This document shows, one piece after another, positions 1 through 64,000 of a DNA stretch of 64,000 bases (position 1 is its first letter; each line of letters opens with the position of its first letter). The position numbers and the translations under genes are program-made. The DNA lies in assembly GCF_003094615.1 (NCBI RefSeq), contig NZ_QDKO01000032.1:1-64000 (forward strand). The letters run 5' to 3'. The stretch comes from Caulobacter radicis (GTDB lineage: Bacteria; Pseudomonadota; Alphaproteobacteria; Caulobacterales; Caulobacteraceae). A model generated the notes under the pieces. It was not told where the DNA came from. It worked only from the letters and a program-made list of their open reading frames with translations, and did no database searches.

Positions 1-95
1 CCCACCCGATCCCATTCCGAACTCGGTCGTTAAGTCCCCCTGGGCCAATGGTACTTCGTCTCAAGGCGCGGGAGAGTAGGTCGCCGCCAGGTCCG
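1..95 (+). rRNA. rrf: 5S ribosomal RNA, 3' part
   Basis: The window opens inside a 5S rRNA. The segment carries the conserved run CCGAACTCGG followed by the GAGAGTAGGTCGCCGCCAGG 3' portion typical of bacterial 5S rRNA. The 5' end lies outside the window. It is followed 60 bases later by an initiator tRNA, the usual end of an alphaproteobacterial rRNA operon (16S-Ile-Ala-23S-5S-fMet). The exact 3' end is approximate. Confidence 0.93.
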
Positions 96-158
96 CTAAA
101 AGGATGCATCCAGCAAAGATAGCAAAGTCCAGAACCCTACTCACGATTATACCCCTGC

Positions 159-235
<77 letters not shown>

Positions 236-257
236 AATCTTCCGCAGGCGCACGCAA

Positions 258-286
258 GGTCGATACGGTCCGTATCGGCCTTTTTT
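258..286 (+). terminator. Rho-independent terminator of the rRNA operon
   Basis: GGTCGATACG pairs with CGTATCGGCC (10 pairs including one G-T) around a GTC loop and is followed directly by six T. It sits 22 bases after the tRNA 3' end, so it most likely ends the rrn transcript. Confidence 0.85.
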
Positions 287-483
287 CACGCCCGCATTTA
301 CCACTCATAGTGGTATTTTGGCGACAGGCGGGCCTCCGCGCGCGAATTTTTATGGCCAGCAGCCGCTTCCCGTCGATATTCTCCGTGCAAAGGCCATAGC
401 GCGTGCCGCAGTTTTGCGTCATGAGTTGCTGTGGAAGGACGCGGGCCGGCAATTGGCCCGTCGATTGAGGTTTTGAGGATAAG
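287..483 (+). promoter_or_regulatory. Leader/promoter region of the cold-shock gene
   Basis: Gene-free stretch between the rrn terminator and the cold-shock gene. It holds a perfect 7-bp hairpin TACCACT-CAT-AGTGGTA (299-315) followed by TTTT, which could be a second terminator or an operator. A second stem, CGGGCC/GGCCCG (442-460), lies about 24 bases upstream of the start codon. The ribosome site GAGGATAAG directly precedes the ATG. A structured leader fits cold-shock genes, but no start of transcription can be assigned by eye. Confidence 0.45.
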
Positions 484-1008
484 ATGGCGAACGGTGTCGT
501 TAAGTGGTTCAACCCGGCCAAGGGCTTTGGCTTCATTCAGCCCGAGGACGGCGGCCAGGACGTGTTCGTCCACATCGCCGCGGTTGAACGTTCGGGCCTG
601 TCGGGCCTGAACGAAGGCGATCAAGTGGCTTATGAGCTGGAAGAGGACCGCCGCTCGGGCAAGACCTCGGCCGGCAACCTGCGTGTGACCGGCCACGGGG
701 CCGCTCCGGCCGGCGGCGCTCCGCGTCGTCCGCAACGCAGCTTCGACGCCCCGCGTGGCGGCGGCTACGGTGGCGGCGGCGGTGGCGGCACCGGCGAAGC
801 CGGTACGGGCGTCGTGAAGTGGTTCAACAGCACCAAGGGCTTCGGCTTCATCCAGCCGGACAACGGCGGCGGCGACATCTTCGTGCACATCTCGGCCGTC
901 GAGCGCGCCGGCCTGCGCGGCCTGAACGAAGGCCAGCAAGTCGGCTACGAGCTCGAGCAGGACCGCCGCTCGGGCAAGACCTCGGCCGGCAACCTGCGCA
1001 TCCTCTAA
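484..1008 (+). CDS. Double cold-shock-domain protein (CspA family)
   Basis: A 174-residue nucleic-acid-binding protein with two cold-shock domains, roughly residues 3-68 and 107-174. Each carries the RNP1 motif KGFGFIQP and an RNP2-like motif (DVFVHI and DIFVHI). They are joined by a linker rich in Gly, Arg and Pro, with a run of seven Gly. Single-domain family members are about 70 residues; tandem-domain versions are a known alphaproteobacterial type, represented in Caulobacter by CspC/CspD. Such proteins bind single-stranded RNA or DNA and act as RNA chaperones in cold or stationary phase. The ATG follows GAGGATAAG at good spacing. The near-identical repeat [11 protein letters not shown] / [11 protein letters not shown] shows an internal duplication. 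Which Caulobacter paralogue it matches cannot be told here. Confidence 0.93.
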
Positions 1009-1059
1009 GCTTCGATCGGCATCGATCCACGCGGTCGACGCCTGAAGCCTGAATGCAAG

Positions 1060-1117
1060 AAGGCCCCGCTGGGGCCTCCGTCATCTCGCGATGGCTGGAG
1101 GCTCCGGCGGGGCCTTT
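1060..1117. terminator. Long hairpin terminator between csp and maeB
   Basis: AAGGCCCCGC (1060-1069) is complementary to GCGGGGCCTT (1107-1116), with an inner stem GCCTCC/GGAGGC. The + strand arm ends in TTTT. The local alternative hairpin AGGCCCC-GCT-GGGGCCT can also form. It lies between two converging genes, so it may serve both. Confidence 0.6.
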
Positions 1118-1163
1118 TCGCGTTCCGAAGTCCCCCGGCGACCAAGGCCGCCGGGGGAGGGGA

Positions 1164-3467
<2,304 letters not shown>

Positions 3468-3878
3468 CGTCGATCCTTCGCGGGTGTTCTGCGCAGCGCT
3501 GTGAAAGCGGGCCGTCTTTTCGCGCTCGTCTCGGGGGAGGGAGCGCTCGCGGTCCGTCTGGGCGTGTAGCTACCGGGGTTGGCCGTGCATTTCCAACCTT
3601 ACGCAGCGTCCAGGGCCCATTTTTTGCGATTCTGCGGCCTTGGCGCTGCGGTCGGGCGGCGTGTGGACGACCTGCGGTCGAGCGCTGGTAAGTAATAAAA
3701 GACTTATATACGCTCAATCGGCGGGCGCGGGGCGCCGCTTGGCTGGGCGAAGCGGCCGGGTGACGGCGCCGGAAAGTCGGCGACGCTGGACAGCCGGCGC
3801 GGGCGGTTCCAGCCTTCGGGGGAAGGCGAAAGAGCGTATGATGACCACCACACCGCAGGGCGCGAGGAAGCAAGAGCG
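3468..3878. promoter_or_regulatory. Divergent maeB/uraH intergenic region
   Basis: A 411-base gap between maeB (-) and uraH (+). The only clear structure is an AT-rich island in GC-rich surroundings at 3686-3712. It contains the dyad TAAGT-N8-ACTTA (3689-3706) and an overlapping TATATA (3705-3710) that could be the -10 box of the purine operon. No gene was recognised in the rest. The stretch just before uraH reads through without a stop in one frame but has no recognisable protein. Confidence 0.5.
3689..3706. promoter_or_regulatory. Candidate purine operator TAAGT-N8-ACTTA (site 1)
   Basis: The 18-bp dyad TAAGTAATAAAAGACTTA lies 173 bp before the uraH start and touches a candidate -10 TATATA. 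Its 16-base core matches the hpxX/formamidase site (16277-16292) at 13 of 16 positions, and its five-base arms are the same as at the TBDR site (14216-14233). A binding protein is inferred, not known. Confidence 0.6.
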
Positions 3879-4226
3879 ATGAGCGGCCTGACGACCCATA
3901 TCCTCGACACCGCCGCCGGCCGCCCGGCCGCAGGGGTGGCGGTGCGCGTCTTGCGCCGGATCGAAGGGCCGCCGGTGCTGCTGCTGGCGACAACCACCGA
4001 TGCCGACGGCCGTGCGCGGCTGGTCGAGGGCGAGGCCCTGGAGGTCGGCGGCTATCGCCTGGAATTCGAGGTCGCCGCCTATTTCGCCGCCAGCGGGGCC
4101 AAGGTCTCGGACCCGCCGTTCCTCGACGTGGTGACCATCGACTTTTCCGTGGCCGACGCGGGCCAGCACCACCACGTGCCGCTGCTGATGTCGCCGTTCG
4201 GCTATTCCACCTATCGAGGCAGCTGA
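3879..4226 (+). CDS. uraH: 5-hydroxyisourate hydrolase
   Basis: A transthyretin-like enzyme of 115 residues that hydrolyses 5-hydroxyisourate, the product of urate oxidation, to OHCU. It shows the N-terminal signature LTTHILDTAAGRPA and ends in the diagnostic C-terminal tetrapeptide YRGS; the catalytic His of THILD and the HHH-VPLLMSPFGYSTYRGS region are present. The length fits the family (110-120). No signal peptide is visible, so it is cytoplasmic. It is the first gene of an apparent operon; xdhA starts one base after its stop. No uricase or OHCU decarboxylase gene is visible in the window. Confidence 0.95.
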   Translation: MSGLTTHILDTAAGRPAAGVAVRVLRRIEGPPVLLLATTTDADGRARLVEGEALEVGGYRLEFEVAAYFAASGAKVSDPPFLDVVTIDFSVADAGQHHHVPLLMSPFGYSTYRGS

Positions 4227-4227
4227 G

Positions 4228-5706
4228 ATGGGCGGGACCATCCGTTTTCTGCTGGACGGCGAGGTGCGGGAGGCGGCGGGTGTCGATCCGACGACCACGC
4301 TGCTGGAGCACCTGCGCGGACCGCTGCGGCGGACCGGGACCAAGGAAGGCTGCGCCGAGGGCGACTGCGGCTCGTGCAGCGTACTGGTGGGCGAACTGAC
4401 CACCGGCGACGACCTGGATCCGGTGAACTGGCGGGCCGTCAACGCCTGCATCCAGCTGCTGCCGATGCTGGACGGCAAGGCGGTGATGACCGTCGAGAGC
4501 CTGGCGACCCAGACCGTGGCGGGATGCGCGGGCAGACCGCATCCCGTGCAGCAGGCGATGATCGACAAGCACGGCTCGCAATGCGGCTTCTGCACGCCGG
4601 GCATCGTCATGTCGCTGTACGGCCGGGCCGTCGGCGCCTGCGGGGCGGGGGCGCCGGTCGAGGACGTGCTGGCGGGCAACCTCTGCCGCTGCACCGGCTA
4701 TGGGCCGATCCTGGACGCCGCCCGCGAGGTGGTGCGCGAGCCCGCGCCGGACGTGGCCGCGCCGCTGAAGGCGATCCAGCGCCAGGCCATGCTGACCCTG
4801 GCCCACGAGGATCCGGTGCGCGGCGTCACCCGCCGCTGGCTGGCGCCGCGCAGCCTGGCCGAGCTGGCCGCCGCCGCCGAGGCCAATCCCGACGCGGCCT
4901 TCGTGGCCGGGGCCACGGACGTCGGCCTGTGGGTCACCAAGCTGAGAAAGCCGCCGCAGACCCTGATCGACATCGGCCGCGTGCCGGAACTGAAGACCAT
5001 CGGCCGGGTGGGCGATGCTTTGCGGATCGGCGCGGGCGTGCGCTATGTCGAGGCCATCGAGACCCTGAGCGCCCGCTATCCGGGCCTGTCCGACATGATG
5101 CGGCGGCTGGGTTCGACCCAGGTGCGCAACAGCGGCACGATCGGCGGCAACATCGCCAACGGCTCGCCGATCGGCGACATGCCCCCGGCCCTGATCGCGC
5201 TGGGCGCGCGGCTGGTGCTGCGCCGGGGCGAGCAGGTCCGCGAAATCCCGCTGGAGGACTTCTTCATCGCCTACGGCAAGCAGGACCGCCAGCCGGGCGA
5301 GTTCGTCGAGGCGGTGATCGTGCCGCGCGGTCCGGCGGGCCAGATCTTCAAGGTCTACAAGCTGTCCAAGCGCTTCGACCAGGACATCTCGGCCGTCTGC
5401 GCCGCCTTCGCCGTCACCGTGGTCGACGGGGTGGTGATCGAGGCGCGCGTGGCGTTCGGCGGCATGGCCGGCACCCCCAAGCGGGCCGACGCCTGCGAGG
5501 CGGCGCTGATCGGTTCGCCCTGGACGCGCGAGAGCGTCGAGGCGGCGGCCGCCAGGCTGGACGAGGACTATACGCCGCTGTCGGACATGCGGGCCTCGGC
5601 CGCCTATCGCGCCACGACGGCGCGCAACCTGCTGCTCCGCGCCTTCATCGAAAGCGCTGAGCCCGGCGTGGCGACCAGCGTGCTGGCGGAGGCGGCCCAT
5701 GGCTGA
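4228..5706 (+). CDS. xdhA: Xanthine dehydrogenase small subunit (2Fe-2S/FAD)
   Basis: A 492-residue subunit of the molybdenum enzyme that oxidises hypoxanthine and xanthine to urate. The N-terminal ferredoxin domain has its cysteines in CAEGDCGSCSV (about residues 36-46). A second 2Fe-2S domain has QCGFCTPGIV and NLCRCTGY (about 115-165). From about residue 200 follows the FAD-binding domain, with FVAGATDVGL and GGNIANGSPIGD, and then the CO dehydrogenase flavoprotein C-terminal domain. Length and order are those of bacterial XdhA. It starts 2 bases after uraH and overlaps xdhB by 8 bases, so translation is probably coupled. Confidence 0.96.
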   Translation: MGGTIRFLLDGEVREAAGVDPTTTLLEHLRGPLRRTGTKEGCAEGDCGSCSVLVGELTTGDDLDPVNWRAVNACIQLLPMLDGKAVMTVESLATQTVAGCAGRPHPVQQAMIDKHGSQCGFCTPGIVMSLYGRAVGACGAGAPVEDVLAGNLCRCTGYGPILDAAREVVREPAPDVAAPLKAIQRQAMLTLAHEDPVRGVTRRWLAPRSLAELAAAAEANPDAAFVAGATDVGLWVTKLRKPPQTLIDIGRVPELKTIGRVGDALRIGAGVRYVEAIETLSARYPGLSDMMRRLGSTQVRNSGTIGGNIANGSPIGDMPPALIALGARLVLRRGEQVREIPLEDFFIAYGKQDRQPGEFVEAVIVPRGPAGQIFKVYKLSKRFDQDISAVCAAFAVTVVDGVVIEARVAFGGMAGTPKRADACEAALIGSPWTRESVEAAAARLDEDYTPLSDMRASAAYRATTARNLLLRAFIESAEPGVATSVLAEAAHG

Positions 5707-8029
5707 CTCAGGCGCTTCGGTCAAAGTCACTCCGTTCCAGGGCGTGCACGCCTCGGTTCCGCACGACAGCGCCCTGCGCCACGTGACGGGCACGGCGATC
5801 TATGTCGACGACCTGCCCGAGCCGGCCGGCATGCTGCACGTGCACCTGGGCATGAGCACCCGGGCCCATGCGCGGATCGTGTCGATGGACCTGTCGGCCG
5901 TGCGCGCCTCGCCCGGCGTGGTGCGGGTGCTGACCGCCGATGACATTCCCGGCGAGAACGACGTCAGCCCCGTGATCCACGACGACCGGCTGTTCGCGAC
6001 GGGCGAGGTCTATTGCGTGGGCCAGAGCCTGTTCGCGGTGGCCGCCACCTCGATCGCCGCGGCCCGCGCCGCCGCGGCCAAGGCCGTGGTCGCATACGAG
6101 GACCTGCCGGCGGCGATCACCATCGAACAGGCCCAGGCGCTGGACCTGAGGATTGAGGCCAGCCAGCGCATGGCGCGCGGCGATGCGGCCGCCGCGCTGG
6201 AGGCCGCGCCCAACCGTATCCAGGGCAAGTTCGCGATCGGCGGCCAGGACCACTTCTATCTGGAGGGGCAGGCCTCGCTGGCCACGCCACGCGAGGAGGG
6301 CGACGTCCACGTCTGGTGCTCCACCCAGCATCCGACCGAGGTGCAGCACCTGATCGCCCGCGTGCTGGGCCGGCCCGACCACGCCGTGACGGTGGAGGTG
6401 CGCCGCATGGGCGGCGGCTTCGGCGGCAAGGAGACCCAGGCCTCGCTGTTCGCGGCGGCCGCCGCCCTGGTCGCGGTCAAGACCGGCCGTCCGGCCAAGT
6501 GCCGCCCGGATCGCGACGAGGACATGGTCATGACCGGCAAGCGGCATGACTTCGAGGTCGGCTACGACGTCGGCTTCGACGATCAGGGGCGGCTGGAAGG
6601 GATCCGGCTGGAGCTGGCCTCGCGCTGCGGGGCGACGACGGATCTGTCGCCGGCCATCAACGACCGGGCGATGTTCCACGCCGACAACGCCTACTACCTG
6701 CCGGCGGTCGAGATCGTCTCGCACCGCTGGCGCACCCACACCGTCTCCAATACCGCCTTCCGGGGCTTTGGCGGTCCGCAGGGCATGGCGGCGATCGAAC
6801 GGGTGATGGATGCGGTGGCGCAGGCGGCCGGGCTCGACCCGCTGGAGGTGCGCCGCCGCAACCTCTATGGCGGCAGCCATAACCTGACGCCCTACTACCA
6901 GGTGGTGGAAGACAACGTCGCGCCGCAGCTGATCGAGGAACTGGCCAGGTCCTGCGACTACGAGGCCCGCCAGAAGGCGGTGGACGCCTTCAACGCGGCC
7001 AATCCGATCCTCAAGAAGGGCCTGGCCCTGACGCCGGTGAAGTTCGGGGTGTCGTTCACGACCACGCACCTGAACCAGGCCGGCGCGCTGATCCACATCT
7101 ATGCCGACGGTTCGATCATGCTGAACCACGGCGGCGCCGAGATGGGGCAGGGGCTCTATATCAAGGTCGCCCAGGTGGCGGCGGAGGCGTTCCAGGTTCC
7201 GCTCGACCGCGTGAAGATCACCTCGACCACCACCGACAAGGTGCCCAACACCTCGGCCACGGCCGCCTCGTCGGGGGCCGACCTCAACGGCATGGCGGTG
7301 CTGGACGCGGCGGGCAAGTTGAAGGGGCGCCTGACGGCCTTCGCCGCCGAGAAGTGGGGCGTGGATCCCTCGCAGGTGGCCTTCACGCCCGAGGGGGTGA
7401 AGATCGGCGGCGAGACGGTGAGCTTCCCGGACTTCTGCAGGCAGGCCTATCTGGCGCGAATCTCGCTGTCGGCCACCGGCTTCTACGCCACGCCCAAGAT
7501 CGCCTACGACCGCAAGACCCATCGCGGACGGCCGTTCTACTATTTCGCCTATGGCGCGGCCTGCAGCGAGGTGGTCATCGACACCCTGACCGGCGAGACC
7601 AAGGTGCTGCGCGCCGACATCCTGCACGACGTGGGCCGCTCGCTGAACCCGGCCATCGACCTTGGCCAGGTCGAGGGCGGCTTCATCCAGGGCATGGGCT
7701 GGCTGACGACGGAAGAACTGGTCTACGACGCCAAGGGCGTGCTGAAGACCCACGCCCCCTCGACCTACAAGATCCCGACGGCGGGCGACCGGCCGCGCGT
7801 GCTGAACGTCAAGCTGTGGGAGCCCGGCCGCAACGCCGAGCCGACCGTCCACCGCTCCAAGGCCGTGGGCGAGCCGCCGCTGATGCTGGCGATCTCGGTG
7901 TTCAGCGCCATCACCCGGGCGGTGGCGTCGGTGGGGGATCATCGGGTGATGCCGAACCTCGACGCGCCGGCGACGCCGGAGGCGGTGCTGATGGCGGTGG
8001 AAGACGTGCGGAGGCGGGCTGGTGGGTGA
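5699..8029 (+). CDS. xdhB: Xanthine dehydrogenase large subunit (molybdopterin-binding)
   Basis: A 776-residue catalytic subunit that binds the molybdenum cofactor. Visible signatures are the N-terminal aldehyde oxidase/xanthine dehydrogenase domain beginning HDSALRHVTGTAIYVDD, the cofactor loops GGGFGGKETQ (~235) and FRGFGGPQG (~355), and the C-terminal KAVGEPPLML with the catalytic Glu (~720). The length matches XdhB of purine catabolism rather than CO dehydrogenase. It pairs with the overlapping xdhA. A long palindromic repeat separates it from xdhC, so downstream expression may drop there. Confidence 0.96.
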   Translation: MADSGASVKVTPFQGVHASVPHDSALRHVTGTAIYVDDLPEPAGMLHVHLGMSTRAHARIVSMDLSAVRASPGVVRVLTADDIPGENDVSPVIHDDRLFATGEVYCVGQSLFAVAATSIAAARAAAAKAVVAYEDLPAAITIEQAQALDLRIEASQRMARGDAAAALEAAPNRIQGKFAIGGQDHFYLEGQASLATPREEGDVHVWCSTQHPTEVQHLIARVLGRPDHAVTVEVRRMGGGFGGKETQASLFAAAAALVAVKTGRPAKCRPDRDEDMVMTGKRHDFEVGYDVGFDDQGRLEGIRLELASRCGATTDLSPAINDRAMFHADNAYYLPAVEIVSHRWRTHTVSNTAFRGFGGPQGMAAIERVMDAVAQAAGLDPLEVRRRNLYGGSHNLTPYYQVVEDNVAPQLIEELARSCDYEARQKAVDAFNAANPILKKGLALTPVKFGVSFTTTHLNQAGALIHIYADGSIMLNHGGAEMGQGLYIKVAQVAAEAFQVPLDRVKITSTTTDKVPNTSATAASSGADLNGMAVLDAAGKLKGRLTAFAAEKWGVDPSQVAFTPEGVKIGGETVSFPDFCRQAYLARISLSATGFYATPKIAYDRKTHRGRPFYYFAYGAACSEVVIDTLTGETKVLRADILHDVGRSLNPAIDLGQVEGGFIQGMGWLTTEELVYDAKGVLKTHAPSTYKIPTAGDRPRVLNVKLWEPGRNAEPTVHRSKAVGEPPLMLAISVFSAITRAVASVGDHRVMPNLDAPATPEAVLMAVEDVRRRAGG

Positions 8030-8049
8030 GGTCGCTTTCGCTTCTTCAA

Positions 8050-8183
8050 ACCTCTCCCAAGGGGAGAGGGAGGGGCCCGCCGCGCAGCGGTGGGAGGGTG
8101 AGGGGGTAAACCGCTCGCCGTCGAAACCCCTCACCCTCCCACGCCTGACGGCGTGGGCCCCTCCCTCTCCCTGTGGGAGAGGT
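8050..8183. repeat. Long palindromic intergenic repeat, family A
   Basis: The left arm (8050-8106, starting ACCTCTCCCAAGGGGAGAGG) and right arm (8127-8183, ending TGTGGGAGAGGT) are largely complementary over about 57 bases, with a 20-base centre. The same family occurs at 17464-17610. It lies inside the purine operon, between xdhB and xdhC, and its right end supplies the purine-rich stretch GGGAGAGG in front of the xdhC start. Confidence 0.8.
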
Positions 8184-8187
8184 TGAA

Positions 8188-9213
8188 TTGTTGGCCACCC
8201 ACAAGAACTGGGCCCGCGCGGCCCTGTCGCGGCTCGACGCCGACGACCATGCCGCCCTGGTCACAGTGCTCGCCACCGAAGGCTCGGCGCCGCGCGAGGC
8301 GGGGACCAAGATGGTGGTCTGGGAGGGCGGCCAGTCGGGCACGATCGGCGGCGGCAATCTGGAGCACCAGGCGACCAGCCAGGCGCGGCGGATGCTGACC
8401 GGCTCGCAGGCGGCCTTCGCGATCCAGGACTATCCGCTGGGCCCGCTGCTGGCCCAGTGCTGCGGCGGCCGGGTGCGGCTGATGATCGAGCGGGTCGAGG
8501 CCGCCAGCCGCGACTGGCTGACCGAGGCCGCGCGGCGGATGGACGCCGACCAGCCGTTCGAGCTGCGCACCCGTTTCGACCCGGGCCTCTTGACCAAGAC
8601 CATCGCCCCGATCGCGGCCCTGGACGCCGATCCGCCGGCCGTCCGCCTGGGCGGGGCGCCGGCCGCCGCGCGTGGCGCGCGCCCGGACCTCGGCGATGAA
8701 CTGGTCGAGCGCAGCGAGGCGCCCCGCCGGCCGCTGCTGCTGTTCGGCGCCGGCCATGTGGGCCAGGCGATCGCCCGGGCCTTCGCGCCGCTGCCGTTCA
8801 AGCTGTTCTGGTACGACAGCCGGCCCGAGGCGGCGGAGATTCCCGGCGTCGTCGTGCGCGAGCCGGCCGAGCTGGCCGCCCTGGCGATGGGCGCGACGCC
8901 GCAGGCTTACGGCCTGGTCCTGACCCACGACCATGCTCTGGACTACGCCCTGGCCTCGGCCGGGCTGGCCGGCGGCGGCTTTTCCTATCTCGGCCTGATC
9001 GGGTCGAAGACCAAGCGGGCGCGGTTCATGCATCGGCTGCGCGACGACGGCTTTTCCGAATTGGCGCTGAACCGCCTGACCTGCCCGATCGGCCTGCCGG
9101 GGCTGAAGAGCAAGGCGCCCGAGGTGATCGCCGTCTCGGTGGCCGCCGACCTCTTGATGCGGCTGGAAGCCGCCCAGGCCAGTAACGACGAGGGGTTTCG
9201 TGCAAGCGTATAG
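8188..9213 (+). CDS. xdhC: Xanthine dehydrogenase accessory protein XdhC
   Basis: XdhC binds and delivers the sulfurated molybdenum cofactor to XdhB; it is not part of the mature enzyme. The N-terminal XdhC/CoxI domain shows VLATEGSAPREAGTKMVV and GTIGGGNLEHQA, and the C-terminal Rossmann domain shows LLLFGAGHVGQAIARAF and GLIGSKTKRARF. It is about 341 residues, normal for the family. The start is uncertain. TTG at 8188 is chosen because GGGAGAGG ends 5 bases upstream; GTG at 8173 lies inside the repeat and would add five residues. The 3' end overlaps guaD by 14 bases. Confidence 0.93.
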   Translation: MLATHKNWARAALSRLDADDHAALVTVLATEGSAPREAGTKMVVWEGGQSGTIGGGNLEHQATSQARRMLTGSQAAFAIQDYPLGPLLAQCCGGRVRLMIERVEAASRDWLTEAARRMDADQPFELRTRFDPGLLTKTIAPIAALDADPPAVRLGGAPAAARGARPDLGDELVERSEAPRRPLLLFGAGHVGQAIARAFAPLPFKLFWYDSRPEAAEIPGVVVREPAELAALAMGATPQAYGLVLTHDHALDYALASAGLAGGGFSYLGLIGSKTKRARFMHRLRDDGFSELALNRLTCPIGLPGLKSKAPEVIAVSVAADLLMRLEAAQASNDEGFRASV

Positions 9214-10483
9214 GGCGTCGATCCTCCACCTGACCGGGGATCCGACGGAGAACGGGAAGGCCGTGGCCTTCCACGAGGACGGCCTGCTGGTCGTCGACGA
9301 CGGACGGGTGGTCGCGTGCGGCGACCACGCGGCGTTGGCGGCCGACCATGCCGATGTTCCGGTCGAGGACCTGACCGGCCACTGGATCACGCCGGGCTTC
9401 ATCGACACCCACATCCACTTCCCGCAGGTCGACATCATCGCCGCCCATGGCGCGCAGCTGCTCGACTGGCTGGAGCAGCACACCTTCCCGGCCGAGGCGG
9501 CCTTCGCCGATCCTGTCCACGCCCGCGAGACGGCGAGCTTCTTCGTCGACGAACTGCTGCGCAACGGCACCACTACGGCCCTGGTGTTCGGCTCGGTGCA
9601 CAAGGGATCGGTCGACGCCCTGTTCGCCGAGGCGCTGTCGCGCGACATGCGGCTGATCGCCGGCAAGGCGCTGATGGACCGCAACGCCCCGCCGGGCCTG
9701 ACCGACACGGTCGAGGGGGCGCGGGCCGACATGCGGGCGCTGATCGCCGACTGGCACGGCAAGGGACGGCTGGGCTACGCGGTCACGCCGCGCTTCGCCA
9801 TCAGCTGCACCGACGCTCAGCTGGAGATGGCCGGGCAGGTGCTGGCGGAAAATCCCGGCGTCTGGATGCAGACCCACCTGTCGGAGAACCCGCGCGAGAT
9901 CGTCGAGACCGCCGAGTTGTTTCCCGGCGCGAGCGATTACCTCGACGTCTACGAACGGTTCGGCCTGGTGCAGAAGCGTTCGGTGTTCGCTCACTGCGTC
10001 CATTTGCAGGGCGAGGCGTTCCAGCGGCTGGCGGCCAAGGACGCGGCGGTGTCGTTCTGCCCGACCTCGAACCTGTTCCTGGGCTCGGGCCTCTTCCCGC
10101 TGCCGACCGCCTGCCAGCACGGGGTGAAGGTAGGCATCGGCACCGATGTCGGGGCCGGCACGACCTTCTCGATCCTCCACACCCTGGGCGAGGCCTACAA
10201 GGTGGGCCAGCTGCGCGGCCAGGCGCTGGATCCGTTCCACGCGCTGTACCTGGCCACGCTGGGTGGGGCGCGGGCGCTGGATCTCGACGACCGCATCGGC
10301 AACCTGGCGCCCGGCAAGGAGGCCGACTTCCTGGTGCTGGACCTGGCCGCGACGCCGCTGTTGGAGCGCCGGCTGAAGGCGGCGAAGGGGCTGGAGGACA
10401 GGCTGTTCGCGCTGACCGTGCTGGGCGACGACCGGGTGGTGGCGCGGACGTACTTGGCGGGCGTGGAGCGGTGGCGGCGGTGA
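9200..10483 (+). CDS. guaD: Guanine deaminase
   Basis: A 427-residue amidohydrolase that converts guanine to xanthine, feeding XdhAB. It shows the zinc motif FIDTHIHFPQ (~residue 70), the active-site segments GTTTALVFGSVH, MQTHLSENPREI and FAHCVHL, and the metal Asp in GIGTDVGAGTTFS (~315). Length and motifs match bacterial GuaD rather than cytosine deaminase or AtzA-type hydrolases. It starts with GTG, overlapping the end of xdhC by 14 bases, which indicates coupled translation as the last gene of the operon. Two palindromic repeats follow and probably close the transcript. Confidence 0.95.
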   Translation: MQAYRASILHLTGDPTENGKAVAFHEDGLLVVDDGRVVACGDHAALAADHADVPVEDLTGHWITPGFIDTHIHFPQVDIIAAHGAQLLDWLEQHTFPAEAAFADPVHARETASFFVDELLRNGTTTALVFGSVHKGSVDALFAEALSRDMRLIAGKALMDRNAPPGLTDTVEGARADMRALIADWHGKGRLGYAVTPRFAISCTDAQLEMAGQVLAENPGVWMQTHLSENPREIVETAELFPGASDYLDVYERFGLVQKRSVFAHCVHLQGEAFQRLAAKDAAVSFCPTSNLFLGSGLFPLPTACQHGVKVGIGTDVGAGTTFSILHTLGEAYKVGQLRGQALDPFHALYLATLGGARALDLDDRIGNLAPGKEADFLVLDLAATPLLERRLKAAKGLEDRLFALTVLGDDRVVARTYLAGVERWRR

Positions 10484-10486
10484 GGC

Positions 10487-10598
10487 CATGCGTCCTTCGA
10501 GGCCCGCTCGCGCGGGCGCCTCACGATGAGGATGCAGGCTCGAGAATGTCCTCATCCTGAGGTGCGAGGCGAAGCCCAGCCTCGAAGGACGCAGGATG
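10487..10598. repeat. Palindromic intergenic repeat, family C
   Basis: The left arm starts CATGCGTCCTTCGAGG and the right arm ends CCTCGAAGGACGCAGGATG, with inner CCTCA..TGAGG motifs. A close relative lies at 39525-39629 and a more distant one at 26305-26382. It is located between convergent guaD and the nucleoside hydrolase. Confidence 0.8.
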
Positions 10599-10611
10599 TT
10601 TCAGTCTCAAG

Positions 10612-10746
10612 GAACCTCCCCCCCCTGGGGGAGGTGTCGCCGAAGGCGACGGTGGGGGGACGTTGTCAACTTCCGCGGACTTGGCCGAGCTCGCCAAGAA
10701 CTCCCCCCCGACCGCTGCGCGGTCGCCTCCCCCAGAGGGGGAGGTT
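10612..10746. repeat. Palindromic intergenic repeat, family B
   Basis: Arms AACCTCCCCCCCCTGGGGGAGGT and the complementary GCCTCCCCCAGAGGGGGAGGTT flank a centre that contains ACTTGGCC. The same type occurs at 18653-18788, 36871-37002 and 38116-38241. It sits directly next to the family C repeat, so this convergent gap holds two different elements in tandem. Confidence 0.8.
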
Positions 10747-10752
10747 CTTTTC

Positions 10753-11721
10753 TTACGACCCCACCACCCCGTTCATCGTCCGCGCATAGAGCGCCAGCAG
10801 GCGTTCGGCGTCCACGGCGATGGCGGCGCTGTGGATCGGCTGATCGTCCCAGGCCGAGGGGCCGAAGAGTTCGCCTTCGACCTTCTGCAGGGTCTGGCCC
10901 AGCGCGATGCCTTCGGTGACCACGCGGACCGAGCCGCGGCGGACTTCGAACAGGGTCTCGTCGATGACATAGGCCACGGCGGCGGCGTCGTGGACGCAGC
11001 AGCCGACGATGCCGTCGCGGCCGCCGTAGAAGGCCGCATAGGGCTTGGAGATGGCGTTGAGGAACGCACCCGCCGGACCGGCCGAGGCTTCCAGGGCCTC
11101 CATGAAGTCCGGCGTCATGATCACCTGGGTGGTGACGTCCAGGCCGATGACGGCGACGTGCCAGGGGGCGGTGAAGACGCGGTCGGCCGCTTCCGGGTCG
11201 TTCCAGATGTTGGCTTCGGCCACCGGCGTGACGTTGCCCGGCTTGCCGGCGACGGCGAAGGCGCCGCCCATGATCACCACGCCCTTGAGCAGGGTCGCCA
11301 CTTCCGGATCGGCTTCCAGCGCCAGGGCCAGGTTGGTCAGCGGACCGACGGCCACCAGGGTGATTTCGCCGGGATTGGCGCGGGCCAGGTCGATGATCGC
11401 CTGGTGGGCCGGCTTGGCTTCCGGCTCGGCGGCGACCAGGCCGGTCAGCTCGACGTCGCCCAGGCCGTTCTCGCCGTGCACGAAGGTGGGCGAGGGGTTG
11501 CGCGGGCGGACGAGCGGCTTGTCCGTGCCCTTGTAGATCGGGGCGGTCAGGCCGAAGCGCTGCTTCAGATAGAGGGCGTTGCGGGTGGTGGTGTCGATGT
11601 CGGCGTTGCCGAACACGGTCGTCACGGCCACCAGGTCGAGCGCCGGGCTGGCCTCGATGAACAGCAGGGCCATGGCGTCGTCGATGCCGGGATCGGTGTC
11701 GAAGATGATCTTGGTCGTCAT
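10753..11721 (-). CDS. Inosine-uridine-type nucleoside hydrolase
   Basis: A 322-residue enzyme that cleaves the N-glycosidic bond of nucleosides to base and ribose. The N-terminal calcium-binding signature IIFDTDPGIDDAMAL is complete. Also present are VAVGPLTNLALAL and EANIWNDPEAADRVF, and the C-terminal active-site region CCVHDAAAVAYVID. The length is typical (310-330). No signal peptide is seen, so it acts in the cytoplasm. Its context points to purine nucleosides: it lies downstream of a TBDR and hpx-like genes and faces guaD/xdh. The start is the ATG preceding TTKIIFD; a longer open frame further upstream overlaps the TBDR in another frame and is not real. Confidence 0.94.
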   Translation of the reverse strand: MTTKIIFDTDPGIDDAMALLFIEASPALDLVAVTTVFGNADIDTTTRNALYLKQRFGLTAPIYKGTDKPLVRPRNPSPTFVHGENGLGDVELTGLVAAEPEAKPAHQAIIDLARANPGEITLVAVGPLTNLALALEADPEVATLLKGVVIMGGAFAVAGKPGNVTPVAEANIWNDPEAADRVFTAPWHVAVIGLDVTTQVIMTPDFMEALEASAGPAGAFLNAISKPYAAFYGGRDGIVGCCVHDAAAVAYVIDETLFEVRRGSVRVVTEGIALGQTLQKVEGELFGPSAWDDQPIHSAAIAVDAERLLALYARTMNGVVGS

Positions 11722-11806
11722 CGGTCTTCTTGTCTGCGAGCCCGGCGGAAGGCCGGGAAAGCCGACGACCTTAGCCGCCCGACGCGGCGCGGGCATGTCA
11801 AAACGA

Positions 11807-11843
11807 CAACGGCCCGGGCGTTTTTCAACGCCCGGGCCGCCGT
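11807..11843 (-). terminator. Hairpin after the TBDR gene
   Basis: GGCCCGGGCG (11811-11820) is perfectly complementary to CGCCCGGGCC (11829-11838), with an 8-base loop. On the - strand it follows the TBDR stop by about 25 bases and is followed by GTTGTCGTTTT. It probably ends or weakens transcription before the nucleoside hydrolase gene. Confidence 0.65.
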
Positions 11844-11864
11844 TTGCTTCAAGCTTTCGTTCGC

Positions 11865-14045
11865 TTAGCGGCGGGCGCTCAGCGAGATGCCGACCACGCG
11901 CGGCTCGTTGACGAAGCCGGTCAGGTTGTTGAAGTCGATGCCGCCGCGCAGGTTCACCTCGTTGGTGATGTTGCGGGCGAACACGGCCACTTCGTACGCG
12001 CCGTCGGTGCGGGCGTAGCCCAGCTTCAGGCCGCCTTCGAAGGTGTCCTTGCTGTTGAACTCCTTGCTCTCGTAGAGGAAGAGGTTCGTGTAGCCCTGAC
12101 GGAACCAGTCGGTTTCGGCGAAGAGTTCGCCGTTCGCGCCGACCGGCACGTTGTAGCGGGCGCCGAAGTTCAGAATGTATTCCGGCGCGTTCGGGAACGG
12201 GTTGCCATTGACCAGGGCCTGACCGGCGGTGTTCAGCGGATCGGTCACGGTGCACTGGGCGCAGACGGCCACGGCCAGGCCCGAGTCCTTGATCTTGGTG
12301 TGGCTGTAGCTGTAGCCGGCGGTGACCAGCAGGTTCGAGGTCACCTTCCACTCGCCGTCGAGTTCGACGCCGTAGGCCTCGCCCTTCTTGGCGTTGATCA
12401 GGCGGTTGGAGTTGCTGCCGCCGCCGACCGCGCTGAACTGCGGGTCGTCGATGGTGTAGGTGAACACCGCGCCGTTCAGGCGGACGCGACGTTCGAACAG
12501 CTCGCTTTTGACGCCGGCTTCCCACGACAGGATGGTTTCCGACTGCGCGACCGAGGCCGGGCTGCCGAAGGCGATGTCGCGGCCCTGGATCGACGGGCCG
12601 CGGAAGCCGCGGGCCACCTTGCCGTAGACGCTGACGTCGTCGTTGACGGCGTAGAAGGCCGACAGGTCCCAGCTGGCCTGGCTGTCGGAGACCGACACCG
12701 GGGCCGAGGCGCCGAACGGCGAGGACAGGACTTCCATGTCCTTGTCGTCGTCGGTCCAGCGCACGCCGGCGGTGACCTTCAGGGCGTCGGTGACCTGATA
12801 GGTCCCTTGGCCGAACACGGCCCACGAGGTGTTCTTGTGCTCCAGGGTGCTGGGGGCGACGAAGAACGGGTTGGTCGAGACGGTGAAGGCCGACTTGAAG
12901 TAGTAGGCGCCGACCTGCCAGGCCAGCTTGCCGTCGGTGTCGCTGGCCAGGCGGATTTCCTGGGTGACCTGGTCGAGGTCGCCGATGGAGTCCTGGGTGT
13001 CGGAGTCGAACGGGATGAAGCCCGGGCCGACGCCGGCCACGCCGCCGTCGATGTCGCCGCGGCTGCGGCCCTTGGCGGTTTCGTAGGCGCTGATCGAGGT
13101 CAGCTTCACGCCGCCGAAGTCGTGGTCGATCTTCAGCGAGACGCCGGTCGAGTCATACTCCTGCGGGTTGTTGGCGCCGCCGTTGTAGCTGACCTTGTCG
13201 CGGTCGAAGTTCGAATTGATCTTGTTGCTGCCGGCCGTGAGGATGTTGGCGCGGAAGACCGCCGCGGTGCCGTCCAGCGAACGGGTGTGGGCGATGGCCA
13301 GGATCGAGGTGTCCTCGGTCGGGGTGGCCAGGATCTGCAGGCGGGCGGCCTTTTCGTCATAGCCGCCGAGCGCGTCCTTCACGCCGGTGAAGGCGTTGTC
13401 GATGTAGTCGTCGCGGTGCTGGTACAGGGCCGAGGCGCGGACGGCCAGCTTGCCCGGGACGATGGCGCCGCCGACGCCGCCTTCGAAGGTGGCCGAGCCG
13501 TACGAGCCGTAGGTGGCCGCGCCGTTGGCGCGGAAGTCTTCGCTGGGCTTTACCGTGTCGAACTTGACGATGCCGGCGGTGGTGTTGCGGCCAAACAGCG
13601 TGCCTTGCGGGCCGCGCAGGACTTCGACCTGCTCGACGTCATAGACCGGCGAGCTCTTGAGCACGACGTTCTCGAGGACGACGTCGTCCATGATCACCGA
13701 CACCGGCTGCGAGGCGGCCAGGTCGAAGTCGGCGTTGCCCAGGCCCCGGATGTAGAAGCGCGGGGCGGCGCGGCCGTTGGAGCTTTCGATGTAGAGGCCG
13801 GGGACGCGGCTCGACAGGGCCAGCACGTCCTCGCCGGCGGCGAAGATCGAGGCCAGCTTCTCGCCCGAGACGGCGGCGACGGAGACCGGCACGTCCTGGA
13901 TGTTTTCCGAGCGCTTCTGTGCGGTGACGATCACGTCGTCGAGGGCGACGGCCGCGTCCTGGGCGAAGGCCGGGGCCGCGACGGCGGCGGCCAGCAGGAG
14001 AGCGCCGAACGCGGCGCCCGAGCGCAGCTTGGCTTGATTGGTCAT
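11865..14045 (-). CDS. TonB-dependent receptor of the purine locus
   Basis: A 726-residue outer-membrane receptor. It has a signal peptide (MTNQAKLRSGAAFGALLLAA...APAFA), a TonB-box/plug beginning LDDVIVTAQKRSENIQDVPVSV, the plug element RGLGNADFD, PVYDVEQVEVLRGPQGTLFGRNTTAGIVK (in pieces), and a beta-barrel ending in the terminal aromatic-type strand VVGISLSARR. Size and plug are those of the IroN/FecA-like small-molecule TBDRs common in Caulobacter. The start at 14045 follows AAGGGGATTTCGAC. A longer reading adds residues with no signal peptide. It sits between hpxZ and the nucleoside hydrolase, all on the - strand, and has a purine-type dyad upstream, so uptake of purines, nucleosides or nucleic-acid fragments is inferred. 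The ligand is not shown by sequence. Confidence 0.92.
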   Translation of the reverse strand: MTNQAKLRSGAAFGALLLAAAVAAPAFAQDAAVALDDVIVTAQKRSENIQDVPVSVAAVSGEKLASIFAAGEDVLALSSRVPGLYIESSNGRAAPRFYIRGLGNADFDLAASQPVSVIMDDVVLENVVLKSSPVYDVEQVEVLRGPQGTLFGRNTTAGIVKFDTVKPSEDFRANGAATYGSYGSATFEGGVGGAIVPGKLAVRASALYQHRDDYIDNAFTGVKDALGGYDEKAARLQILATPTEDTSILAIAHTRSLDGTAAVFRANILTAGSNKINSNFDRDKVSYNGGANNPQEYDSTGVSLKIDHDFGGVKLTSISAYETAKGRSRGDIDGGVAGVGPGFIPFDSDTQDSIGDLDQVTQEIRLASDTDGKLAWQVGAYYFKSAFTVSTNPFFVAPSTLEHKNTSWAVFGQGTYQVTDALKVTAGVRWTDDDKDMEVLSSPFGASAPVSVSDSQASWDLSAFYAVNDDVSVYGKVARGFRGPSIQGRDIAFGSPASVAQSETILSWEAGVKSELFERRVRLNGAVFTYTIDDPQFSAVGGGSNSNRLINAKKGEAYGVELDGEWKVTSNLLVTAGYSYSHTKIKDSGLAVAVCAQCTVTDPLNTAGQALVNGNPFPNAPEYILNFGARYNVPVGANGELFAETDWFRQGYTNLFLYESKEFNSKDTFEGGLKLGYARTDGAYEVAVFARNITNEVNLRGGIDFNNLTGFVNEPRVVGISLSARR

Positions 14046-14215
14046 GTCGAAATCCCCTTCGAACACCGGTGGAGGAGCCGGTTGCGGGGTGCAATGCACA
14101 ATGGCGTCGCCGAAATCAAAAGGCTTGATGACGACTCGGTATCGACTCCGTGAAGTTTGTTCTGGGGCTGTCACTATTTGACCACGCTGCGACAAGGGCG
14201 CCCAAAACTAGGTCA

Positions 14216-14233
14216 TAAGTCAGGACATACTTA
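14216..14233. promoter_or_regulatory. Candidate purine operator TAAGT-N8-ACTTA (site 2)
   Basis: The dyad TAAGTCAGGACATACTTA lies 171 bp upstream of the TBDR ATG, in the gap after hpxZ. Its arms equal those of the uraH site exactly. A second dyad, AGGACA-N11-TGTCCT (14222-14244), overlaps it. Both lie in an AT-rich island. Confidence 0.55.
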
Positions 14234-14263
14234 CTTATTGTCCTTGGTCGGAACGTCTGGCGC

Positions 14264-14665
14264 TTACTGTGCAAGGCGTTGGTCGGCGCCGCCCTGAAGC
14301 AGCGAGACGTGCGCGGACACGATTTTCCAGCCGTTTTCGGTGCGCAGCCAGGTCTGGCTCTGGCGGCCGGGCTGTTTTGCCCCGGTTCTGAGGAATTCGA
14401 CGTTGGCGATCGCGAAATCGCGCCCAAAAGTGGTGATTTCGGTCCGCAGGCGCTCGCGCAGCGGCGAGCCGCCGGTCCGTCCGATTCGAAAGGCGGCGAT
14501 CTCTTCGAAGCCGTAGAGGTTCTCGGCGACGCCGTAGCGGACGGTTTGCGGCGCGTCACGGAAGAAGCCGTCCAGCGCCTCGACGTCGTTGGTCATCAGG
14601 GCGGTCTCGTAGGCGTCGACGGCGGCGGTGACTTCGGCCAGCGCCTCGGGGTCGTTGATGATCAT
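14264..14665 (-). CDS. hpxZ: HpxZ/AtzH-like protein (NTF2 fold, DUF3225)
   Basis: A 133-residue NTF2/SnoaL-fold protein of the HpxZ/AtzH family. It begins with the characteristic MIINDPEALAEVTAAVDAYETAL (in part), has RYGVAENLYGFEEIAAFR, and ends in WKIVSAHVSLL. In Klebsiella, hpxZ belongs to hpxWXYZ for oxalurate breakdown; in the atrazine pathway the relative AtzH hydrolyses 1,3-dicarboxyurea. It overlaps hpxY by ATGA. Here its place beside xanthine dehydrogenase and a nucleoside hydrolase favours the purine (oxalurate/ureide) role; the precise substrate is inferred. Confidence 0.85.
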   Translation of the reverse strand: MIINDPEALAEVTAAVDAYETALMTNDVEALDGFFRDAPQTVRYGVAENLYGFEEIAAFRIGRTGGSPLRERLRTEITTFGRDFAIANVEFLRTGAKQPGRQSQTWLRTENGWKIVSAHVSLLQGGADQRLAQ

Positions 14666-16050
14666 GCCTTGAACTCCGCAGGGCGATGGGCGGCGATCAC
14701 CCCGGCGCGCTCCAGGCGCAGGGCGGCGGCGAAGGCCAGGTCCTCGCGCCAGGTCGGCGCGATCAGCTGCACGCCGACAGGCGGCTTGCCGGGGCGGTTC
14801 ACGGGCGCGGCGATCACCGGCAGGCCGATACAGCTGATCGGCTGGGTGTAGGCGCCCAGCGTCTTGCGCACCGAGACCTGCGCGCCGGCCAGTTCCATGG
14901 TCGCCTGGCCGATCGGCGGGGCCGGGCAGGGCGCGACGGGGGCGAGCAGCAGGTCGAAGTCTTCGAACAGCCTGCGGGCCGCGTCGCGGAAGACGGGGCG
15001 ATAGCGGCGGGCGGCGTCGGCGACTTCGCCCGGCAGCAGGGCGCCGGCCAGCAGGCGGTCGCGAACGGCCGGATCGTAGTCGAGGGCGCGGGCGGCCAGA
15101 TCATCGAAGTGCAGGTGGCCGCCCTCCAAGGCGCTCATGGCGAAGGCGGCGGCGCGGGCGGCCTGGGCGCCGGGCAGTTCGACGTCGCGGCGGGCCTGCA
15201 GGGCGTCGGCGACGATCTCCAGCGCCTCGACCACCTCGGGGAAGGCGCCTTGCTGGAACCAGCCGCCTAGCACGCCGACGCGCAAGGGACGATCGGCCAG
15301 GGCGTCGAGGCGCCCCGACAGCGGATCGGCGACCGGCGGCGACAGCTCGTCGCGCGGGTCGGGCCCCTGCAGGGCGTCGTAGGCGACGGCGAGGTCGGCG
15401 GCCGTGCGCGCGAACGGGCCGATATGGTCCAGGCTATGGACGAAGGGGAAGGTCCCGGCCCGCGACAGCCTGCCCAGGGTGGGCTTCATGCCGAACACGC
15501 CGCACAGGCCGGCGGGAATGCGGATCGAGCCGTTGGTGTCCGAGCCCAGGGTCAGGGGAACGATGCCGCCGGAGACGGCGGCGGCCGATCCGCCCGACGA
15601 GCCGCCGGCGATGCGGGCCGGGTCGTGCGGATTGCGGGTGGGGCCGTCGTGGGCGTTCTCGGTGACGAAGCCGTAGGCGAACTCGTCCATGTTCAGCGCC
15701 CCGACCAGCACCGCGCCGGCCGCCTTCAGCCGGGCGACGGCGGTGGCGTCGGCGACAGCGGGGCTCGCGTCGCGGCGGATCTTGCTGCCGGCCAGGGTGA
15801 CGTGGCCGGCCACGTCGAACAGGTTCTTGACCGCGAAGGGCACGCCGGCCAGCGGGCCCAGGTCGACGCCGGCGGCGAAGGCGGCGTCCACGGCGTCGGC
15901 CTGGGCCAGGGCCTCGGCCTCGAACACGGCGGTGAAGGCGTTGAACGGTTCGGCCCGGGCGGCGGCGAGCGCGCGCTGCGCGATCTGGCGGGCGGTGGCC
16001 TCGCCTTCGCGCTGGGCCCGGCCCAGGTCCTGGATGGTGTCGAAGCTCAT
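14662..16050 (-). CDS. hpxY: AtzE/HpxY-family amidase
   Basis: A 462-residue amidase-signature enzyme. The catalytic Lys is in VPFAVKNLFDVAG, and the Ser-cisSer-Lys triad is completed by the Gly/Ser-rich block RIAGGSSGGSAAAV and GSDTNGSIRIPA. The family (AtzE, HpxY, GatA-like) cleaves amide or urea-type bonds and needs a small GatC-like partner. That partner, hpxX, is the gene just upstream with an ATGA overlap (start 16050). The next gene, hpxZ, also overlaps by ATGA, so the three are translated together. Substrate in this context: oxalurate or a related ureide is likely, 1-carboxybiuret unlikely since no s-triazine genes are present. Confidence 0.88.
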   Translation of the reverse strand: MSFDTIQDLGRAQREGEATARQIAQRALAAARAEPFNAFTAVFEAEALAQADAVDAAFAAGVDLGPLAGVPFAVKNLFDVAGHVTLAGSKIRRDASPAVADATAVARLKAAGAVLVGALNMDEFAYGFVTENAHDGPTRNPHDPARIAGGSSGGSAAAVSGGIVPLTLGSDTNGSIRIPAGLCGVFGMKPTLGRLSRAGTFPFVHSLDHIGPFARTAADLAVAYDALQGPDPRDELSPPVADPLSGRLDALADRPLRVGVLGGWFQQGAFPEVVEALEIVADALQARRDVELPGAQAARAAAFAMSALEGGHLHFDDLAARALDYDPAVRDRLLAGALLPGEVADAARRYRPVFRDAARRLFEDFDLLLAPVAPCPAPPIGQATMELAGAQVSVRKTLGAYTQPISCIGLPVIAAPVNRPGKPPVGVQLIAPTWREDLAFAAALRLERAGVIAAHRPAEFKA

Positions 16051-16256
16051 GGCTCGAACGCCTCGACCGGAGAGGCCGGATCGGTCAGGCCCGCGAACAG
16101 CGCGGTCTGGTCGCGCAGCAGGGCGAGGTTCTCGGCGACGCCGGCGCGGCAGCTTTCGGGAACGGGCAGGCCAAGCTCGGCGCTGCGGCGATCCAGATAG
16201 GCGGCGACCTTGGCGTCGGTGAGGTTTTGGAAGGCCGACAGATCGCCGCCCGACAT
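16047..16256 (-). CDS. hpxX: AtzG/HpxX-like small subunit (DUF4089)
   Basis: A 69-residue all-helical protein. The pattern AYLDRRSAELGLPVPESCRAGVAENLALL matches DUF4089/AtzG, a GatC-like clamp that wraps the AtzE/HpxY amidase. Its place directly before and overlapping hpxY (ATGA) supports the call. It is the first gene of the - strand unit hpxX-hpxY-hpxZ. A dyad of the purine type lies only 20 bases upstream of its ATG. Confidence 0.8.
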   Translation of the reverse strand: MSGGDLSAFQNLTDAKVAAYLDRRSAELGLPVPESCRAGVAENLALLRDQTALFAGLTDPASPVEAFEP

Positions 16257-16275
16257 GGGAAGTCACTCACGCTAG

Positions 16276-16293
16276 GAAGTAATTGAATACTTC
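16276..16293. promoter_or_regulatory. Candidate purine operator GAAGT-N8-ACTTC (site 3)
   Basis: The dyad GAAGTAATTGAATACTTC has perfect 6-base arms (GAAGTA/TACTTC). It lies in the divergent gap between hpxX (-) and the formamidase (+). The core AAGTAATTGAATACTT matches the uraH site at 13 of 16 positions. Nothing else stands out in the 248-base gap. Confidence 0.6.
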
Positions 16294-16504
16294 ATAGCCA
16301 GCTGACGATAACGCCGCCAGCACGGGTTTTTCAAGCGCTTAAGCTGAGCCGATCGCCTGCCGAATGCGCGACGCTGGTGCAGTTGGCGCCCAGGCGGGAG
16401 GCAGGTTTCGCAAAGCAGGGCGCGAGCGGAGGCCTGCGCTTCGTTCCAGCGGCGGCGCGGCCGGAGACTGGAGGCCGTTTCAAGCCTTCGGTCCCCGCTT
16501 CGCC

Positions 16505-17452
16505 ATGCACCACCACCTCGCCTCCACCCCGCAAACCGTCCGCTTCGGCATCTTCGACGCGGCCTTCGATCCGGTCCTGACCGTCCAGCCGGGCGACAGC
16601 GTCACCTTCGACTGCGTGTCCGGCGGACCCGAGGTGATGCCGGGGCCGGAGTCGTGGCTGACCATCCCGCCGGCCTTGCAGGCGATCCACGACGCCAGGA
16701 TCGACCGGATCGGGCCGCACATTCTCACCGGACCCGTGGCCATCGCCGGGGCCGAGCCGGGCGACACACTGGAGGTGCGCATCGAGGCGGTGGAGCCCAA
16801 CAACGACTGGGGCTACTGCGCGGTGCGGCCGCTGGCCGGCACGATCCCGGAGGACTTCCCCGACCGCTATGTCAGCCACATCGCCGTCGACAAGGCGCGC
16901 GGCGTCTGCAAGCCGGAGTGGGGGCCGCAGCTGCCGCTGCGCCCGTTCTTCGGCACCATGGGCGTGGCCCCGCCGGCCAGGTATGGGCGCCTGTCCAGCC
17001 GCGAGCCGCGCGAGCACGGCGGCAACATGGACAATAAGGAGCTGGGCGCCGGCGCGACCCTGTTCCTGCCGGTCTGGGTTCCGGGCGCCAACTTCTCGGC
17101 CGGCGACGGCCACGGCCGCCAGGGCGACGGCGAGGTCTGCGTCAACGCCCTGGAGATGGGCCTGACCGGGACCTTCGGCTTCATCCTGCACAAGGCGGCC
17201 GACATCGGCGTCGCGACCTGGCCGCGGGCCGAGACGCCGACCCACTACATCGTCATGGGTTTCAACGAGGACCTGGACCTGGCCATGAAGCAGGCCCTGC
17301 GCGGCATGATCGACTTCATCTGCGCCCGCTCGGCCCTGACCCGCGTGCAGGCCTACCAGTTCTGCTCGCTGGCGGTGGACTTCCGGGTGACCCAGACGGT
17401 GAACGGCGAGAAGGGCGTGCACGGCATGCTGGAGAAGGGCGTGCTGTTCTGA
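16505..17452 (+). CDS. Acetamidase/formamidase family protein
   Basis: A 315-residue hydrolase of the FmdA/AmdA family, which releases ammonia from formamide or short amides. It shows CVSGGPEVMPGP, RIGPHILTGPVAIAGAEPGDTLEV, the metal/active-site block REHGGNMDNKEL and AGDGHGRQGDGEVCV, all standard for the family. No signal peptide is seen. The ATG at 16505 is chosen by similarity of the N-terminus (start just before the conserved beta-strand region); there is no good ribosome site, and an in-frame ATG at 16364 would add 47 unrelated-looking residues. It is divergent from hpxX and shares the dyad at 16276-16293, so it may handle an amide by-product of purine breakdown or general nitrogen scavenging. 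Confidence 0.9.
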   Translation: MHHHLASTPQTVRFGIFDAAFDPVLTVQPGDSVTFDCVSGGPEVMPGPESWLTIPPALQAIHDARIDRIGPHILTGPVAIAGAEPGDTLEVRIEAVEPNNDWGYCAVRPLAGTIPEDFPDRYVSHIAVDKARGVCKPEWGPQLPLRPFFGTMGVAPPARYGRLSSREPREHGGNMDNKELGAGATLFLPVWVPGANFSAGDGHGRQGDGEVCVNALEMGLTGTFGFILHKAADIGVATWPRAETPTHYIVMGFNEDLDLAMKQALRGMIDFICARSALTRVQAYQFCSLAVDFRVTQTVNGEKGVHGMLEKGVLF

Positions 17453-17463
17453 TGCGGATCGGC

Positions 17464-17610
17464 CTTCTCCCAGAGGGAGAAGGGGGGGCGCAGGCGTGGG
17501 AGGATGAGGGGTTACGCCGCCGGCCGGTGTTCCGGCGCGCCGTCCTCGGCTCCTAACCCCTCACCCTCCCAGGCTGGCGCCTGGGCCCCTCCCTCTCCCT
17601 CTGGGAGAGG
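17464..17610. repeat. Palindromic intergenic repeat, family A
   Basis: Arms CTTCTCCCAGAGGGAGAAG... and ...CCTCCCTCTCCCTCTGGGAGAG, with inner GAGGGGTTA/TAACCCCTC, in the same order as the element in the xdh operon. It lies between the convergent formamidase and TetR genes. Confidence 0.8.
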
Positions 17611-17678
17611 GGCGGATCGCGCCATCTCGTCTGGTTCGCTCGCCAGCAGCGCCCAGTGGGTGCGGAAGAAGCCCATCC

Positions 17679-18239
17679 TCAAGCCTCCCGGGTCATGGCG
17701 ATGAGGCGGGTCTGCAAGGCGTCGGGAGACTCGGTCCCAGGATCGCCGTCGTGCAGCACGCGGGCGAACCAGTAGCCGTCGGCGGCCAGGCGCACGACGT
17801 GCAGGCGCGGGTCGGAATCGGTGTCGGCGTGGCGCACGAGGCGCGCGTCGATCCAGGTGCGCCAGCGGCGGCGCAGGGCCGGGTCGGTGACCATCGAGAT
17901 GGTCAGGGCCTGGCCGCTCAGCGCCTGGTCGCAGCACTCGAAGGTCGAGACCACATAGGCGCGGGTGAACGATCCGTGGCCGCCCTCGTCCTGCGCCATC
18001 AGGCGGTCCAGGGCCTCTTCCATCTGCTCGAGCATGAAGTCGAAGACGGCGTCGATCAGGGCCTGCTTGTTCCCGAAGTGATGGAACAGCCCGCCCTTGG
18101 TGACGCCGGCGCGGTCGGCCACCGCCTGGACGGTGATGCCGCCCAGGCCCTGCTCCTCGGCCAGGGCGACGGCGGCGTCCAGCAGGGCGCGGCGCACCTG
18201 CTCGGGCTGCTTGGGGCGGTTGTAGGCGGTGGTGTTCAT
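17679..18239 (-). CDS. TetR-family transcriptional regulator
   Basis: A 186-residue repressor-type protein. The N-terminal helix-turn-helix spans about residues 14-60, with ALLDAAVALAEEQGLGGITVQAVADRAGVTKGGLFHHFGNKQALIDAVF (in part), the classic TetR_N pattern. The C-terminal ligand domain is not recognisable by eye. It overlaps the upstream SMR transporter gene by ATGA, so the two form an operon, and it most likely controls that efflux gene in response to a cationic or lipophilic drug. Confidence 0.9.
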   Translation of the reverse strand: MNTTAYNRPKQPEQVRRALLDAAVALAEEQGLGGITVQAVADRAGVTKGGLFHHFGNKQALIDAVFDFMLEQMEEALDRLMAQDEGGHGSFTRAYVVSTFECCDQALSGQALTISMVTDPALRRRWRTWIDARLVRHADTDSDPRLHVVRLAADGYWFARVLHDGDPGTESPDALQTRLIAMTREA

Positions 18240-18583
18240 CCGTGCCCCAGGGTGCGCGAGAACAGTTGGGCGACGACCACGCCGCTGACGATCAGGCCGA
18301 TGCCGATCATCGCCGGCAGGTCGAGCATCTGGCGGAAGAGCACCGCGCCGATGATCGCGGTCAGCACGATCCCGACCCCGCTCCAGATGGCGTAGGCGAC
18401 GGCCAGCGGCATGTGCTTGAGCGCGATCGACAGCAGGAAGAAGGCCAGGGCGTAGAGGCCGGCGGTGGCCAGGCTGGGCAGCAGTTTCGTGAACTGCTCG
18501 GACTTCTGCAGGAAGGTGGTGCCGGCCACCTCGGCGGCGATGGCGCCGGCGAGGAAGGCGTAGGCGGAAGCGGGGACGGACAC
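18236..18583 (-). CDS. Small multidrug resistance (SMR/EmrE-like) efflux protein
   Basis: A 115-residue inner-membrane protein with four predicted helices. The essential Glu is in helix 1 (GAIAAEVAGTTFLQKS), and SIALKHMPLAVAYAIWSGVGIV and a GIGLIVSGVV helix 4 follow, as in EmrE/QacE proton antiporters. The pattern AYAIWSG places it with the quaternary-ammonium exporters more than with guanidinium exporters of the Gdx type, although that split is not certain by eye. It overlaps the following TetR gene by 4 bases. Confidence 0.9.
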   Translation of the reverse strand: MSVPASAYAFLAGAIAAEVAGTTFLQKSEQFTKLLPSLATAGLYALAFFLLSIALKHMPLAVAYAIWSGVGIVLTAIIGAVLFRQMLDLPAMIGIGLIVSGVVVAQLFSRTLGHG

Positions 18584-18652
18584 GCGGGGACCTCGGACTG
18601 GGAGGTTTGTAAGATACCGTCTGGTTGGTTTGTTTTCAAGCGTGCGTAGAGA

Positions 18653-18788
18653 CCCTCTCCCCGAAGGGGGAGGTGTCGGCGAAGCCGACGGAGGGGGATG
18701 TGACTGCGGGTGCGGATAGGGCTGCTGAATTCAGCAGGGACTTCCCCCTCCGGCCCTTCGGGCCACCTCCCCCTTCAGGGGGAGGGTC
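18653..18788. repeat. Palindromic intergenic repeat, family B
   Basis: CCCTCTCCCCGAAGGGGGAGGTGTCGGC on the left is answered by GGGCCACCTCCCCCTTCAGGGGGAGGG on the right, with a palindromic GAATTC at the centre (GCTGAATTCAGC). It lies between two co-directional genes (second TetR upstream, SMR downstream on the - strand). Confidence 0.78.
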
Positions 18789-18792
18789 TTGG

Positions 18793-19404
18793 CTACAGCC
18801 CCAGCAGCCGCCTCACCACGAACTCCAGCATGGTCGGCGTCAGCGGGCGGCGGGTGGCCTGGTTGTTGAGGGCCAGGCCGCTGAGGGTGTCGATCACCAG
18901 GTCGGCGTCGGTGTCGGCGGGGATCTCGCCGCGGGCGATGGCGCGTTCGACGACCTGGCGGTTGTAGGCCCGGCGGCGCAGGAAGTCCTCCTGGCCGTTC
19001 TGGAACAGCTCGGGCCGCACGCGGCTCTCGGCGATCAGGAAGCTCATGCACGGCCCGACGACGGGGTCGTTGTAGAGGTCGAGCATGGCCTGGCCCAGCG
19101 CCACGAGGTCGGCGACGACGTCGCCGGTGTCGGGCAGGGTCTCGAACAGGAAGGCCTCGTTGAAGGCCTCGCCCACGGCCTGCATCGGCGTGGCCCAGCG
19201 GCGATAGAAGGTGGCGCGCGGGGCGCCGGCCTTGTCGCAGATCTTCTCCAGGGTCAGGCCCGACATGCCGTGCTGGGCCAGCACCTCCAGCGCCGCGCGC
19301 TTGAGGCGCTTTTCCACCTCGGGGTCGCGCGGGCGGCCGGGGCCCCGGCGCTTGGCGGGCGGTTCGGTGGGCGTTGCCGAGGGCGGGCCGGGCTCGAAGT
19401 CCAT
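18793..19404 (-). CDS. TetR/AcrR-family transcriptional regulator
   Basis: A 203-residue regulator. A proline/arginine-rich tail (PPAKRRGPGRPRDPEVEKR) leads into the helix-turn-helix ALEVLAQHGMSGLTLEKICDKAGAPRATFYRRW (residues about 37-70), and the C-terminal helical domain resembles the TetR_C group often seen with AcrR-like proteins (PCMSFLIAESRVRPELF). It lies downstream of a TBDR gene on the same strand but is separated by a strong terminator, so a role in controlling that receptor is possible but unproven. Confidence 0.88.
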   Translation of the reverse strand: MDFEPGPPSATPTEPPAKRRGPGRPRDPEVEKRLKRAALEVLAQHGMSGLTLEKICDKAGAPRATFYRRWATPMQAVGEAFNEAFLFETLPDTGDVVADLVALGQAMLDLYNDPVVGPCMSFLIAESRVRPELFQNGQEDFLRRRAYNRQVVERAIARGEIPADTDADLVIDTLSGLALNNQATRRPLTPTMLEFVVRRLLGL

Positions 19405-19438
19405 GGCCGCAACCTAGAGCGTATTTGCGAACGATGGT

Positions 19439-19475
19439 CAAAAAAAGCGGCGCATCCGGGGAGGATGCGCCGCCA
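19439..19475 (-). terminator. Rho-independent terminator of the second TBDR gene
   Basis: GCGGCGCATCC pairs perfectly with GGATGCGCCGC around a short GGGGA loop (19447-19473). On the - strand it is followed by a run of seven T. It lies 50 bases after the TBDR stop codon. Confidence 0.9.
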
Positions 19476-19524
19476 AAACCGCATGGCGCTGGGAAGGTCG
19501 GCCACGCGAAACGTATGAAGGTGG

Positions 19525-22440
19525 TCAGAACTTGCCGCGGATCCCGAGCATGATCTGGCGGCCGGGCTGGTAGTAGGTGTAGGCGGCGCTGTCCCACTGG
19601 AACGGGCTGCGCTGGGCCTCCTCGGTGATGTTGATGACGTCGAGGCTGACGCGCGGCTGGGTCGGCAGCTTGTCGAACTGGTAGCTGGCCGACAGGTCCC
19701 ACTGGCCGCGGGCGTCGGTGTTGATGGTGGCGACCGGAATGCCGTTCTGGCCGGGGCCCGACGAGATCTGGGCGTCGTTCCAGACGTAGGACAGCCGCAC
19801 CGTGGCCCCGTGCTTCTCGTAGTAGCCGGTGACGTTGTAGGTCCACGGCGAGATGCCTACGGCCTGGGCCGGGGCGCCATTGCCGCGCGCGTTCTGCTCC
19901 ACATGGGTGGCGTTGGCGGTGAAGCCGGCGCCGTCGATCAGGAAGTCCAGCGGCTGCACCCAGGTGACTTCCTGGCCCAGGATGGTCAGCACGCCGTCGG
20001 CGTTGATCTGCTGCTGCACGGTGACCGTCGCCGCGGCCGGGCCGCCGCGGTTGTTGATCGCCTGCTGCTGAAGGTTGGTCAGCTGGTCGAAGGGCACGCC
20101 CAGCTGGCTGAACGGGATGGTGTTGGTCCCGTTGACGGTGAAGCCGGTAAGTTCCTTGCGGAACAGGGCCACGCCGATATAGCCGGCGCCGCCGGTGTAC
20201 CACTCGCCGCCGATGTCGAAGTTGTTGGACGTGTAGGGTTGCAGGTTCGGATTGCCCTGGTTGGCCTGCTGGGCCGAGGGATCGGCGAAGGTGGTGCCCG
20301 GCAGCATGGCGCTGGGGTTGGGGCGGGTGACGGTGCGCGAGGCCGAGGCGCGCAGGATCAGGTCCTCGCGCAGGTTCCAGGCGACGTTGAACGACGGCAG
20401 CAGGCCGTCGTAGTTGCTGGTCCGCGACAGGAACGACAGCACGCCGTTGACGGTCTGCGGCCCCTCGATCGTCTGGTCGGTCGAGTAGTAGCGGGCCCCC
20501 AGGTTGAAGCGCAGGTCGCGGTCCAGCACCTGGGTCGCGCCGTTGACCTCGACATAGGCGCCGGTGGTCTTCTCGCGGATCAGGCCCGAGGCCGCGCCGG
20601 TGGCGGCCGCCGCCGAGAACGGGGCGCTGTCGAGGAAGGCCTGGTAGTTGCTGTCGGCGAAGAACCGGTCCTTGTCCAAGGTGATGAACCCCAGCGGACC
20701 CTGCTTGATGTAGCTGGCCAGGTTGGCCTGCGGGATGGCCGAGCCGGCGCGGCCGTCGCAGGCCGGGACCGGGGCGGGAACCGGGCTCTGCGGCGTCACC
20801 CCGCCGCCGCCGCAGGTGAAGGCCTGCCAGCGGGCGGAGTTGTCGAGCGCGGTGATCGTGCGGCCGACGTCGTCATAGGCCACGCCGAACTTGAAGTTGG
20901 TCCCCTTGTCGTCGCCCAGGGTCAGGTCGAAGTGGGCGCCCTTGGTCTGGGTGACGCGCTTTTCGGCCTGCACGTTGACGCGGCCGCCGGCCCACACCCA
21001 GCCTAGCGCCGGATCGTTGAGGTCCTTGTTGGCCTTGATCGACGGATAGTCGCCGCCGCCGTTGGCGTAGGTGACGTTCAGGCCCGAGTTCAACGGGGTG
21101 TTGAACAGCACGGTCGGCGCCTCGCGGAAGAAGACGCTGCGGCTCCAGTTCACCTGGCCGTCCAGCTTGATCCAGTCGTTGGGTCGCCAGGTGAAGCCGG
21201 GATTGAGGTTCAGGACCTCGACGTCCTCCTCGTAGGGGCGGTACTCGAGGAAGAACTGCGAGTTCAGGAACGTGCCCTCGGTGACCACGCCCTCGCCGTT
21301 CACCTTCACGCCCACCGGGACCATGAAGTTGGAGTTGCGCACCACCCAGTTCATGTCGATGCGCTCGAACGATCGGCTGCCCTTGGAATAGAGGGTGTCG
21401 AAATAGACGTTCAACTGGTCGTTGGGGCGCCATTCGGCCGACAGCACGTAGGAGTCGCGGTCGCGCTCGCCCGACGACCAGGAGTCTCGGCCAAGGCGCG
21501 GCAGCTGGGCGTCCGACAGCTGTTGCAGGGTCGTGCCGGGGTTCAGCGCGGCCAGCAGGGCGTTGTCGATGGTCTGGCCGGGCGTCAGGCCGTTGGAGGC
21601 GACGCCGGCCGGCACGGTGGAGGCCCAGTTGAAGTTGTTGCCGCCGGTGACGTTGCAGCCGGTGCAGGTCATGTTGGCGTTCGACCAGCCGACGCTCTCG
21701 AAGCCGGTGGTGGTGCTCTTGGTGCGGGCGATGGCGACGCCGCCCAGCAGGCCGAAGTCGCCGATCGGGGTCTCCCAGGTCTTCGAGGCGATCAGCGAGC
21801 CGCGCGGGCTGATGTCGTCGGCCTGGTTGTTCTTGCCGGCCTGCAGCGAATAGATCAGCTGGCCGCCTCCCTTATAGTCGAAGGGGCGGGCGCTGCGCAT
21901 GTTGACCACGCCGGCGACGCCGCCCTCGACCATGCCGGCCGTCGGGGTCTTGTGCACGTCCAGCCGGGTGAAGAGCTCGGTGGGGAAGAGGTCGAGGTCG
22001 ACCTCGCGGTTCTGGTTCTGGCTGTCGGTGCGGCCCGACGAGGCCACCGCGATCTGCGAGCCGTTCAGCAGGATCTTGGTGAAGTTGGTGCCCAGGCCCC
22101 GGATGGTGACGTTCAGCCCCTCGCCGTTGATCTCGCGGGTCAGCTGGACGCCGGGGATGCGGTTGAGGGACTCGGCGATGTTGAGGTCGGGGAACTTGCC
22201 GATGTCCTCGGCGAAGACGGAGTCGGTGAAGGCGACGCTTTCCCGTTTCGCGTTGGTCGCGTCGGCCAGGCTCTTGCGATAGCCGGTGACGACGACCTCC
22301 TCGACCGCGTCGGGCTCGGCGGCCTGCGGCGCGGGCGCCGTCTGGGCCAGGGCCGGCAGGGCGACGAGGGCGGTGGTCAGGCAAGTGGCCCCGATCAGGA
22401 CCTGGCGGATTCCGCGCGTGCGGTGGCTGGACGACATCAT
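19525..22440 (-). CDS. TonB-dependent receptor, large Caulobacter type
   Basis: A 971-residue outer-membrane receptor of the long group with glycan or oligomer ligands in related bacteria. It shows a signal peptide (IRQVLIGATCLTTALVALPALAQ), a TonB box region EEVVVTGYRKSLADATNAKRES, plug motifs DIGKFPDLNIAESLNRIPGV and RGLGTNFTKILLNG, VEGGVAGVVNMRSARPFDY, and a barrel closing with GRQIMLGIRGKF. One external loop holds a CTGC pair that may form a disulfide. Two adjacent ATG codons compete as starts; the second (22437) is better spaced from AGGGGAG. The ligand is unknown. The promoter must lie at or inside the 3' end of the sortase gene. Confidence 0.93.
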   Translation of the reverse strand: MMSSSHRTRGIRQVLIGATCLTTALVALPALAQTAPAPQAAEPDAVEEVVVTGYRKSLADATNAKRESVAFTDSVFAEDIGKFPDLNIAESLNRIPGVQLTREINGEGLNVTIRGLGTNFTKILLNGSQIAVASSGRTDSQNQNREVDLDLFPTELFTRLDVHKTPTAGMVEGGVAGVVNMRSARPFDYKGGGQLIYSLQAGKNNQADDISPRGSLIASKTWETPIGDFGLLGGVAIARTKSTTTGFESVGWSNANMTCTGCNVTGGNNFNWASTVPAGVASNGLTPGQTIDNALLAALNPGTTLQQLSDAQLPRLGRDSWSSGERDRDSYVLSAEWRPNDQLNVYFDTLYSKGSRSFERIDMNWVVRNSNFMVPVGVKVNGEGVVTEGTFLNSQFFLEYRPYEEDVEVLNLNPGFTWRPNDWIKLDGQVNWSRSVFFREAPTVLFNTPLNSGLNVTYANGGGDYPSIKANKDLNDPALGWVWAGGRVNVQAEKRVTQTKGAHFDLTLGDDKGTNFKFGVAYDDVGRTITALDNSARWQAFTCGGGGVTPQSPVPAPVPACDGRAGSAIPQANLASYIKQGPLGFITLDKDRFFADSNYQAFLDSAPFSAAAATGAASGLIREKTTGAYVEVNGATQVLDRDLRFNLGARYYSTDQTIEGPQTVNGVLSFLSRTSNYDGLLPSFNVAWNLREDLILRASASRTVTRPNPSAMLPGTTFADPSAQQANQGNPNLQPYTSNNFDIGGEWYTGGAGYIGVALFRKELTGFTVNGTNTIPFSQLGVPFDQLTNLQQQAINNRGGPAAATVTVQQQINADGVLTILGQEVTWVQPLDFLIDGAGFTANATHVEQNARGNGAPAQAVGISPWTYNVTGYYEKHGATVRLSYVWNDAQISSGPGQNGIPVATINTDARGQWDLSASYQFDKLPTQPRVSLDVINITEEAQRSPFQWDSAAYTYYQPGRQIMLGIRGKF

Positions 22441-22555
22441 TCACTCCCCTGGCGCTTGTGGCTTTTCGCGCTTTTCGTCTCGACCGCCGCCGTCCGCCGT
22501 TGCGCGGCGATACGACTGGTAGCGGTCACAGGAATGAACGGCTACGAGGTAAGGC

Positions 22556-23218
22556 CTATCGTGTCAAGGTGGTCATACCTTTGCGATCGTGTAGGTCGGA
22601 CAAGGTCAAGCTTGTCTCCACGGGCCTGGCCATCACCACGTAGCGCATCGGTCCGCGGGCCTTGGCGTCCAGCGGCCAGCAGGTGGCGAGGGCCAGGCCG
22701 CGTCCAGGCGCGCGGGGATCCACGCCCGAGGCGTCCCAGCGCACGACCCGGGCGCCGACCACCTCGAAGCGGGCGAGCTTGCCGTCGGCGCGCTCGACCA
22801 GGATCGGGTCGCCCGGCCTGACCTTGGCCAGCACCGCGAAGTGGGTGTCGCGGTGGGCGGCATAGACGGCCGTGCCCCGGTCGCCGGCCTGGGGCGTGCC
22901 CGCCACATGGCCGGGACCAAAGGCCAGGGCCTGGCCGCTGGCGCCGTCGAGCGCGATGACCCGCTCGCCCTGGCGTGGGAAGACGATGCGGGCCGTTGGC
23001 CAGGTGTCGGCCCAACTCCAAGGGCGAACCGGGGCGCCGCCCTGGCGGAGGCTCTGGTCGAAGGCCCGCTCCAGCAGCACCTGGGCCAGGGCCGCCTTGG
23101 CGTGGATCCACAGGCCCTGACCGCAAAGAACCAGGCCAAGGCTCCCGGCCGCCAGGGCCGGAAGCAGGAAGGGGAGCCGCCGGCGGGCGGCTCCCATGAC
23201 GGTCGCGAGCCGGCTCAC
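22556..23218 (-). CDS. Class GN sortase (Gram-negative sortase)
   Basis: A 220-residue membrane-anchored transpeptidase. It has one N-terminal transmembrane helix (LPFLLPALAAGSLGLVLCG), then the sortase barrel with the catalytic His in YAAHRDTHF (~120), Cys in LALATCWPLD (~180) and Arg in GPMRYVVMAR (~193). It is the proteobacterial class paired with a single dedicated substrate, and that substrate is the overlapping upstream gene (ATGA at 23215-23218). It acts at the periplasmic face of the inner membrane. Confidence 0.92.
   Translation of the reverse strand: MSRLATVMGAARRRLPFLLPALAAGSLGLVLCGQGLWIHAKAALAQVLLERAFDQSLRQGGAPVRPWSWADTWPTARIVFPRQGERVIALDGASGQALAFGPGHVAGTPQAGDRGTAVYAAHRDTHFAVLAKVRPGDPILVERADGKLARFEVVGARVVRWDASGVDPRAPGRGLALATCWPLDAKARGPMRYVVMARPVETSLTLSDLHDRKGMTTLTR
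22566..22581. promoter_or_regulatory. Candidate operator/promoter of the second TBDR gene
   Basis: On the - strand the dyad AAGGTATGACCACCTT (5-base arms, 6-base spacer) is followed at once by TTGACA, a good -35 box. Both lie inside the last codons of the sortase gene, 126-141 bases upstream of the receptor start. A clear -10 box was not identified. It may be bound by a GntR- or LacI-like factor. Confidence 0.4.
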
Positions 23219-25347
23219 GCCGCGTTCCTCCGCCGGCCCAGGACCCAGCCGCCTGCGCCCAGGGCGAGCGCCAGGCTCATCAGGCCAAGGCCCGTCAGGA
23301 TCAGCATCGGCGCTTCGGTGGCCGTCTGCGGCAGGTCCAGCTGGGCGATCTGCTGCTCGGGATCGGTCGGAGCGTCGCCGTTCCCGCTGGCGGCGGCCTT
23401 GCGGTTGAACAGGGCGTCGAAATCCCAGCCGGCCGGCAGGTTCAGCGGCAGGTCGCTGCGCAGCAGCGGGGCGTCGGCGGGGCGGGGCGGGCTCTTGTCG
23501 ACCGCCACCAGGCTGGTCTGGCTGGTCACCAAGCCATGGTCGAGGCCCAGCTTCAGCACCCGCGCGTCGGCCTCGTCCTCGGTGATCTGGGCCAGGCTGC
23601 GGGCGACCTCGGCGTCGGTGATCTTGCGGCGCGCCCAGAGCTTGGAGATTCCCTTGCCGGCCTGGGCGTCGCGCAGGCGGATCCTGGTCTGCCAGGGGCG
23701 GCCGTCGATGACGCCGCTGATCGTCAGCACGCCGTCCAGGTCCTCCACCCGGGCGGCCAGGGTGACCGGCTCGCCGCGATAGAGGTCGGGCAGCACGGCC
23801 GGGGCGGCGTCGGAGGTCGTGCCCTCGAAGCGGGCCACGAGGTTGGTGGCCACGGGGCTTTCCAGCTTGTCGAACAGGGCGCGCATGGCCTCCTCGACCC
23901 CGTCGGTCGAGCCGATGTGGGTGAAGGTCCCGCGGCCCAGTTCGGCGGCGCGGCTCATCAGGTGGCTGTTGGGGGCCGAGCCGATGCCGACCATGAACAC
24001 CTTCGAGCGGCCGCGGCCGGCGGTGATGGCGTCGAACAGGCCCTGCTCGTCGCCGATGGCGCCGTCGGTCATGAACACCACCTGGCGCACGCGGCCGTCG
24101 TCACGTTCGCTTTCGTCGCGCAGGGCCGCGGCCATGGCCGGGACCATCTCGGTGCCGCCGGTGGCTTCCAGGGCCGAGACGAACTTGCGGGCGCGGCCAA
24201 GGTTGGCGGCGTCGGCCGCGACCGCGCCCTCGAACAGCACGGTCAGGGTGTCGTCGAAGCGCACGACGTTGAAGCGGTCGCCACTCTTGAGATTGGACAG
24301 GCCGTACAGCAGGCCGGCCTTGGCCTGGCGCATCGATTCCCCGCCCATCGAGCCGGAATTGTCGATGACGAAGATGATGTCGCGGGCCGGCGGCGGACCG
24401 GCGCGGGCGGCGATCGGCGGAGTGACCTGGGCCAGCACGTAGTGGGCGCCGGCGGTCTTCTCGCGGAACAGGGCGACGCTGGGCGCGGCCAGCGGCACGG
24501 GCTTCCAGGTCAGGACGAAGTCGCGGTCGGCCGGCGTCTGGCCCTTGGACAGGGTGATGGTCTTGCCGCCCTTCTCGTCGCGGACGTCGACGGCGTGGGT
24601 GGCGCTGGCCACTTGGCCCAGCGGGAAGCCGGCGCGCAGGTGCACGGTCACGGTGACCGGGTTGATCGCGCCGGCCACCTTCGGGTCGACGATCGGCGCG
24701 CGGCTCTCGGGCGTGGCCGCCGTGCCGGGCGAGACGTAGCGCGGGGCCACGACCAGCGGCATGCGCAGCGAGTACTCGCCGGCCGAGACGGCGATGGGGG
24801 CCTGGTATTCGATCTGCACCAGCACCGTCTCGCCGGGGGCGACGTTGGCGACGGCGTTGGTGAACATGTTGGGGCGGTTCTGCTCAACCAGGGCCGCCTT
24901 CTTTCCCTGCGCCTTGGCGGCGTCGTAGATGGCCTGGGCCTCGGCGCGCTTCTTGATCTCGCCGACGATCACCTTCTTGCCGACCACCATCTTCAGGGTG
25001 TCGACCGCGCCGTCCTGGGGCAGGGGATAGACGTAGACGGCCTCGACCCAGCGGCCGGTGTCGTTGCGAAAGGCCTGGGTGACGCGGCCGCGCACGGTCA
25101 GGCCGCTGACGGTCATGTCGATGTCGGTTCCCAGGCGCACGGCCTCGACCACCTGGTCGCCGCCCTTGGCGCGCATGATGAGGCCGCCAGAAGCTGGCTC
25201 GGAGACCTCGGCGCGGCCGGTCCCGGCCAGGGCCAGCAGGAGCAGCAGCCCCAGGGCGAAGGCTTCGCAGAGGATGAGGAACCACCGGGCGGGACGGGCG
25301 CCGGAGGCGACGCGGGGCTTGGGCGCGCCGACGTCTTGAGCGGACAT
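23215..25347 (-). CDS. Sortase-anchored VIT/VWA domain protein
   Basis: The probable only substrate of the adjacent GN sortase, 710 residues. The N-terminal signal/membrane segment (WFLILCEAFALGLLLLLALAG) is followed by a VIT domain (about 60-190: VRGRVTQAFRNDTGRWVEAVYVYPLP in part, AEAQAIYDAAKAQGKKAALVEQ). A von Willebrand A domain follows (~330-500) with the MIDAS motif DNSGSMGGES and MTDGAIGDEQG. The C-terminus is a textbook sorting signal: LPQTATEAP, a hydrophobic helix, then GRRRNAA. The ATG at 25347 follows AAGGAGATCCCCC; a longer frame upstream lacks support. The function of such proteins is poorly known; metal-dependent protein or surface binding is inferred from the VWA fold. Confidence 0.92.
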   Translation of the reverse strand: MSAQDVGAPKPRVASGARPARWFLILCEAFALGLLLLLALAGTGRAEVSEPASGGLIMRAKGGDQVVEAVRLGTDIDMTVSGLTVRGRVTQAFRNDTGRWVEAVYVYPLPQDGAVDTLKMVVGKKVIVGEIKKRAEAQAIYDAAKAQGKKAALVEQNRPNMFTNAVANVAPGETVLVQIEYQAPIAVSAGEYSLRMPLVVAPRYVSPGTAATPESRAPIVDPKVAGAINPVTVTVHLRAGFPLGQVASATHAVDVRDEKGGKTITLSKGQTPADRDFVLTWKPVPLAAPSVALFREKTAGAHYVLAQVTPPIAARAGPPPARDIIFVIDNSGSMGGESMRQAKAGLLYGLSNLKSGDRFNVVRFDDTLTVLFEGAVAADAANLGRARKFVSALEATGGTEMVPAMAAALRDESERDDGRVRQVVFMTDGAIGDEQGLFDAITAGRGRSKVFMVGIGSAPNSHLMSRAAELGRGTFTHIGSTDGVEEAMRALFDKLESPVATNLVARFEGTTSDAAPAVLPDLYRGEPVTLAARVEDLDGVLTISGVIDGRPWQTRIRLRDAQAGKGISKLWARRKITDAEVARSLAQITEDEADARVLKLGLDHGLVTSQTSLVAVDKSPPRPADAPLLRSDLPLNLPAGWDFDALFNRKAAASGNGDAPTDPEQQIAQLDLPQTATEAPMLILTGLGLMSLALALGAGGWVLGRRRNAA

Positions 25348-25529
25348 GGGGGATCTCCTTGGGGCTCGAAAGCAGGTGATCTCCCTTGTCGTCACACGCC
25401 GGCGCCGCCGCGAGCGGCGGGATTTGCAATCTTCGTGAGCTATCCGTGCAGCTTGTCCGGAGGCGGGCTTGCCGTGCCCGGAGCGGCGCCGCATTGTGCG
25501 GAAATGTGCGGATTCGTGAGGCCTTGCCG
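25348..25529. promoter_or_regulatory. Divergent control region between the sortase system and its XRE regulator
   Basis: Contains the direct repeat TGTGCGGA at 25495-25502 and 25505-25512. The repeats are exactly ten bases apart, so they lie on the same face of the helix, 18 bases before the regulator's ATG. This fits autoregulation by the XRE protein, which is an inference. Confidence 0.4.
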
Positions 25530-26288
25530 ATGACCCTGGCGCCGGAAGCCGAGCTGCCGGACGAGCAGAGCCTGGCCATCGCCGCGTGCGTGCGCGAGGC
25601 GCTGGCGCGTCGCCGGATGTCGCGCCAGCAACTGGCGGACAAGGCCCGGATCAGCATCTCGACCCTGGAAAAGGCGCTGAGCGGCCGCCGTCCGTTCACC
25701 CTGGCCACGACCATCCGGCTGGAGGAGGCCCTGGAGCAGCCGCTGCGCGCGTCCGCGCCCGCCTCTCCCGTCGCCGTGACCGGCCTGGCCCCCGAAGCCC
25801 TGGGCGCCTATTCGCGTCCGGCCGTGACCTGGCTGGAGGGCGAGTATCTGACCCTGCGGCCGTCGTTCGAGGATCCGGCCGCCGTCTACGCCTATCGCAC
25901 CGAGATCGTCTGGGACGACGCGGCCTCGAGCCTGGTGTTCCGCGAGGCCGCCCGCCAGGACGCCGAGTTCACCCAGCGCGGGGCGGTGTCGCTGTCGAAC
26001 CAGTCGGGCCACACCTACCTGATCACCAACGAGTTGGGTCAGTTCCGGCTGATCATCCTGGGCCGTCCGGCGATCGGCGGCGAGATGTACGGCATGCTGA
26101 CCACCTTACAGGTGGGGCAGGGCAGCCACCTGACGCCGGCCGCCGCGCCCATCGCCTTCGTGCCGCTGCGCCGCGTGGAGCAGCCGGCCTTCGGTCGCGT
26201 CGGACCGGACGCGGCCGCCTATGACGAGTACCGCGCCGCCCTGGCCAGGGTCACCGACAAGGGCTTCGCGCGCTTCTTCGCGGGGTAG
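25530..26288 (+). CDS. XRE-family helix-turn-helix regulator
   Basis: A 252-residue protein. Residues about 15-70 form a Cro/CI-type helix-turn-helix (REALARRRMSRQQLADKARISISTLEKALSGRR in part). The remaining ~170 residues form a beta-rich domain (TWLEGEYLTLRPSFEDP, YAYRTEIVWDDAASSLVF, SNQSGHTYLITNELGQFRLIILGRP) of the kind found C-terminal to this helix-turn-helix in alphaproteobacteria, probably a sensor. It is divergent from the sortase substrate, so it is the best candidate to control the sortase pair. The ATG at 25530 is chosen because the helix-turn-helix starts shortly after it; an earlier in-frame ATG adds 48 residues of low-complexity sequence. Confidence 0.82.
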   Translation: MTLAPEAELPDEQSLAIAACVREALARRRMSRQQLADKARISISTLEKALSGRRPFTLATTIRLEEALEQPLRASAPASPVAVTGLAPEALGAYSRPAVTWLEGEYLTLRPSFEDPAAVYAYRTEIVWDDAASSLVFREAARQDAEFTQRGAVSLSNQSGHTYLITNELGQFRLIILGRPAIGGEMYGMLTTLQVGQGSHLTPAAAPIAFVPLRRVEQPAFGRVGPDAAAYDEYRAALARVTDKGFARFFAG

Positions 26289-26304
26289 GGGGGCGAAAAC
26301 CACG

Positions 26305-26382
26305 CCCTTCGACAAGCTCAGGGTGAGGTTTTCGATGTTGTCGCCGAGCCTGAAATGGTCCTCATCCTGAGCTTGTCGAAGG
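26305..26382. repeat. Palindromic intergenic repeat, family C (variant)
   Basis: CCTTCGACAAGCTCAGGGTGAG on the left is answered by CTCATCCTGAGCTTGTCGAAGG on the right, about 20-base complementary arms. This CTTCGACAAGCTCAG motif is a frequent intergenic palindrome in many proteobacteria. It lies between the convergent XRE regulator and halogenase genes. Confidence 0.8.
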
Positions 26383-26401
26383 ACGAGGACCACGCTGCGA
26401 A

Positions 26402-27916
26402 TTAAGCCGCCTGCGCCCGCGCCACCCGATCCGCCACGAAGCTCATGTGGTCAGGCATGGCCTCGGCCGAGCGGGCGATGACCGCCTGGATCTCTCTCAT
26501 GCGGGCGCGCAGCAGATCGTCGCTCATGACGTCGGCCATCGGGTCCCAGCCCTTGGGTTTCAGGCCCTGGCCGACCATGACGGCGAACCAGGAGGTGTCG
26601 TTGAACAGCTCCTCGTTCTCGCGGAAGATCCGGCCGTGGCTTTCGAAGACGGCGATCTTGTCGGCCAGGTAGTCGGGGATCTCCATCTCGCGCAGATAGT
26701 CCCAGTAGGGCGTGTCCGAGCGCTCCGTGGCCTTGTAGTGCAGGATCAGAAAGTCGCGGATCTTCTCGTACTCGAAGGTCATCACCCGGTTGTAGCGGTC
26801 GATGTCGGGCTGCTGGAACCGGCGGTCGGGGAACATGGCCAGGAGGCGCGAGATGCCTACCTGGATCAGGTGGATGCTCTGGCTTTCCAGCGGCTCCATG
26901 AAGCCGGCCGACAGGCCGATGGCCACGACGTTCTTGTTCCAGCTCTTCTTGCGGCGGCCGGCCTTGAACTTCAGCGTCCAGGGTGTGGCCAGGGGCTCGC
27001 CGTCGAGATTGGCCAGCAGGTAGGCCGTCGCCTCGTCTTCGCTGATGTGCTCGCTGGAGAAGGCGTAGCCGTTGCCGATCCGGTGTTGCAGCGGGATGCG
27101 CCATTGCCAGCCGGCCGGGCGGGCGGTGGCGCGGGTGACCGGATCGGTCGAGCCGCCCGAGGCGCACGGCACGGCCACGGCGCGGTCGTTGAGCAGCCAG
27201 TGCGACCAGTCCTCGAAGCCGCTCTTCATCGCGCCCTCGATCAGGAGGCCCCGGAAGCCCGAGCAGTCGATGAAGAGGTCGCCCGCGACGACGGTTCCGT
27301 TCTCCAGCGTCACCGATTCCACGAAGCCGTCGGTTCCGCGTAGGGCGACGTCGACGATCCGGCCCTCGATGCGGCGCACGCTGCGGGCCTCGGCGTAGTC
27401 GCGCAGGAAGCGGGCGTAGAGGCCGGCGTCGAAGTGGAAGGCGTAGGCGATGTCGCCCAGCGGCGAGTTCTTCTGCCCCGTCGGCCGCTGGAACTTCGCC
27501 TGGGCCGCCGCCAGCGATTGCAGCGAATATTCGGAAAGGTCGGCCGCCTCGCCCATGGCCTGGTAGCGCAGCCAATAGGCGTGGAACGACACCCCCTCCA
27601 TGTCGACGCCGTAGGGGCCGAAGGGGTGGTGGTAGGTGTGGCCGATCTCTTTCCAGTCGCGGAACTCGATGGCCAGCTTGTAGGTGGCCTTGGTGCGGCG
27701 CAGGAAGTCGTCCTCGTCCAGGCCCAGCATGCGGTTGAACATGTTGATCTGGGGGATGGTCGACTCGCCGACCCCGACCGTGCCGATGGCCTCGCTCTCG
27801 ATCACCGTGACCTTGGTCACCCCGTCCTTGAGGAAGCGGCCCAGGGCGGCGGCGGTCATCCAGCCGGCGGTGCCGCCGCCGACGATGACGACGTGGCGGA
27901 TGCGGTCGTTGCTCAT
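26402..27916 (-). CDS. Tryptophan halogenase-like flavoprotein (copy 2 of tandem pair)
   Basis: A 504-residue flavin-dependent halogenase family member. It has an N-terminal FAD-binding Rossmann motif VVIVGGGTAGWMTAAAL, the GVGESTIP segment, a Lys in the TYKLAIEFRDW block at the place of the catalytic Lys of PrnA/RebH, the family motif WQWRIP, and GLSAGFMEPLESQSIHLIQ with the Glu that helps position the substrate. It needs reduced FAD and a halide; the substrate in these sugar-locus versions is unknown and they may have another function. It overlaps the upstream paralogue by ATGA, and the two share only moderate identity, so this is an old duplication. Confidence 0.92.
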   Translation of the reverse strand: MSNDRIRHVVIVGGGTAGWMTAAALGRFLKDGVTKVTVIESEAIGTVGVGESTIPQINMFNRMLGLDEDDFLRRTKATYKLAIEFRDWKEIGHTYHHPFGPYGVDMEGVSFHAYWLRYQAMGEAADLSEYSLQSLAAAQAKFQRPTGQKNSPLGDIAYAFHFDAGLYARFLRDYAEARSVRRIEGRIVDVALRGTDGFVESVTLENGTVVAGDLFIDCSGFRGLLIEGAMKSGFEDWSHWLLNDRAVAVPCASGGSTDPVTRATARPAGWQWRIPLQHRIGNGYAFSSEHISEDEATAYLLANLDGEPLATPWTLKFKAGRRKKSWNKNVVAIGLSAGFMEPLESQSIHLIQVGISRLLAMFPDRRFQQPDIDRYNRVMTFEYEKIRDFLILHYKATERSDTPYWDYLREMEIPDYLADKIAVFESHGRIFRENEELFNDTSWFAVMVGQGLKPKGWDPMADVMSDDLLRARMREIQAVIARSAEAMPDHMSFVADRVARAQAA

Positions 27917-29430
27917 GCGGCGACTCCTTGGGCCGCGCCGCAGTAGCGGGCGACGAACTGGGCGTGGTCCGGCATCGCCTCGGCGGTGCGGGCGATCAGG
28001 GCGGACAGGTGGGAGAGGCGCTGGCGAACCTGGTCGTCGGGCAGGCTGTCGACCAGCGGGTCCCACTCCTCCGGCACGATCCCCTGGCCCAGCAGCACGG
28101 CCAGCCAGTTGGGCTCGTGGAACAGGTCGTATTCCGACGGGAACCAGCGGCCGCGATGGGCGAACAGCTCCATGCGCCGGGCCAGGCTGTCGGGCACGGT
28201 CATCGACGACAGGTAGCGCCAGTAGTCGGTGTCGTCGCGGCGGGTGGCGTGGAAGTGCAGGATGACGAAGTCGCGGATGCGGTCGACCTGCTCGGCGGTC
28301 AGGCGGTTGTATTCGTCGATCTCCAGCGGATCGACGCCGTTGCCGGGGAACAGGGCCAAGAGCTTGGTGATCCCGGCCTGGATCATGTGGATGCTGGTGC
28401 TTTCCAGCGGCTCGATGAAGCCGGCCGACAGGCCGATCGAGCAGACGTTCTTCTCCCAGGCGCGCTCGCGCCGGCCCGGCGTGAAGCGCAGGAAGTTGGG
28501 CTCGTCGGTCGGGGCGCCGTCGAGGTTGGCCAGCAGGGTGTCGAGCGCCCGCTGGTCGTCGACGTGATGGCTGGAATAGACGTAGCCGTTGCCGATGCGG
28601 TGCTGCAGCGGGATGCGCCACTGCCAGCCGCCCTCGCGGGCGGTGGCGCGGGTGAACGGGGTGAGGCCGTCGCCGCCCAGCTCGCAGCCGATGGCCACGG
28701 CGCGGTTGTTGGGCAGCCAGCGGCCCCAGTCCTGGTAAGGGACCTTCAGAGCCTGGCCGATGACCAGGCCGCGAAAGCCCGTGCAGTCGACGAAGAAGTC
28801 GCCCTCGACGCGGCGGCCGTCCTCCAGCACCACGGCCTCGACGAAGCCGGTCTCGCCGTTCTGGTCCACCTTGCCTATGCGGCCCTCGATGCGGACGACG
28901 CCGCGCTGCTCGGAAAAGCCGCGCAGGAAGCGGGCATAGAGTCCGGCGTCGAAGTGGTAGGCGTAGCGCAGGCTCGACATGACCTTGGACGGGTCGGGAT
29001 CGGGCAGGGAGAAGCGCCAGCGGCGGGCCGCGGCCTCGGTGAGGTTGTAGTCGCCGATCGGGCCGGCGAGGCCCGCGAACTTGCGCCACACCTGGTGGAA
29101 CTTGATGCCCTCCAGGTCCAGGCCGAAGGTCCCGAACGGGTGGTGATACATCTCGCCGATCGCGCCCCAGTCGACGAACTCGATGCCCAGCTTGAAGCTG
29201 GCCTTGGTGGCGCGCATGAACTCGCGCTCGTCGACGCCGAGCATGGCGTTGAAGGTCAGGATCGGCGGGATGGTGGCCTCGCCGACGCCGACCGTGCCGA
29301 TGGCTTCGGATTCGACGAGGGTGATCTTCAGCCCCTGGGCGCTGAGCGTCTTGGCCAGCGCCGCCGCCGTCATCCACCCGGCCGTGCCGCCGCCCACGAC
29401 GACGACGGACCTCACGCGTTGGTCTGACAT
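27913..29430 (-). CDS. Tryptophan halogenase-like flavoprotein (copy 1 of tandem pair)
   Basis: A 505-residue paralogue of the next gene. It carries the same signatures: VVVVGGGTAGWMTAAAL, GVGEATIPP, SFKLGIEFVDW with the catalytic-type Lys, WQWRIPLQHRIGNGY, and SAGFIEPLESTSIHMIQAG. It is the first gene of the - strand pair and divergent from the xylan-type TBDR, with whose promoter region it shares a 308-base gap. Flavin halogenase-like genes next to TBDR and glycan genes are a known recurring arrangement in Caulobacter, where their task is not settled. No dedicated flavin reductase gene was seen nearby. Confidence 0.92.
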   Translation of the reverse strand: MSDQRVRSVVVVGGGTAGWMTAAALAKTLSAQGLKITLVESEAIGTVGVGEATIPPILTFNAMLGVDEREFMRATKASFKLGIEFVDWGAIGEMYHHPFGTFGLDLEGIKFHQVWRKFAGLAGPIGDYNLTEAAARRWRFSLPDPDPSKVMSSLRYAYHFDAGLYARFLRGFSEQRGVVRIEGRIGKVDQNGETGFVEAVVLEDGRRVEGDFFVDCTGFRGLVIGQALKVPYQDWGRWLPNNRAVAIGCELGGDGLTPFTRATAREGGWQWRIPLQHRIGNGYVYSSHHVDDQRALDTLLANLDGAPTDEPNFLRFTPGRRERAWEKNVCSIGLSAGFIEPLESTSIHMIQAGITKLLALFPGNGVDPLEIDEYNRLTAEQVDRIRDFVILHFHATRRDDTDYWRYLSSMTVPDSLARRMELFAHRGRWFPSEYDLFHEPNWLAVLLGQGIVPEEWDPLVDSLPDDQVRQRLSHLSALIARTAEAMPDHAQFVARYCGAAQGVAA

Positions 29431-29636
29431 GATACGCTTTCCCGCCCCAGAAGATCTTATGTCCGCACGGCTTTGAACGCCGTTTCAAGCGGGTCGTAAA
29501 TTGACTGCGCTGTCCGCATTTGTCACGTTTCCCGCAGGCGAAAAATCGCCGAAGCGCCTTTTCTGCCGAAAAAGTCGTTTCAGAACAAAAGGATGAGTGG
29601 CGTGTTGAGTGGCGTTACGGGGTTATGTCAACGCCC

Positions 29637-29664
29637 TTGACGTGGTCGACCTTTGCCATATCAT
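29637..29664 (+). promoter_or_regulatory. Candidate sigma-70 promoter of the xylan TBDR
   Basis: TTGACG (29637-29642), 16-base spacer, TATCAT (29659-29664). Both boxes are close to consensus and unusually clear for this GC-rich sequence. Transcription would start near 29671, at the first of two downstream dyads. The rest of the 308-base gap (29431-29738) is AT-richer on its halogenase side; no distinct promoter for the halogenase pair was identified there. Confidence 0.55.
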
Positions 29665-29666
29665 CA

Positions 29667-29708
29667 GACCAATAATGGTCTCGACATATGACCAATGGTA
29701 GCGCTACC
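29667..29708. promoter_or_regulatory. Operator-like dyads controlling the xylan locus
   Basis: Two dyads lie at and just after the predicted transcription start: GACCA-ATAA-TGGTC (29667-29680) and the perfect 12-bp palindrome GGTAGCGCTACC (29697-29708). The second has the central CG and size typical of LacI-family operators; a Caulobacter sugar repressor such as a xylose-responsive LacI protein is a plausible binder, but no such regulator is next to it. Confidence 0.6.
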
Positions 29709-29738
29709 GAGCTACCGGGACTGGGGAGGAATAAAAGA

Positions 29739-32700
29739 ATGAGCTCCGTCAACGGAGCGTCCGCGACGCGTGGGCGCCAGACTCTCGGCGACAACCTGAA
29801 ATTCGGCCTGAAGTGCGGGGCGTCGGCCCTGGCGCTGAGCCTGGTGTTCGGGGCGTCGGCCCTGGCCCAGACGACCGCTCCGGCCAGCGGCAAGACTACC
29901 GAGGACACGGTCGACGAGGTGGTCGTCACCAGCATCCGCCAGAGCCTCAAGAGCAGCCAGCAGCTGAAGCAGTCGTCCGAGATCATCGGCGACTCGATCA
30001 CCGCCGAGGACATCGGGGCCCTGCCGGACCGCTCGGTGACCGAAGCCCTGCAGCGCGTGCCCGGCGTGTCGATCAACCGCTTCGCCGCCGGCGTCGACCC
30101 CGACCACTTCTCGGTGGAAGGCTCGGGCGTCGTGGTCCGCGGCCTGAACTTCGTGCGCTCGGAGCTGAACGGCCGCGACACCTTCACCGCCAACAACGGC
30201 CGCATCCTCAGCTTCGCCGACGTGCCGTCGGAACTGATGGGCGGCGTCGACGTGTTCAAGAGCCCCTCGGCCGACCTGATCGAAGGCGGCATCTCGGGCA
30301 CGGTGAACCTGCGCACGCGCCTGCCGTTCGACAGCAACAAGCGCATCCTGTCGATGTCGGCCGAGGCCAGCTATGGCGACATGGTCAAGGAGTGGAAGCC
30401 GACCTACTCATTCCTCTACAGCGACCGCTTCGACACCAGCTTCGGCGAGGTCGGCGTCCTGGCCAGCTTCGTCAATTCGCAACTGGCCAGCCGCAGCGAC
30501 GCCATCCAGGTGTCGAACTTCGGCTGCCGCACCAACCTGGGCGTCGCCAGCGCCGACTGCGGCAATGGCGCGAAGGGCGTGTGGTTCCCGCGCGGGGCCG
30601 CGTTCCGTTCGACCACCAACGACCGTGAACGCCAGGGCCAGGCCGGCGCGATCCAGTGGAAGAGCAACGACGGCACGATGCAGGCCTCGCTGCAGTACCT
30701 GCGCTCGAAGTCGACGGTGAAGTGGACCGAGCACGCCGTCGAGATCGCCACCGACAACGTGGCCGGCAACGGCGACTCGCGCCCGGCCGACGGCACCACC
30801 TTCTCGTTCGACGAGGACGGCGTCTTCACCAACGGGATCATCACCGGCGTCACCGGCTGGCGCGCCGACCAGAACGGGTCCGACCCGCGCACGCCGATCA
30901 ACGGCCTGCAGTCGAACAACGTCCGTCGCGACGAGAACACGACCAACATCACCACCGACTACGGCTTCAACTTCAAGTGGACGCCGAACGAGCACTGGGG
31001 CGTGCTGTTCGACGCCCAGCACGTGGACTCGACGGTCGACGCGATCAGCATGGGCATGTGGGGCTCGACGTTCCAGAACGCCTCGATCACCCTCAACGGC
31101 AACGACCTGCCGGACGTGAAGTTCACCGCTCCGTCCAGCGGCACGGCGGTGTCGAACTGCGCGCCGTTCAACAACAACTGCCCGTCCTACGCCCGTGGGA
31201 CCCACGCCAGCCTCAGCGACCCGTACAACAACTTCTGGCGCTCGGCGATGGACCACATCGAGCAGTCGGAAGGCACCGAGGACGCGGTCAAGATCGACGT
31301 CGAATACAAGCTCAACAACGACAGCTGGCTGGACTCGATCAAGGGCGGCGCCCGCTGGTCGGAACGCGACCAGACCACCCGCTTCTCGGCCTACAACTGG
31401 GGCGTGGTCAGCGAGATCTGGGGCAGCGGCGGCCCGGTGTGGATGGATGATCCCATCAATGGCAGCCCGACCACCGCCGGCGGCGCCAACAGCACCCGCT
31501 TCGTCTAGGCCTACGCCTTCGACAACTTCCTGCGCGGCAAGACCGGCGTGCCGACGGGTTCGGATCCGCGCCTGTTCTTCTCGCAGAACCTGGTCGACAA
31601 CTACGGCTCGGTCTCGCAGTTCCTGCTGTCGGTCGGCGACGAGTGGCGTGACCGTCTGGCCGGCGGCTGCCCGCAGAACTGGGTGCCGCTGGCGCAGCGC
31701 TGCGGCGTCACCGCCGGCACGCCGTTCCGTCCGCAGGAGATCAACCCGGTCAACGAGGTGACCAAGGCCGCCTACCTGATGGCCCGCTTCAAGGGCGATG
31801 TCGGCGACTACAAGATCAGCGGCAACATCGGCCTGCGCTACACCAAGACCGACCGCGAGGCGACCGGCTACCTGGCGTTCCCGATCTCGACCAGCCTGGC
31901 CACGGACGCCGACTGCACCCTGGCCTTCAACAACTGGCTGGCGCTGCCCGAACCCAAGCAGCCCTTCGTCGCCTCGTCGTTCTGCTCGCTGACGCCGCAG
32001 GTGCGGGCCGCGGCCCGGGCCTGGTCGAACGGCGCCCTGACGCCGAGCACCGCCAAGGCCTCATTCGACTACTGGCTGCCCAGCCTGAACGTGAAGATCA
32101 TGGCCCCGCACGGCCTGCAGTACCGTCTGGGCGTCTCCAAGACGATGACGCCGCCCGACATCGGCCTGACCCGCAACTACTACAACCTGGCCCTCAACAC
32201 GAACAACGACGGCATCACCAGCGGCCAGCCCACCGGCAACGTCACCGTCGGCAATCCCTTCCTGAAGCCGACCCAGTCGACCAATGTCGACGCCTCGGTG
32301 GAATGGTACTTCGCGCCGGTCGGCTCGCTGACCTTCGCGGCCTTCTGGAAGGAGCTGTCCGACGTCGCCACCAACACCACCGCGCGCGTGCCCTTCACCA
32401 ACAATGGGGCGACGTTCGACGTGCTGGTGACCACGCCGGGCAACTCCGACAAGAAGGCGACGGTCAAGGGCTTCGAGATCGGCTACCAGCAGTTCTACGA
32501 CTTCCTGCCCAAGCCGCTGGATGGGTTCGGCATCAACGCCAACTACAGCTACATCGAGAGCAACGGCGTCCCGCAGAGCACCCTGTCGGCCACCGACCCC
32601 GACGTGGCCGCCGGCCGCGTCACCACGGTCGACACCAGCAAGCTGCCGCTGCAGGGCCTGTCCAAGCACAACGTCAACTTCGCGGCGATCTACGAGAAGG

Positions 32701-32987
32701 GGCCGATCTCGGCGCGCCTGGCCTACAACTGGCGCTCGGACTTCCTGCTCACCGTCCGCGACGTGATCGTGCCCTACGCCCCGATCATGAACGAGGCCAC
32801 CGGCCAGCTGGACGGCTCGTTCTTCTACACCGTCAATCCGAAGGTGAAGGTCGGGGTGCAGGCGGTGAACCTGCTGAACGAGACCACCCGCACGACCCAG
32901 GTGCTCAACAGCAACCTGCTGAAGACGGGCCGCTCGTGGTTCATGAACGACCGGCGCTACACCTTCGTGCTGCGCGCCAGCTTCTAG
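29739..32987 (+). pseudogene. TonB-dependent receptor interrupted by an in-frame TAG
   Basis: A receptor of about 1082 residues with an amber codon at 31506-31508 (codon 590) as its only defect. The first half (29739-31508) has a signal peptide (FGLKCGASALALSLVFGASALAQ), TonB box DEVVVTSIRQSLKSSQQLK and plug motifs DIGALPDRSVTEALQRVPGVSI and IEGGISGTVNLRTRLPFDS. The second half (31509-32987) continues in the same frame (AYAFDNFLRGKTG...) through the barrel to the C-terminal strand RRYTFVLRASF. Codon use does not change and there is no frameshift. The ATG at 29739 follows GGGGAGGA. A CAG to TAG change, a base-call error, or real read-through are all possible. Xylan-oligosaccharide uptake is inferred from the GH10 and GH43 genes that follow. 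Confidence 0.85.
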
Positions 32988-33101
32988 TACCGCGTACCCG
33001 GGCGCGCGGCCCTCGCTCTTCGCCGCGCGCCTGTTTCTCCTGCCGACTTCATCCGCGCATCGCGCTCCCGCGGTGCGCGGTTTCTTTGAGTGGGGTTTCG
33101 T

Positions 33102-34232
33102 ATGATTACCCGTCGTCACGCGCTGCTCGGCGCCAGCGCCGCCCTGGCCGCGTCGCCGGCCCTGGCCGAGAGCAAGATCCAGCCGCTCAAGTCCCTCGCC
33201 GCCCAGAAGGGGCTCGTCTTCGGCAGCGCCGTCGGCGCGGGTCCGCCGGGATCGCTGACCGGCTCGTTCGAAGACGCCCGCTACCGCGCCATCCTGGCCG
33301 ACGAGTGCGGGGTGCTGGTCCCCGAGAACGAGCTGAAGTGGTACGTGCTGCGCCCGGCGGAGCAGGCCTTCGCCTTCGAGCGCGCCGACCGCATCGCCGC
33401 CTTCGCCGCCGAGCACGGCGCGGGCCTGCGCGGCCACACCCTGCTGTGGCATCACCCGCAGTGGTTCCCGGCCTGGCTGAAGGACTATGACTTCGGGTCC
33501 AGGCCCGCCGCCAGGGTCGAGGCCATGCTGGCCCAGCACATCGACAAGGTGTGCGCCCACTATCCGCAGATCTATTCGTGGGACGTGGTCAACGAGACCG
33601 TCGATCCCGCCGACGGGGCCCTGCGCCGCACGGTCTTCTCCGACGCCATGGGCGGGGTCGAGCCGGTGCTGGACGCTTCGTTCCACCTGGCCCGCAAGGC
33701 AGCCCCCAAGGCCCGGCTCGTCTACAACGACTATATGAGCTGGGAGGCCGGCAACGAGAAGCACCGCCTTGGCGTGCTCAAGCTGCTGGAGGGCTTCCGC
33801 AAGCGAAACGTGCCGGTCGACGCCCTTGGGATCCAGAGCCACATCGGGGCCGAGAACGCCGACAGCTTCACGGGCTTTGGCCGGCCGCAGGAAAAGGAAT
33901 GGCGGGCCTTGGTCGATGAGGCCGTCGGTATGGGCTATGACCTGGCGCTCACCGAGTTCGACGTCCACGACAAGGGCCTGCCGGTCGACTTCGCGCAGCG
34001 CGACGCGGCCGTGGCGGCCTATGGCAAGGCCTATCTCGACCTGATGCTGAGCTATCGCCAGACCAAGGAGATTCTGGCCTGGGGCATGGTCGACAAGTAT
34101 TCGTGGCTTCAGAACCAGTGGCTGCGCCAGGACAAGGCCCCCAAGCGGCCGACGCTCTATGACGACGCCTATGCGCCCAAGCCCCTGCGCCAGGCGGTGG
34201 CCCAGGCCCTGCGCGACGCGCCGGCGCGCTAG
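33102..34232 (+). CDS. Endo-1,4-beta-xylanase, GH10
   Basis: A 376-residue secreted xylanase. The N-terminus MITRRHALLGASAALAASPALA has a twin-arginine type signal (TRRHALL), so Tat export is likely. The GH10 barrel shows ENELKW, GHTLLWHHPQWFPAWL, the acid/base Glu in YSWDVVNETVDP (~residue 165) and the nucleophile Glu in LALTEFDVHDKGLP (~285), with WGMVDKYSWL near the end. No carbohydrate-binding module is present. It cuts xylan backbones or xylo-oligosaccharides in the periplasm. It is 114 bases after the TBDR and 12 bases before GH43. Confidence 0.95.
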   Translation: MITRRHALLGASAALAASPALAESKIQPLKSLAAQKGLVFGSAVGAGPPGSLTGSFEDARYRAILADECGVLVPENELKWYVLRPAEQAFAFERADRIAAFAAEHGAGLRGHTLLWHHPQWFPAWLKDYDFGSRPAARVEAMLAQHIDKVCAHYPQIYSWDVVNETVDPADGALRRTVFSDAMGGVEPVLDASFHLARKAAPKARLVYNDYMSWEAGNEKHRLGVLKLLEGFRKRNVPVDALGIQSHIGAENADSFTGFGRPQEKEWRALVDEAVGMGYDLALTEFDVHDKGLPVDFAQRDAAVAAYGKAYLDLMLSYRQTKEILAWGMVDKYSWLQNQWLRQDKAPKRPTLYDDAYAPKPLRQAVAQALRDAPAR

Positions 34233-34244
34233 GGGAGAGCGGTC

Positions 34245-35942
34245 ATGCTGCTGCGTCTCGCCCTGGCCCCCGCCCTGACCTTGTCGCTGCTGGCCGGCGC
34301 CGCCCAGGCCGCGCCCCTGGCCCCCGGAACGGCCGCCTTCGACGCGTTCACCTACAGCGGCGAGGACCCGACCGACGCGCCGCTGGCGCCTGGCCAGTAC
34401 GCCAACCCGATCCTCAAGGGTTTCTATCCCGACCCCAGCGTCACGCAGGTGGGCGATGACTATTACCTGGTCAACTCGACCTTCGCCTGGTTCCCCGGCA
34501 TCCCGGTGTTCCACAGCAAGGATCTGGTGAACTGGACCCAGATCGGCAACGCGATCGACCGGCCCGGCCAGCTGGACTTCAAGCGGCTGGCCATGTCGCG
34601 GGCGGTGTTCGCGCCGGCCATCACCGAGCACGCAGGCGTGTTCTACATCCTCAACACCTGCGTCGACTGCGGCGGCAACTTCCTGGTCACGGCCAGGGAT
34701 CCGAAGGGGCCGTGGTCGGATCCTGTGTGGTTGCCGCAGATCGACGGCATCGACACCTCGCTGTTCTTCGACGACGACGGGCGGGCATGGATCGTCAACA
34801 ACGGCCCGCCGCAGGGGGCGTCGCGCTATGACGGCCACCGGGCGATCTGGATCCAGGAATACGATCCCAAGGCCGGCAAGATGGTCGGGCCGCGCTCGGT
34901 GCTGGTCGACGGGGGCGTGGATCCGTCCACCAAGCCGATCTGGATCGAAGGCCCGCATATCCAGAAGGTCGACGGCCGCTACTACCTGACCGCCGCCGAG
35001 GGCGGCACGGCCGAGGGCCACTCGCAGGTGGTGCTGCGCGCCGACACGGTGACCGGACCCTACGCGCCCTATGCCGGCAACCCGATCCTGACCCAGCGCG
35101 ACCTGCCCAGGGACCGCGCCCATCCGATCACCTCGGCCGGCCATGCCGACCTCGTGCAGACTGGGGACGGCCAGTGGTGGGCGACCTTCCTGGCGGTGCG
35201 GCCCTATGGCGACGATGCGTACAACACCGGCCGCGAGACCTTCCTGCTGCCGGTGGAGTGGAAGGACGGCTGGCCGGTGATCCTGCCGCCTAGGACGGCC
35301 ATCCCCTACGCGGCCGCCCGCCCGAACCTGCCGGCGGGACCGGCGCCGAGGACGCCGACCTCCGGGGCCTTCACCGTACGCGAGACCTTCGACGGCCAGG
35401 CCCTGGGCCTGGACTGGATGACCATGCGCATCCCGACGGGGCGGTGGTGGGAGCTGAAGGATGGATCGCTGGTGCTAAAGGCGCGTCTCGATCGCCTGGG
35501 CGGGTTCGAGCAGCCGTCGATCTGGGCGCGCCGCCAGCAGCACCTCAACGCCAGCGCCGAGACGACGGTGCGCTTTGCGCCGAAGGGCGACGGCGACCGG
35601 GCCGGGATCGTGGCGTTGCAGAACGACGAATTCTTCTACGCCCTGACCGTGGCCGGCGGCGCGGATGGTCGGCCCGAGGTGCGCCTGGAGAAGCGGGCGG
35701 GGCCGAAGGATCCGGTCGACGGCGTGGTCGTGGCCCGCGCGCCGCTGGATGTCGCGGCCGGCGCGCCGGTGCGGCTGCGGATCGAGGCGCGCGGTGGGCT
35801 CTACGACTTCGCCTACGCAACCCGTGACGGCGCCTGGACGAGCCTGGCCCGGGACCAGGACGGGACCATCCTGTCGACCAAGGTCGCCGGCGGCTTCGTC
35901 GGTACGATGCTGGGCCTCTACGCCCGGGCGGACGAGCGGTGA
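34245..35942 (+). CDS. GH43 family beta-xylosidase/arabinofuranosidase
   Basis: A 565-residue secreted enzyme. It has a signal peptide (LLRLALAPALTLSLLAGAAQA), then the five-blade GH43 domain with the catalytic base Asp in GFYPDPSVTQVGDDYYLVNS, the modulator Asp in IDGIDTSLFFDDDGRAW and the acid Glu in PIWIEGPHIQKVDGRYYL. From about residue 370 a C-terminal beta-sandwich (DUF1349/XynB C2-like: LDWMTMRIPTGRWWELKDG) completes the usual two-domain form. It trims xylo- or arabinoxylo-oligosaccharides made by GH10. The specificity (xylose versus arabinose) cannot be settled from sequence. Confidence 0.93.
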   Translation: MLLRLALAPALTLSLLAGAAQAAPLAPGTAAFDAFTYSGEDPTDAPLAPGQYANPILKGFYPDPSVTQVGDDYYLVNSTFAWFPGIPVFHSKDLVNWTQIGNAIDRPGQLDFKRLAMSRAVFAPAITEHAGVFYILNTCVDCGGNFLVTARDPKGPWSDPVWLPQIDGIDTSLFFDDDGRAWIVNNGPPQGASRYDGHRAIWIQEYDPKAGKMVGPRSVLVDGGVDPSTKPIWIEGPHIQKVDGRYYLTAAEGGTAEGHSQVVLRADTVTGPYAPYAGNPILTQRDLPRDRAHPITSAGHADLVQTGDGQWWATFLAVRPYGDDAYNTGRETFLLPVEWKDGWPVILPPRTAIPYAAARPNLPAGPAPRTPTSGAFTVRETFDGQALGLDWMTMRIPTGRWWELKDGSLVLKARLDRLGGFEQPSIWARRQQHLNASAETTVRFAPKGDGDRAGIVALQNDEFFYALTVAGGADGRPEVRLEKRAGPKDPVDGVVVARAPLDVAAGAPVRLRIEARGGLYDFAYATRDGAWTSLARDQDGTILSTKVAGGFVGTMLGLYARADER

Positions 35943-36039
35943 GACGCCGCGACCTGCCGGCGGGCGTGGCCCTGACCGGTGAGCGGGCGCATGTCCGGTC
36001 CTAACGGGCTGTATTTCCTGGAGTTCGCCGAGCACGCCT

Positions 36040-36198
36040 TCAGGCGAGCGGCGTAAGGCGCGCGAGGATAGGCCACAGCTGAACGGCGACGGCGAGGCCC
36101 AGCGAGCCGATCACCACCCAGCCGACGAAGAGCGCGAACATCGGGTGGCGCTGCCACCAATGCGCTCCGCTCAATGAGCCGCCAGTAGCCCTGGCCAT
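36040..36198 (-). CDS. Small single-span membrane protein
   Basis: A 52-residue protein with one hydrophobic stretch (FALFVGWVVIGSLGLAVAVQLWPIL). The ATG at 36198 follows GGAAGGAAACGTC, a good ribosome site. I do not recognise the family. It stands alone between the GH43 gene, which it faces tail to tail, and the divergent FKBP gene. Confidence 0.5.
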   Translation of the reverse strand: MARATGGSLSGAHWWQRHPMFALFVGWVVIGSLGLAVAVQLWPILARLTPLA

Positions 36199-36351
36199 GA
36201 CGTTTCCTTCCCGACGAGCGAAGAACGGTCCAAGTAGAAAATGGCCATTCTTCTTCTGGCTGAACACGAGCCCTCGGTTTTTAGTGTGCTCTCGTACAGC
36301 CGAATGTCTATTCTGACATTTCGTCGCATAGATAACACGAGTCGCTCAAAC

Positions 36352-36864
36352 ATGCGCACCGCTCTCATCGCCCTGGGGTTGTCCTTCGCCCTGACCGCTC
36401 CGGCCCTGGCCCAGACCGCGCCGACGCCGGCCCCGGCTCCGAACGTCACGGCCAATCCGGCCGCCGAGAACCTGGCCAAGTCCACCGCCTGGCTGGCGGC
36501 CAACGCCAAGCAGCCGGGCGTGATCACCCTGCCGTCGGGCCTGCAATACAAGGTCACGACCGCGGGCGCGAAGGACGCGCCCTCGCCGAAGGAAGGCGAG
36601 ATCATCAAGGTCCACTACGAGGGCAAGCTGGTCGACGGCACGGTGTTCGACAGCTCGTTCGCGCGCGGCAAGCCGTTGATCGCGCCGCTGGGCGGCCTGG
36701 TGCCGGCCTGGATGGAGGCCCTGCCGAAGATGAAGGTCGGCGACGAATGGACGCTGTTCGTGCCGCCGTCGCTCGGCTACGGCGAGCGCGCCGCCGGCGA
36801 GATCCCGCCCAACAGCGTGATGATCTTCCGGGTCAAGCTGATCGACATGATGACGCTGGACTAG
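36352..36864 (+). CDS. Periplasmic FKBP-type peptidyl-prolyl isomerase
   Basis: A 170-residue exported foldase. It has a signal peptide MRTALIALGLSFALTAPALAQ, a short Pro/Ala linker, then the FKBP domain (about 60-168) with VHYEGKLVDGTVFDSSFARGKP, WMEALPKMKVGDEWTLFVPPSLGYGERAAGEIPPNSVMIFRVKLI (in part), in which the usual active-site aromatics are kept. It helps fold outer-membrane and periplasmic proteins by proline isomerisation. An in-frame ATG at 36304 would spoil the signal peptide and is not used. It converges on rutA with a palindromic repeat between. Confidence 0.93.
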   Translation: MRTALIALGLSFALTAPALAQTAPTPAPAPNVTANPAAENLAKSTAWLAANAKQPGVITLPSGLQYKVTTAGAKDAPSPKEGEIIKVHYEGKLVDGTVFDSSFARGKPLIAPLGGLVPAWMEALPKMKVGDEWTLFVPPSLGYGERAAGEIPPNSVMIFRVKLIDMMTLD

Positions 36865-36870
36865 GCATGA

Positions 36871-37002
36871 AACCTCCCCCCCGTGGGGGAGGGGATCGCG
36901 AAGCGATCGGTGGGGGGCGTCGTTGCCGAAGCGGCCAGGCGCCGCGGCAGCTGAAAACGTCCCCCCACCGGCCTTTGGCCGCCTCCCCCAGAGGGGGAGG
37001 TT
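36871..37002. repeat. Palindromic intergenic repeat, family B
   Basis: AACCTCCCCCCCGTGGGGGAGG at the left end pairs with CCTCCCCCAGAGGGGGAGGTT at the right end. The centre contains GCTGAAAACGT, which also occurs in the copy at 38116-38241. It lies between the convergent FKBP and rutA genes. Confidence 0.8.
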
Positions 37003-37009
37003 CCTGGCT

Positions 37010-38068
<1,059 letters not shown>

Positions 38069-38115
38069 GGTGTTAGTGCCCCCTTATGAGCGGTGGTGGG
38101 TGCGATGAGAAAAAT

Positions 38116-38241
38116 GCTCCCCCTGTGGGGGAGCTGTCGCGAAGCGACTGAGGGGGGAGTGGCTGCGAAGCCGGCCAAGTCCGCGGAGGCTGAAAACGTC
38201 CCCCCTCCGGCCCTCTGGGCCACCTCCCCCATAGGGGGAGG
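38116..38241. repeat. Palindromic intergenic repeat, family B, inside the rut operon
   Basis: GCTCCCCCTGTGGGGGAGCTGTCGCGAAGCGAC on the left, and CCACCTCCCCCATAGGGGGAGG on the right. The centre shares CGGAGGCTGAAAACGTCCCCCC with related copies. It sits between co-directional rutD and rutA. Confidence 0.78.
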
Positions 38242-38260
38242 ATCTGATTGGCGATGTCCG

Positions 38261-39070
38261 TCACGCCCCCTCCAGGAACTTCACCAGCGAGGCGTTGAAG
38301 CCGTCCGGATCCGTGACCGTCGAGGCGTGTCCGCCCCAGGGCAGCACGTCGAGCACGGCGTTGGGCAGGCGATCGGCCAGGCGATGGGCGCAGGTGACCG
38401 GCACCAGCATGTCGTCGGCCGTGGCGCTGACCAGCACCGGGTGGGTGATCTGCGGCAGGCGCTCGTCGATGTCGAAGGCGAGCAGGGCGCCGATGCGGGC
38501 CAGCATCACGGCCTTGGGCGGGAAGCCGGCCACGTGGTGCGGCTCCTCGGCGGCCAGGCGTTCGCTGTTCTGCGAGATCCATGTCGCCGGATAGAGGAAC
38601 AGGGCCTGGGCATGGACGTAAGCGGCCGGGCCGGTGTCGTTGAGCAGGTGCAGGCGCGTGTCGAAGCAGCGCCTGATGTGCGGGTCGGGCCGCGACCAGC
38701 CGTTGACGACGACCAGCTTGCCCAGCCGGTCGGGGTGGGAGAGGGCCAGGGCCAGGCCCGCATTGCCGCCGGCCGCGTGGCCGACAACGTGGGCCTTGGC
38801 GATCCCCAAGGCGTCCATGACCCTGACCATGTCTTCGGCCATGTCGTCGACCGCGTAGGGTTTGTCGGCCGGCAGTTCGCGCACGCTGCGGCCCGTGCCG
38901 CGGTGGTCGTACAGCACCACCGGCCAGCGCGCGGTCAGGGCCGCCATCTGCGGTCCCCAGAAGCTGCCGGAACCGCCCAGGCCAGACGACATCAGCACGG
39001 CCTCGCGGCCGGCGATGGGACCGCCATGGAGTTCGTAATGAAGGCCGTCGACGGTTCCGGTAACGACCAT
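38261..39070 (-). CDS. rutD: RutD-like alpha/beta hydrolase (aminoacrylate pathway)
   Basis: A 269-residue alpha/beta-hydrolase. It shows the oxyanion region VLMSSGLGGSGSFWGPQ, LYDHRGTGRS, a nucleophile-elbow position VVGHAAGGNAG (Ala in place of the usual Ser, a known RutD-type feature), Asp in SATADDMLVP and His in PWGGHASTV. RutD speeds the handling of aminoacrylate/carbamate in the Rut pathway. It follows rutC by 2 bases and uses the ATG at 39070. Confidence 0.93.
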   Translation of the reverse strand: MVVTGTVDGLHYELHGGPIAGREAVLMSSGLGGSGSFWGPQMAALTARWPVVLYDHRGTGRSVRELPADKPYAVDDMAEDMVRVMDALGIAKAHVVGHAAGGNAGLALALSHPDRLGKLVVVNGWSRPDPHIRRCFDTRLHLLNDTGPAAYVHAQALFLYPATWISQNSERLAAEEPHHVAGFPPKAVMLARIGALLAFDIDERLPQITHPVLVSATADDMLVPVTCAHRLADRLPNAVLDVLPWGGHASTVTDPDGFNASLVKFLEGA

Positions 39071-39072
39071 CG

Positions 39073-39462
39073 TCACTTCTTGCCGATGTGGGCGACGCTG
39101 GCGATCTCGACCAGGAAGTCGGGCTTCACCAGGCCGCACTGGATGCAGTAGCGGGCCGGCTTGTCGCCGGGGAAATACTCGGCATAGACCTTGTTGATGG
39201 TCTGGTAGTTGGCCCAGTCGGTCAGGAAGATGTGGTTCATGGTCACGTCGTCCATAGTGCCGCCGGCGGTCTCGATCACCGACTTGATGGTCTCCAGCAC
39301 CTGCCGCGTCTGGCCCTCGGCATCGCCGACGTGGGCGACGTTGTTGTCCTTGTCGAAGGCCAGGGTGCCAGAGACGTAGACGATCCCGTCGGCCAGCGTG
39401 CCGGGCGAGAACGGCGCGATCGGCGTGCCCGTGCCGGGCGGGGTGATGACGGTCTTGGGCAT
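39073..39462 (-). CDS. rutC: RutC, Rid-family 3-aminoacrylate deaminase
   Basis: A 129-residue YjgF/Rid-family protein. It shows [21 protein letters not shown] at the start, [23 protein letters not shown] in the middle and [19 protein letters not shown] at the end, with the Arg and Cys of the Rid active site in ARYCIQC. RutC converts 3-aminoacrylate, made by RutB, towards malonic semialdehyde. The start at 39462 ([10 protein letters not shown]) gives the normal family length; an earlier in-frame ATG would add 11 residues. Confidence 0.94.
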
Positions 39463-39524
39463 CTCGTCCTGTCCTTCTGTAATTAAGTTCTTCATTCCGT
39501 CCGGGGGCGGAGAAAGGGGCGGTG

Positions 39525-39629
39525 GTGCGTCCTTCGAGGCCCGCTACGCGGGCGCCTCAGGATGAGGAATTCGGTGCAGTGACGCCCTCATCCTGAGGTG
39601 CGCGTCCGGCGCGCCTCGAAGGACGCACG
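39525..39629. repeat. Palindromic intergenic repeat, family C, inside the rut operon
   Basis: GTGCGTCCTTCGAGGCCCGC on the left, GCGCCTCGAAGGACGCAC on the right, with inner CCTCAGGATGAGG / CCCTCATCCTGAGG. Arms are over 40 bases. It lies between co-directional rutB and rutC. Confidence 0.82.
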
Positions 39630-39634
39630 GTGGC

Positions 39635-40336
39635 TCATTTCGGCGCCAGCTGCCCGAACGCCCCCTTGAAGTCGGCCACGGTCGAGACCCAGCCGAAGAA
39701 GGTCTCGATGTTGTAGAGGGCGGCCTTCTGGACGAAGTCGGGGCCCGCCTGATGGGTGGCGTCCTCCAGCACCGTGCCGAAATATTCGAGGAAGAAGCCG
39801 TCGCGCAGGGTCGATTCCACGCAGACGTTGGTGGCGATGCCGACGAAGACCAGGTTCCTGATGTTGCGGCTGCGCAGAACGCTGTCGAGCTGGCTGTTGA
39901 AGAAGCCGGAATAGCGGGTCTTGTGCAGCTGGATGTCGCCGGGCTTGGGCTTCAGCGCATCGACCAGCTCGTAATCCCACTGGCCGCGCGCCAGGAGCTT
40001 GCCCTGAAGCTCGGGCCGGGCGCGCATGGTCTTCAGCGCGTTGGACTTCCACCAGTTGGGCGAGCCCTCGCCGCCGGCCTCGACGTACTGGTCGTCCCAG
40101 CCGTTCTGGAAGTAGATCACGGTCATGCCGGCGTCGCGGGCGACATCCAGAACGTCGCTGATCTTGTCGATCACCCCGGCCGCGCCGCCGATGTCGAAGC
40201 CGGCCAGATCCAGATAGCCGCCTTTGGAGGCGTAGGCGTTCTGCATGTCGATGACGATCACCGCCGTGCGGGCCGGATCCAGCGGGATCGGCTCGGGCCG
40301 GGCCGGCAGCATGACGGAGTCGTCGGTTACGATCAT
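39635..40336 (-). CDS. rutB: Peroxyureidoacrylate/ureidoacrylate amidohydrolase RutB
   Basis: A cysteine hydrolase (isochorismatase-like) of 233 residues that cleaves (peroxy)ureidoacrylate to aminoacrylate and carbamate. The catalytic triad is visible: Asp in [18 protein letters not shown], Lys in [11 protein letters not shown] and Cys in [15 protein letters not shown]. These segments are RutB-specific among relatives. The ATG at 40336 (MIVTDDSVM) follows GGGAAGAGAG; a longer frame adds 17 residues without support. It is the first gene of the rut order here; the promoter should lie in the 197 bases upstream (40337-40533), where I see no clear box. Confidence 0.95.
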
Positions 40337-40533
40337 GGACGCTCTCTTCCCTCGGTCACGGCTCTGCGGCCGCATCCCGGGCGTCATGGAAGATCAATCT
40401 ACGCGACGAGGCAATATGATCGATCCGACGGCGCCCCAGGATGGGTGCTGAGCGGATCGACCATCACGATGAGGCGGAGAACATCGGTCAAGCGCCCGGC
40501 CGGCGCCTGGCGCGGGCGCGCGCGGCTGCCCGT

Positions 40534-42243
40534 TCAGGCGTCGGCCGCGGGGGCGTCTTCGCCCAAAGCTTGGGCGCCGGTCGTGCGGACCGTCAGGGAA
40601 CAGACGAGTCCGGTGGCCACGTAGTCGAACTGGGCCTCGCCCTTCAGTTCGTTGCGCAGGCTGGCGGCGATCAGGCGCGAGCCGAAGCCCTTGCGGCTGG
40701 GCGGGCCCGTGAGCTTGGGGCCGCCGCTCTCGACCCAGCGCAGGGCCAGGCGGTGGGGATCCAGCGGGTCGCGTCGCCAGGTGACCTCGACCCGGCCGGC
40801 GGGCGTGGACAGGCCGCCGTATTTGGAGGCGTTGGTGGCCAGCTCGTGGAACACCATCGACAGGGCCAGCGCCGCGCTGGGCGGCAGGGCGGCCGGGGGG
40901 CCCTCGATATGGGCGCGGTCGCCGTAGGGCTCCAGGGTCTGGCGCAGCAGGTCGGTCAGGTCGGCGCTCTCCCACACGGTGCGGGTCAGGAGGTCGTGGG
41001 CTCGGGCCAGGGCGTAGAGTCGCTCGTTGAAGGCGTCGAAGCCGGGCACGGCCTCGCCCTTGCCCAGGCTCTGCAGGGCCAGGGACTGGACCGTGGCCAG
41101 GGTGTTCTTCACCCGATGATTCAGCTCGTTGATCATCAGCTGCTGGCGGCCTTGCGCGCGCTTTTCCTCGGCCTCGCGGGCGCGCAGCTGGCGGGAGGTG
41201 GCGTGCAGCGCCTCGCGCACCTCGCCGATCTCGCGCAGGCCGCCGGTGGTCTGGGCCGGCATTTCGCCGCCCGAGGCCATGATCCGGGCGTCGGCCACCA
41301 GGGCGCGGACCTCGCCGGAGATGCCGCGCGAGAACAGCATGGCCGCCCCGGCGCCGATGGCCAGCAGGGCCAGGCCAGCCACCACCAGCAGGGCCAGGGA
41401 CGAGAGGTTTGCGCGCTCGAGCTCGGTGCGCGGCACGCCGACGATGAAGCTCCAGCCGTAGGTCGGCGAGCGGCTGAAGGCCGACAGGGTGGGGGTGCCG
41501 TCGAGGGTGTAGGTCTCGAGCACGCCGTCGTTGTCCTTGGCCATGGCGTCGAGCATCGGCTTGCTGGCCGAGCGGCCCAGCATCTTTTCCTGGTCGCGCG
41601 AGCGGGCCACGAGGCGGGCGTTGCGGTCGACGATGCTGGCGGTCCAGCTCTGCGGCACGCCCTGGGCGGCGAACAGCGGGGCGAAGGCGGCGGGGGTCTG
41701 GATGTAGGCCAGGTCGTAGAGCTCGCCGTCGACGATCACCGGCATGTCGATGGCCACGATCGGCTGGCCCGCCACCTTGCCCTGGGTGAGGTTCGACACG
41801 GTGGTGCGGCCCGAGCGGACGGCGGCCCAGCGCTCGGGCGGCAGGCCGGCGGTGCGCGGCGGGACCTGGCCGGGCGGCATGCGGGTGTTGATCACCTGGC
41901 CGCGCGGCGAGATCAGCACGATCCAGGCGTCCTTGGAGCGGACGGCGGCGCGCGCCTGGCGCTCGAAGCTCGGAAGGTCGCCGGCGGCCAGGGCGGGCGA
42001 GACGGCCAGGGCCTGAAGGGTGCTCTGGCCCAGGGCCAGCTGGCGATCGACAGCCAGGCCCAGGGCGCGGGTGGTGGCGATCAGCTGCTGTTCGTAGCGG
42101 CCCTGGCTCTGGCCGTATTCGGCGCGGGCCAGCAGGGCCATGAACACGATGGCCGGCGCGACCAGGCACAGGGCCATGATCAGCAGTCGCCTTCGGACGG
42201 TGGGCGGTCCGGCGGCGGCTGAGGCGGCGTCGACCTGGGTCAT
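40534..42243 (-). CDS. HWE/HisKA_2-type sensor histidine kinase
   Basis: A 569-residue inner-membrane sensor kinase. It has transmembrane helix 1 (about 20-40, RRRLLIMALCLVAPAIVFMALLA), an extracytoplasmic dCache-like sensor (about 45-275) with the pattern WIVLISPRGQVINTR and YGWSFIVGVPR, transmembrane helix 2 (LALLVVAGLALLAIGAGAAMLF), a HAMP-like stretch, then the phospho-acceptor His (~375) in NELNHRVKNTLATVQSLA and the short ATPase domain with HELATNASKYG and RWVESGGP (the W-x-E element). This kinase type usually signals to small response regulators such as PhyR relatives or the general stress response. No partner is adjacent. Confidence 0.9.
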   Translation of the reverse strand: MTQVDAASAAAGPPTVRRRLLIMALCLVAPAIVFMALLARAEYGQSQGRYEQQLIATTRALGLAVDRQLALGQSTLQALAVSPALAAGDLPSFERQARAAVRSKDAWIVLISPRGQVINTRMPPGQVPPRTAGLPPERWAAVRSGRTTVSNLTQGKVAGQPIVAIDMPVIVDGELYDLAYIQTPAAFAPLFAAQGVPQSWTASIVDRNARLVARSRDQEKMLGRSASKPMLDAMAKDNDGVLETYTLDGTPTLSAFSRSPTYGWSFIVGVPRTELERANLSSLALLVVAGLALLAIGAGAAMLFSRGISGEVRALVADARIMASGGEMPAQTTGGLREIGEVREALHATSRQLRAREAEEKRAQGRQQLMINELNHRVKNTLATVQSLALQSLGKGEAVPGFDAFNERLYALARAHDLLTRTVWESADLTDLLRQTLEPYGDRAHIEGPPAALPPSAALALSMVFHELATNASKYGGLSTPAGRVEVTWRRDPLDPHRLALRWVESGGPKLTGPPSRKGFGSRLIAASLRNELKGEAQFDYVATGLVCSLTVRTTGAQALGEDAPAADA

Positions 42244-42354
42244 GTCTCTGGCCAAACGCTGCCGGCTCCAAATTCGAAGTCGCAAGAGGAAAGGGCGCGC
42301 CGGCAGGCTGGTCAAGCTCCCCGCGACATCCCGTCGCGGGTGGGCAAGGCTTCT

Positions 42355-43398
42355 TTATGGCGGCGGCGCGGTCGAGGCGCGCAGGGCCAGTTCGAAAGGC
42401 AGCAGGTGGTCGGCGCGCGACAGCTTGCCGTCCTTGGCGGCCGCGGCGACCAGCAGGTCGACGGCCTGGGCGGCCATCTCGGCCACGGGCTGGCGCACGG
42501 TGGTCAGCGGCGGCAGCGACAGCCGCACGCTGGGCGTGTCGTCGAAGGTGGCCAGCGACAGGTCGCCGGGAATGGCGATGTCCAGCCGGCGGGCGACGTG
42601 CATCACCGCCAGCGCGGTCTCGTCGTTGCCGGCCAGGATGGCGGTGGGGCGGTCGGGGCGCGACAGCAGGGCCTCGGCGGCCGCGACCCCGCCCTCGAAG
42701 GTGAAGTCGCCGGGGACCAGCAGGCTCTCGTCGACCGGCAGGCCGGCGGCGGCCAGGGCCTTGCGATAGCCGTCCTCGCGGGCGTGGCTGGCCAGGAAGC
42801 GGGCGCTGCCGGTGACGAAGCCGATGCGGCGGTGACCCTGTTCGACCAGGTGCTCGGTCAGGCGCAGGGCGGCCGCCTGGTCGTCCATCCGCACCCGGGC
42901 GCCGGGACCCGCCGCCGCCGAGCCCATGCGCACGAACGGGACCTGGGCCCGCTTCAGCGCCTCCAGCACCGTCGGGTCCTCGCAGTTGGGCGGGGTCAGG
43001 ATCACCCCGTCGGGCCGCAGGGACGACAGCACGTGCTGCACCCGCCGGGCCAGCTGGTCGCTCTCCAGGTCGATCAGTTCGCACAGCAGGTGATAGCCGT
43101 GGACGTCGCAGCGGAGCATGGCCCCGTACTGCATGCGGTCGATCCAGTTGTTGCCCCGGTCGCTGGCCCAGTTCTCCAGGGTCAGCTTGCGGTCGTTGAA
43201 GGCCACGATCAGGAACGAGCGCGATCCGCCGAGCCTGCGTGCGGCGATGTTGGGGGCGTAGCCCAGCTGGTCGATGGCCGCCTGCACGCGCTCGCGCAGG
43301 TCCGGCGTGACCGTCGGCTCGTTGTTGACCACGCGCGAGACGGTCTTGACCGAGACCCGGGCCCTTTCGGCCACATGGACGATGGTGACGTTGCGCAT
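42355..43398 (-). CDS. LacI-family transcriptional regulator
   Basis: A 347-residue repressor. The LacI helix-turn-helix and hinge are intact: VTIVHVAERARVSVKTVSRVVNNEPTVTPDLRERVQAAIDQLGYAPNIAARRLGG (in pieces, residues 3-60). The periplasmic-binding-protein-like ligand domain follows (FLIVAFNDRKLTLENW, TAILAGNDETALAVMHVA, SLATFDDTP). Its family binds small sugars. It is divergent from a GH3 glucosidase, and the 444-base gap between them has repeated LacI-type dyads, so autoregulation and control of the glucosidase is likely. Confidence 0.93.
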   Translation of the reverse strand: MRNVTIVHVAERARVSVKTVSRVVNNEPTVTPDLRERVQAAIDQLGYAPNIAARRLGGSRSFLIVAFNDRKLTLENWASDRGNNWIDRMQYGAMLRCDVHGYHLLCELIDLESDQLARRVQHVLSSLRPDGVILTPPNCEDPTVLEALKRAQVPFVRMGSAAAGPGARVRMDDQAAALRLTEHLVEQGHRRIGFVTGSARFLASHAREDGYRKALAAAGLPVDESLLVPGDFTFEGGVAAAEALLSRPDRPTAILAGNDETALAVMHVARRLDIAIPGDLSLATFDDTPSVRLSLPPLTTVRQPVAEMAAQAVDLLVAAAAKDGKLSRADHLLPFELALRASTAPPP

Positions 43399-43510
43399 CG
43401 GGCTCCCGCCGCCGGCTTTCGGCGCGGTGTTAGCGATAGCGCGGCCATGGCGGCCGAGTCGAGCGGCTTCCTGCGGGTAAGTCATCAGTGGATGTCTTCT
43501 GGATGCAAGT

Positions 43511-43526
43511 AAGACATCGTTGTCAG
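43511..43526. promoter_or_regulatory. LacI-type operator 1
   Basis: GACATCGTTGTC is an imperfect dyad with a central CG. With its left flank it forms CAAGTAAGACATCGTTGTC, which recurs at 43623-43641 with a single difference. It is located 113 bp upstream of the LacI gene start. Confidence 0.6.
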
Positions 43527-43584
43527 AAATTCGCACTGCTCCGTGCGTCGCGAAAATCGCTTATTGTGGAAAGGGTTGTGGTCA

Positions 43585-43606
43585 ATTTGTCCTCAAGTGG
43601 ACAAAT
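43585..43606. promoter_or_regulatory. Perfect 22-base dyad in the LacI/GH3 gap
   Basis: The arms ATTTGTCC and GGACAAAT are fully complementary with a 6-base TCAAGT spacer. It overlaps a possible -10 box TATAAG (43606-43611) pointing to the GH3 gene, and TTGACA follows at 43616. It could be a second operator type or part of the promoter of the GH3 gene. Confidence 0.5.
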
Positions 43607-43628
43607 ATAAGCGTGTTGACACCAAGTA

Positions 43629-43642
43629 AGACAACGTTGTCT
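43629..43642. promoter_or_regulatory. LacI-type operator 2
   Basis: AGACAACGTTGTCT is a perfect 14-base palindrome with a central CG, directly after TTGACA (43616-43621). It is the better copy of the site at 43511-43526. Related TTGACAACGCTGTCAA lies before the GH3 gene at 58496. The rest of the gap (43643-43842) holds no recognised gene or site. Confidence 0.7.
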
Positions 43643-43842
43643 CGTGTCGTTGTGAGGCGGTCGCGAGCAGACGACCCCGCGAGCGGGAGGCCAGATCCAT
43701 GCGCGTGCGCATGGCCCGGGAGCCGCCGCGCGCCCGTCGGCCAGCCGCCGCCTCGAAACCCTACGCTGCTTCCGTGGCGTGTTCGGGCGCGGCGGCCTCT
43801 TTCCCCTTGGCCGTCGCGCTCCTTTTTCGATCGAGGCCGCCC

Positions 43843-46305
43843 GTGACGCCGTTCCGCCTTTCCGCCCTGGCCCTTCTGGCCGCCTCCAGCCTGACGAGCG
43901 TCGCGAGCGCGCAGGTGCTGACCCCCGCCGGCAAGGCGACGGCCAACGTCGCCGCCTGGCCCGTGGTCAAGAGCCCGGCGGCCCTGACCGACGCGGCGAC
44001 CGAGGCGAAGATCACCGCGCTGATGGCCAGGATGTCGGTGCGGGAAAAGGTCGGCCAGACGATCCAGGCCGACATCGGCTCGATCCGTCCCGAACAGCTG
44101 CGCGAGTATCCGCTGGGCTCGATCCTGGCCGGCGGCAGCTCGGGCCCCAACGGCAACGACAAGGCCGGTCCGAAAGAGTGGGCGCAGTTTGTCGACCTGT
44201 TCCGCGCGGTGTCGCTGGAGAGCCGCGACGGCCACGTGCCGATCCCGCTGATGTTCGGCATCGACGCCGTGCACGGCCACAACAACGTGGTCGGCGCCAC
44301 GCTGTTTCCACACAATGTCGGCCTGGGCGCGACCCGCGATCCGGACCTGATCGAGCGCATCGGCAAGGCGACCGCCGAAGAGGTGGCCGTGGCCGGCGGC
44401 GACTGGACCTTCGGGCCCACGGTGGCCGTGCCGCGCGACGACCGCTGGGGCCGCGCCTACGAGGGCTATGGCGAGGATCCGGAGATCGTCAAAAGCTATG
44501 CCGGCCGCATGACGCTGGGCCTGCAAGGCAAGCTCGCCGCCGGCAAGGCGCTGGAGGCCGGCCGCATCGCCGGCAGCGCCAAGCACTTTCTCGCCGACGG
44601 CGGCACGCTGAACGGCAAGGACCAGGGCGACGCGCCGGTGTCGGAGGCCGACCTGGTGCGCCTGCACGCCCAGGGCTACCCGCCCAGCATCGAAGCCGGC
44701 ATCCTGACGGTGATGGCCTCGTTCTCCAGCTGGAACGGCGTCAAGCACACCGGCAACAAGACGCTGCTGACGAACGTGCTGAAGGACCGCATGGGCTTTA
44801 CCGGCTTCGTGGTCGGCGACTGGAACGCCCATGGCCAGGTCGACGGCTGCTCCAACGTCTCGTGTCCGCAGGCCCTGAACGCGGGCCTGGACATGTACAT
44901 GGCTCCCGACAGCTGGCAGGGCCTGTTCGACAATACCCTGAAGCAGGTGCAGAGCGGCGAGATCAGCATGGCGCGGCTGGACGACGCCGTGCGCCGGATC
45001 CTGCGGGTGAAGATCAAGTCGGGCCTGTTCGACCGCGTCGCCCCGCCGGTGCAGGGCCGCTACGAGCGGGTCGGCGCGCCCGATCACCGCGCCCTGGCCC
45101 GCGAGGCGGTGGCCAAGTCGCTGGTGCTGCTGAAGAACGACGGCGTACTGCCGATCAAGGCGGGCGCGAAGGTGCTGGTGGCCGGCGACGCCGACGACAT
45201 CGGCAAGGCGGCCGGCGGCTGGACCCTGTCGTGGCAGGGCACGGGCAACACCAATGCCGACTTCCCCGGCGCCCAGTCGATCTGGAGCGGCCTGAAGGAG
45301 GCGGTCGAGGCCTCGGGCGGCAAGGCGACGCTGGCCAAGGACGGCGCCTTCACCGACAAGCCGGACGTGGCCGTGGTGGTGTTCGGCGAGACGCCCTATG
45401 CCGAGTTCCAGGGCGACCTGCAGCACCTGGAGTACCAGCCGGGCGACAAGACCGATCTGGCCCTGCTCAAGAAGCTCAAGGCCCAAGGCGTGCCGGTGGT
45501 GGCGGTGTTCCTGTCGGGCCGTCCGCTGTGGGTGAACCCCGAGATCAACGCCTCGGACGCCTTCGTGGCCGCCTGGCTGCCGGGCTCGGAAGGCGGCGGC
45601 GTCGCCGACGTCCTGGTCGCCGGCAAGGACGGCAAGTCCAGGCGCGACTTCACCGGCAAGCTGTCGTTCAGCTGGCCCAAGACCGCCGACCAGGGTCCTC
45701 TGAACAAGGGTGACGCCGGCTACGATCCGCAGTTCGCCTACGGCTATGGCCTCAGCTACGCCAAGCCCGGCAAGGTGGCGAAGTTGGGCGAGGTGTCGGG
45801 CGTGTCCGGCGCCAGCGTCAATGTCGACAAATACTTCGTCTCGGGCCGCACGCCGGCGCCGTGGCTGCTGTCGACCGCCGGTGGGGTGAAGCTGACCGCC
45901 ATCGACGCCGCCGCCCAGGAAGACGCGCGCCTGGCGACCTGGACCGGGCCGGGCGCCCTGCTGGTCAACGGCCCGCCGGCCGACCTGACCGGCCAGACCA
46001 CCGGCGACCTGTCGATCGCCTTCACCTACCGCGTCGACGAGCGGGCGCCGGGGCCGGTGGGCTTCTCGATCTCGTGCGGCGAGGGCTGCGCCGGGGGCGT
46101 GGACGTCACCAAGATCTTCGCCGAGGCCCCGGTGGGCGAGTGGCGCAAGACCCAGATCAAGCTGTCGTGCCTGAAGGCCGCCGGCGCCGACATGAGCCGG
46201 ATCTCCTCGCCGGTGGTGCTGTCGGCGCAGGCCGGTTTCAAGCTGGCCTTCCGCGAGATCCGCCTGGAGCCGACCGAGGCGCATGTGAGCTGCCCGGGGC
46301 AGTAG
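43843..46305 (+). CDS. GH3 glycoside hydrolase, ExoP/glucan glucohydrolase type
   Basis: An 820-residue exported beta-glucosidase or exo-glucanase. It has a signal peptide (TPFRLSALALLAASSLTSVASA), then the GH3 barrel (about 45-370) with GIDAVHGHNNVVGATLFPHN, AKHFLADGG, and the nucleophile Asp in GFVVGDWNAHGQVDG, then the GH3 C-terminal domain (LLKNDGVLPI, GTGNTNADFPGAQS). A further C-terminal ~150-residue beta-sandwich matches the galactose-binding-like domain of ExoP-type enzymes, with a CGEGC pair. The start is taken as GTG 43843, which puts the signal peptide at the N-terminus and has GAGG upstream; an ATG at 43699 would precede it by 48 Arg/Pro-rich residues. It is divergent from LacI and probably induced by a glucoside. 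Confidence 0.92.
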   Translation: MTPFRLSALALLAASSLTSVASAQVLTPAGKATANVAAWPVVKSPAALTDAATEAKITALMARMSVREKVGQTIQADIGSIRPEQLREYPLGSILAGGSSGPNGNDKAGPKEWAQFVDLFRAVSLESRDGHVPIPLMFGIDAVHGHNNVVGATLFPHNVGLGATRDPDLIERIGKATAEEVAVAGGDWTFGPTVAVPRDDRWGRAYEGYGEDPEIVKSYAGRMTLGLQGKLAAGKALEAGRIAGSAKHFLADGGTLNGKDQGDAPVSEADLVRLHAQGYPPSIEAGILTVMASFSSWNGVKHTGNKTLLTNVLKDRMGFTGFVVGDWNAHGQVDGCSNVSCPQALNAGLDMYMAPDSWQGLFDNTLKQVQSGEISMARLDDAVRRILRVKIKSGLFDRVAPPVQGRYERVGAPDHRALAREAVAKSLVLLKNDGVLPIKAGAKVLVAGDADDIGKAAGGWTLSWQGTGNTNADFPGAQSIWSGLKEAVEASGGKATLAKDGAFTDKPDVAVVVFGETPYAEFQGDLQHLEYQPGDKTDLALLKKLKAQGVPVVAVFLSGRPLWVNPEINASDAFVAAWLPGSEGGGVADVLVAGKDGKSRRDFTGKLSFSWPKTADQGPLNKGDAGYDPQFAYGYGLSYAKPGKVAKLGEVSGVSGASVNVDKYFVSGRTPAPWLLSTAGGVKLTAIDAAAQEDARLATWTGPGALLVNGPPADLTGQTTGDLSIAFTYRVDERAPGPVGFSISCGEGCAGGVDVTKIFAEAPVGEWRKTQIKLSCLKAAGADMSRISSPVVLSAQAGFKLAFREIRLEPTEAHVSCPGQ

Positions 46306-46322
46306 TCCAGGGCTTCCCCATC

Positions 46323-46461
46323 CTCCCGTCATTCCCGCCCTTGTGGCGAGAACCCCTGGTTCCGTTCGCAGGCGAGACGCTGGCGGCGTGCCAAGCACGC
46401 CGCCTCATCCGCCCTTGCGGCTGAAAGAGAGGTTCCCGCCACAAGGGCGGGAATGATGGGA
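46323..46461. repeat. Palindromic intergenic repeat, family D
   Basis: CTCCCGTCATTCCCGCCCTTGTGGCGAGAACCCCT (46323-46357) against AGGTTCCCGCCACAAGGGCGGGAATGATGGGAG (46429-46461). The centre has its own stem GGCGGCGTGCCAAGCACGCCGCC. It lies between the convergent GH3 and LytTR genes. Confidence 0.78.
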
Positions 46462-46478
46462 GAAAAGGGGAGGGGGCG

Positions 46479-47324
46479 TCAGCCCGCGCGTCCGCCCAGC
46501 CGCTCCAGCAGCGCGTCGCGATAGGTCCGGCTGGTGACCACCTCGTCGCCGCTGGCCAGGGTCAGCCGCCAGGAGCCGTCCGACAGCGGCCGGGCCTCGC
46601 GCACGTGGGCGAGGTTGACCAGGGACGAGCGATGGGCGCGGGCGAAGAGGCGGGGATCCAGCCGCGCCTCCAGGCTCTGCAGCGTGGCGCGCAGCAGGCC
46701 TTCGCGGCCGGCCCAGTGGACGACGACGTAGTTGTCGGCCGCGCCGAACCACTCGACGGCCGAGATCTCGACCGGGATGCGGCGCGCGCCCGACATCACC
46801 ATCAGCCGTTCGACGCCCGGCGGCGGCGCGGCGACGGCGCGGGCCTGCGCCAGGGCGGCTTCGAGCAGGGTGTTGCGGGCCCGGGCCTCGCGGGCGCGGC
46901 GGTGGTGGACGGCGGCCAGGCCGACGGCGACGATGGCCGAATAGAGCAGCAGGCAGACCGGCGTCCGCTCCAGCATCCGTGTCGCAGGGCCGCCGCCACC
47001 GCCGATGAAGGCGCGGTCGATCAGGCTGGCGGCCAGGGCCTCCAGCGGCACGATGGCGAGGCCGGCCGCGAAGCTCGCCGCGATCCCGCGCGCCCCGGCC
47101 CCCAACCGGCGCAGCACCAGCCAGACGATCCCCGCCGTCGGCAGCCAGGCGGCGTAGATTCCGCCCTGCCAGAGCAGCGATGCGGCCACGGACAGGCTCT
47201 CGCCTCGTCCCGCCGCCAGCCGGCGCGCGAACCAGGCGGCGCTGACGCTGGTGACCGTCCAGCTGTAGGCGGCGAAGGCCCAGACCCAGGCGGCGGTCGG
47301 CGCGGCCCTCAGGCGAGCGACCAT
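46479..47324 (-). CDS. LytTR-type DNA-binding membrane protein
   Basis: A 281-residue protein. The N-terminal ~150 residues hold four predicted membrane helices (VWAFAAYSWTVTSVSAAWF; GIYAAWLPTAGIVWLVL; IAASFAAGLAIVPLEALAASL; VCLLLYSAIVAVGLAAV). The C-terminal ~95 residues are a LytTR DNA-binding domain (ISAVEWFGAADNYVVVHW, RATLQSLEARLDPRLFARAHRSSLVNLAHVRE). The membrane part replaces the usual receiver domain, so it may act as a one-component regulator tethered to the membrane. Its start overlaps the end of the upstream DUF2306-like gene by 16 bases, which suggests the two proteins work together. Confidence 0.88.
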   Translation of the reverse strand: MVARLRAAPTAAWVWAFAAYSWTVTSVSAAWFARRLAAGRGESLSVAASLLWQGGIYAAWLPTAGIVWLVLRRLGAGARGIAASFAAGLAIVPLEALAASLIDRAFIGGGGGPATRMLERTPVCLLLYSAIVAVGLAAVHHRRAREARARNTLLEAALAQARAVAAPPPGVERLMVMSGARRIPVEISAVEWFGAADNYVVVHWAGREGLLRATLQSLEARLDPRLFARAHRSSLVNLAHVREARPLSDGSWRLTLASGDEVVTSRTYRDALLERLGGRAG

Positions 47325-47983
47325 GCGCGCCGCCGCCGGACGGCCAGGGCCGCGATCCAGATCACGGCCATCGGTTGGAACAGCAAGGTCGGCCAGAGCT
47401 GGCTCCACGGCGTCGGCAGGAAGGTCAGGAAGTTGCCCGAGAAGGCGCTGAGCACGGCGCCATAGGCGCCCAGCATCTTCATAAGATGCTCGTAGGTCCA
47501 GAGGTCGGGCGAGAACGGCCAGTCCCTTGGCCGCGCGAACCGCCAGAGATCCCAGCCGCCCATCAGGAAGGCGCCCCAGACCAGGGCTACGGCCGGCGCG
47601 CGGGGCGCGTCGCTGTCGCCGGCCAGCAGCAGCGTCAGCACCCACGCGCCGATCGCCACCACGGCCAGGGTGGCGGCCCAGTCGAGAACGGTCGCCCGTT
47701 GGGCCGGATCGCGGTCGGGCCGCTTGCGGCGCAGCACCCGATAGCCTGAGAACAGGCCAAGGCTGGCCGTCGCCGACAGGGCGGTGAAATAGGCGTTGAA
47801 ATGCAGCGCCGTCATCACCCAGGCGGCCGCCAGCATCACCCCCATCAGGACGACGAACGCCCGTCCCGACAGCCGGTGCAGGCGCGAGCCCTTGCGGGTC
47901 AGGATCGGCGCGAGCCCGACGACGGCGGCGGCCAGGCCGCAGGCTATGTGCAGGACGAGGGTGGGGGCGAAGAGCTTTTCCAT
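47309..47983 (-). CDS. DUF2306-like integral membrane protein
   Basis: A 224-residue protein with about seven hydrophobic helices. The N-terminal pattern TLVLHIACGLAAAVVGLAPILTRKGSRLHRLSGRAF (in part) is the DUF2306 signature, with His residues that could bind a cofactor. The function is unknown. It is first of a two-gene unit with the LytTR protein; it could sense the signal or be the protected target. Confidence 0.75.
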   Translation of the reverse strand: MEKLFAPTLVLHIACGLAAAVVGLAPILTRKGSRLHRLSGRAFVVLMGVMLAAAWVMTALHFNAYFTALSATASLGLFSGYRVLRRKRPDRDPAQRATVLDWAATLAVVAIGAWVLTLLLAGDSDAPRAPAVALVWGAFLMGGWDLWRFARPRDWPFSPDLWTYEHLMKMLGAYGAVLSAFSGNFLTFLPTPWSQLWPTLLFQPMAVIWIAALAVRRRRAWSLA

Positions 47984-48136
47984 GGCCGCCGTGGTGGCCC
48001 GCGCGCCATGGTGGCGACAGCGGCCTGGGACGGACTGCGGCGGGCAGGGGCCAATATGACGTCGGCGTCGGATGACGACGCTTGAAGCTGGACTTCAACG
48101 CCAGGTCGAATAACGTCGTTTTCGGGGGGCGATCCG

Positions 48137-49336
48137 ATGTTTCGGCGCCTGGTGAACATCGGGGGGGTCATGCGTTACGCATGCGAGGACGTCGGCGCGT
48201 CCGCATATCGGTTCGGCGCTCTTGCGGGGCGCGGCGTGGCGCTGGCCATGGGCGTGTTGTCGCTGGGCCTGGGGGGATGCGAGACGATCTCGTTCGGACC
48301 GAAGGCCCCGAACTCGCCCACGCTCGAGGACGTCAAGACGACGGCCGACGGCATATCCACGCAGGTGGGCTTGGCGGGCGGGCCGGTGCGCTATGTCGAG
48401 GCCGGCTATTACGGGGTCGACAAGGCCTGCAACGCCTATTTCGACAACCTCATCCAGGCGCAGAACATCGCTGGCTTCAGCAGTGACGCGATCACCGCGG
48501 CAGGCGCGGCGGGGGCGTCGGTCGAGGCCCTGCGGAAGAACTCGGCCCTGGCGGCCCGTCAGCTGGCGCGGATCGCGGCCGGGGGCGCCCTGGCCAACGC
48601 GGTGGTCGGGGCCTACGACCGCAGGGCGTTGATGACGCCCTATCCGTCCGAGACCAAGACGCTGATTGTCGAAGCCCTGTACAAGTTCCGCCAGGAGAAC
48701 CCGCTCTCGGACGTCCGGACCGGTGCGCAGGCGGCGCTCGTCGTCGAACGATACGCGGAGATCTGCACCTATTCGGGGATCACCCGCTTCGCCAAGCTGG
48801 CGCTTTCGCGCGCGCCGACCCCGGCCGTGACCAATCCGCCCTCGACCATGCTGAACGGGGCGCAGGTCGCGGCGGCCGGCGGCATCGAAGCTCTGCTGAA
48901 GGTGGACGCGGGGTCGCTTTCCGATCGCCAGCTGGCGATCCTCCAGTATTACGTCAATGAACTGCCCGATCCGGCCGCGGCGCCGGAGGCCTCGGTCCTT
49001 CTGCTGCAGGAGCTGCCGTCGGGTATCCAGGAGCAGCTGGCGCCGGGCCGCAAGCCGATCAAGCTGGACAATGATCCAACCGCCAAGACGCTCAAGGCGG
49101 GCATCACCGGTCTGCTGAGCCTGATCGAGTCCTCGAACCCGGAGTTCGGGCTGCTCGTCGATCAGGTCGAGAAGGACTACGAGGCGAGCAAGGCGGCGGC
49201 CGTCGAAGCCAAGAAGTTGAAAAAGCCGCTCGCCGATCAGCTGCCCGCGCCCAACAAAGCCGTGCCCACCGAAGCCGCGCCCGCCAAGCCGGTCCTGGAA
49301 GCTCCCCCCGTGGCCAAGCCGGTCCGGCTGTTCTAG
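48137..49336 (+). CDS. Putative lipoprotein of unknown function
   Basis: A 399-residue protein that I do not recognise. A lipobox LGLGGC with Cys at about residue 48 follows a hydrophobic stretch (GVALAMGVLSLGLGGC), so export and lipid attachment are likely. The start may be the ATG at 48137 or 48170; both have G-rich upstream sequence. The mature part is helix-rich and Ala-rich (ITAAGAAGASVEALRKNSALAARQLARIAAGGALANAV in pieces) and ends in a Lys/Pro/Ala-rich tail (KKLKKPLADQLPAPNKAVP). It shares its stop tetranucleotide CTAG with the convergent Hpt gene. Confidence 0.7.
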   Translation: MFRRLVNIGGVMRYACEDVGASAYRFGALAGRGVALAMGVLSLGLGGCETISFGPKAPNSPTLEDVKTTADGISTQVGLAGGPVRYVEAGYYGVDKACNAYFDNLIQAQNIAGFSSDAITAAGAAGASVEALRKNSALAARQLARIAAGGALANAVVGAYDRRALMTPYPSETKTLIVEALYKFRQENPLSDVRTGAQAALVVERYAEICTYSGITRFAKLALSRAPTPAVTNPPSTMLNGAQVAAAGGIEALLKVDAGSLSDRQLAILQYYVNELPDPAAAPEASVLLLQELPSGIQEQLAPGRKPIKLDNDPTAKTLKAGITGLLSLIESSNPEFGLLVDQVEKDYEASKAAAVEAKKLKKPLADQLPAPNKAVPTEAAPAKPVLEAPPVAKPVRLF

Positions 49337-49599
49337 CCGGCCAGCCCCTCCAGGGCCGCGATCAACTCGGCGAAGGCTTCGGGCGGGGCTTCGCCCTGGT
49401 CGATCAGCAGGTCGTCGAGGTCGCGGGCCAGGTCGGTGATCTGGGCGTAGCCGAAGACGCCGGCCGCCCCGGCCAGGCGGTGGACGATGTAGTGCCGGTC
49501 CTTCATCGAGGTCTCGGGCGCGCGCAGGGCGGCAAGGTCGTCGGCGACGCGGACCAGGAACTTGGCCCGCAGCGGAGCGAGGGGATCGGCCATGGTCAT
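49333..49599 (-). CDS. Histidine phosphotransfer (Hpt) domain protein
   Basis: An 88-residue single-domain phosphotransferase. The phospho-His lies in DRHYIVHRLAGAAGVFGY (~residue 41), the usual H-x-L-x-G-x-x-x-x-x-G context. It would shuttle phosphate between the receiver domains of the preceding hybrid kinase and response regulator. It overlaps the response-regulator gene by ATGA at 49596-49599. Confidence 0.88.
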   Translation of the reverse strand: MTMADPLAPLRAKFLVRVADDLAALRAPETSMKDRHYIVHRLAGAAGVFGYAQITDLARDLDDLLIDQGEAPPEAFAELIAALEGLAG

Positions 49600-49976
49600 C
49601 GGGCGAGGATCGCGCGCACGTCCTGTGCCAGGGTCATCGGGTCGAAGGGCTTGGTGATGACGTCGGCGGCGCCGAAGCCCATCAGGCGGGCGCGCTCCTC
49701 GGCCTGGGCGCGGGCGGTGATGAAGATCACCGGCGTCCCGTCGATGTCGCCGCGCTCGCGCAGGCGCGCCAGCACGGCCGGGCCGTCCATGTCGGGCATC
49801 ATCACGTCGAGCAGCACCACGTCGGGGCGCCAGCCGTCGCCGTCGAGCATGGCGAAAGCCTCGATCCCGCCCCCGGCCGAGCGCACTTCGATGCCGGGAT
49901 CGAGCTCCAGCGAGAAGGTCGCCACCTCGCGGATGTCGGCCTCGTCGTCGACGTACAGGAGCTTCAGGTCGGTCAT
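49596..49976 (-). CDS. Single-domain response regulator
   Basis: A 126-residue receiver domain without output domain. It has the acidic pair in LLYVDDEADIRE, the phospho-Asp in VVLLDVMMPDMDGP (~residue 56), Thr in VIFITARA and Lys in DVITKPFDP. It resembles CheY/DivK-type relays. It overlaps both neighbours by 4 bases, so the hybrid kinase, this protein and Hpt form one translational unit. Confidence 0.92.
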   Translation of the reverse strand: MTDLKLLYVDDEADIREVATFSLELDPGIEVRSAGGGIEAFAMLDGDGWRPDVVLLDVMMPDMDGPAVLARLRERGDIDGTPVIFITARAQAEERARLMGFGAADVITKPFDPMTLAQDVRAILAR

Positions 49977-52495
49977 CGGCGTCTCTTGGAATCGGCGTCC
50001 GCGGCGAGCTTGCGCACAGTTCGGGCCAGCTGGTCCAGCGTGGTCTTGGACTTGGTCAGCACCGCGTCGACCGAGGCCGCCAGCGCCTTGTCCTCCAGCG
50101 GCTGGGCCGAAAAGACGATCACCGGCACGGGCTCCTCGCCGCCGTCGTGCAGGTCGCCCAGCAGCTCGACGCCGTTGCCGTCGCCAAGGCCCAGATCGAG
50201 GATGACGACGTCGGGGCGAGCGGCCTGCAGGGCGGCGCGGCCGGACCGGACGCTGTCGGCGTGGCGGACGGCGCAGCGTTCCTGCAGGGCGTCGCGGACC
50301 ACGGCGTGGACGTCGAGGTCGTCCTCGACGTGCAGCACCTCGATGCGGCGGGTGTCGGCGTGGCCGTTGACGGCGCGGTGCACGGCGGTGCGCAGGCGGT
50401 CCAGGTCGATGGGCTTCTGCAGCCAGTCGACGACGTCCAGCGCCTCGCCGCGGCCCTCGGCGGCCTCGGCCGAGATCACCAGGGCCGGGATGTCGCGGGT
50501 GGCGGCGTCGGCGCGCAGGCGGCGCAGCAGGTCCAGGCCGCTGCCGTCGGGCAGGCGCACGTCGGTGACGAAGGCGTCGAAGCCGCCGATCTCGATCACC
50601 GCGCTGGCCGAGGCGACGTCGCCGACCGTGTGCACCCGCACCCCGGCCTCGCGCAGGGCCTGCGACAGGATCTCGGCGATGTCGGGATCGTCCTCGCACA
50701 GCAGCACGCGGGCCGCGCCGTCGGACGGTTCGGGCTGGCGGGCGCGGGTCTCGATCGTCGCCAGCTCGAACAGGAAGGTCGCGCCCTGGCCCGGCTCGGA
50801 CTCGAACCACAGTCGGCCGCCGTGCCGCTGGACGATCTCGCGCGAGATCGCCAGGCCAAGCCCGGTGCCGCCCTTGGCCCGGGTGTCGGAGGCGTCGGCC
50901 TGGGCGAACTTGGAGAAGATGCGGTCGCGGAAGGCTTCCGGCACGCCGGGGCCGTGGTCGCGGACGCAGAAGCGCAGCACGTCGGGGCGCGGCGCGCTGA
51001 CCTTGACCTCGACCGCGCCGCCGGGCGGCGAGAACTTGGCGGCGTTCGACAGCAGGTTGGCCGCCACCTGGGTCAGGCGGTCGGAGTCGCCGCGCACCAG
51101 GGGCAGGCCGGGGGCGACGTCGAGCTTGAAGGCGACGTTCATCTGGCCGCCGAGGCCGCCCATGCCGTCCACCGCCCGCCGGGCCAGTTCGCCCAGGTCC
51201 AGCGGCCGGAGGTCGAACTCCATCTGGCCGGACTCGATCTTCTCGATGTCGAGGATGTCGTTGATCAGCCGCACCAGGCGCTGGCAGTTGGAATGGGCGA
51301 TGCCCAGCAGGCGCGCGGCGCGCTCGGGCAGGGAGCCGGCCGCCCCGCCGACCAGCAGGCCCAGGGAGCCGGCGATCGAGGTCAGCGGCGTGCGCAGTTC
51401 ATGGCTGACGGTGGAGACGAACTCGGCCTTCAGCTTCTCGACCCGGCGGCGCTCGGAGATGTCGCGGATCGAGGCGGTGATGCGCTCGCCCTCGGGCAGG
51501 CGGACGAGGCCGATGGAGGCCTCGATCGGGAAGGTGGAGCCGTCGACGCGATGGCCGGTCAGTTCGCGCAGCACGCCCTTGGACAGGTCGTCGGCGCCCG
51601 ACAGCTGGCGGATGAACAGCTCGCCCCGGTCGGGCAGGTCGATGAACTGGGCCAGGGCCTTGCGCAGCAGGCCCTCGCGCGGCAGGCCGAACATCGCCTC
51701 GGCGGCCTTGTTGACCGTCTCGATCGTGCCGCTGGGATTGAGGGTGATGATGGCGTCCTGGGCGTTGTCGAGGATGGCGTCCAGGCGTCCGGCCGTGGCC
51801 TGGGCGACGGTGAACAGCTGCTGGCGGGCGCGGATCTGGCGCGACAGCAGCAGGAACGCGGCCAGCAGGAACACCACCAGCACCACGAACAGGGTCTGGG
51901 TCAGCCGCTCGGTGCGCTGGGTCATGGCCTCGTCGGCGGCGACGCGGCGGTCGAGGGCGGCCTTGTCGGCGGCCTGCAGCTCGCCGACCACGGCGCGGAT
52001 CTCGTCCATGATCACCTTGCCCTGGCCGCTGGAGACCAGGGTGCGGGCGGCGTCCTCGCCGTTCTCGCGGCGCAGGCGGATGCCTTCGGCCATGGTTCCC
52101 TGCTTGCGGGCGATCAGGGCCTCGAGCCGGTCGAAGGTCGGATCGTCGGTCTCGATCAGGTCGCCGGTGTCGCGCTCGCGGATCGCCCGCAGGGCCGCCA
52201 GCTGGCTGGGCAGGCGGCGCAGGGCCGCGTCGTAGGGCTCCAGGAACCGCTGCTGGCCGGTGATGACGAAGCCGCGCTGGCCGGTCTCGGCGTCCTGCAT
52301 CAGCGAGAACACCGTCTGCAGCTGCATGCGCTGTTCGTAGGAGTGGTTCACCGCCTCGCGCAGCACGCGCCCGCGGGTGAACTCGCGCTGGATCTCCCAG
52401 GTGGTCAGCAGCAGCAGCAGCGGGGCGACCACCAGGCCGAGGATCACCGAGATCAGCAGTCCGCGTTGCTCGCGGCGCAGGAGGAAGCTGGTCAT
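49973..52495 (-). CDS. Hybrid sensor histidine kinase (CHASE3-PAS-HisKA-HATPase-REC-REC)
   Basis: An 840-residue membrane kinase. It has transmembrane helix 1 (15-37), a CHASE3 sensor (about 40-190; QDAETGQRGFVITGQQRFLEPYD is the typical pattern, given in part), transmembrane helix 2 (LFVVLVVFLLAAFLLL), a PAS domain (~240-350; AILDNAQDAIITLNPSGTI), the HisKA box VSTVSHELRTPLTSI, the ATPase with NLLSNAAKFSP and GTGLGLAISREI, then two receiver domains with phospho-Asp in FVTDVRLPDGSG (~645) and VVILDLGLGDGNG (~765). A multistep phosphorelay through the downstream response regulator and Hpt is expected. Confidence 0.94.
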   Translation of the reverse strand: MTSFLLRREQRGLLISVILGLVVAPLLLLLTTWEIQREFTRGRVLREAVNHSYEQRMQLQTVFSLMQDAETGQRGFVITGQQRFLEPYDAALRRLPSQLAALRAIRERDTGDLIETDDPTFDRLEALIARKQGTMAEGIRLRRENGEDAARTLVSSGQGKVIMDEIRAVVGELQAADKAALDRRVAADEAMTQRTERLTQTLFVVLVVFLLAAFLLLSRQIRARQQLFTVAQATAGRLDAILDNAQDAIITLNPSGTIETVNKAAEAMFGLPREGLLRKALAQFIDLPDRGELFIRQLSGADDLSKGVLRELTGHRVDGSTFPIEASIGLVRLPEGERITASIRDISERRRVEKLKAEFVSTVSHELRTPLTSIAGSLGLLVGGAAGSLPERAARLLGIAHSNCQRLVRLINDILDIEKIESGQMEFDLRPLDLGELARRAVDGMGGLGGQMNVAFKLDVAPGLPLVRGDSDRLTQVAANLLSNAAKFSPPGGAVEVKVSAPRPDVLRFCVRDHGPGVPEAFRDRIFSKFAQADASDTRAKGGTGLGLAISREIVQRHGGRLWFESEPGQGATFLFELATIETRARQPEPSDGAARVLLCEDDPDIAEILSQALREAGVRVHTVGDVASASAVIEIGGFDAFVTDVRLPDGSGLDLLRRLRADAATRDIPALVISAEAAEGRGEALDVVDWLQKPIDLDRLRTAVHRAVNGHADTRRIEVLHVEDDLDVHAVVRDALQERCAVRHADSVRSGRAALQAARPDVVILDLGLGDGNGVELLGDLHDGGEEPVPVIVFSAQPLEDKALAASVDAVLTKSKTTLDQLARTVRKLAADADSKRRR

Positions 52496-52652
52496 GGACT
52501 GGGGGTTCCTCGGGGGCGTTCGAGTCGACAGCTTAGGGCCGGTCGGCGGCGCGACCAAACACGGGTTTCCCGCTACCGTTGACTTACCCGGGGTCACGGC
52601 GAAAACCATGTTATCCGAGCGGCCGCGACAGACGGCGCGCAGGGAGGTTCGG

Positions 52653-54257
52653 ATGACTGAGGCCGCCGCCGTCGACTTCGCCCGCATGCCTACGCTGGGA
52701 GACGTCGCCCGCTATCACGCGCAGGAGCGGCCGGACGCCGTGGCCTTCTCGTTCGAGGGACGCGACACCCGCTTCTCCGACCTCGACCGGCACACCAACC
52801 AGGTGGCCCGGGCCCTGGTCGCGCAGGGGCTGAAGCCGGGCGACCGCATCGCCTATGTCGGCAAGAACAGCGACCTCTATTTCGAGATGCTGCTGGGCGC
52901 GGCCAAGGCGGGGATCGTCACCGCCCCGATCGGCTGGCGCCTGGCGCCCGCCGAGATCGCCTACATCGTCGCCGACACCGAGGCCAGGATGGTGTTCGTC
53001 GGCCCCGAACTGGTCGATCACGTGGGCGAGGTGGCCAGGCTGCTGGACGGGCCGCCGCCGCCGGTGGTGGCCATGGAGCCGGGCGGCCCGGCCGACCTGC
53101 CGCTGTTCACCGCCTGGCGCGACGCGCAGAGCGACGCCGATCCGGCCACGCCGCTGAAGTCGTCGGACGTGGTGCTGCAACTCTATACCTCTGGCACGAC
53201 GGGCAGGCCCAAGGGCGCGATGCTGACCCACGACAACCTGCTGGCCATGCGCAAGGCCGCCGCCGAGCGCGCGCCGATGGACTGGAACACCTGGGGGCCC
53301 GACGACGTCAGCCTGGTGGCCATGCCCGTGGCCCATATCGGCGGCACCGGCTGGGGGCTGGTTGGCCTGTTCAATGGGGCCAAGGGCGTGGTGGCGCGCG
53401 AGTTCGATCCGACCAAGGTGCTCGACTTCATCGAGCACGACCGGGTGTCGAAGATGTTCATGGTGCCCGCCGCGTTGCAGATCGTCGTGCGGCTGCCGAG
53501 GGCCCGCCAGATCGACTATTCGCGGCTGAGCCACATCCTCTATGGCGCGGCCCCCATTCCGCTGGACCTGCTGCGCGAGTGCATCGAGGTGTTCGGCTGC
53601 GGCTTCGTCCAGCAGTACGGCATGACCGAGACCACCGGCACGGTGGTCTATCTGCCGCCCGAGGATCACGACCCGGCCGGCAACAAGCGCATGCGCTCGG
53701 CCGGCCTGCCGATGCCGGGCGTCGAGCTTCGCATCCTCGACGAGGCCGGAGGCGTTCTACCCGCCGACACCGTCGGAGAGATCGCCGTGCGCTCATCGTC
53801 GAACATGGCCGGCTACTGGAAGCTGGACGCGGCCACCGCCGCGACCATCGACGCCGACGGCTGGCTGCGCACCGGCGACGCCGGCTACCTGGACGAGGAC
53901 GGCTATCTGTTCATCCACGACCGGGTGAAGGACATGATCGTCTCCGGCGGCGAGAACATCTATCCGGCCGAGGTGGAGAGCGCCGTCTACGGCCATCCGC
54001 ACGTGGCCGAGGTGGCTGTGATCGGCGTGCCCGACGACAAGTGGGGCGAGGCGGTCAAGGCGGTGGTTGCGCCCAAGCCCGGCGTCACGCCCGATCCCGA
54101 CGACATCATCGCCTTCGCCCGCACGCGGATCGCGCACTTCAAGGCCCCCAAGAGCGTGGATTTCGTCGAGGCCTTGCCACGCAACGCCTCGGGCAAGATC
54201 CTGCGCCGCCAGCTGCGCGAACCGTACTGGGCGGGGCGGGAGCGACGGGTGAACTGA
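52653..54257 (+). CDS. AMP-dependent acyl-CoA synthetase
   Basis: A 534-residue adenylate-forming ligase (fatty-acid or aromatic-acid CoA ligase family). It shows the phosphate loop LYTSGTTGRPKGAMLTHDN (~residue 175), YGMTETTG (~325), TGDAGYLDEDGYLFIHDRVKDMIVSGGENIYP (in part, ~410-440) and the catalytic Lys in LPRNASGKILRR near the C-terminus. It activates an acid to acyl-CoA through acyl-AMP; chain type is not determined. The start follows AGGGAGG. Its stop overlaps the start of the MpaB-like gene (TGATG), suggesting a joint role. Confidence 0.93.
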   Translation: MTEAAAVDFARMPTLGDVARYHAQERPDAVAFSFEGRDTRFSDLDRHTNQVARALVAQGLKPGDRIAYVGKNSDLYFEMLLGAAKAGIVTAPIGWRLAPAEIAYIVADTEARMVFVGPELVDHVGEVARLLDGPPPPVVAMEPGGPADLPLFTAWRDAQSDADPATPLKSSDVVLQLYTSGTTGRPKGAMLTHDNLLAMRKAAAERAPMDWNTWGPDDVSLVAMPVAHIGGTGWGLVGLFNGAKGVVAREFDPTKVLDFIEHDRVSKMFMVPAALQIVVRLPRARQIDYSRLSHILYGAAPIPLDLLRECIEVFGCGFVQQYGMTETTGTVVYLPPEDHDPAGNKRMRSAGLPMPGVELRILDEAGGVLPADTVGEIAVRSSSNMAGYWKLDAATAATIDADGWLRTGDAGYLDEDGYLFIHDRVKDMIVSGGENIYPAEVESAVYGHPHVAEVAVIGVPDDKWGEAVKAVVAPKPGVTPDPDDIIAFARTRIAHFKAPKSVDFVEALPRNASGKILRRQLREPYWAGRERRVN

Positions 54258-55150
54258 TGGCCGATCCGCTGTCCCGCGCCGCGGCGCGACTGCTGACGCC
54301 CGACGAGGGACCGGCGATCGACTTTTCCAACCCGCCGGGGGCGCCGGCTTTGACCTCGCCGGACTCGGTGTCGTGGCGGGTGTTCAAGAACCCGGTGTCG
54401 CTGTTCGTCGGCGGCATCACGGCGGTGATTCTGGAACTGGCCGAGCCGCGGGTGCGCTCGGGCGTCTGGGACCATTCCAGCTTCAAGGCCCAGCCGCTGA
54501 AACGCCTCAAGCGCACGGGCCTGGCGGCGATGGTCACGGTCTATGGCCCGCGCGAGACAGCCGAGAAGATGATCGCCGGCGTGGTGCGCATGCACGGCCA
54601 TGTCGCCGGCCAGACCCCGGCCGGCGTCGCCTACCAGGCCAATGACCCGGCGCTGCTGGACTGGGTGCAGGCCACCGCCAGCTTCGGCTTCATCGAGGCC
54701 TATCACGCCTATGCCCGCACGCTGAGCCAGGTCGAGCGCGACGCGGCCTTCGCCGAGGCCGCGCCCGGCGCGCGGCTCTACGGCGCGACCGGCGCGCCGA
54801 CCTCGGAAGGCCAGTGGAAGCAGCAGCTGGCGCTGATGCTGCCCAATCTTGAACCCTCGGAGATCGTCTTCGAGTTCCTGGACATCATGACCAGCACCCC
54901 GCTGCTGCCGGGGCCGCTGCGGCTGATCCAGAAGCCGCTGGTGCGGGCGGCGGTGGCGATCACGCCGGTGGAGGTGCGCGCGCGGCTGGGCCTGGGCGAG
55001 GCCTTCGACCTGAACGGCGTCGAGCGGCGGCTGGTGCGCCTGGCGGGTACGAGCGCCGACAAGGTGCCGATCAAGGGTTCGCCGGCGGTGGAATCCTCGC
55101 GGCGCATGGGCCTGCCGGAGGATTACCTCTATCGGCGGCGGATCGCATAA
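54257..55150 (+). CDS. MpaB-family oxygenase-like protein (DUF2236)
   Basis: A 297-residue cytoplasmic protein. The segments SWRVFKNPVSLFVGGITAVILELAEPRVRSGVWDHSSF (in part), YQANDPALLDWVQATASFGFIEAYHAY and PLLPGPLRLIQKPLVRAAVAITP match the DUF2236/MpaB group, related to latex-clearing and mycophenolic-acid oxygenases that bind heme through a conserved His. The substrate is unknown. It is translationally coupled to the acyl-CoA synthetase upstream. Confidence 0.87.
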   Translation: MADPLSRAAARLLTPDEGPAIDFSNPPGAPALTSPDSVSWRVFKNPVSLFVGGITAVILELAEPRVRSGVWDHSSFKAQPLKRLKRTGLAAMVTVYGPRETAEKMIAGVVRMHGHVAGQTPAGVAYQANDPALLDWVQATASFGFIEAYHAYARTLSQVERDAAFAEAAPGARLYGATGAPTSEGQWKQQLALMLPNLEPSEIVFEFLDIMTSTPLLPGPLRLIQKPLVRAAVAITPVEVRARLGLGEAFDLNGVERRLVRLAGTSADKVPIKGSPAVESSRRMGLPEDYLYRRRIA

Positions 55151-55262
55151 CCCCTCCCCCTTGATGGGGGAGGGGCAGGGGGGGGGCGGCTTTTCCGTCG
55201 CGTCTGGTCCTGACCCGTTGTCACCCCCATCCCCGACCCTTCCCCCATCAAAGGGGGAAGGG
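55150..55262. repeat. Palindromic intergenic repeat, family A-like
   Basis: AACCCCTCCCCCTTGATGGGGGAGGGG at the left; CCTTCCCCCATCAAAGGGGGAAGG at the right. It is less regular than the other copies. It lies between co-directional MpaB-like and reductase genes; the remaining gap up to 55331 shows nothing else. Confidence 0.65.
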
Positions 55263-55331
55263 AGAAGAGGGGCGAAATGTAGGATCGCGCCATCTTCACT
55301 CGTCCTTGGGGAAACCACGAGGAGCAGGGTC

Positions 55332-56000
55332 ATGAGAAAGCTGATCGTCGCCGCCTTCGTCAGCCTGGACGGGGTGATGCAGGGGCCGGGCGGGCCGGAC
55401 GAGGACCGTCGCGGCGGCTTCGCCCATGGCGGCTGGGTCGCGCCCTATTCGGACCCCGTGACGGGCCAGGCGGTGATGTCGCTGTTCGAGGCGCCGTTCG
55501 AGCTGCTGCTGGGCCGCCGGACCTATGAGATCTTCGCCGCCCACTGGCCCTACCAGGATCCGAAGAACCCTATCGCCGAGCGCTTCAACGCCACGACCAA
55601 GCACGTCGCCTCCCACGATCCGGGCCTGGCCCTGCCGTGGGAGAACAGCCGCCGCGTCGGGCCTGACGCCGTGGAGGGCGTGCGCCGGCTGAAGGCGCAG
55701 GACGGACCCGATCTCCTGACCCAGGGCTCGACCCAGCTGGTCCATGCGCTGCTGGCGGCCGACCTGGTCGACGAGATGCAGCTGATGGTCTTCCCGCTGC
55801 TGCTCGGACCGGGCCGGCGGCTGTTCGACGAGGCCGCCGCGCCGGGCGCCTGGGCGCTGACTGGCTCGATCCTGGCCGACACCGGCGTCGTGGTGAACCG
55901 CTACCGTCGTGACGGGCCTGTGCGCACGGGCTCGTTCATGACGCAGGAGCCGAGCGGGGCGGAGTTGAAGCGGCGGGCCGACTGGGCGGGGGAGGTTTGA
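55332..56000 (+). CDS. RibD C-terminal/dihydrofolate-reductase-fold protein
   Basis: A 222-residue protein of the YwjB/YyaP group. It shows LIVAAFVSLDGVMQGPGGPDED, LLLGRRTYEIFAAHWPY, DLLTQGSTQLVHALLAADLVDEMQLMVFPLLLGPGRRLFDE (in pieces). The NADPH-binding fold is that of DHFR/RibD reductases, but true DHFR or riboflavin activity is not expected for this group. The physiological substrate is unknown. It converges on a GH3 gene. Confidence 0.9.
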   Translation: MRKLIVAAFVSLDGVMQGPGGPDEDRRGGFAHGGWVAPYSDPVTGQAVMSLFEAPFELLLGRRTYEIFAAHWPYQDPKNPIAERFNATTKHVASHDPGLALPWENSRRVGPDAVEGVRRLKAQDGPDLLTQGSTQLVHALLAADLVDEMQLMVFPLLLGPGRRLFDEAAAPGAWALTGSILADTGVVVNRYRRDGPVRTGSFMTQEPSGAELKRRADWAGEV

Positions 56001-56020
56001 ATTCGGCCGTTAAACCAATC

Positions 56021-56168
56021 GTCATCCCGGCCGTAGCGCAGCGAAGAGCCGGGACCCAGGGGACCGGACTCAGGTGATAGTTCCTCACCCCGGCGGTGAC
56101 CAACGCATTGCGACGGCCCCTGGGTCCCGGCTCTACGGCTTGCGAGGCAAGCCTTCGGCCGGGATGAC
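56021..56168. repeat. Palindromic intergenic repeat, family E
   Basis: GTCATCCCGGCCGTAGCGCAGCGAAGAGCCGGGACCCAGGGG (56021-56062) against CCCCTGGGTCCCGGCTCT...GGCCGGGATGAC (56117-56168). The GTCATCCCGGCC..GGCCGGGATGAC ends are a widespread alphaproteobacterial intergenic palindrome. It lies between convergent genes. Confidence 0.8.
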
Positions 56169-56180
56169 TGTGCGGGGGAG

Positions 56181-58496
56181 TTAAGCCACGCTGACCGGCG
56201 TGGCGATGGCGGTCGCCGGTTCGCGGCCCTTGCCGGGGGCGGTGATCGTGAAGGCGCCGCGCAGGCGGATGTCGGCTGAGGACGAGCCGACCATGACCTC
56301 GATCTTGCCCGCCTCGACCTGCCAGCCTTCCGGACTCCAGATCGCCAGCTGGGCGGCGGCCAGGGTGAAGGTTACGCGCTGACGCTCGCCGGGCTTGAGG
56401 GTCACGCGGACGAAGCCGCGCAGTTCCTTGACCGGCCGGGCGACGCTGGCGACCGGGTCGCGGACATAGAGCTGCACCACCTCGTCCGCGGCGACGGCGA
56501 CGGCGCCGGTGTTGGCCAGCGTCAGCGACACCTTCACCGTTCCGGTCGGGGCGATGCTGTCGCGATCGAGGGCTAGGTCGGAATAGGCGAAAGCCGCGTA
56601 GCTCAGGCCATGGCCGAACGGGAACAGCGGGCCGATGTCGACGTCGTGGTAGCGGACGGTGTCCTTGGCCAGGTCCGGATCGGCCGGGCGGCCGGTGGGG
56701 ACGTGGGCGTAGTAGGTCGGCGACTGTCCGGTGGCGCGGGGGAAACCGACGGGCAGGCGGCCGCCCGGCGACGCCTTGCCGAACAGGATGTCGGCCAGGG
56801 CCGGCCCGGCCTCGACGCCGAGGAACCAAGTGGCCAGCACCGCTGGCGCCTTCTCCAGCAGCTCGGGCGCGACGATGGGCCGGCCCGACGGCAGCAGCAC
56901 GACCACCGGCTTGCCGGTCGCCAGCACGGCGCGGGCCAGGGCGCTCTGGGCGCCGGGCAGGGAAAGATCGGAGCGGCTGCGGGACTCGCCGCTGTGGTCG
57001 AAGTCCTCGCCGACCATCAGCAAGACGAGGTCGGCGACCTTGGCGGCCTCGACGGCGGCGGGGATGCCCGCCTCGTCGTCGCTGCGGGGGGAAGCGCCGG
57101 CGACGTGGACGATCTCGGTTCCCGCCGGAGCGGCCGCCTTCAGGGCCGGTAGCAGCGGGGCGACGTCGGCGACCTGGCCGCGCGCCTTCCACGAGCCGAG
57201 CTGGGAGAGGTTGTCGGTCGCCAGGGCGCCGATGACGGCGATCTTCCTGGCCGAGGGCGCGATCGGCAGCAGGCCGCCGTCGTTCTTCAGCAGCACCACG
57301 GCCTTGCGCGCGGCCTCGCGGGCGATGGCGCGATGCTCGGGGCCGACGAAGATGGTCTTCTCGCGCTCGACGTCGCCGAAGCGGTAGGGATCGTCGAACA
57401 GGCCAAGCCGCATCTTGGCGGTGAGGATCCGGGTCACCGCCTGGTCGAGCAGTGGCAGGAGGGACGGATCCTGCCCGATCGCGGTCTTCAGGTGGGCGGC
57501 GTAGACGCCGCTGGCCATGTCCATGTCGACCCCGGCCTTCAGCGCCAGGGCGGCGGCCTGCACCGGGGTCTCGGCGATGCCGTGGTTGATCAGTTCAAGG
57601 ATGGCGTTCCAGTCGCTGACCACCAGGCCCGGCCATGTCCACTGGGTCTTGAGCACGCCGCGCACCAGGGCGGCGTTGGCGGTGGTGGGCTCGCCGTTCA
57701 GGTCGTTGAAGGCGGTCATCATCGAGCCCGCTCCGGCTTTCGCGGCCGCATGGAAGGGCGGGAGGTAGACCTCGTTCAGCGTGCGGTCCGACAGTTCGGC
57801 GCTGTCGTAATCGCGGCCGCCGGTCGCCGCGCCATAGGCCCCGAAGTGCTTGGCGCAGGCCAGGATGGAGTCTTTTCCGGCGAGCCCGTCGCCCTGGAAG
57901 CCGCGCACCTGGGCGGCGGCCATCACCGAGCCGAGATACGGATCCTCGCCGGCCCCCTCGACGATGCGGCCCCAGCGCGGGTCGCGGGCGATGTCGACCA
58001 TCGGCGCGAAGGTCCAGTGCAGGCCGCTGACGGCGGTCTCGACGGCGGCCATGCGGGCGGTGGCGCGCACGATCTCGGGATCGAAGGTCGCGGCCATGGC
58101 CAGTGGCACGGGGTAGAGCGTGCGGAAGCCGTGCACCACGTCGATGGCGAACAGCAGCGGGATCTTCAGCCGCGACTCCTCGACGGCCGTGCGTTGCAGC
58201 TCGCGCAGGAAGGCCGCGCCGGCCACGTGCAGGTACGAGCCGACGCCGCCCTTGCGCACCAGGTCGAGAGCGGCCGCGTCGATCTTGGAGTTCAGCGCCT
58301 TCTGGCGACCGCCGGCCGGCTGGTGGGTCTGGCCGATCTTCTCGTCCAGGGTCATCTGCGCCAGAAGGGCGCGGATCTTGGCGTCCTGGTCGGCGGCCAA
58401 AGCAGAAGAGGCGAGCGCGGGCAGGGCGGGCGCCAGGCCCAGGGCGGTCCCGGCGGCAAGCAGCGCGCGGCGGTCGATCAGCGGTCCCTGGCCCAT
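56181..58496 (-). CDS. GH3 beta-glucosidase/beta-xylosidase (BglX-like)
   Basis: A 771-residue exported GH3 enzyme. The N-terminus MGQGPLIDRRALLAAGTALGLAPALPALA has a twin-arginine-like start (DRRALLA). Then come the barrel domain (AIDVVHGFRTLYPVPLAMAATFD, AKHFGAYGAATGGRDYDSAELS, nucleophile Asp in GLVVSDWNAILEL, about residue 285), the second GH3 domain (LLKNDGGLLPIAP, VLATWFLGVEAGPALADILFG) and a C-terminal fibronectin-III-like domain (VQLYVRDPVASVARPVKELRGF). The order and size equal BglX. It follows GAAGGGAGAAGACC at a good distance. A LacI-type dyad (58551-58566) lies upstream. Confidence 0.93.
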   Translation of the reverse strand: MGQGPLIDRRALLAAGTALGLAPALPALASSALAADQDAKIRALLAQMTLDEKIGQTHQPAGGRQKALNSKIDAAALDLVRKGGVGSYLHVAGAAFLRELQRTAVEESRLKIPLLFAIDVVHGFRTLYPVPLAMAATFDPEIVRATARMAAVETAVSGLHWTFAPMVDIARDPRWGRIVEGAGEDPYLGSVMAAAQVRGFQGDGLAGKDSILACAKHFGAYGAATGGRDYDSAELSDRTLNEVYLPPFHAAAKAGAGSMMTAFNDLNGEPTTANAALVRGVLKTQWTWPGLVVSDWNAILELINHGIAETPVQAAALALKAGVDMDMASGVYAAHLKTAIGQDPSLLPLLDQAVTRILTAKMRLGLFDDPYRFGDVEREKTIFVGPEHRAIAREAARKAVVLLKNDGGLLPIAPSARKIAVIGALATDNLSQLGSWKARGQVADVAPLLPALKAAAPAGTEIVHVAGASPRSDDEAGIPAAVEAAKVADLVLLMVGEDFDHSGESRSRSDLSLPGAQSALARAVLATGKPVVVLLPSGRPIVAPELLEKAPAVLATWFLGVEAGPALADILFGKASPGGRLPVGFPRATGQSPTYYAHVPTGRPADPDLAKDTVRYHDVDIGPLFPFGHGLSYAAFAYSDLALDRDSIAPTGTVKVSLTLANTGAVAVAADEVVQLYVRDPVASVARPVKELRGFVRVTLKPGERQRVTFTLAAAQLAIWSPEGWQVEAGKIEVMVGSSSADIRLRGAFTITAPGKGREPATAIATPVSVA

Positions 58497-58550
58497 GGTC
58501 TTCTCCCTTCGATCGTCGGTCGCGGTCGTTGGGCTGGAGACCACTATGGT

Positions 58551-58566
58551 TTGACAACGCTGTCAA
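58551..58566. promoter_or_regulatory. LacI-type operator before the second GH3 gene
   Basis: TTGACAACGCTGTCAA has one mismatch from a perfect 16-base palindrome and shares the core GACAACG-TGTC with the dyads next to the LacI gene (43511-43526, 43629-43642). It lies 55 bp upstream of the GH3 start, and its right half read on the - strand gives TTGACA, a -35 box. The same factor may act at both loci. Confidence 0.6.
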
Positions 58567-58673
58567 TGCTTGGTTGTCCGAACCGGGTTCACGAGCGAAA
58601 GTTCTCTTTAATCAGCCGGGCCGAGGGTGCGGACCATGACCTTGAGACAAGCAGTGTTGCGGGAGTGCGCGCG

Positions 58674-59393
58674 GTGATCGTGGCGGTGCTGCAGGCCCGG
58701 ATGAGTTCGACCCGCCTGCCGGGCAAGGTGCTGGCCGATGTCGCCGGGGCGCCGATGGTGCTGCGCCAGGTCGAGCGCCTGCGCCGCGTGGCCTCCATCG
58801 ACCGGCTGATCGCGGCGACCTCTGACCAGGCCAGCGACGATCCCCTGGCCCAGGCGCTGGACGCGGCGGGGGTGGAGGTGTTCCGCGGCTCGCTGGACGA
58901 CGTGCTGGGCCGGTTCGCCGGGGCGGTGGCGGGCCTGGGTGACAATGACCTGATGCTGCGGCTGACCGCCGACTGCCCGCTCGCAGACCCGGTGCTGATC
59001 GAGGCGCTGATCGGCGAGCACCTGGCCAATGGCGCCGACTATTCGGCCACCACCCTGCCGCATCGGACCTATCCGATCGGGCTGGACGCCGAGATCCTGA
59101 GCGTCGGCCTGCTGCGGCTGACGGCGGCGGAGGCGAGCGATCCGTACGAGCGCGAGCACGTCACCCCGTTCGTCTATCGCCGGCCCGAGCGCTTCCGATT
59201 GGGCGGGCTGACCCAGGCGGTCGACGAGAGCCAGGTGCGCTGGACGGTCGACCTGCCGTCGGACCTCGATTTCGTGCGCGCGGTCTACGAGGCGCTCTAT
59301 CCGGCCAAGCCCGCCTTCACCTCGGACGACATCCGGGCGCTGGTGCGCGGGCGGCCCGACCTCGCCAGCCTGGGCGACCTGCCGCGCCTCTAG
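58674..59393 (+). CDS. SpsF/PseF-like cytidylyltransferase
   Basis: A 239-residue nucleotidyltransferase of the CMP-sugar group. The N-terminal nucleotide-binding signature IVAVLQARMSSTRLPGKVLADV and the segment LRLTADCPLADP, with RWTVDLPSDLDFVRAVYEAL, match SpsF and related enzymes that activate nonulosonic acids or other sugars with CTP. GTG at 58674 follows GGGAG at 8 bases. It converges on pseH and pseG, so CMP activation of a pseudaminic-acid-like sugar for flagellin glycosylation is likely. A true PseF usually begins with a different ARGGSKRIPGKN-type motif, so the exact reaction is uncertain. Confidence 0.85.
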   Translation: MIVAVLQARMSSTRLPGKVLADVAGAPMVLRQVERLRRVASIDRLIAATSDQASDDPLAQALDAAGVEVFRGSLDDVLGRFAGAVAGLGDNDLMLRLTADCPLADPVLIEALIGEHLANGADYSATTLPHRTYPIGLDAEILSVGLLRLTAAEASDPYEREHVTPFVYRRPERFRLGGLTQAVDESQVRWTVDLPSDLDFVRAVYEALYPAKPAFTSDDIRALVRGRPDLASLGDLPRL

Positions 59394-59971
59394 GCCATGG
59401 CGGGAACGGCCGACAGGTCGAAGCCCTTGGCGATCAGCCGCTCGCGGGCGGCGTCGCGGGCGGCGCCGCGCCATTCGCTTTCCAGGAGGCCCAGGCCGAT
59501 GACGTCCATAGCCTGACCGCCCTTGACCACGTGGTTGCGCAGCACCGCCTCGCGCGTGAAGCCGAAGCCTTCGTGCAGGCGCCAGACGGCCTTGTTGCTC
59601 TCGATGACCTCGCACCACAGCTTGGCCAGGCCCAGCTGGCCGAACACATATTCGATCACCCAGTATTCGACGAAGCTGCCGACGCCCAGGCCGCGCACCG
59701 ACGGGTCGGCCAGATAGTAGGCCCAGGCGCAGCGGCTGTTGTGCAGGTCGATGTCGGCGAGATTGGCCAGGCCTACCGGATGGCCGTCCAGCTCGATGAT
59801 CCAGTAGCGGACGGCGGGGTTGGTCCCCAGGCGGGAGAACCAGGCCGCGTGCTCGCCTTCGGAGATCAGGTGGTCGCTGTACATGTAGGGAGCGACGGCG
59901 TCGGAGTTGCGCCATTCCAGCAGCCGCTCCTGGTCGTGCGCCGCGACGGCGCGCAGAGTGACTTTGGGCAT
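59390..59971 (-). CDS. pseH: PseH-like N-acetyltransferase (GNAT)
   Basis: A 193-residue GNAT acetyltransferase. RNSDAVAPYMYSDHLISEGEHAAWF and IELDGHPVGLANLADID, then AYYLADPSVRGLGVGSF and WCEVIESNKAVWRLHEGFGF, match UDP-4-amino-4,6-dideoxy-N-acetyl-altrosamine acetyltransferase (PseH), the third step to pseudaminic acid. Its stop TAG overlaps the stop of the + strand SpsF-like gene in a shared CTAG. It is 42 bases downstream of pseG. Confidence 0.88.
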   Translation of the reverse strand: MPKVTLRAVAAHDQERLLEWRNSDAVAPYMYSDHLISEGEHAAWFSRLGTNPAVRYWIIELDGHPVGLANLADIDLHNSRCAWAYYLADPSVRGLGVGSFVEYWVIEYVFGQLGLAKLWCEVIESNKAVWRLHEGFGFTREAVLRNHVVKGGQAMDVIGLGLLESEWRGAARDAARERLIAKGFDLSAVPAMA

Positions 59972-60013
59972 GACGGGGGTCTCGACGCTTACGGGCTTAC
60001 GCGCGGGTAAGTG

Positions 60014-61066
60014 TCAGAGGGGCGTCGCGTGATTGTTTCCGAAACGGGGCGAAATCAGGGCGATGAACCTTTCGGCCGTGCGCCGGGCGCCCAGGCCGTC
60101 GCAGACCCTGGCGGCGGCGGCCGCCATGGCGCGCCAGGCGTCCAGGTCATCGGCGAGGGCGGCGAAGGCGTGCTGGAGATCGTCGCCGGCGCCGGCGTCC
60201 AGCGACCGGTGCGCGCCGAGATCCGACAGCGCCTGGGCCGCCTCGCGCTGGTTGTCGGCCAGCACCAGGGAGAGGGTCGGCAGCGCGAGCACGCAACGCT
60301 CCCAGCTGCTGGAGCCCGAGGCGCCGATGGCGAGGTCGGCCTGGGCGGTCAGTCGCGGCATGTCGCGGCTGTCGACGTGCAGGGCAAGGCGCGGATCGGC
60401 GGCGGCCAGGTCACGCAGCGCCGGCAGGCTGGTCGCCTGGCCGCCGACCACGACGTCGAGGGCGCGTTCGCCGAGCACGGGCAGCAGCGCCTCGACGGTG
60501 CGGGCCGTGATCCCGCCGACGTCGGTCAGGCCCAGCGAGACCAGCACGCGCTCGACCCGCGCCGTGGCGGCGCGGCGGGCCAGGGCCTCCTCGCGCAGGG
60601 CCGCGAAGGCCGGCGACAGGGCGGCATGGTTGGGGCCGAGCAGCAGCTGGACGTGGGCGGGGACGAGGCCGGCATAGTCCTCGGCCCGTCGCGTCACTCC
60701 GGCGTCGAGCAGCAGGTCGGCGGCCAGCGGGCGGTCGGCCAGGTCGTCGACCACCAGGGTCGGGCGGTGGGCGGCGATGCGTTGGTGGTCGCCTGCGTCC
60801 AGGTCGTAGTGATCGAAGACGACGGCGTCATATCCCATCGCCAGGTCGGCGGCGCCGGCCACGAGGTCGCCGTCGGCGAAGGTTCCGGCGCATAGGGCGG
60901 GCGAGGCGAAGGTCGCGGCCAGGCCGGCCACGGCCGGCGGCCCTGCGAAGGCGCAGACCGCGCCGGCGGCTTCGAGCGCGCGGGCCAGGTTGAGGCCGCG
61001 CATGAAATGGCCGCCGCCGACGCTGGGGCCGGCGTTGACGACGAAGAGGATGCGTTCTCCAGCCAT
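60014..61066 (-). CDS. pseG: PseG-like UDP-sugar hydrolase
   Basis: A 350-residue GT-B fold hydrolase that removes UDP from UDP-2,4-diacetamido-trideoxy-altropyranose in pseudaminic acid synthesis. It shows GPSVGGGHFMRGLNLARAL with the catalytic-type His, DHYDLDAGDH, VVDDLADRPLAADLLLD, LVSLGLTDVGG, GASGSSSWERCVLALPTLSLVLADNQ, all as in PseG. First of a - strand pair with pseH. Remaining pathway genes (pseB, C, I) are not in the window. In Caulobacter such genes (flm set) serve flagellin modification. Confidence 0.92.
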   Translation of the reverse strand: MAGERILFVVNAGPSVGGGHFMRGLNLARALEAAGAVCAFAGPPAVAGLAATFASPALCAGTFADGDLVAGAADLAMGYDAVVFDHYDLDAGDHQRIAAHRPTLVVDDLADRPLAADLLLDAGVTRRAEDYAGLVPAHVQLLLGPNHAALSPAFAALREEALARRAATARVERVLVSLGLTDVGGITARTVEALLPVLGERALDVVVGGQATSLPALRDLAAADPRLALHVDSRDMPRLTAQADLAIGASGSSSWERCVLALPTLSLVLADNQREAAQALSDLGAHRSLDAGAGDDLQHAFAALADDLDAWRAMAAAAARVCDGLGARRTAERFIALISPRFGNNHATPL

Positions 61067-61109
61067 GCACCGGGCCTAGCACAGGCCCAGGCAGCGGGCG
61101 AGCGGGCGG

Positions 61110-61334
61110 TCAGGGCTGGGCCTGGTGCTCCACGTGGCCATCCTGGACCTCGGTGCGCGAGAACACCTCTTCCTGGCCGTCCAGCAGCAGTTCCTCGGCG
61201 GCGACATGGTCGCGTTCGGCCTCGGCCAGCACCTGCCGCAGGGCGTCGACCTCGGTGTCGGCTTCGACGAGCACGCTGCGCAGCGGGGCGTGGCCGTCGC
61301 CCAGCCGGATCTCGATGCGCCATTGAGCGGACAT
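61110..61334 (-). CDS. Small acidic hypothetical protein
   Basis: A 74-residue protein rich in Glu and Asp (VEADTEVDALRQVLAEAERDHVAAEELLLDG in part), predicted as a short beta/alpha fold. No family is recognised. The ATG follows AAGGGAGACCCGACC, a good ribosome site, and coding-type third-position bias runs to its end. It lies just upstream of pseG (43-base gap) on the same strand and may be co-transcribed. Confidence 0.55.
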   Translation of the reverse strand: MSAQWRIEIRLGDGHAPLRSVLVEADTEVDALRQVLAEAERDHVAAEELLLDGQEEVFSRTEVQDGHVEHQAQP

Positions 61335-61465
61335 GGTCGGGTCTCCCTTCAGCCAGACTGATAACGCAAGCGGCCGTCACAGGTTCGCCCGATGAGGGGC
61401 GAGGCGTTGCGCGATGCGCCCCGGTCGGCGAGGTTGCCGGCCGCGACACTGCTGGAAGGGATTCT

Positions 61466-63754
61466 ATGGATCGGCGCGAAGCTTCGCTTGAAGGGATCAG
61501 CCGTCGCGGACTGATGGCCGGGGCGGCGGGCCTGGCCGGGCTGGCGGTGGCCGGTCGGGCGGCGGCGCAAGGTCGGGGCTCCCAGCGGGTCGAGGCGCTG
61601 ATCGCGCAGATGACCATCGACGAGAAGGCCGGCCAGCTGTCGTGCTACGCCGACATGATCCGCCCGCCGGTGGGCGACATGAACCCCGCCATCAACCTGC
61701 GCAACACCCAGCAGCTGCTGGCCGAGACCCGGGCGGGCAAGATCGGCACGCTGATGAACGGCGTCGGCGTCGAGGGCGCCCTGCTGGCCCAGACCGCGGC
61801 CGTGGAGCATTCGCGCCTGGGCATTCCGCTGCTGCTGGCCGCCGACGTCATCCACGGCTTCAAGACCGTCTATCCGATCCCGCTGGCCGAGGCCGCCAGC
61901 TTCGACCCGCCGCTGGCCTACCGCACCGCCCGGGCCGCCGCGCAGGAGGCCACGGCCCACGGCCTGCACTGGACCTTCGCGCCGATGGTCGACGTGGCCC
62001 GCGACGAGCGCTGGGGCCGGGTGGCCGAGGGCTCGGGCGAGGACGTGTTCTTGGGCGAGGCGCTGGCCCAGGCCCGGGTGCGCGGCTTCCAAGGGCCGGA
62101 CTTGAAGGCCCCCGACTCGATGCTGGCCTGCGCCAAGCACTTCGCCGCCTATGGCGCCGTGGCCGCGGGCATGGACTACAACACCGTCGAGCTGTCGGAA
62201 GCCACGCTGCGCGAGGTGCACCTGCCGCCGTTCCAGGCCGCCTTCGAGGCCGGGTGCCTGACCGCCATGTCGGCCTTCAACGACATCAACGGCGTGCCGG
62301 CCACGGCCAACAAGCGCCTGCTGACCGACCTGCTGCGCACCGAGTGGGGCTTCAGGGGCGTGGTCATCTCCGACTACACCGCCGACCAGGAGCTGGTGGC
62401 CCACGGCTATGCCGCCGACGATCGCGACGCCGCGCGCCTGGCGATCCTGGCGGGCGTCGACATCAGCATGCAGAGCGGGCTCTACAGCCGATACCTGCCC
62501 GAACTGGTCAAGAGCGGCGCGGTGCCGATGGCGGTGGTCGACCAGGCCGTGCGCCGGGTGCTGATGCTGAAGGAGGCCATCGGCCTGTTCGACCAGCCGT
62601 TCCGCTCGATCGACGCCAAGGCCCAGGCCGCCCGCACGGCGACGCCGGCCATGCGCGCGCTCTCCCGCGAGGCCGGCGCGGCCTCGATCGTGCTGCTGAA
62701 GAACGATGGAAACCTGCTGCCGCTGCCGCGCTCGGGCAAGCGCATCGCCCTGATCGGGCCGTTCGCCGACGACCGCGACAACATCCTGGGACCGTGGGCC
62801 TTCTTCGGCGACAAGAGCCTGGGCGTGGATCTCGCCACGGGCTTTCGCCAGGCCATGGCCGACCCGAACCTCTTGCAGACCGTCAAGGGCAGCGATGTCG
62901 AGAGCTCGATCCCCGGCGGCATCGAGGCCGCCGTGGCCGCCGCCCGGGCCGCCGACATCGTGGTGCTGGCCATCGGCGAGGGCCAGAACATGTCGGGCGA
63001 GGCCCAGTCGCGCACCGAGATCGGCATTCCGAAGCCCCAGATGATGCTGGCCGAGGCGGTCGCCGCCGTCGGCCGTCCCACCGTCGTGCTGCTGCGCCAC
63101 GGCCGGGCGCTGGTTCTGGACGGCGCGGCGAAGAACGCCCCGGCCATCCTGGCCACCTGGTTCCTGGGCACCGAGACCGGCCACGCGGTGGCCGACGTGG
63201 TGTTCGGGTCGGTGAATCCCTCGGGCCGCCTGCCGGTCAGCTTTCCCTACGAGAGCGGCCAGCAGCCCTATGCCTACAATCACCGCTCGACGGGCCGTCC
63301 GGCCCCGGCCGACAGCGAGATCCAGGAATACAAGGCCCGCTGGCGCACGGTGAAGAACGAGGCGCTGTACCCGTTCGGCTACGGCCTGGCCTACACCACC
63401 TTTTCCCTGTCGAACCTGAAGCTGTCGTCGCCGACCCTGGCCTGGAACGGCAAGCTGCAAGTCAGCGCCCGGGTGACCAACACCGGCAAGCGCGAGGGGG
63501 TGCACGTGGTGCAGCTCTACACCCGCGACCGCGTGGCCAGCCGCACGCGGCCGGTGCGCGAGCTCAAGCGTTTCCTGCGGGTGACCCTGAAGCCGGGCGA
63601 GAGCCGCGACATCACCTTCGAGCTGGAGCGCGGCAGCCTGACCTTCTTCGGCGAGGGCGACCGCTGGGTCGCCGAGCCGGGCGTGTTCGACGTCTGGGTG
63701 GCCAGCAGCGCGGTGGATGGGCTGAACGCGCAGTTCACGCTGCTGGGGGCGTAG
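61466..63754 (+). CDS. GH3 beta-glucosidase-like enzyme with Tat-type signal
   Basis: A 762-residue exported GH3 hydrolase. SRRGLMAGAAGLAGLAVAGRAAA is a twin-arginine-like signal. The catalytic barrel shows AADVIHGFKTVYPIPLAEAASFD, AKHFAAYGAVAAGMDYNTVELS, the nucleophile Asp in GVVISDYTADQEL (~residue 310), followed by the second GH3 domain (LLKNDGNLLPLPRSG, ATWFLGTETGHAVADVVFG) and a C-terminal fibronectin-III-like domain (VQLYTRDRVASRTRPVREL). It is clearly related to the enzyme at 56181-58496 but far from the ExoP type at 43843. GGAAGGG precedes the ATG. Its 3' end overlaps the convergent hydroxylase gene by 20 bases. Confidence 0.93.
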   Translation: MDRREASLEGISRRGLMAGAAGLAGLAVAGRAAAQGRGSQRVEALIAQMTIDEKAGQLSCYADMIRPPVGDMNPAINLRNTQQLLAETRAGKIGTLMNGVGVEGALLAQTAAVEHSRLGIPLLLAADVIHGFKTVYPIPLAEAASFDPPLAYRTARAAAQEATAHGLHWTFAPMVDVARDERWGRVAEGSGEDVFLGEALAQARVRGFQGPDLKAPDSMLACAKHFAAYGAVAAGMDYNTVELSEATLREVHLPPFQAAFEAGCLTAMSAFNDINGVPATANKRLLTDLLRTEWGFRGVVISDYTADQELVAHGYAADDRDAARLAILAGVDISMQSGLYSRYLPELVKSGAVPMAVVDQAVRRVLMLKEAIGLFDQPFRSIDAKAQAARTATPAMRALSREAGAASIVLLKNDGNLLPLPRSGKRIALIGPFADDRDNILGPWAFFGDKSLGVDLATGFRQAMADPNLLQTVKGSDVESSIPGGIEAAVAAARAADIVVLAIGEGQNMSGEAQSRTEIGIPKPQMMLAEAVAAVGRPTVVLLRHGRALVLDGAAKNAPAILATWFLGTETGHAVADVVFGSVNPSGRLPVSFPYESGQQPYAYNHRSTGRPAPADSEIQEYKARWRTVKNEALYPFGYGLAYTTFSLSNLKLSSPTLAWNGKLQVSARVTNTGKREGVHVVQLYTRDRVASRTRPVRELKRFLRVTLKPGESRDITFELERGSLTFFGEGDRWVAEPGVFDVWVASSAVDGLNAQFTLLGA

Positions 63755-64000
63755 CCTCTTCGGCGACCAACCCCCGCACCCAGTCGTTGACGTAGCCGTC
63801 GATCACCAGGTGCACGCGGTCTTCCGTCCCGTGGTTGGCGACGCTGTGAGGGTCGGTGAGCTTGAGGTACCAGGCGCTGCCGGCCTCCATCACCACGCGG
63901 CGACCGTTGAGGCGGAAGTCGACGTCCGGGTTGGTGACCACCGGCACGTGGAAGCGCACCAGCAGCGAGCCGGCGTCGAGGTCCTCGTCGTGGTGGGTCT
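63735..64000 (-). CDS. Aspartyl/asparaginyl beta-hydroxylase, 3' part
   Basis: The C-terminal ~88 residues of an iron/2-oxoglutarate-type hydroxylase. THHDEDLDAGSLLVRFHVPVV holds an iron-binding His and NPDVDFRLNGR follows. AGSAWYLKLTDPHSVANHG holds the second His, and DRVHLVIDGYVNDWV closes the domain. These are the family signatures. The gene runs off the right edge, so the start and length are unknown. It overlaps the GH3 gene tail to tail by 20 bases. In this group the target (protein side chain or small molecule) is usually unknown. Confidence 0.85.
   Translation of the reverse strand, partial: THHDEDLDAGSLLVRFHVPVVTNPDVDFRLNGRRVVMEAGSAWYLKLTDPHSVANHGTEDRVHLVIDGYVNDWVRGLVAEEATPPAA

Follow-up and report, generated by a model that had tools for sequence, protein, structure and literature searches.

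The purine island and its dyads

The window, i.e. the whole stretch of 64,000 bases that was analysed, corresponds to bases 1-64000 of contig C32 in a genome (G000) of 5,570,445 bases and 47 contigs. It carries an island of genes for purine breakdown, listed here with model scores and their cut-offs.

3879..4226, plus strand: uraH, hydroxyisourate hydrolase (TIGR02962, 120.5 bits, cut-off 87.45)
4228..5706, plus strand: xdhA, xanthine dehydrogenase small subunit (TIGR02963, 603.6 bits, cut-off 467)
5699..8029, plus strand: xdhB, xanthine dehydrogenase large subunit (TIGR02965, 1299.4 bits, cut-off 849.5)
8173..9213, plus strand: xdhC, XDH accessory protein (TIGR02964, 292.3 bits, cut-off 161.6)
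9200..10483, plus strand: guaD, guanine deaminase (TIGR02967, 584.8 bits, cut-off 375.4)
10753..11721, minus strand: nucleoside hydrolase, 3′ of the TonB-dependent receptor (PF01156, 295.8 bits in the longer frame 10753-12825; start codon chosen by us)
11865..14045, minus strand: TonB-dependent receptor (TBDR) behind site S2 (TIGR01783, 126.2 bits, below the cut-off of 223.5; start codon chosen by us)
14264..14665, minus strand: hpxZ (NF033625, 165.4 bits, cut-off 135)
14662..16050, minus strand: atzE, AtzE-type amidohydrolase (TIGR02715, 649.8 bits, cut-off 425.75; start codon chosen by us)
16047..16256, minus strand: putative hpxX, so named in the earlier note, an open frame kept here in many island loci
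16505..17452, plus strand: fmdA, formamidase (PF03069, 120.9 bits, cut-off 27, in frame 16364-17452; start codon chosen by us)

Beside the formamidase gene, a TetR gene (TetR_C_28), which only some relatives share, overlaps a gene for an SMR multidrug transporter (17679-18583). Further along the window, a sortase-domain gene lies beside a VIT/VWA-domain gene (22556-25494), and the frame at 26402-29488 has a full tryptophan halogenase domain. On the other side, the contigs of several relatives break off 5 to 6 kb before xdhB, as the window's own contig does (1-500); a long repeat immediately beyond the window may be the cause.

Three dyads of the form AAGT-N8-ACTT had been placed by the earlier note in front of parts of this island, and all three are present and exact: AAGTAATAAAAGACTT at 3690-3705 (S1), AAGTCAGGACATACTT at 14217-14232 (S2) and AAGTAATTGAATACTT at 16277-16292 (S3). 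A letter count also bears out that the first and the third share 13 of 16 core positions. The sites, in the longer form used below, are as follows.

3690..3709, plus strand: site S1, AAGTAATAAAAGACTTATAT, in the maeB-uraH interval
14217..14236, minus strand: site S2, AAGTAAGTATGTCCTGACTT, in the hpxZ-TBDR interval; a perfect AAGTMA-N8-TKACTT
16277..16296, plus strand: site S3, AAGTAATTGAATACTTCATA, in the hpxX-fmdA interval

The pattern WAGT-N8-ACTW occurs 3 times in the window against 0.21 expected, and 1 of 100 shuffles reached this number. With one mismatch allowed in AAGT-N8-ACTT, the count is unremarkable (6 in the window for 3.24 expected; 12 of 100 shuffles reached 6). Over the whole genome (5.57 Mb), the exact dyad is found at 16 places and a reversed control pattern at 31, meaning that the dyad is not enriched as such. 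Among the 16 places, 3 lie within 12.6 kb and a fourth stands in front of another purine operon, so that 4 of 16 are upstream of purine operons and a bias to purine genes is present. What is unusual about the dyad is therefore its clustering near purine operons, not its genome-wide frequency. At 3 of the 16 places, near base 1501 of loci L001, L003 and L011, the dyad is part of GGAAGTCA...ACTTCCCCC, and the sequence 3′ of it is similar in all three; these look like copies of a single element, not operators.

Conservation of the sites, and a fourth one before allC

For the comparison with Caulobacter relatives, 75 genus genomes were searched for XdhB, of which 57 gave a hit, and 52 loci around xdhB were taken and mapped (those of G030, G035, G041 and G051 were not taken, and G000 is the window itself). 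Leaving aside 9 loci of a distant group (8 with uraH) and 2 that stop short of uraH (L122 and L164), 41 remained for S1. S2 was counted only where both the TBDR gene and hpxZ were found (n=15), and S3 only where both atzE and fmdA were (n=35). AAGTAA is kept at S1 in 41/41 Caulobacter island loci, at S2 in 15/15 and at S3 in 35/35, and the sites are thus kept together with the genes. The exact AAGT-N8-ACTT is present in 18/41, 6/15 and 23/35 of these loci, respectively: the shared spacing of 8 nucleotides between AAGT and ACTT, on which the earlier note had relied, is not itself conserved. In the distant loci of the genus that have uraH (XdhB 68-71% identical), neither AAGTAA nor the exact dyad was found in the interval (8/8).

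A fourth site, S4, was obtained in a blind search of the genome at C32:138108-138127, 121.8 kb away. It precedes a gene for allantoate amidohydrolase (NF006775, 621 bits, cut-off 479), and together with S2 it accounts for the two places of the genome where the 20-mer AAGTMA-N8-TKACTT is perfect. The genes 3′ of S4 (locus L185), all on one strand, are allC, an aminotransferase gene, puuE, uraD, puuD and tetR, for allantoate amidohydrolase, aminotransferase, allantoinase PuuE, OHCU decarboxylase, urate oxidase (Urate_ox_N) and a TetR protein. The aminotransferase, whose best models are far below their cut-offs, is presumably PucG-like. Taken together, the predicted products of the island and of the allC row cover the way from guanine and hypoxanthine to allantoate and beyond. 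S4 was looked for in 41 loci, of which 8 are without allC and 2 contain only its 3′ part; the other 31 extend to the 5′ end of allC, and all of them keep the AAGTAA of S4.

S1, S3 and S4 are each the most conserved 20-base stretch of their interval, with values of 0.906, 0.933 and 0.919 against interval means of 0.60, 0.67 and 0.56, respectively. S2 is outside the top four stretches of its interval, in an alignment of 15 rather similar loci. Two other, strongly conserved features of that hpxZ-TBDR interval, the palindrome GTGCAATGCAC and TGTCACTATTTGACCACGC (14089-14099 and 14169-14187), are each inside a top-four 20-base stretch in the 15 loci.

From these alignments, the dyads are best described as conserved regulatory sites, AAGT-N8-ACTT being one register of a longer inverted repeat, AAGTMA-N8-TKACTT, whose halves appear unequal, with a strong AAGTAA and a looser partner. 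In a matrix over all site classes AAGTAA is invariant and the right half degenerate; this invariance arises partly by construction, because the motif strings used for collection contain AAGTAA, an effect from which the counts per site given above are free. Matrices built without S1, without S2 or without S4 recover the site left out; the one built without S3 fails to recover S3 above background.

As tools for finding further members of the regulon, the 20-mer with up to 2 mismatches (53 places, 88 for the reversed control, i.e. no enrichment) and the looser pattern AAGTAAKNNNNNNMTK (13 places, 6 in the control) were both set aside. Three sites upstream of TBDR genes, C10:35146, C13:3111 and C19:46573, recur in near relatives; around those of C10 and C19 the flanking DNA is conserved as well, and conservation of the site says little there. 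A further one, C43:45329 (L188:7330, AAGTAAGCAGAAACTTCATT), is followed after some 90 bases by a flavin reductase-like gene and then by a gene for methylmalonate-semialdehyde dehydrogenase; it also recurs in near relatives, and in 5 of them it stands out from diverged flanks. All four stay candidates.

A TetR gene that accompanies the sites

The row headed by the inverted repeat S4 ends on the gene that we consider the most likely regulator.

G000:C32:131861-132520, on the strand of the allC row: candidate TetR-family regulator, last gene of that row (PF00440 + PF17938)

Pfam gives TetR domains only for its product, TetR_N (PF00440, 43.6 bits, cut-off 24) and the C-terminal TetR_C_29 (PF17938, 108.6 bits, cut-off 26.2), and no MarR-type domain. 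Just 3′ of it in G000 is a gene for a ParE-type toxin (L185:12849-13139).

At 79% identity or more, this TetR is present in 46 of the 75 genus genomes, and exactly these 46 also have XdhB at 79% or above. By coordinates, 28 of the 46 have it no more than 18 kb from xdhB; for 9 drafts that do not belong to the window's subclade, tetR and xdhB are on separate contigs. In G000 and G003 a single contig carries both S3 and S4, some 122 kb from each other, against 7.6 kb in G009, which makes a distant regulator a feature of this subclade; in its other 7 members, tetR and xdhB are on different contigs. The earlier note had proposed a distant regulator, which agrees with the position of tetR in this subclade (∼120 kb), but in many relatives tetR is found inside the cluster.

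Presence of the perfect 20-mer follows that of the gene: it was found in 45 of the 46 genomes with TetR versus 1 of the 29 without. The genome that has TetR and no perfect 20-mer is G041, an incomplete draft. The Fisher value for this co-occurrence is 2.6e-18 with genomes treated as independent, and the contrast is inflated by shared descent. Genus-wide, perfect 20-mers occur at 74 places, against 12 for the reversed control, and at least 7 of the 74 are outside the purine cluster by coordinates.

Homologues were also collected beyond the genus. In a family sample of 299 genomes, those at E 1e-40 are found in 47 genomes of four genera. Two other genera provide homologues of 62-67% identity, in G105 (two copies) and G125. 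Their neighbours are an amidase gene, a formamidase gene or a complete purine cluster that includes two Xan_ur_permease genes, and the intergenic TAAGTAAG sites there score 19 to 31 bits; in G180 (40-41%), a search for sites gave none. The two G105 copies (65-67%, L276 and L277) each adjoin an AtzE-like amidase gene, with 2OG-Fe(II) oxygenase, creatininase or isochorismatase-type genes near. In a class sample, homologues of 35-45% identity are present in 36 other genomes (37/385 including G000). These are mostly without purine neighbours: among 29 loci, one has an adjoining fmdA (52%, L296) and three have amidases 28-37% identical to AtzE. In a set of 80 XdhB loci that served to look beyond Caulobacter, the one clear TetR homologue was that of the Caulobacter locus L019 (86%); L065 gave a weak match.

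The 46 genomes may be one clade, and TetR and the sites could co-occur simply as passengers of the cluster. On a rival reading, the sites are operators of a purine regulon whose regulator is encoded elsewhere (a MarR, GntR or LysR protein, or a second TetR), and the TetR of the allC row controls something else. G000 does have other regulators nearby, but the gene that accompanies the sites is that of the allC row (45/46 versus 1/29), and we consider this reading unlikely. The TetR gene at 17679-18239, which is close by even though the earlier note had seen no adjacent regulator gene, overlaps the SMR gene and was detected in just 4 of the 43 island loci, although several of these loci are cut off before the place where it would be. 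The GntR gene at L185:4076-4828 is ExuR-like (below cut-off) and lies beside enolase-superfamily and GH67 genes. RutR has no match in G000 at E 1e-20; among 7 genomes tested, 2 had a match, none over the curated cut-off.

It is a good deal less probable that the sites are conserved promoter elements, AT-rich -10 or -35 boxes, and not operators. They are indeed AT-rich and upstream of operons, and in about 39 relatives S1 runs into TATATA and could be part of a -10 box. Against this, the inverted repeat is preserved in its two halves at S2 and at S4, and with two perfect copies in the genome the sequence is no general promoter. Moreover, an extra site, S3b, stands directly before the start of fmdA in 29/35 loci (the 6 without it are those of the window's subclade), which leaves too little room for an ordinary promoter and a leader. 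Finally, mere chance, with short AT-rich dyads of no common origin catching the eye in 64 kb, is hardly credible in spite of the 16 places against 31 for the exact dyad and of the 12 shuffles in 100 that reached six near-matches, given the conservation in 41, 15 and 35 loci and a fourth site found before the missing genes of the pathway.

The proposed regulon and known regulators

We conclude that the dyads are very probably operators of one purine-catabolism regulon, and that its regulator is most likely the TetR protein encoded at the end of the allC row. The earlier note had put forward a purine regulon with a distant regulator, TetR being one of the options, and this is supported by the joint conservation of sites and genes, by the fourth site and by the tetR gene that ends the allC row. 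On our best reading, TetR would be an autoregulated repressor, RutR-like without being RutR, that controls both uptake and degradation of purines.

The inverted repeat AAGTMA-N8-TKACTT would be the target of a TetR dimer. Bound at S1, the dimer would repress uraH-xdhABC-guaD, at S2 the TBDR and nucleoside hydrolase genes, at S3 hpxX-atzE-hpxZ as well as the formamidase gene, and at S4 the row from allC to tetR, its own gene included. TetR would leave the DNA once its C-terminal domain has bound a purine or one of the breakdown products, and uptake and catabolism would then be switched on together. From sequence we infer the gene rows as operons, the binding of TetR, repression rather than activation, and the effector. 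We speculate that the asymmetry of the sites, AAGTAA being strong and its partner loose, may determine how strongly each promoter is controlled.

A wider reading is possible, though on balance doubtful: TetR as the purine-sensing counterpart of RutR in Caulobacteraceae, its regulon joining TonB-dependent uptake of purines across the outer membrane to the pathway from guanine and hypoxanthine to formamide and including, in this subclade, the further TBDR genes (C10:35146, C13:3111, C19:46573) and the C43:45329 pair. Because its gene is under the same sites as the purine genes, the TBDR gains a testable substrate class, and active TonB-driven import of purines becomes, if this is true, a testable idea. 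For purine breakdown in the model genus Caulobacter, the analysis yields a candidate for the regulator gene, a consensus for the operator and a list of targets. This is a newly inferred regulon and no new mechanism; that it is undescribed rests on a search of the open-access literature, in which no paper describing this purine regulon or such a Caulobacter regulator was found.

Several repressors of other families answer to purine breakdown products, as we propose for the candidate. HucR and PecS are urate-responsive repressors of the MarR family, and AllR is a repressor of the IclR family that answers to purine breakdown products; unlike them, the candidate has TetR_N and TetR_C_29 domains. 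AllR is named as a repressor in the abstract of PMC10163214 too. Closer by description is XdhR of Streptomyces coelicolor, a TetR repressor of the xanthine dehydrogenase genes according to the portions covered of PMC6627660 and PMC7057948. In the same portions, that XdhR answers to ppGpp and serves guanosine salvage, whereas the regulon proposed here would span uptake to allantoate breakdown. The XdhR of Cupriavidus necator exerts xanthine-responsive control of purine genes (PMC7057948, portions covered), but is of LysR type and thus belongs to another protein family than TetR.

RutR is listed as a TetR-family regulator of pyrimidine catabolism in a regulon reconstruction for Proteobacteria, and no purine-catabolism regulator appears in the portions of it that were covered (PMC5343134). 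The best solved match of the candidate's family profile is 3npi, a TetR protein that its depositors call uncharacterised, and the profile aligns with RutR structures almost from end to end (4x1e, query 13-219, 68.9 bits). Like RutR, the candidate would be a TetR repressor of nucleobase breakdown. Unlike RutR, it scores 46.6 bits on the RutR model TIGR03613, for a cut-off of 368, it carries TetR_C_29, the targets found for it are purine genes, and it coexists with a separate RutR-like gene in G012 and G045.
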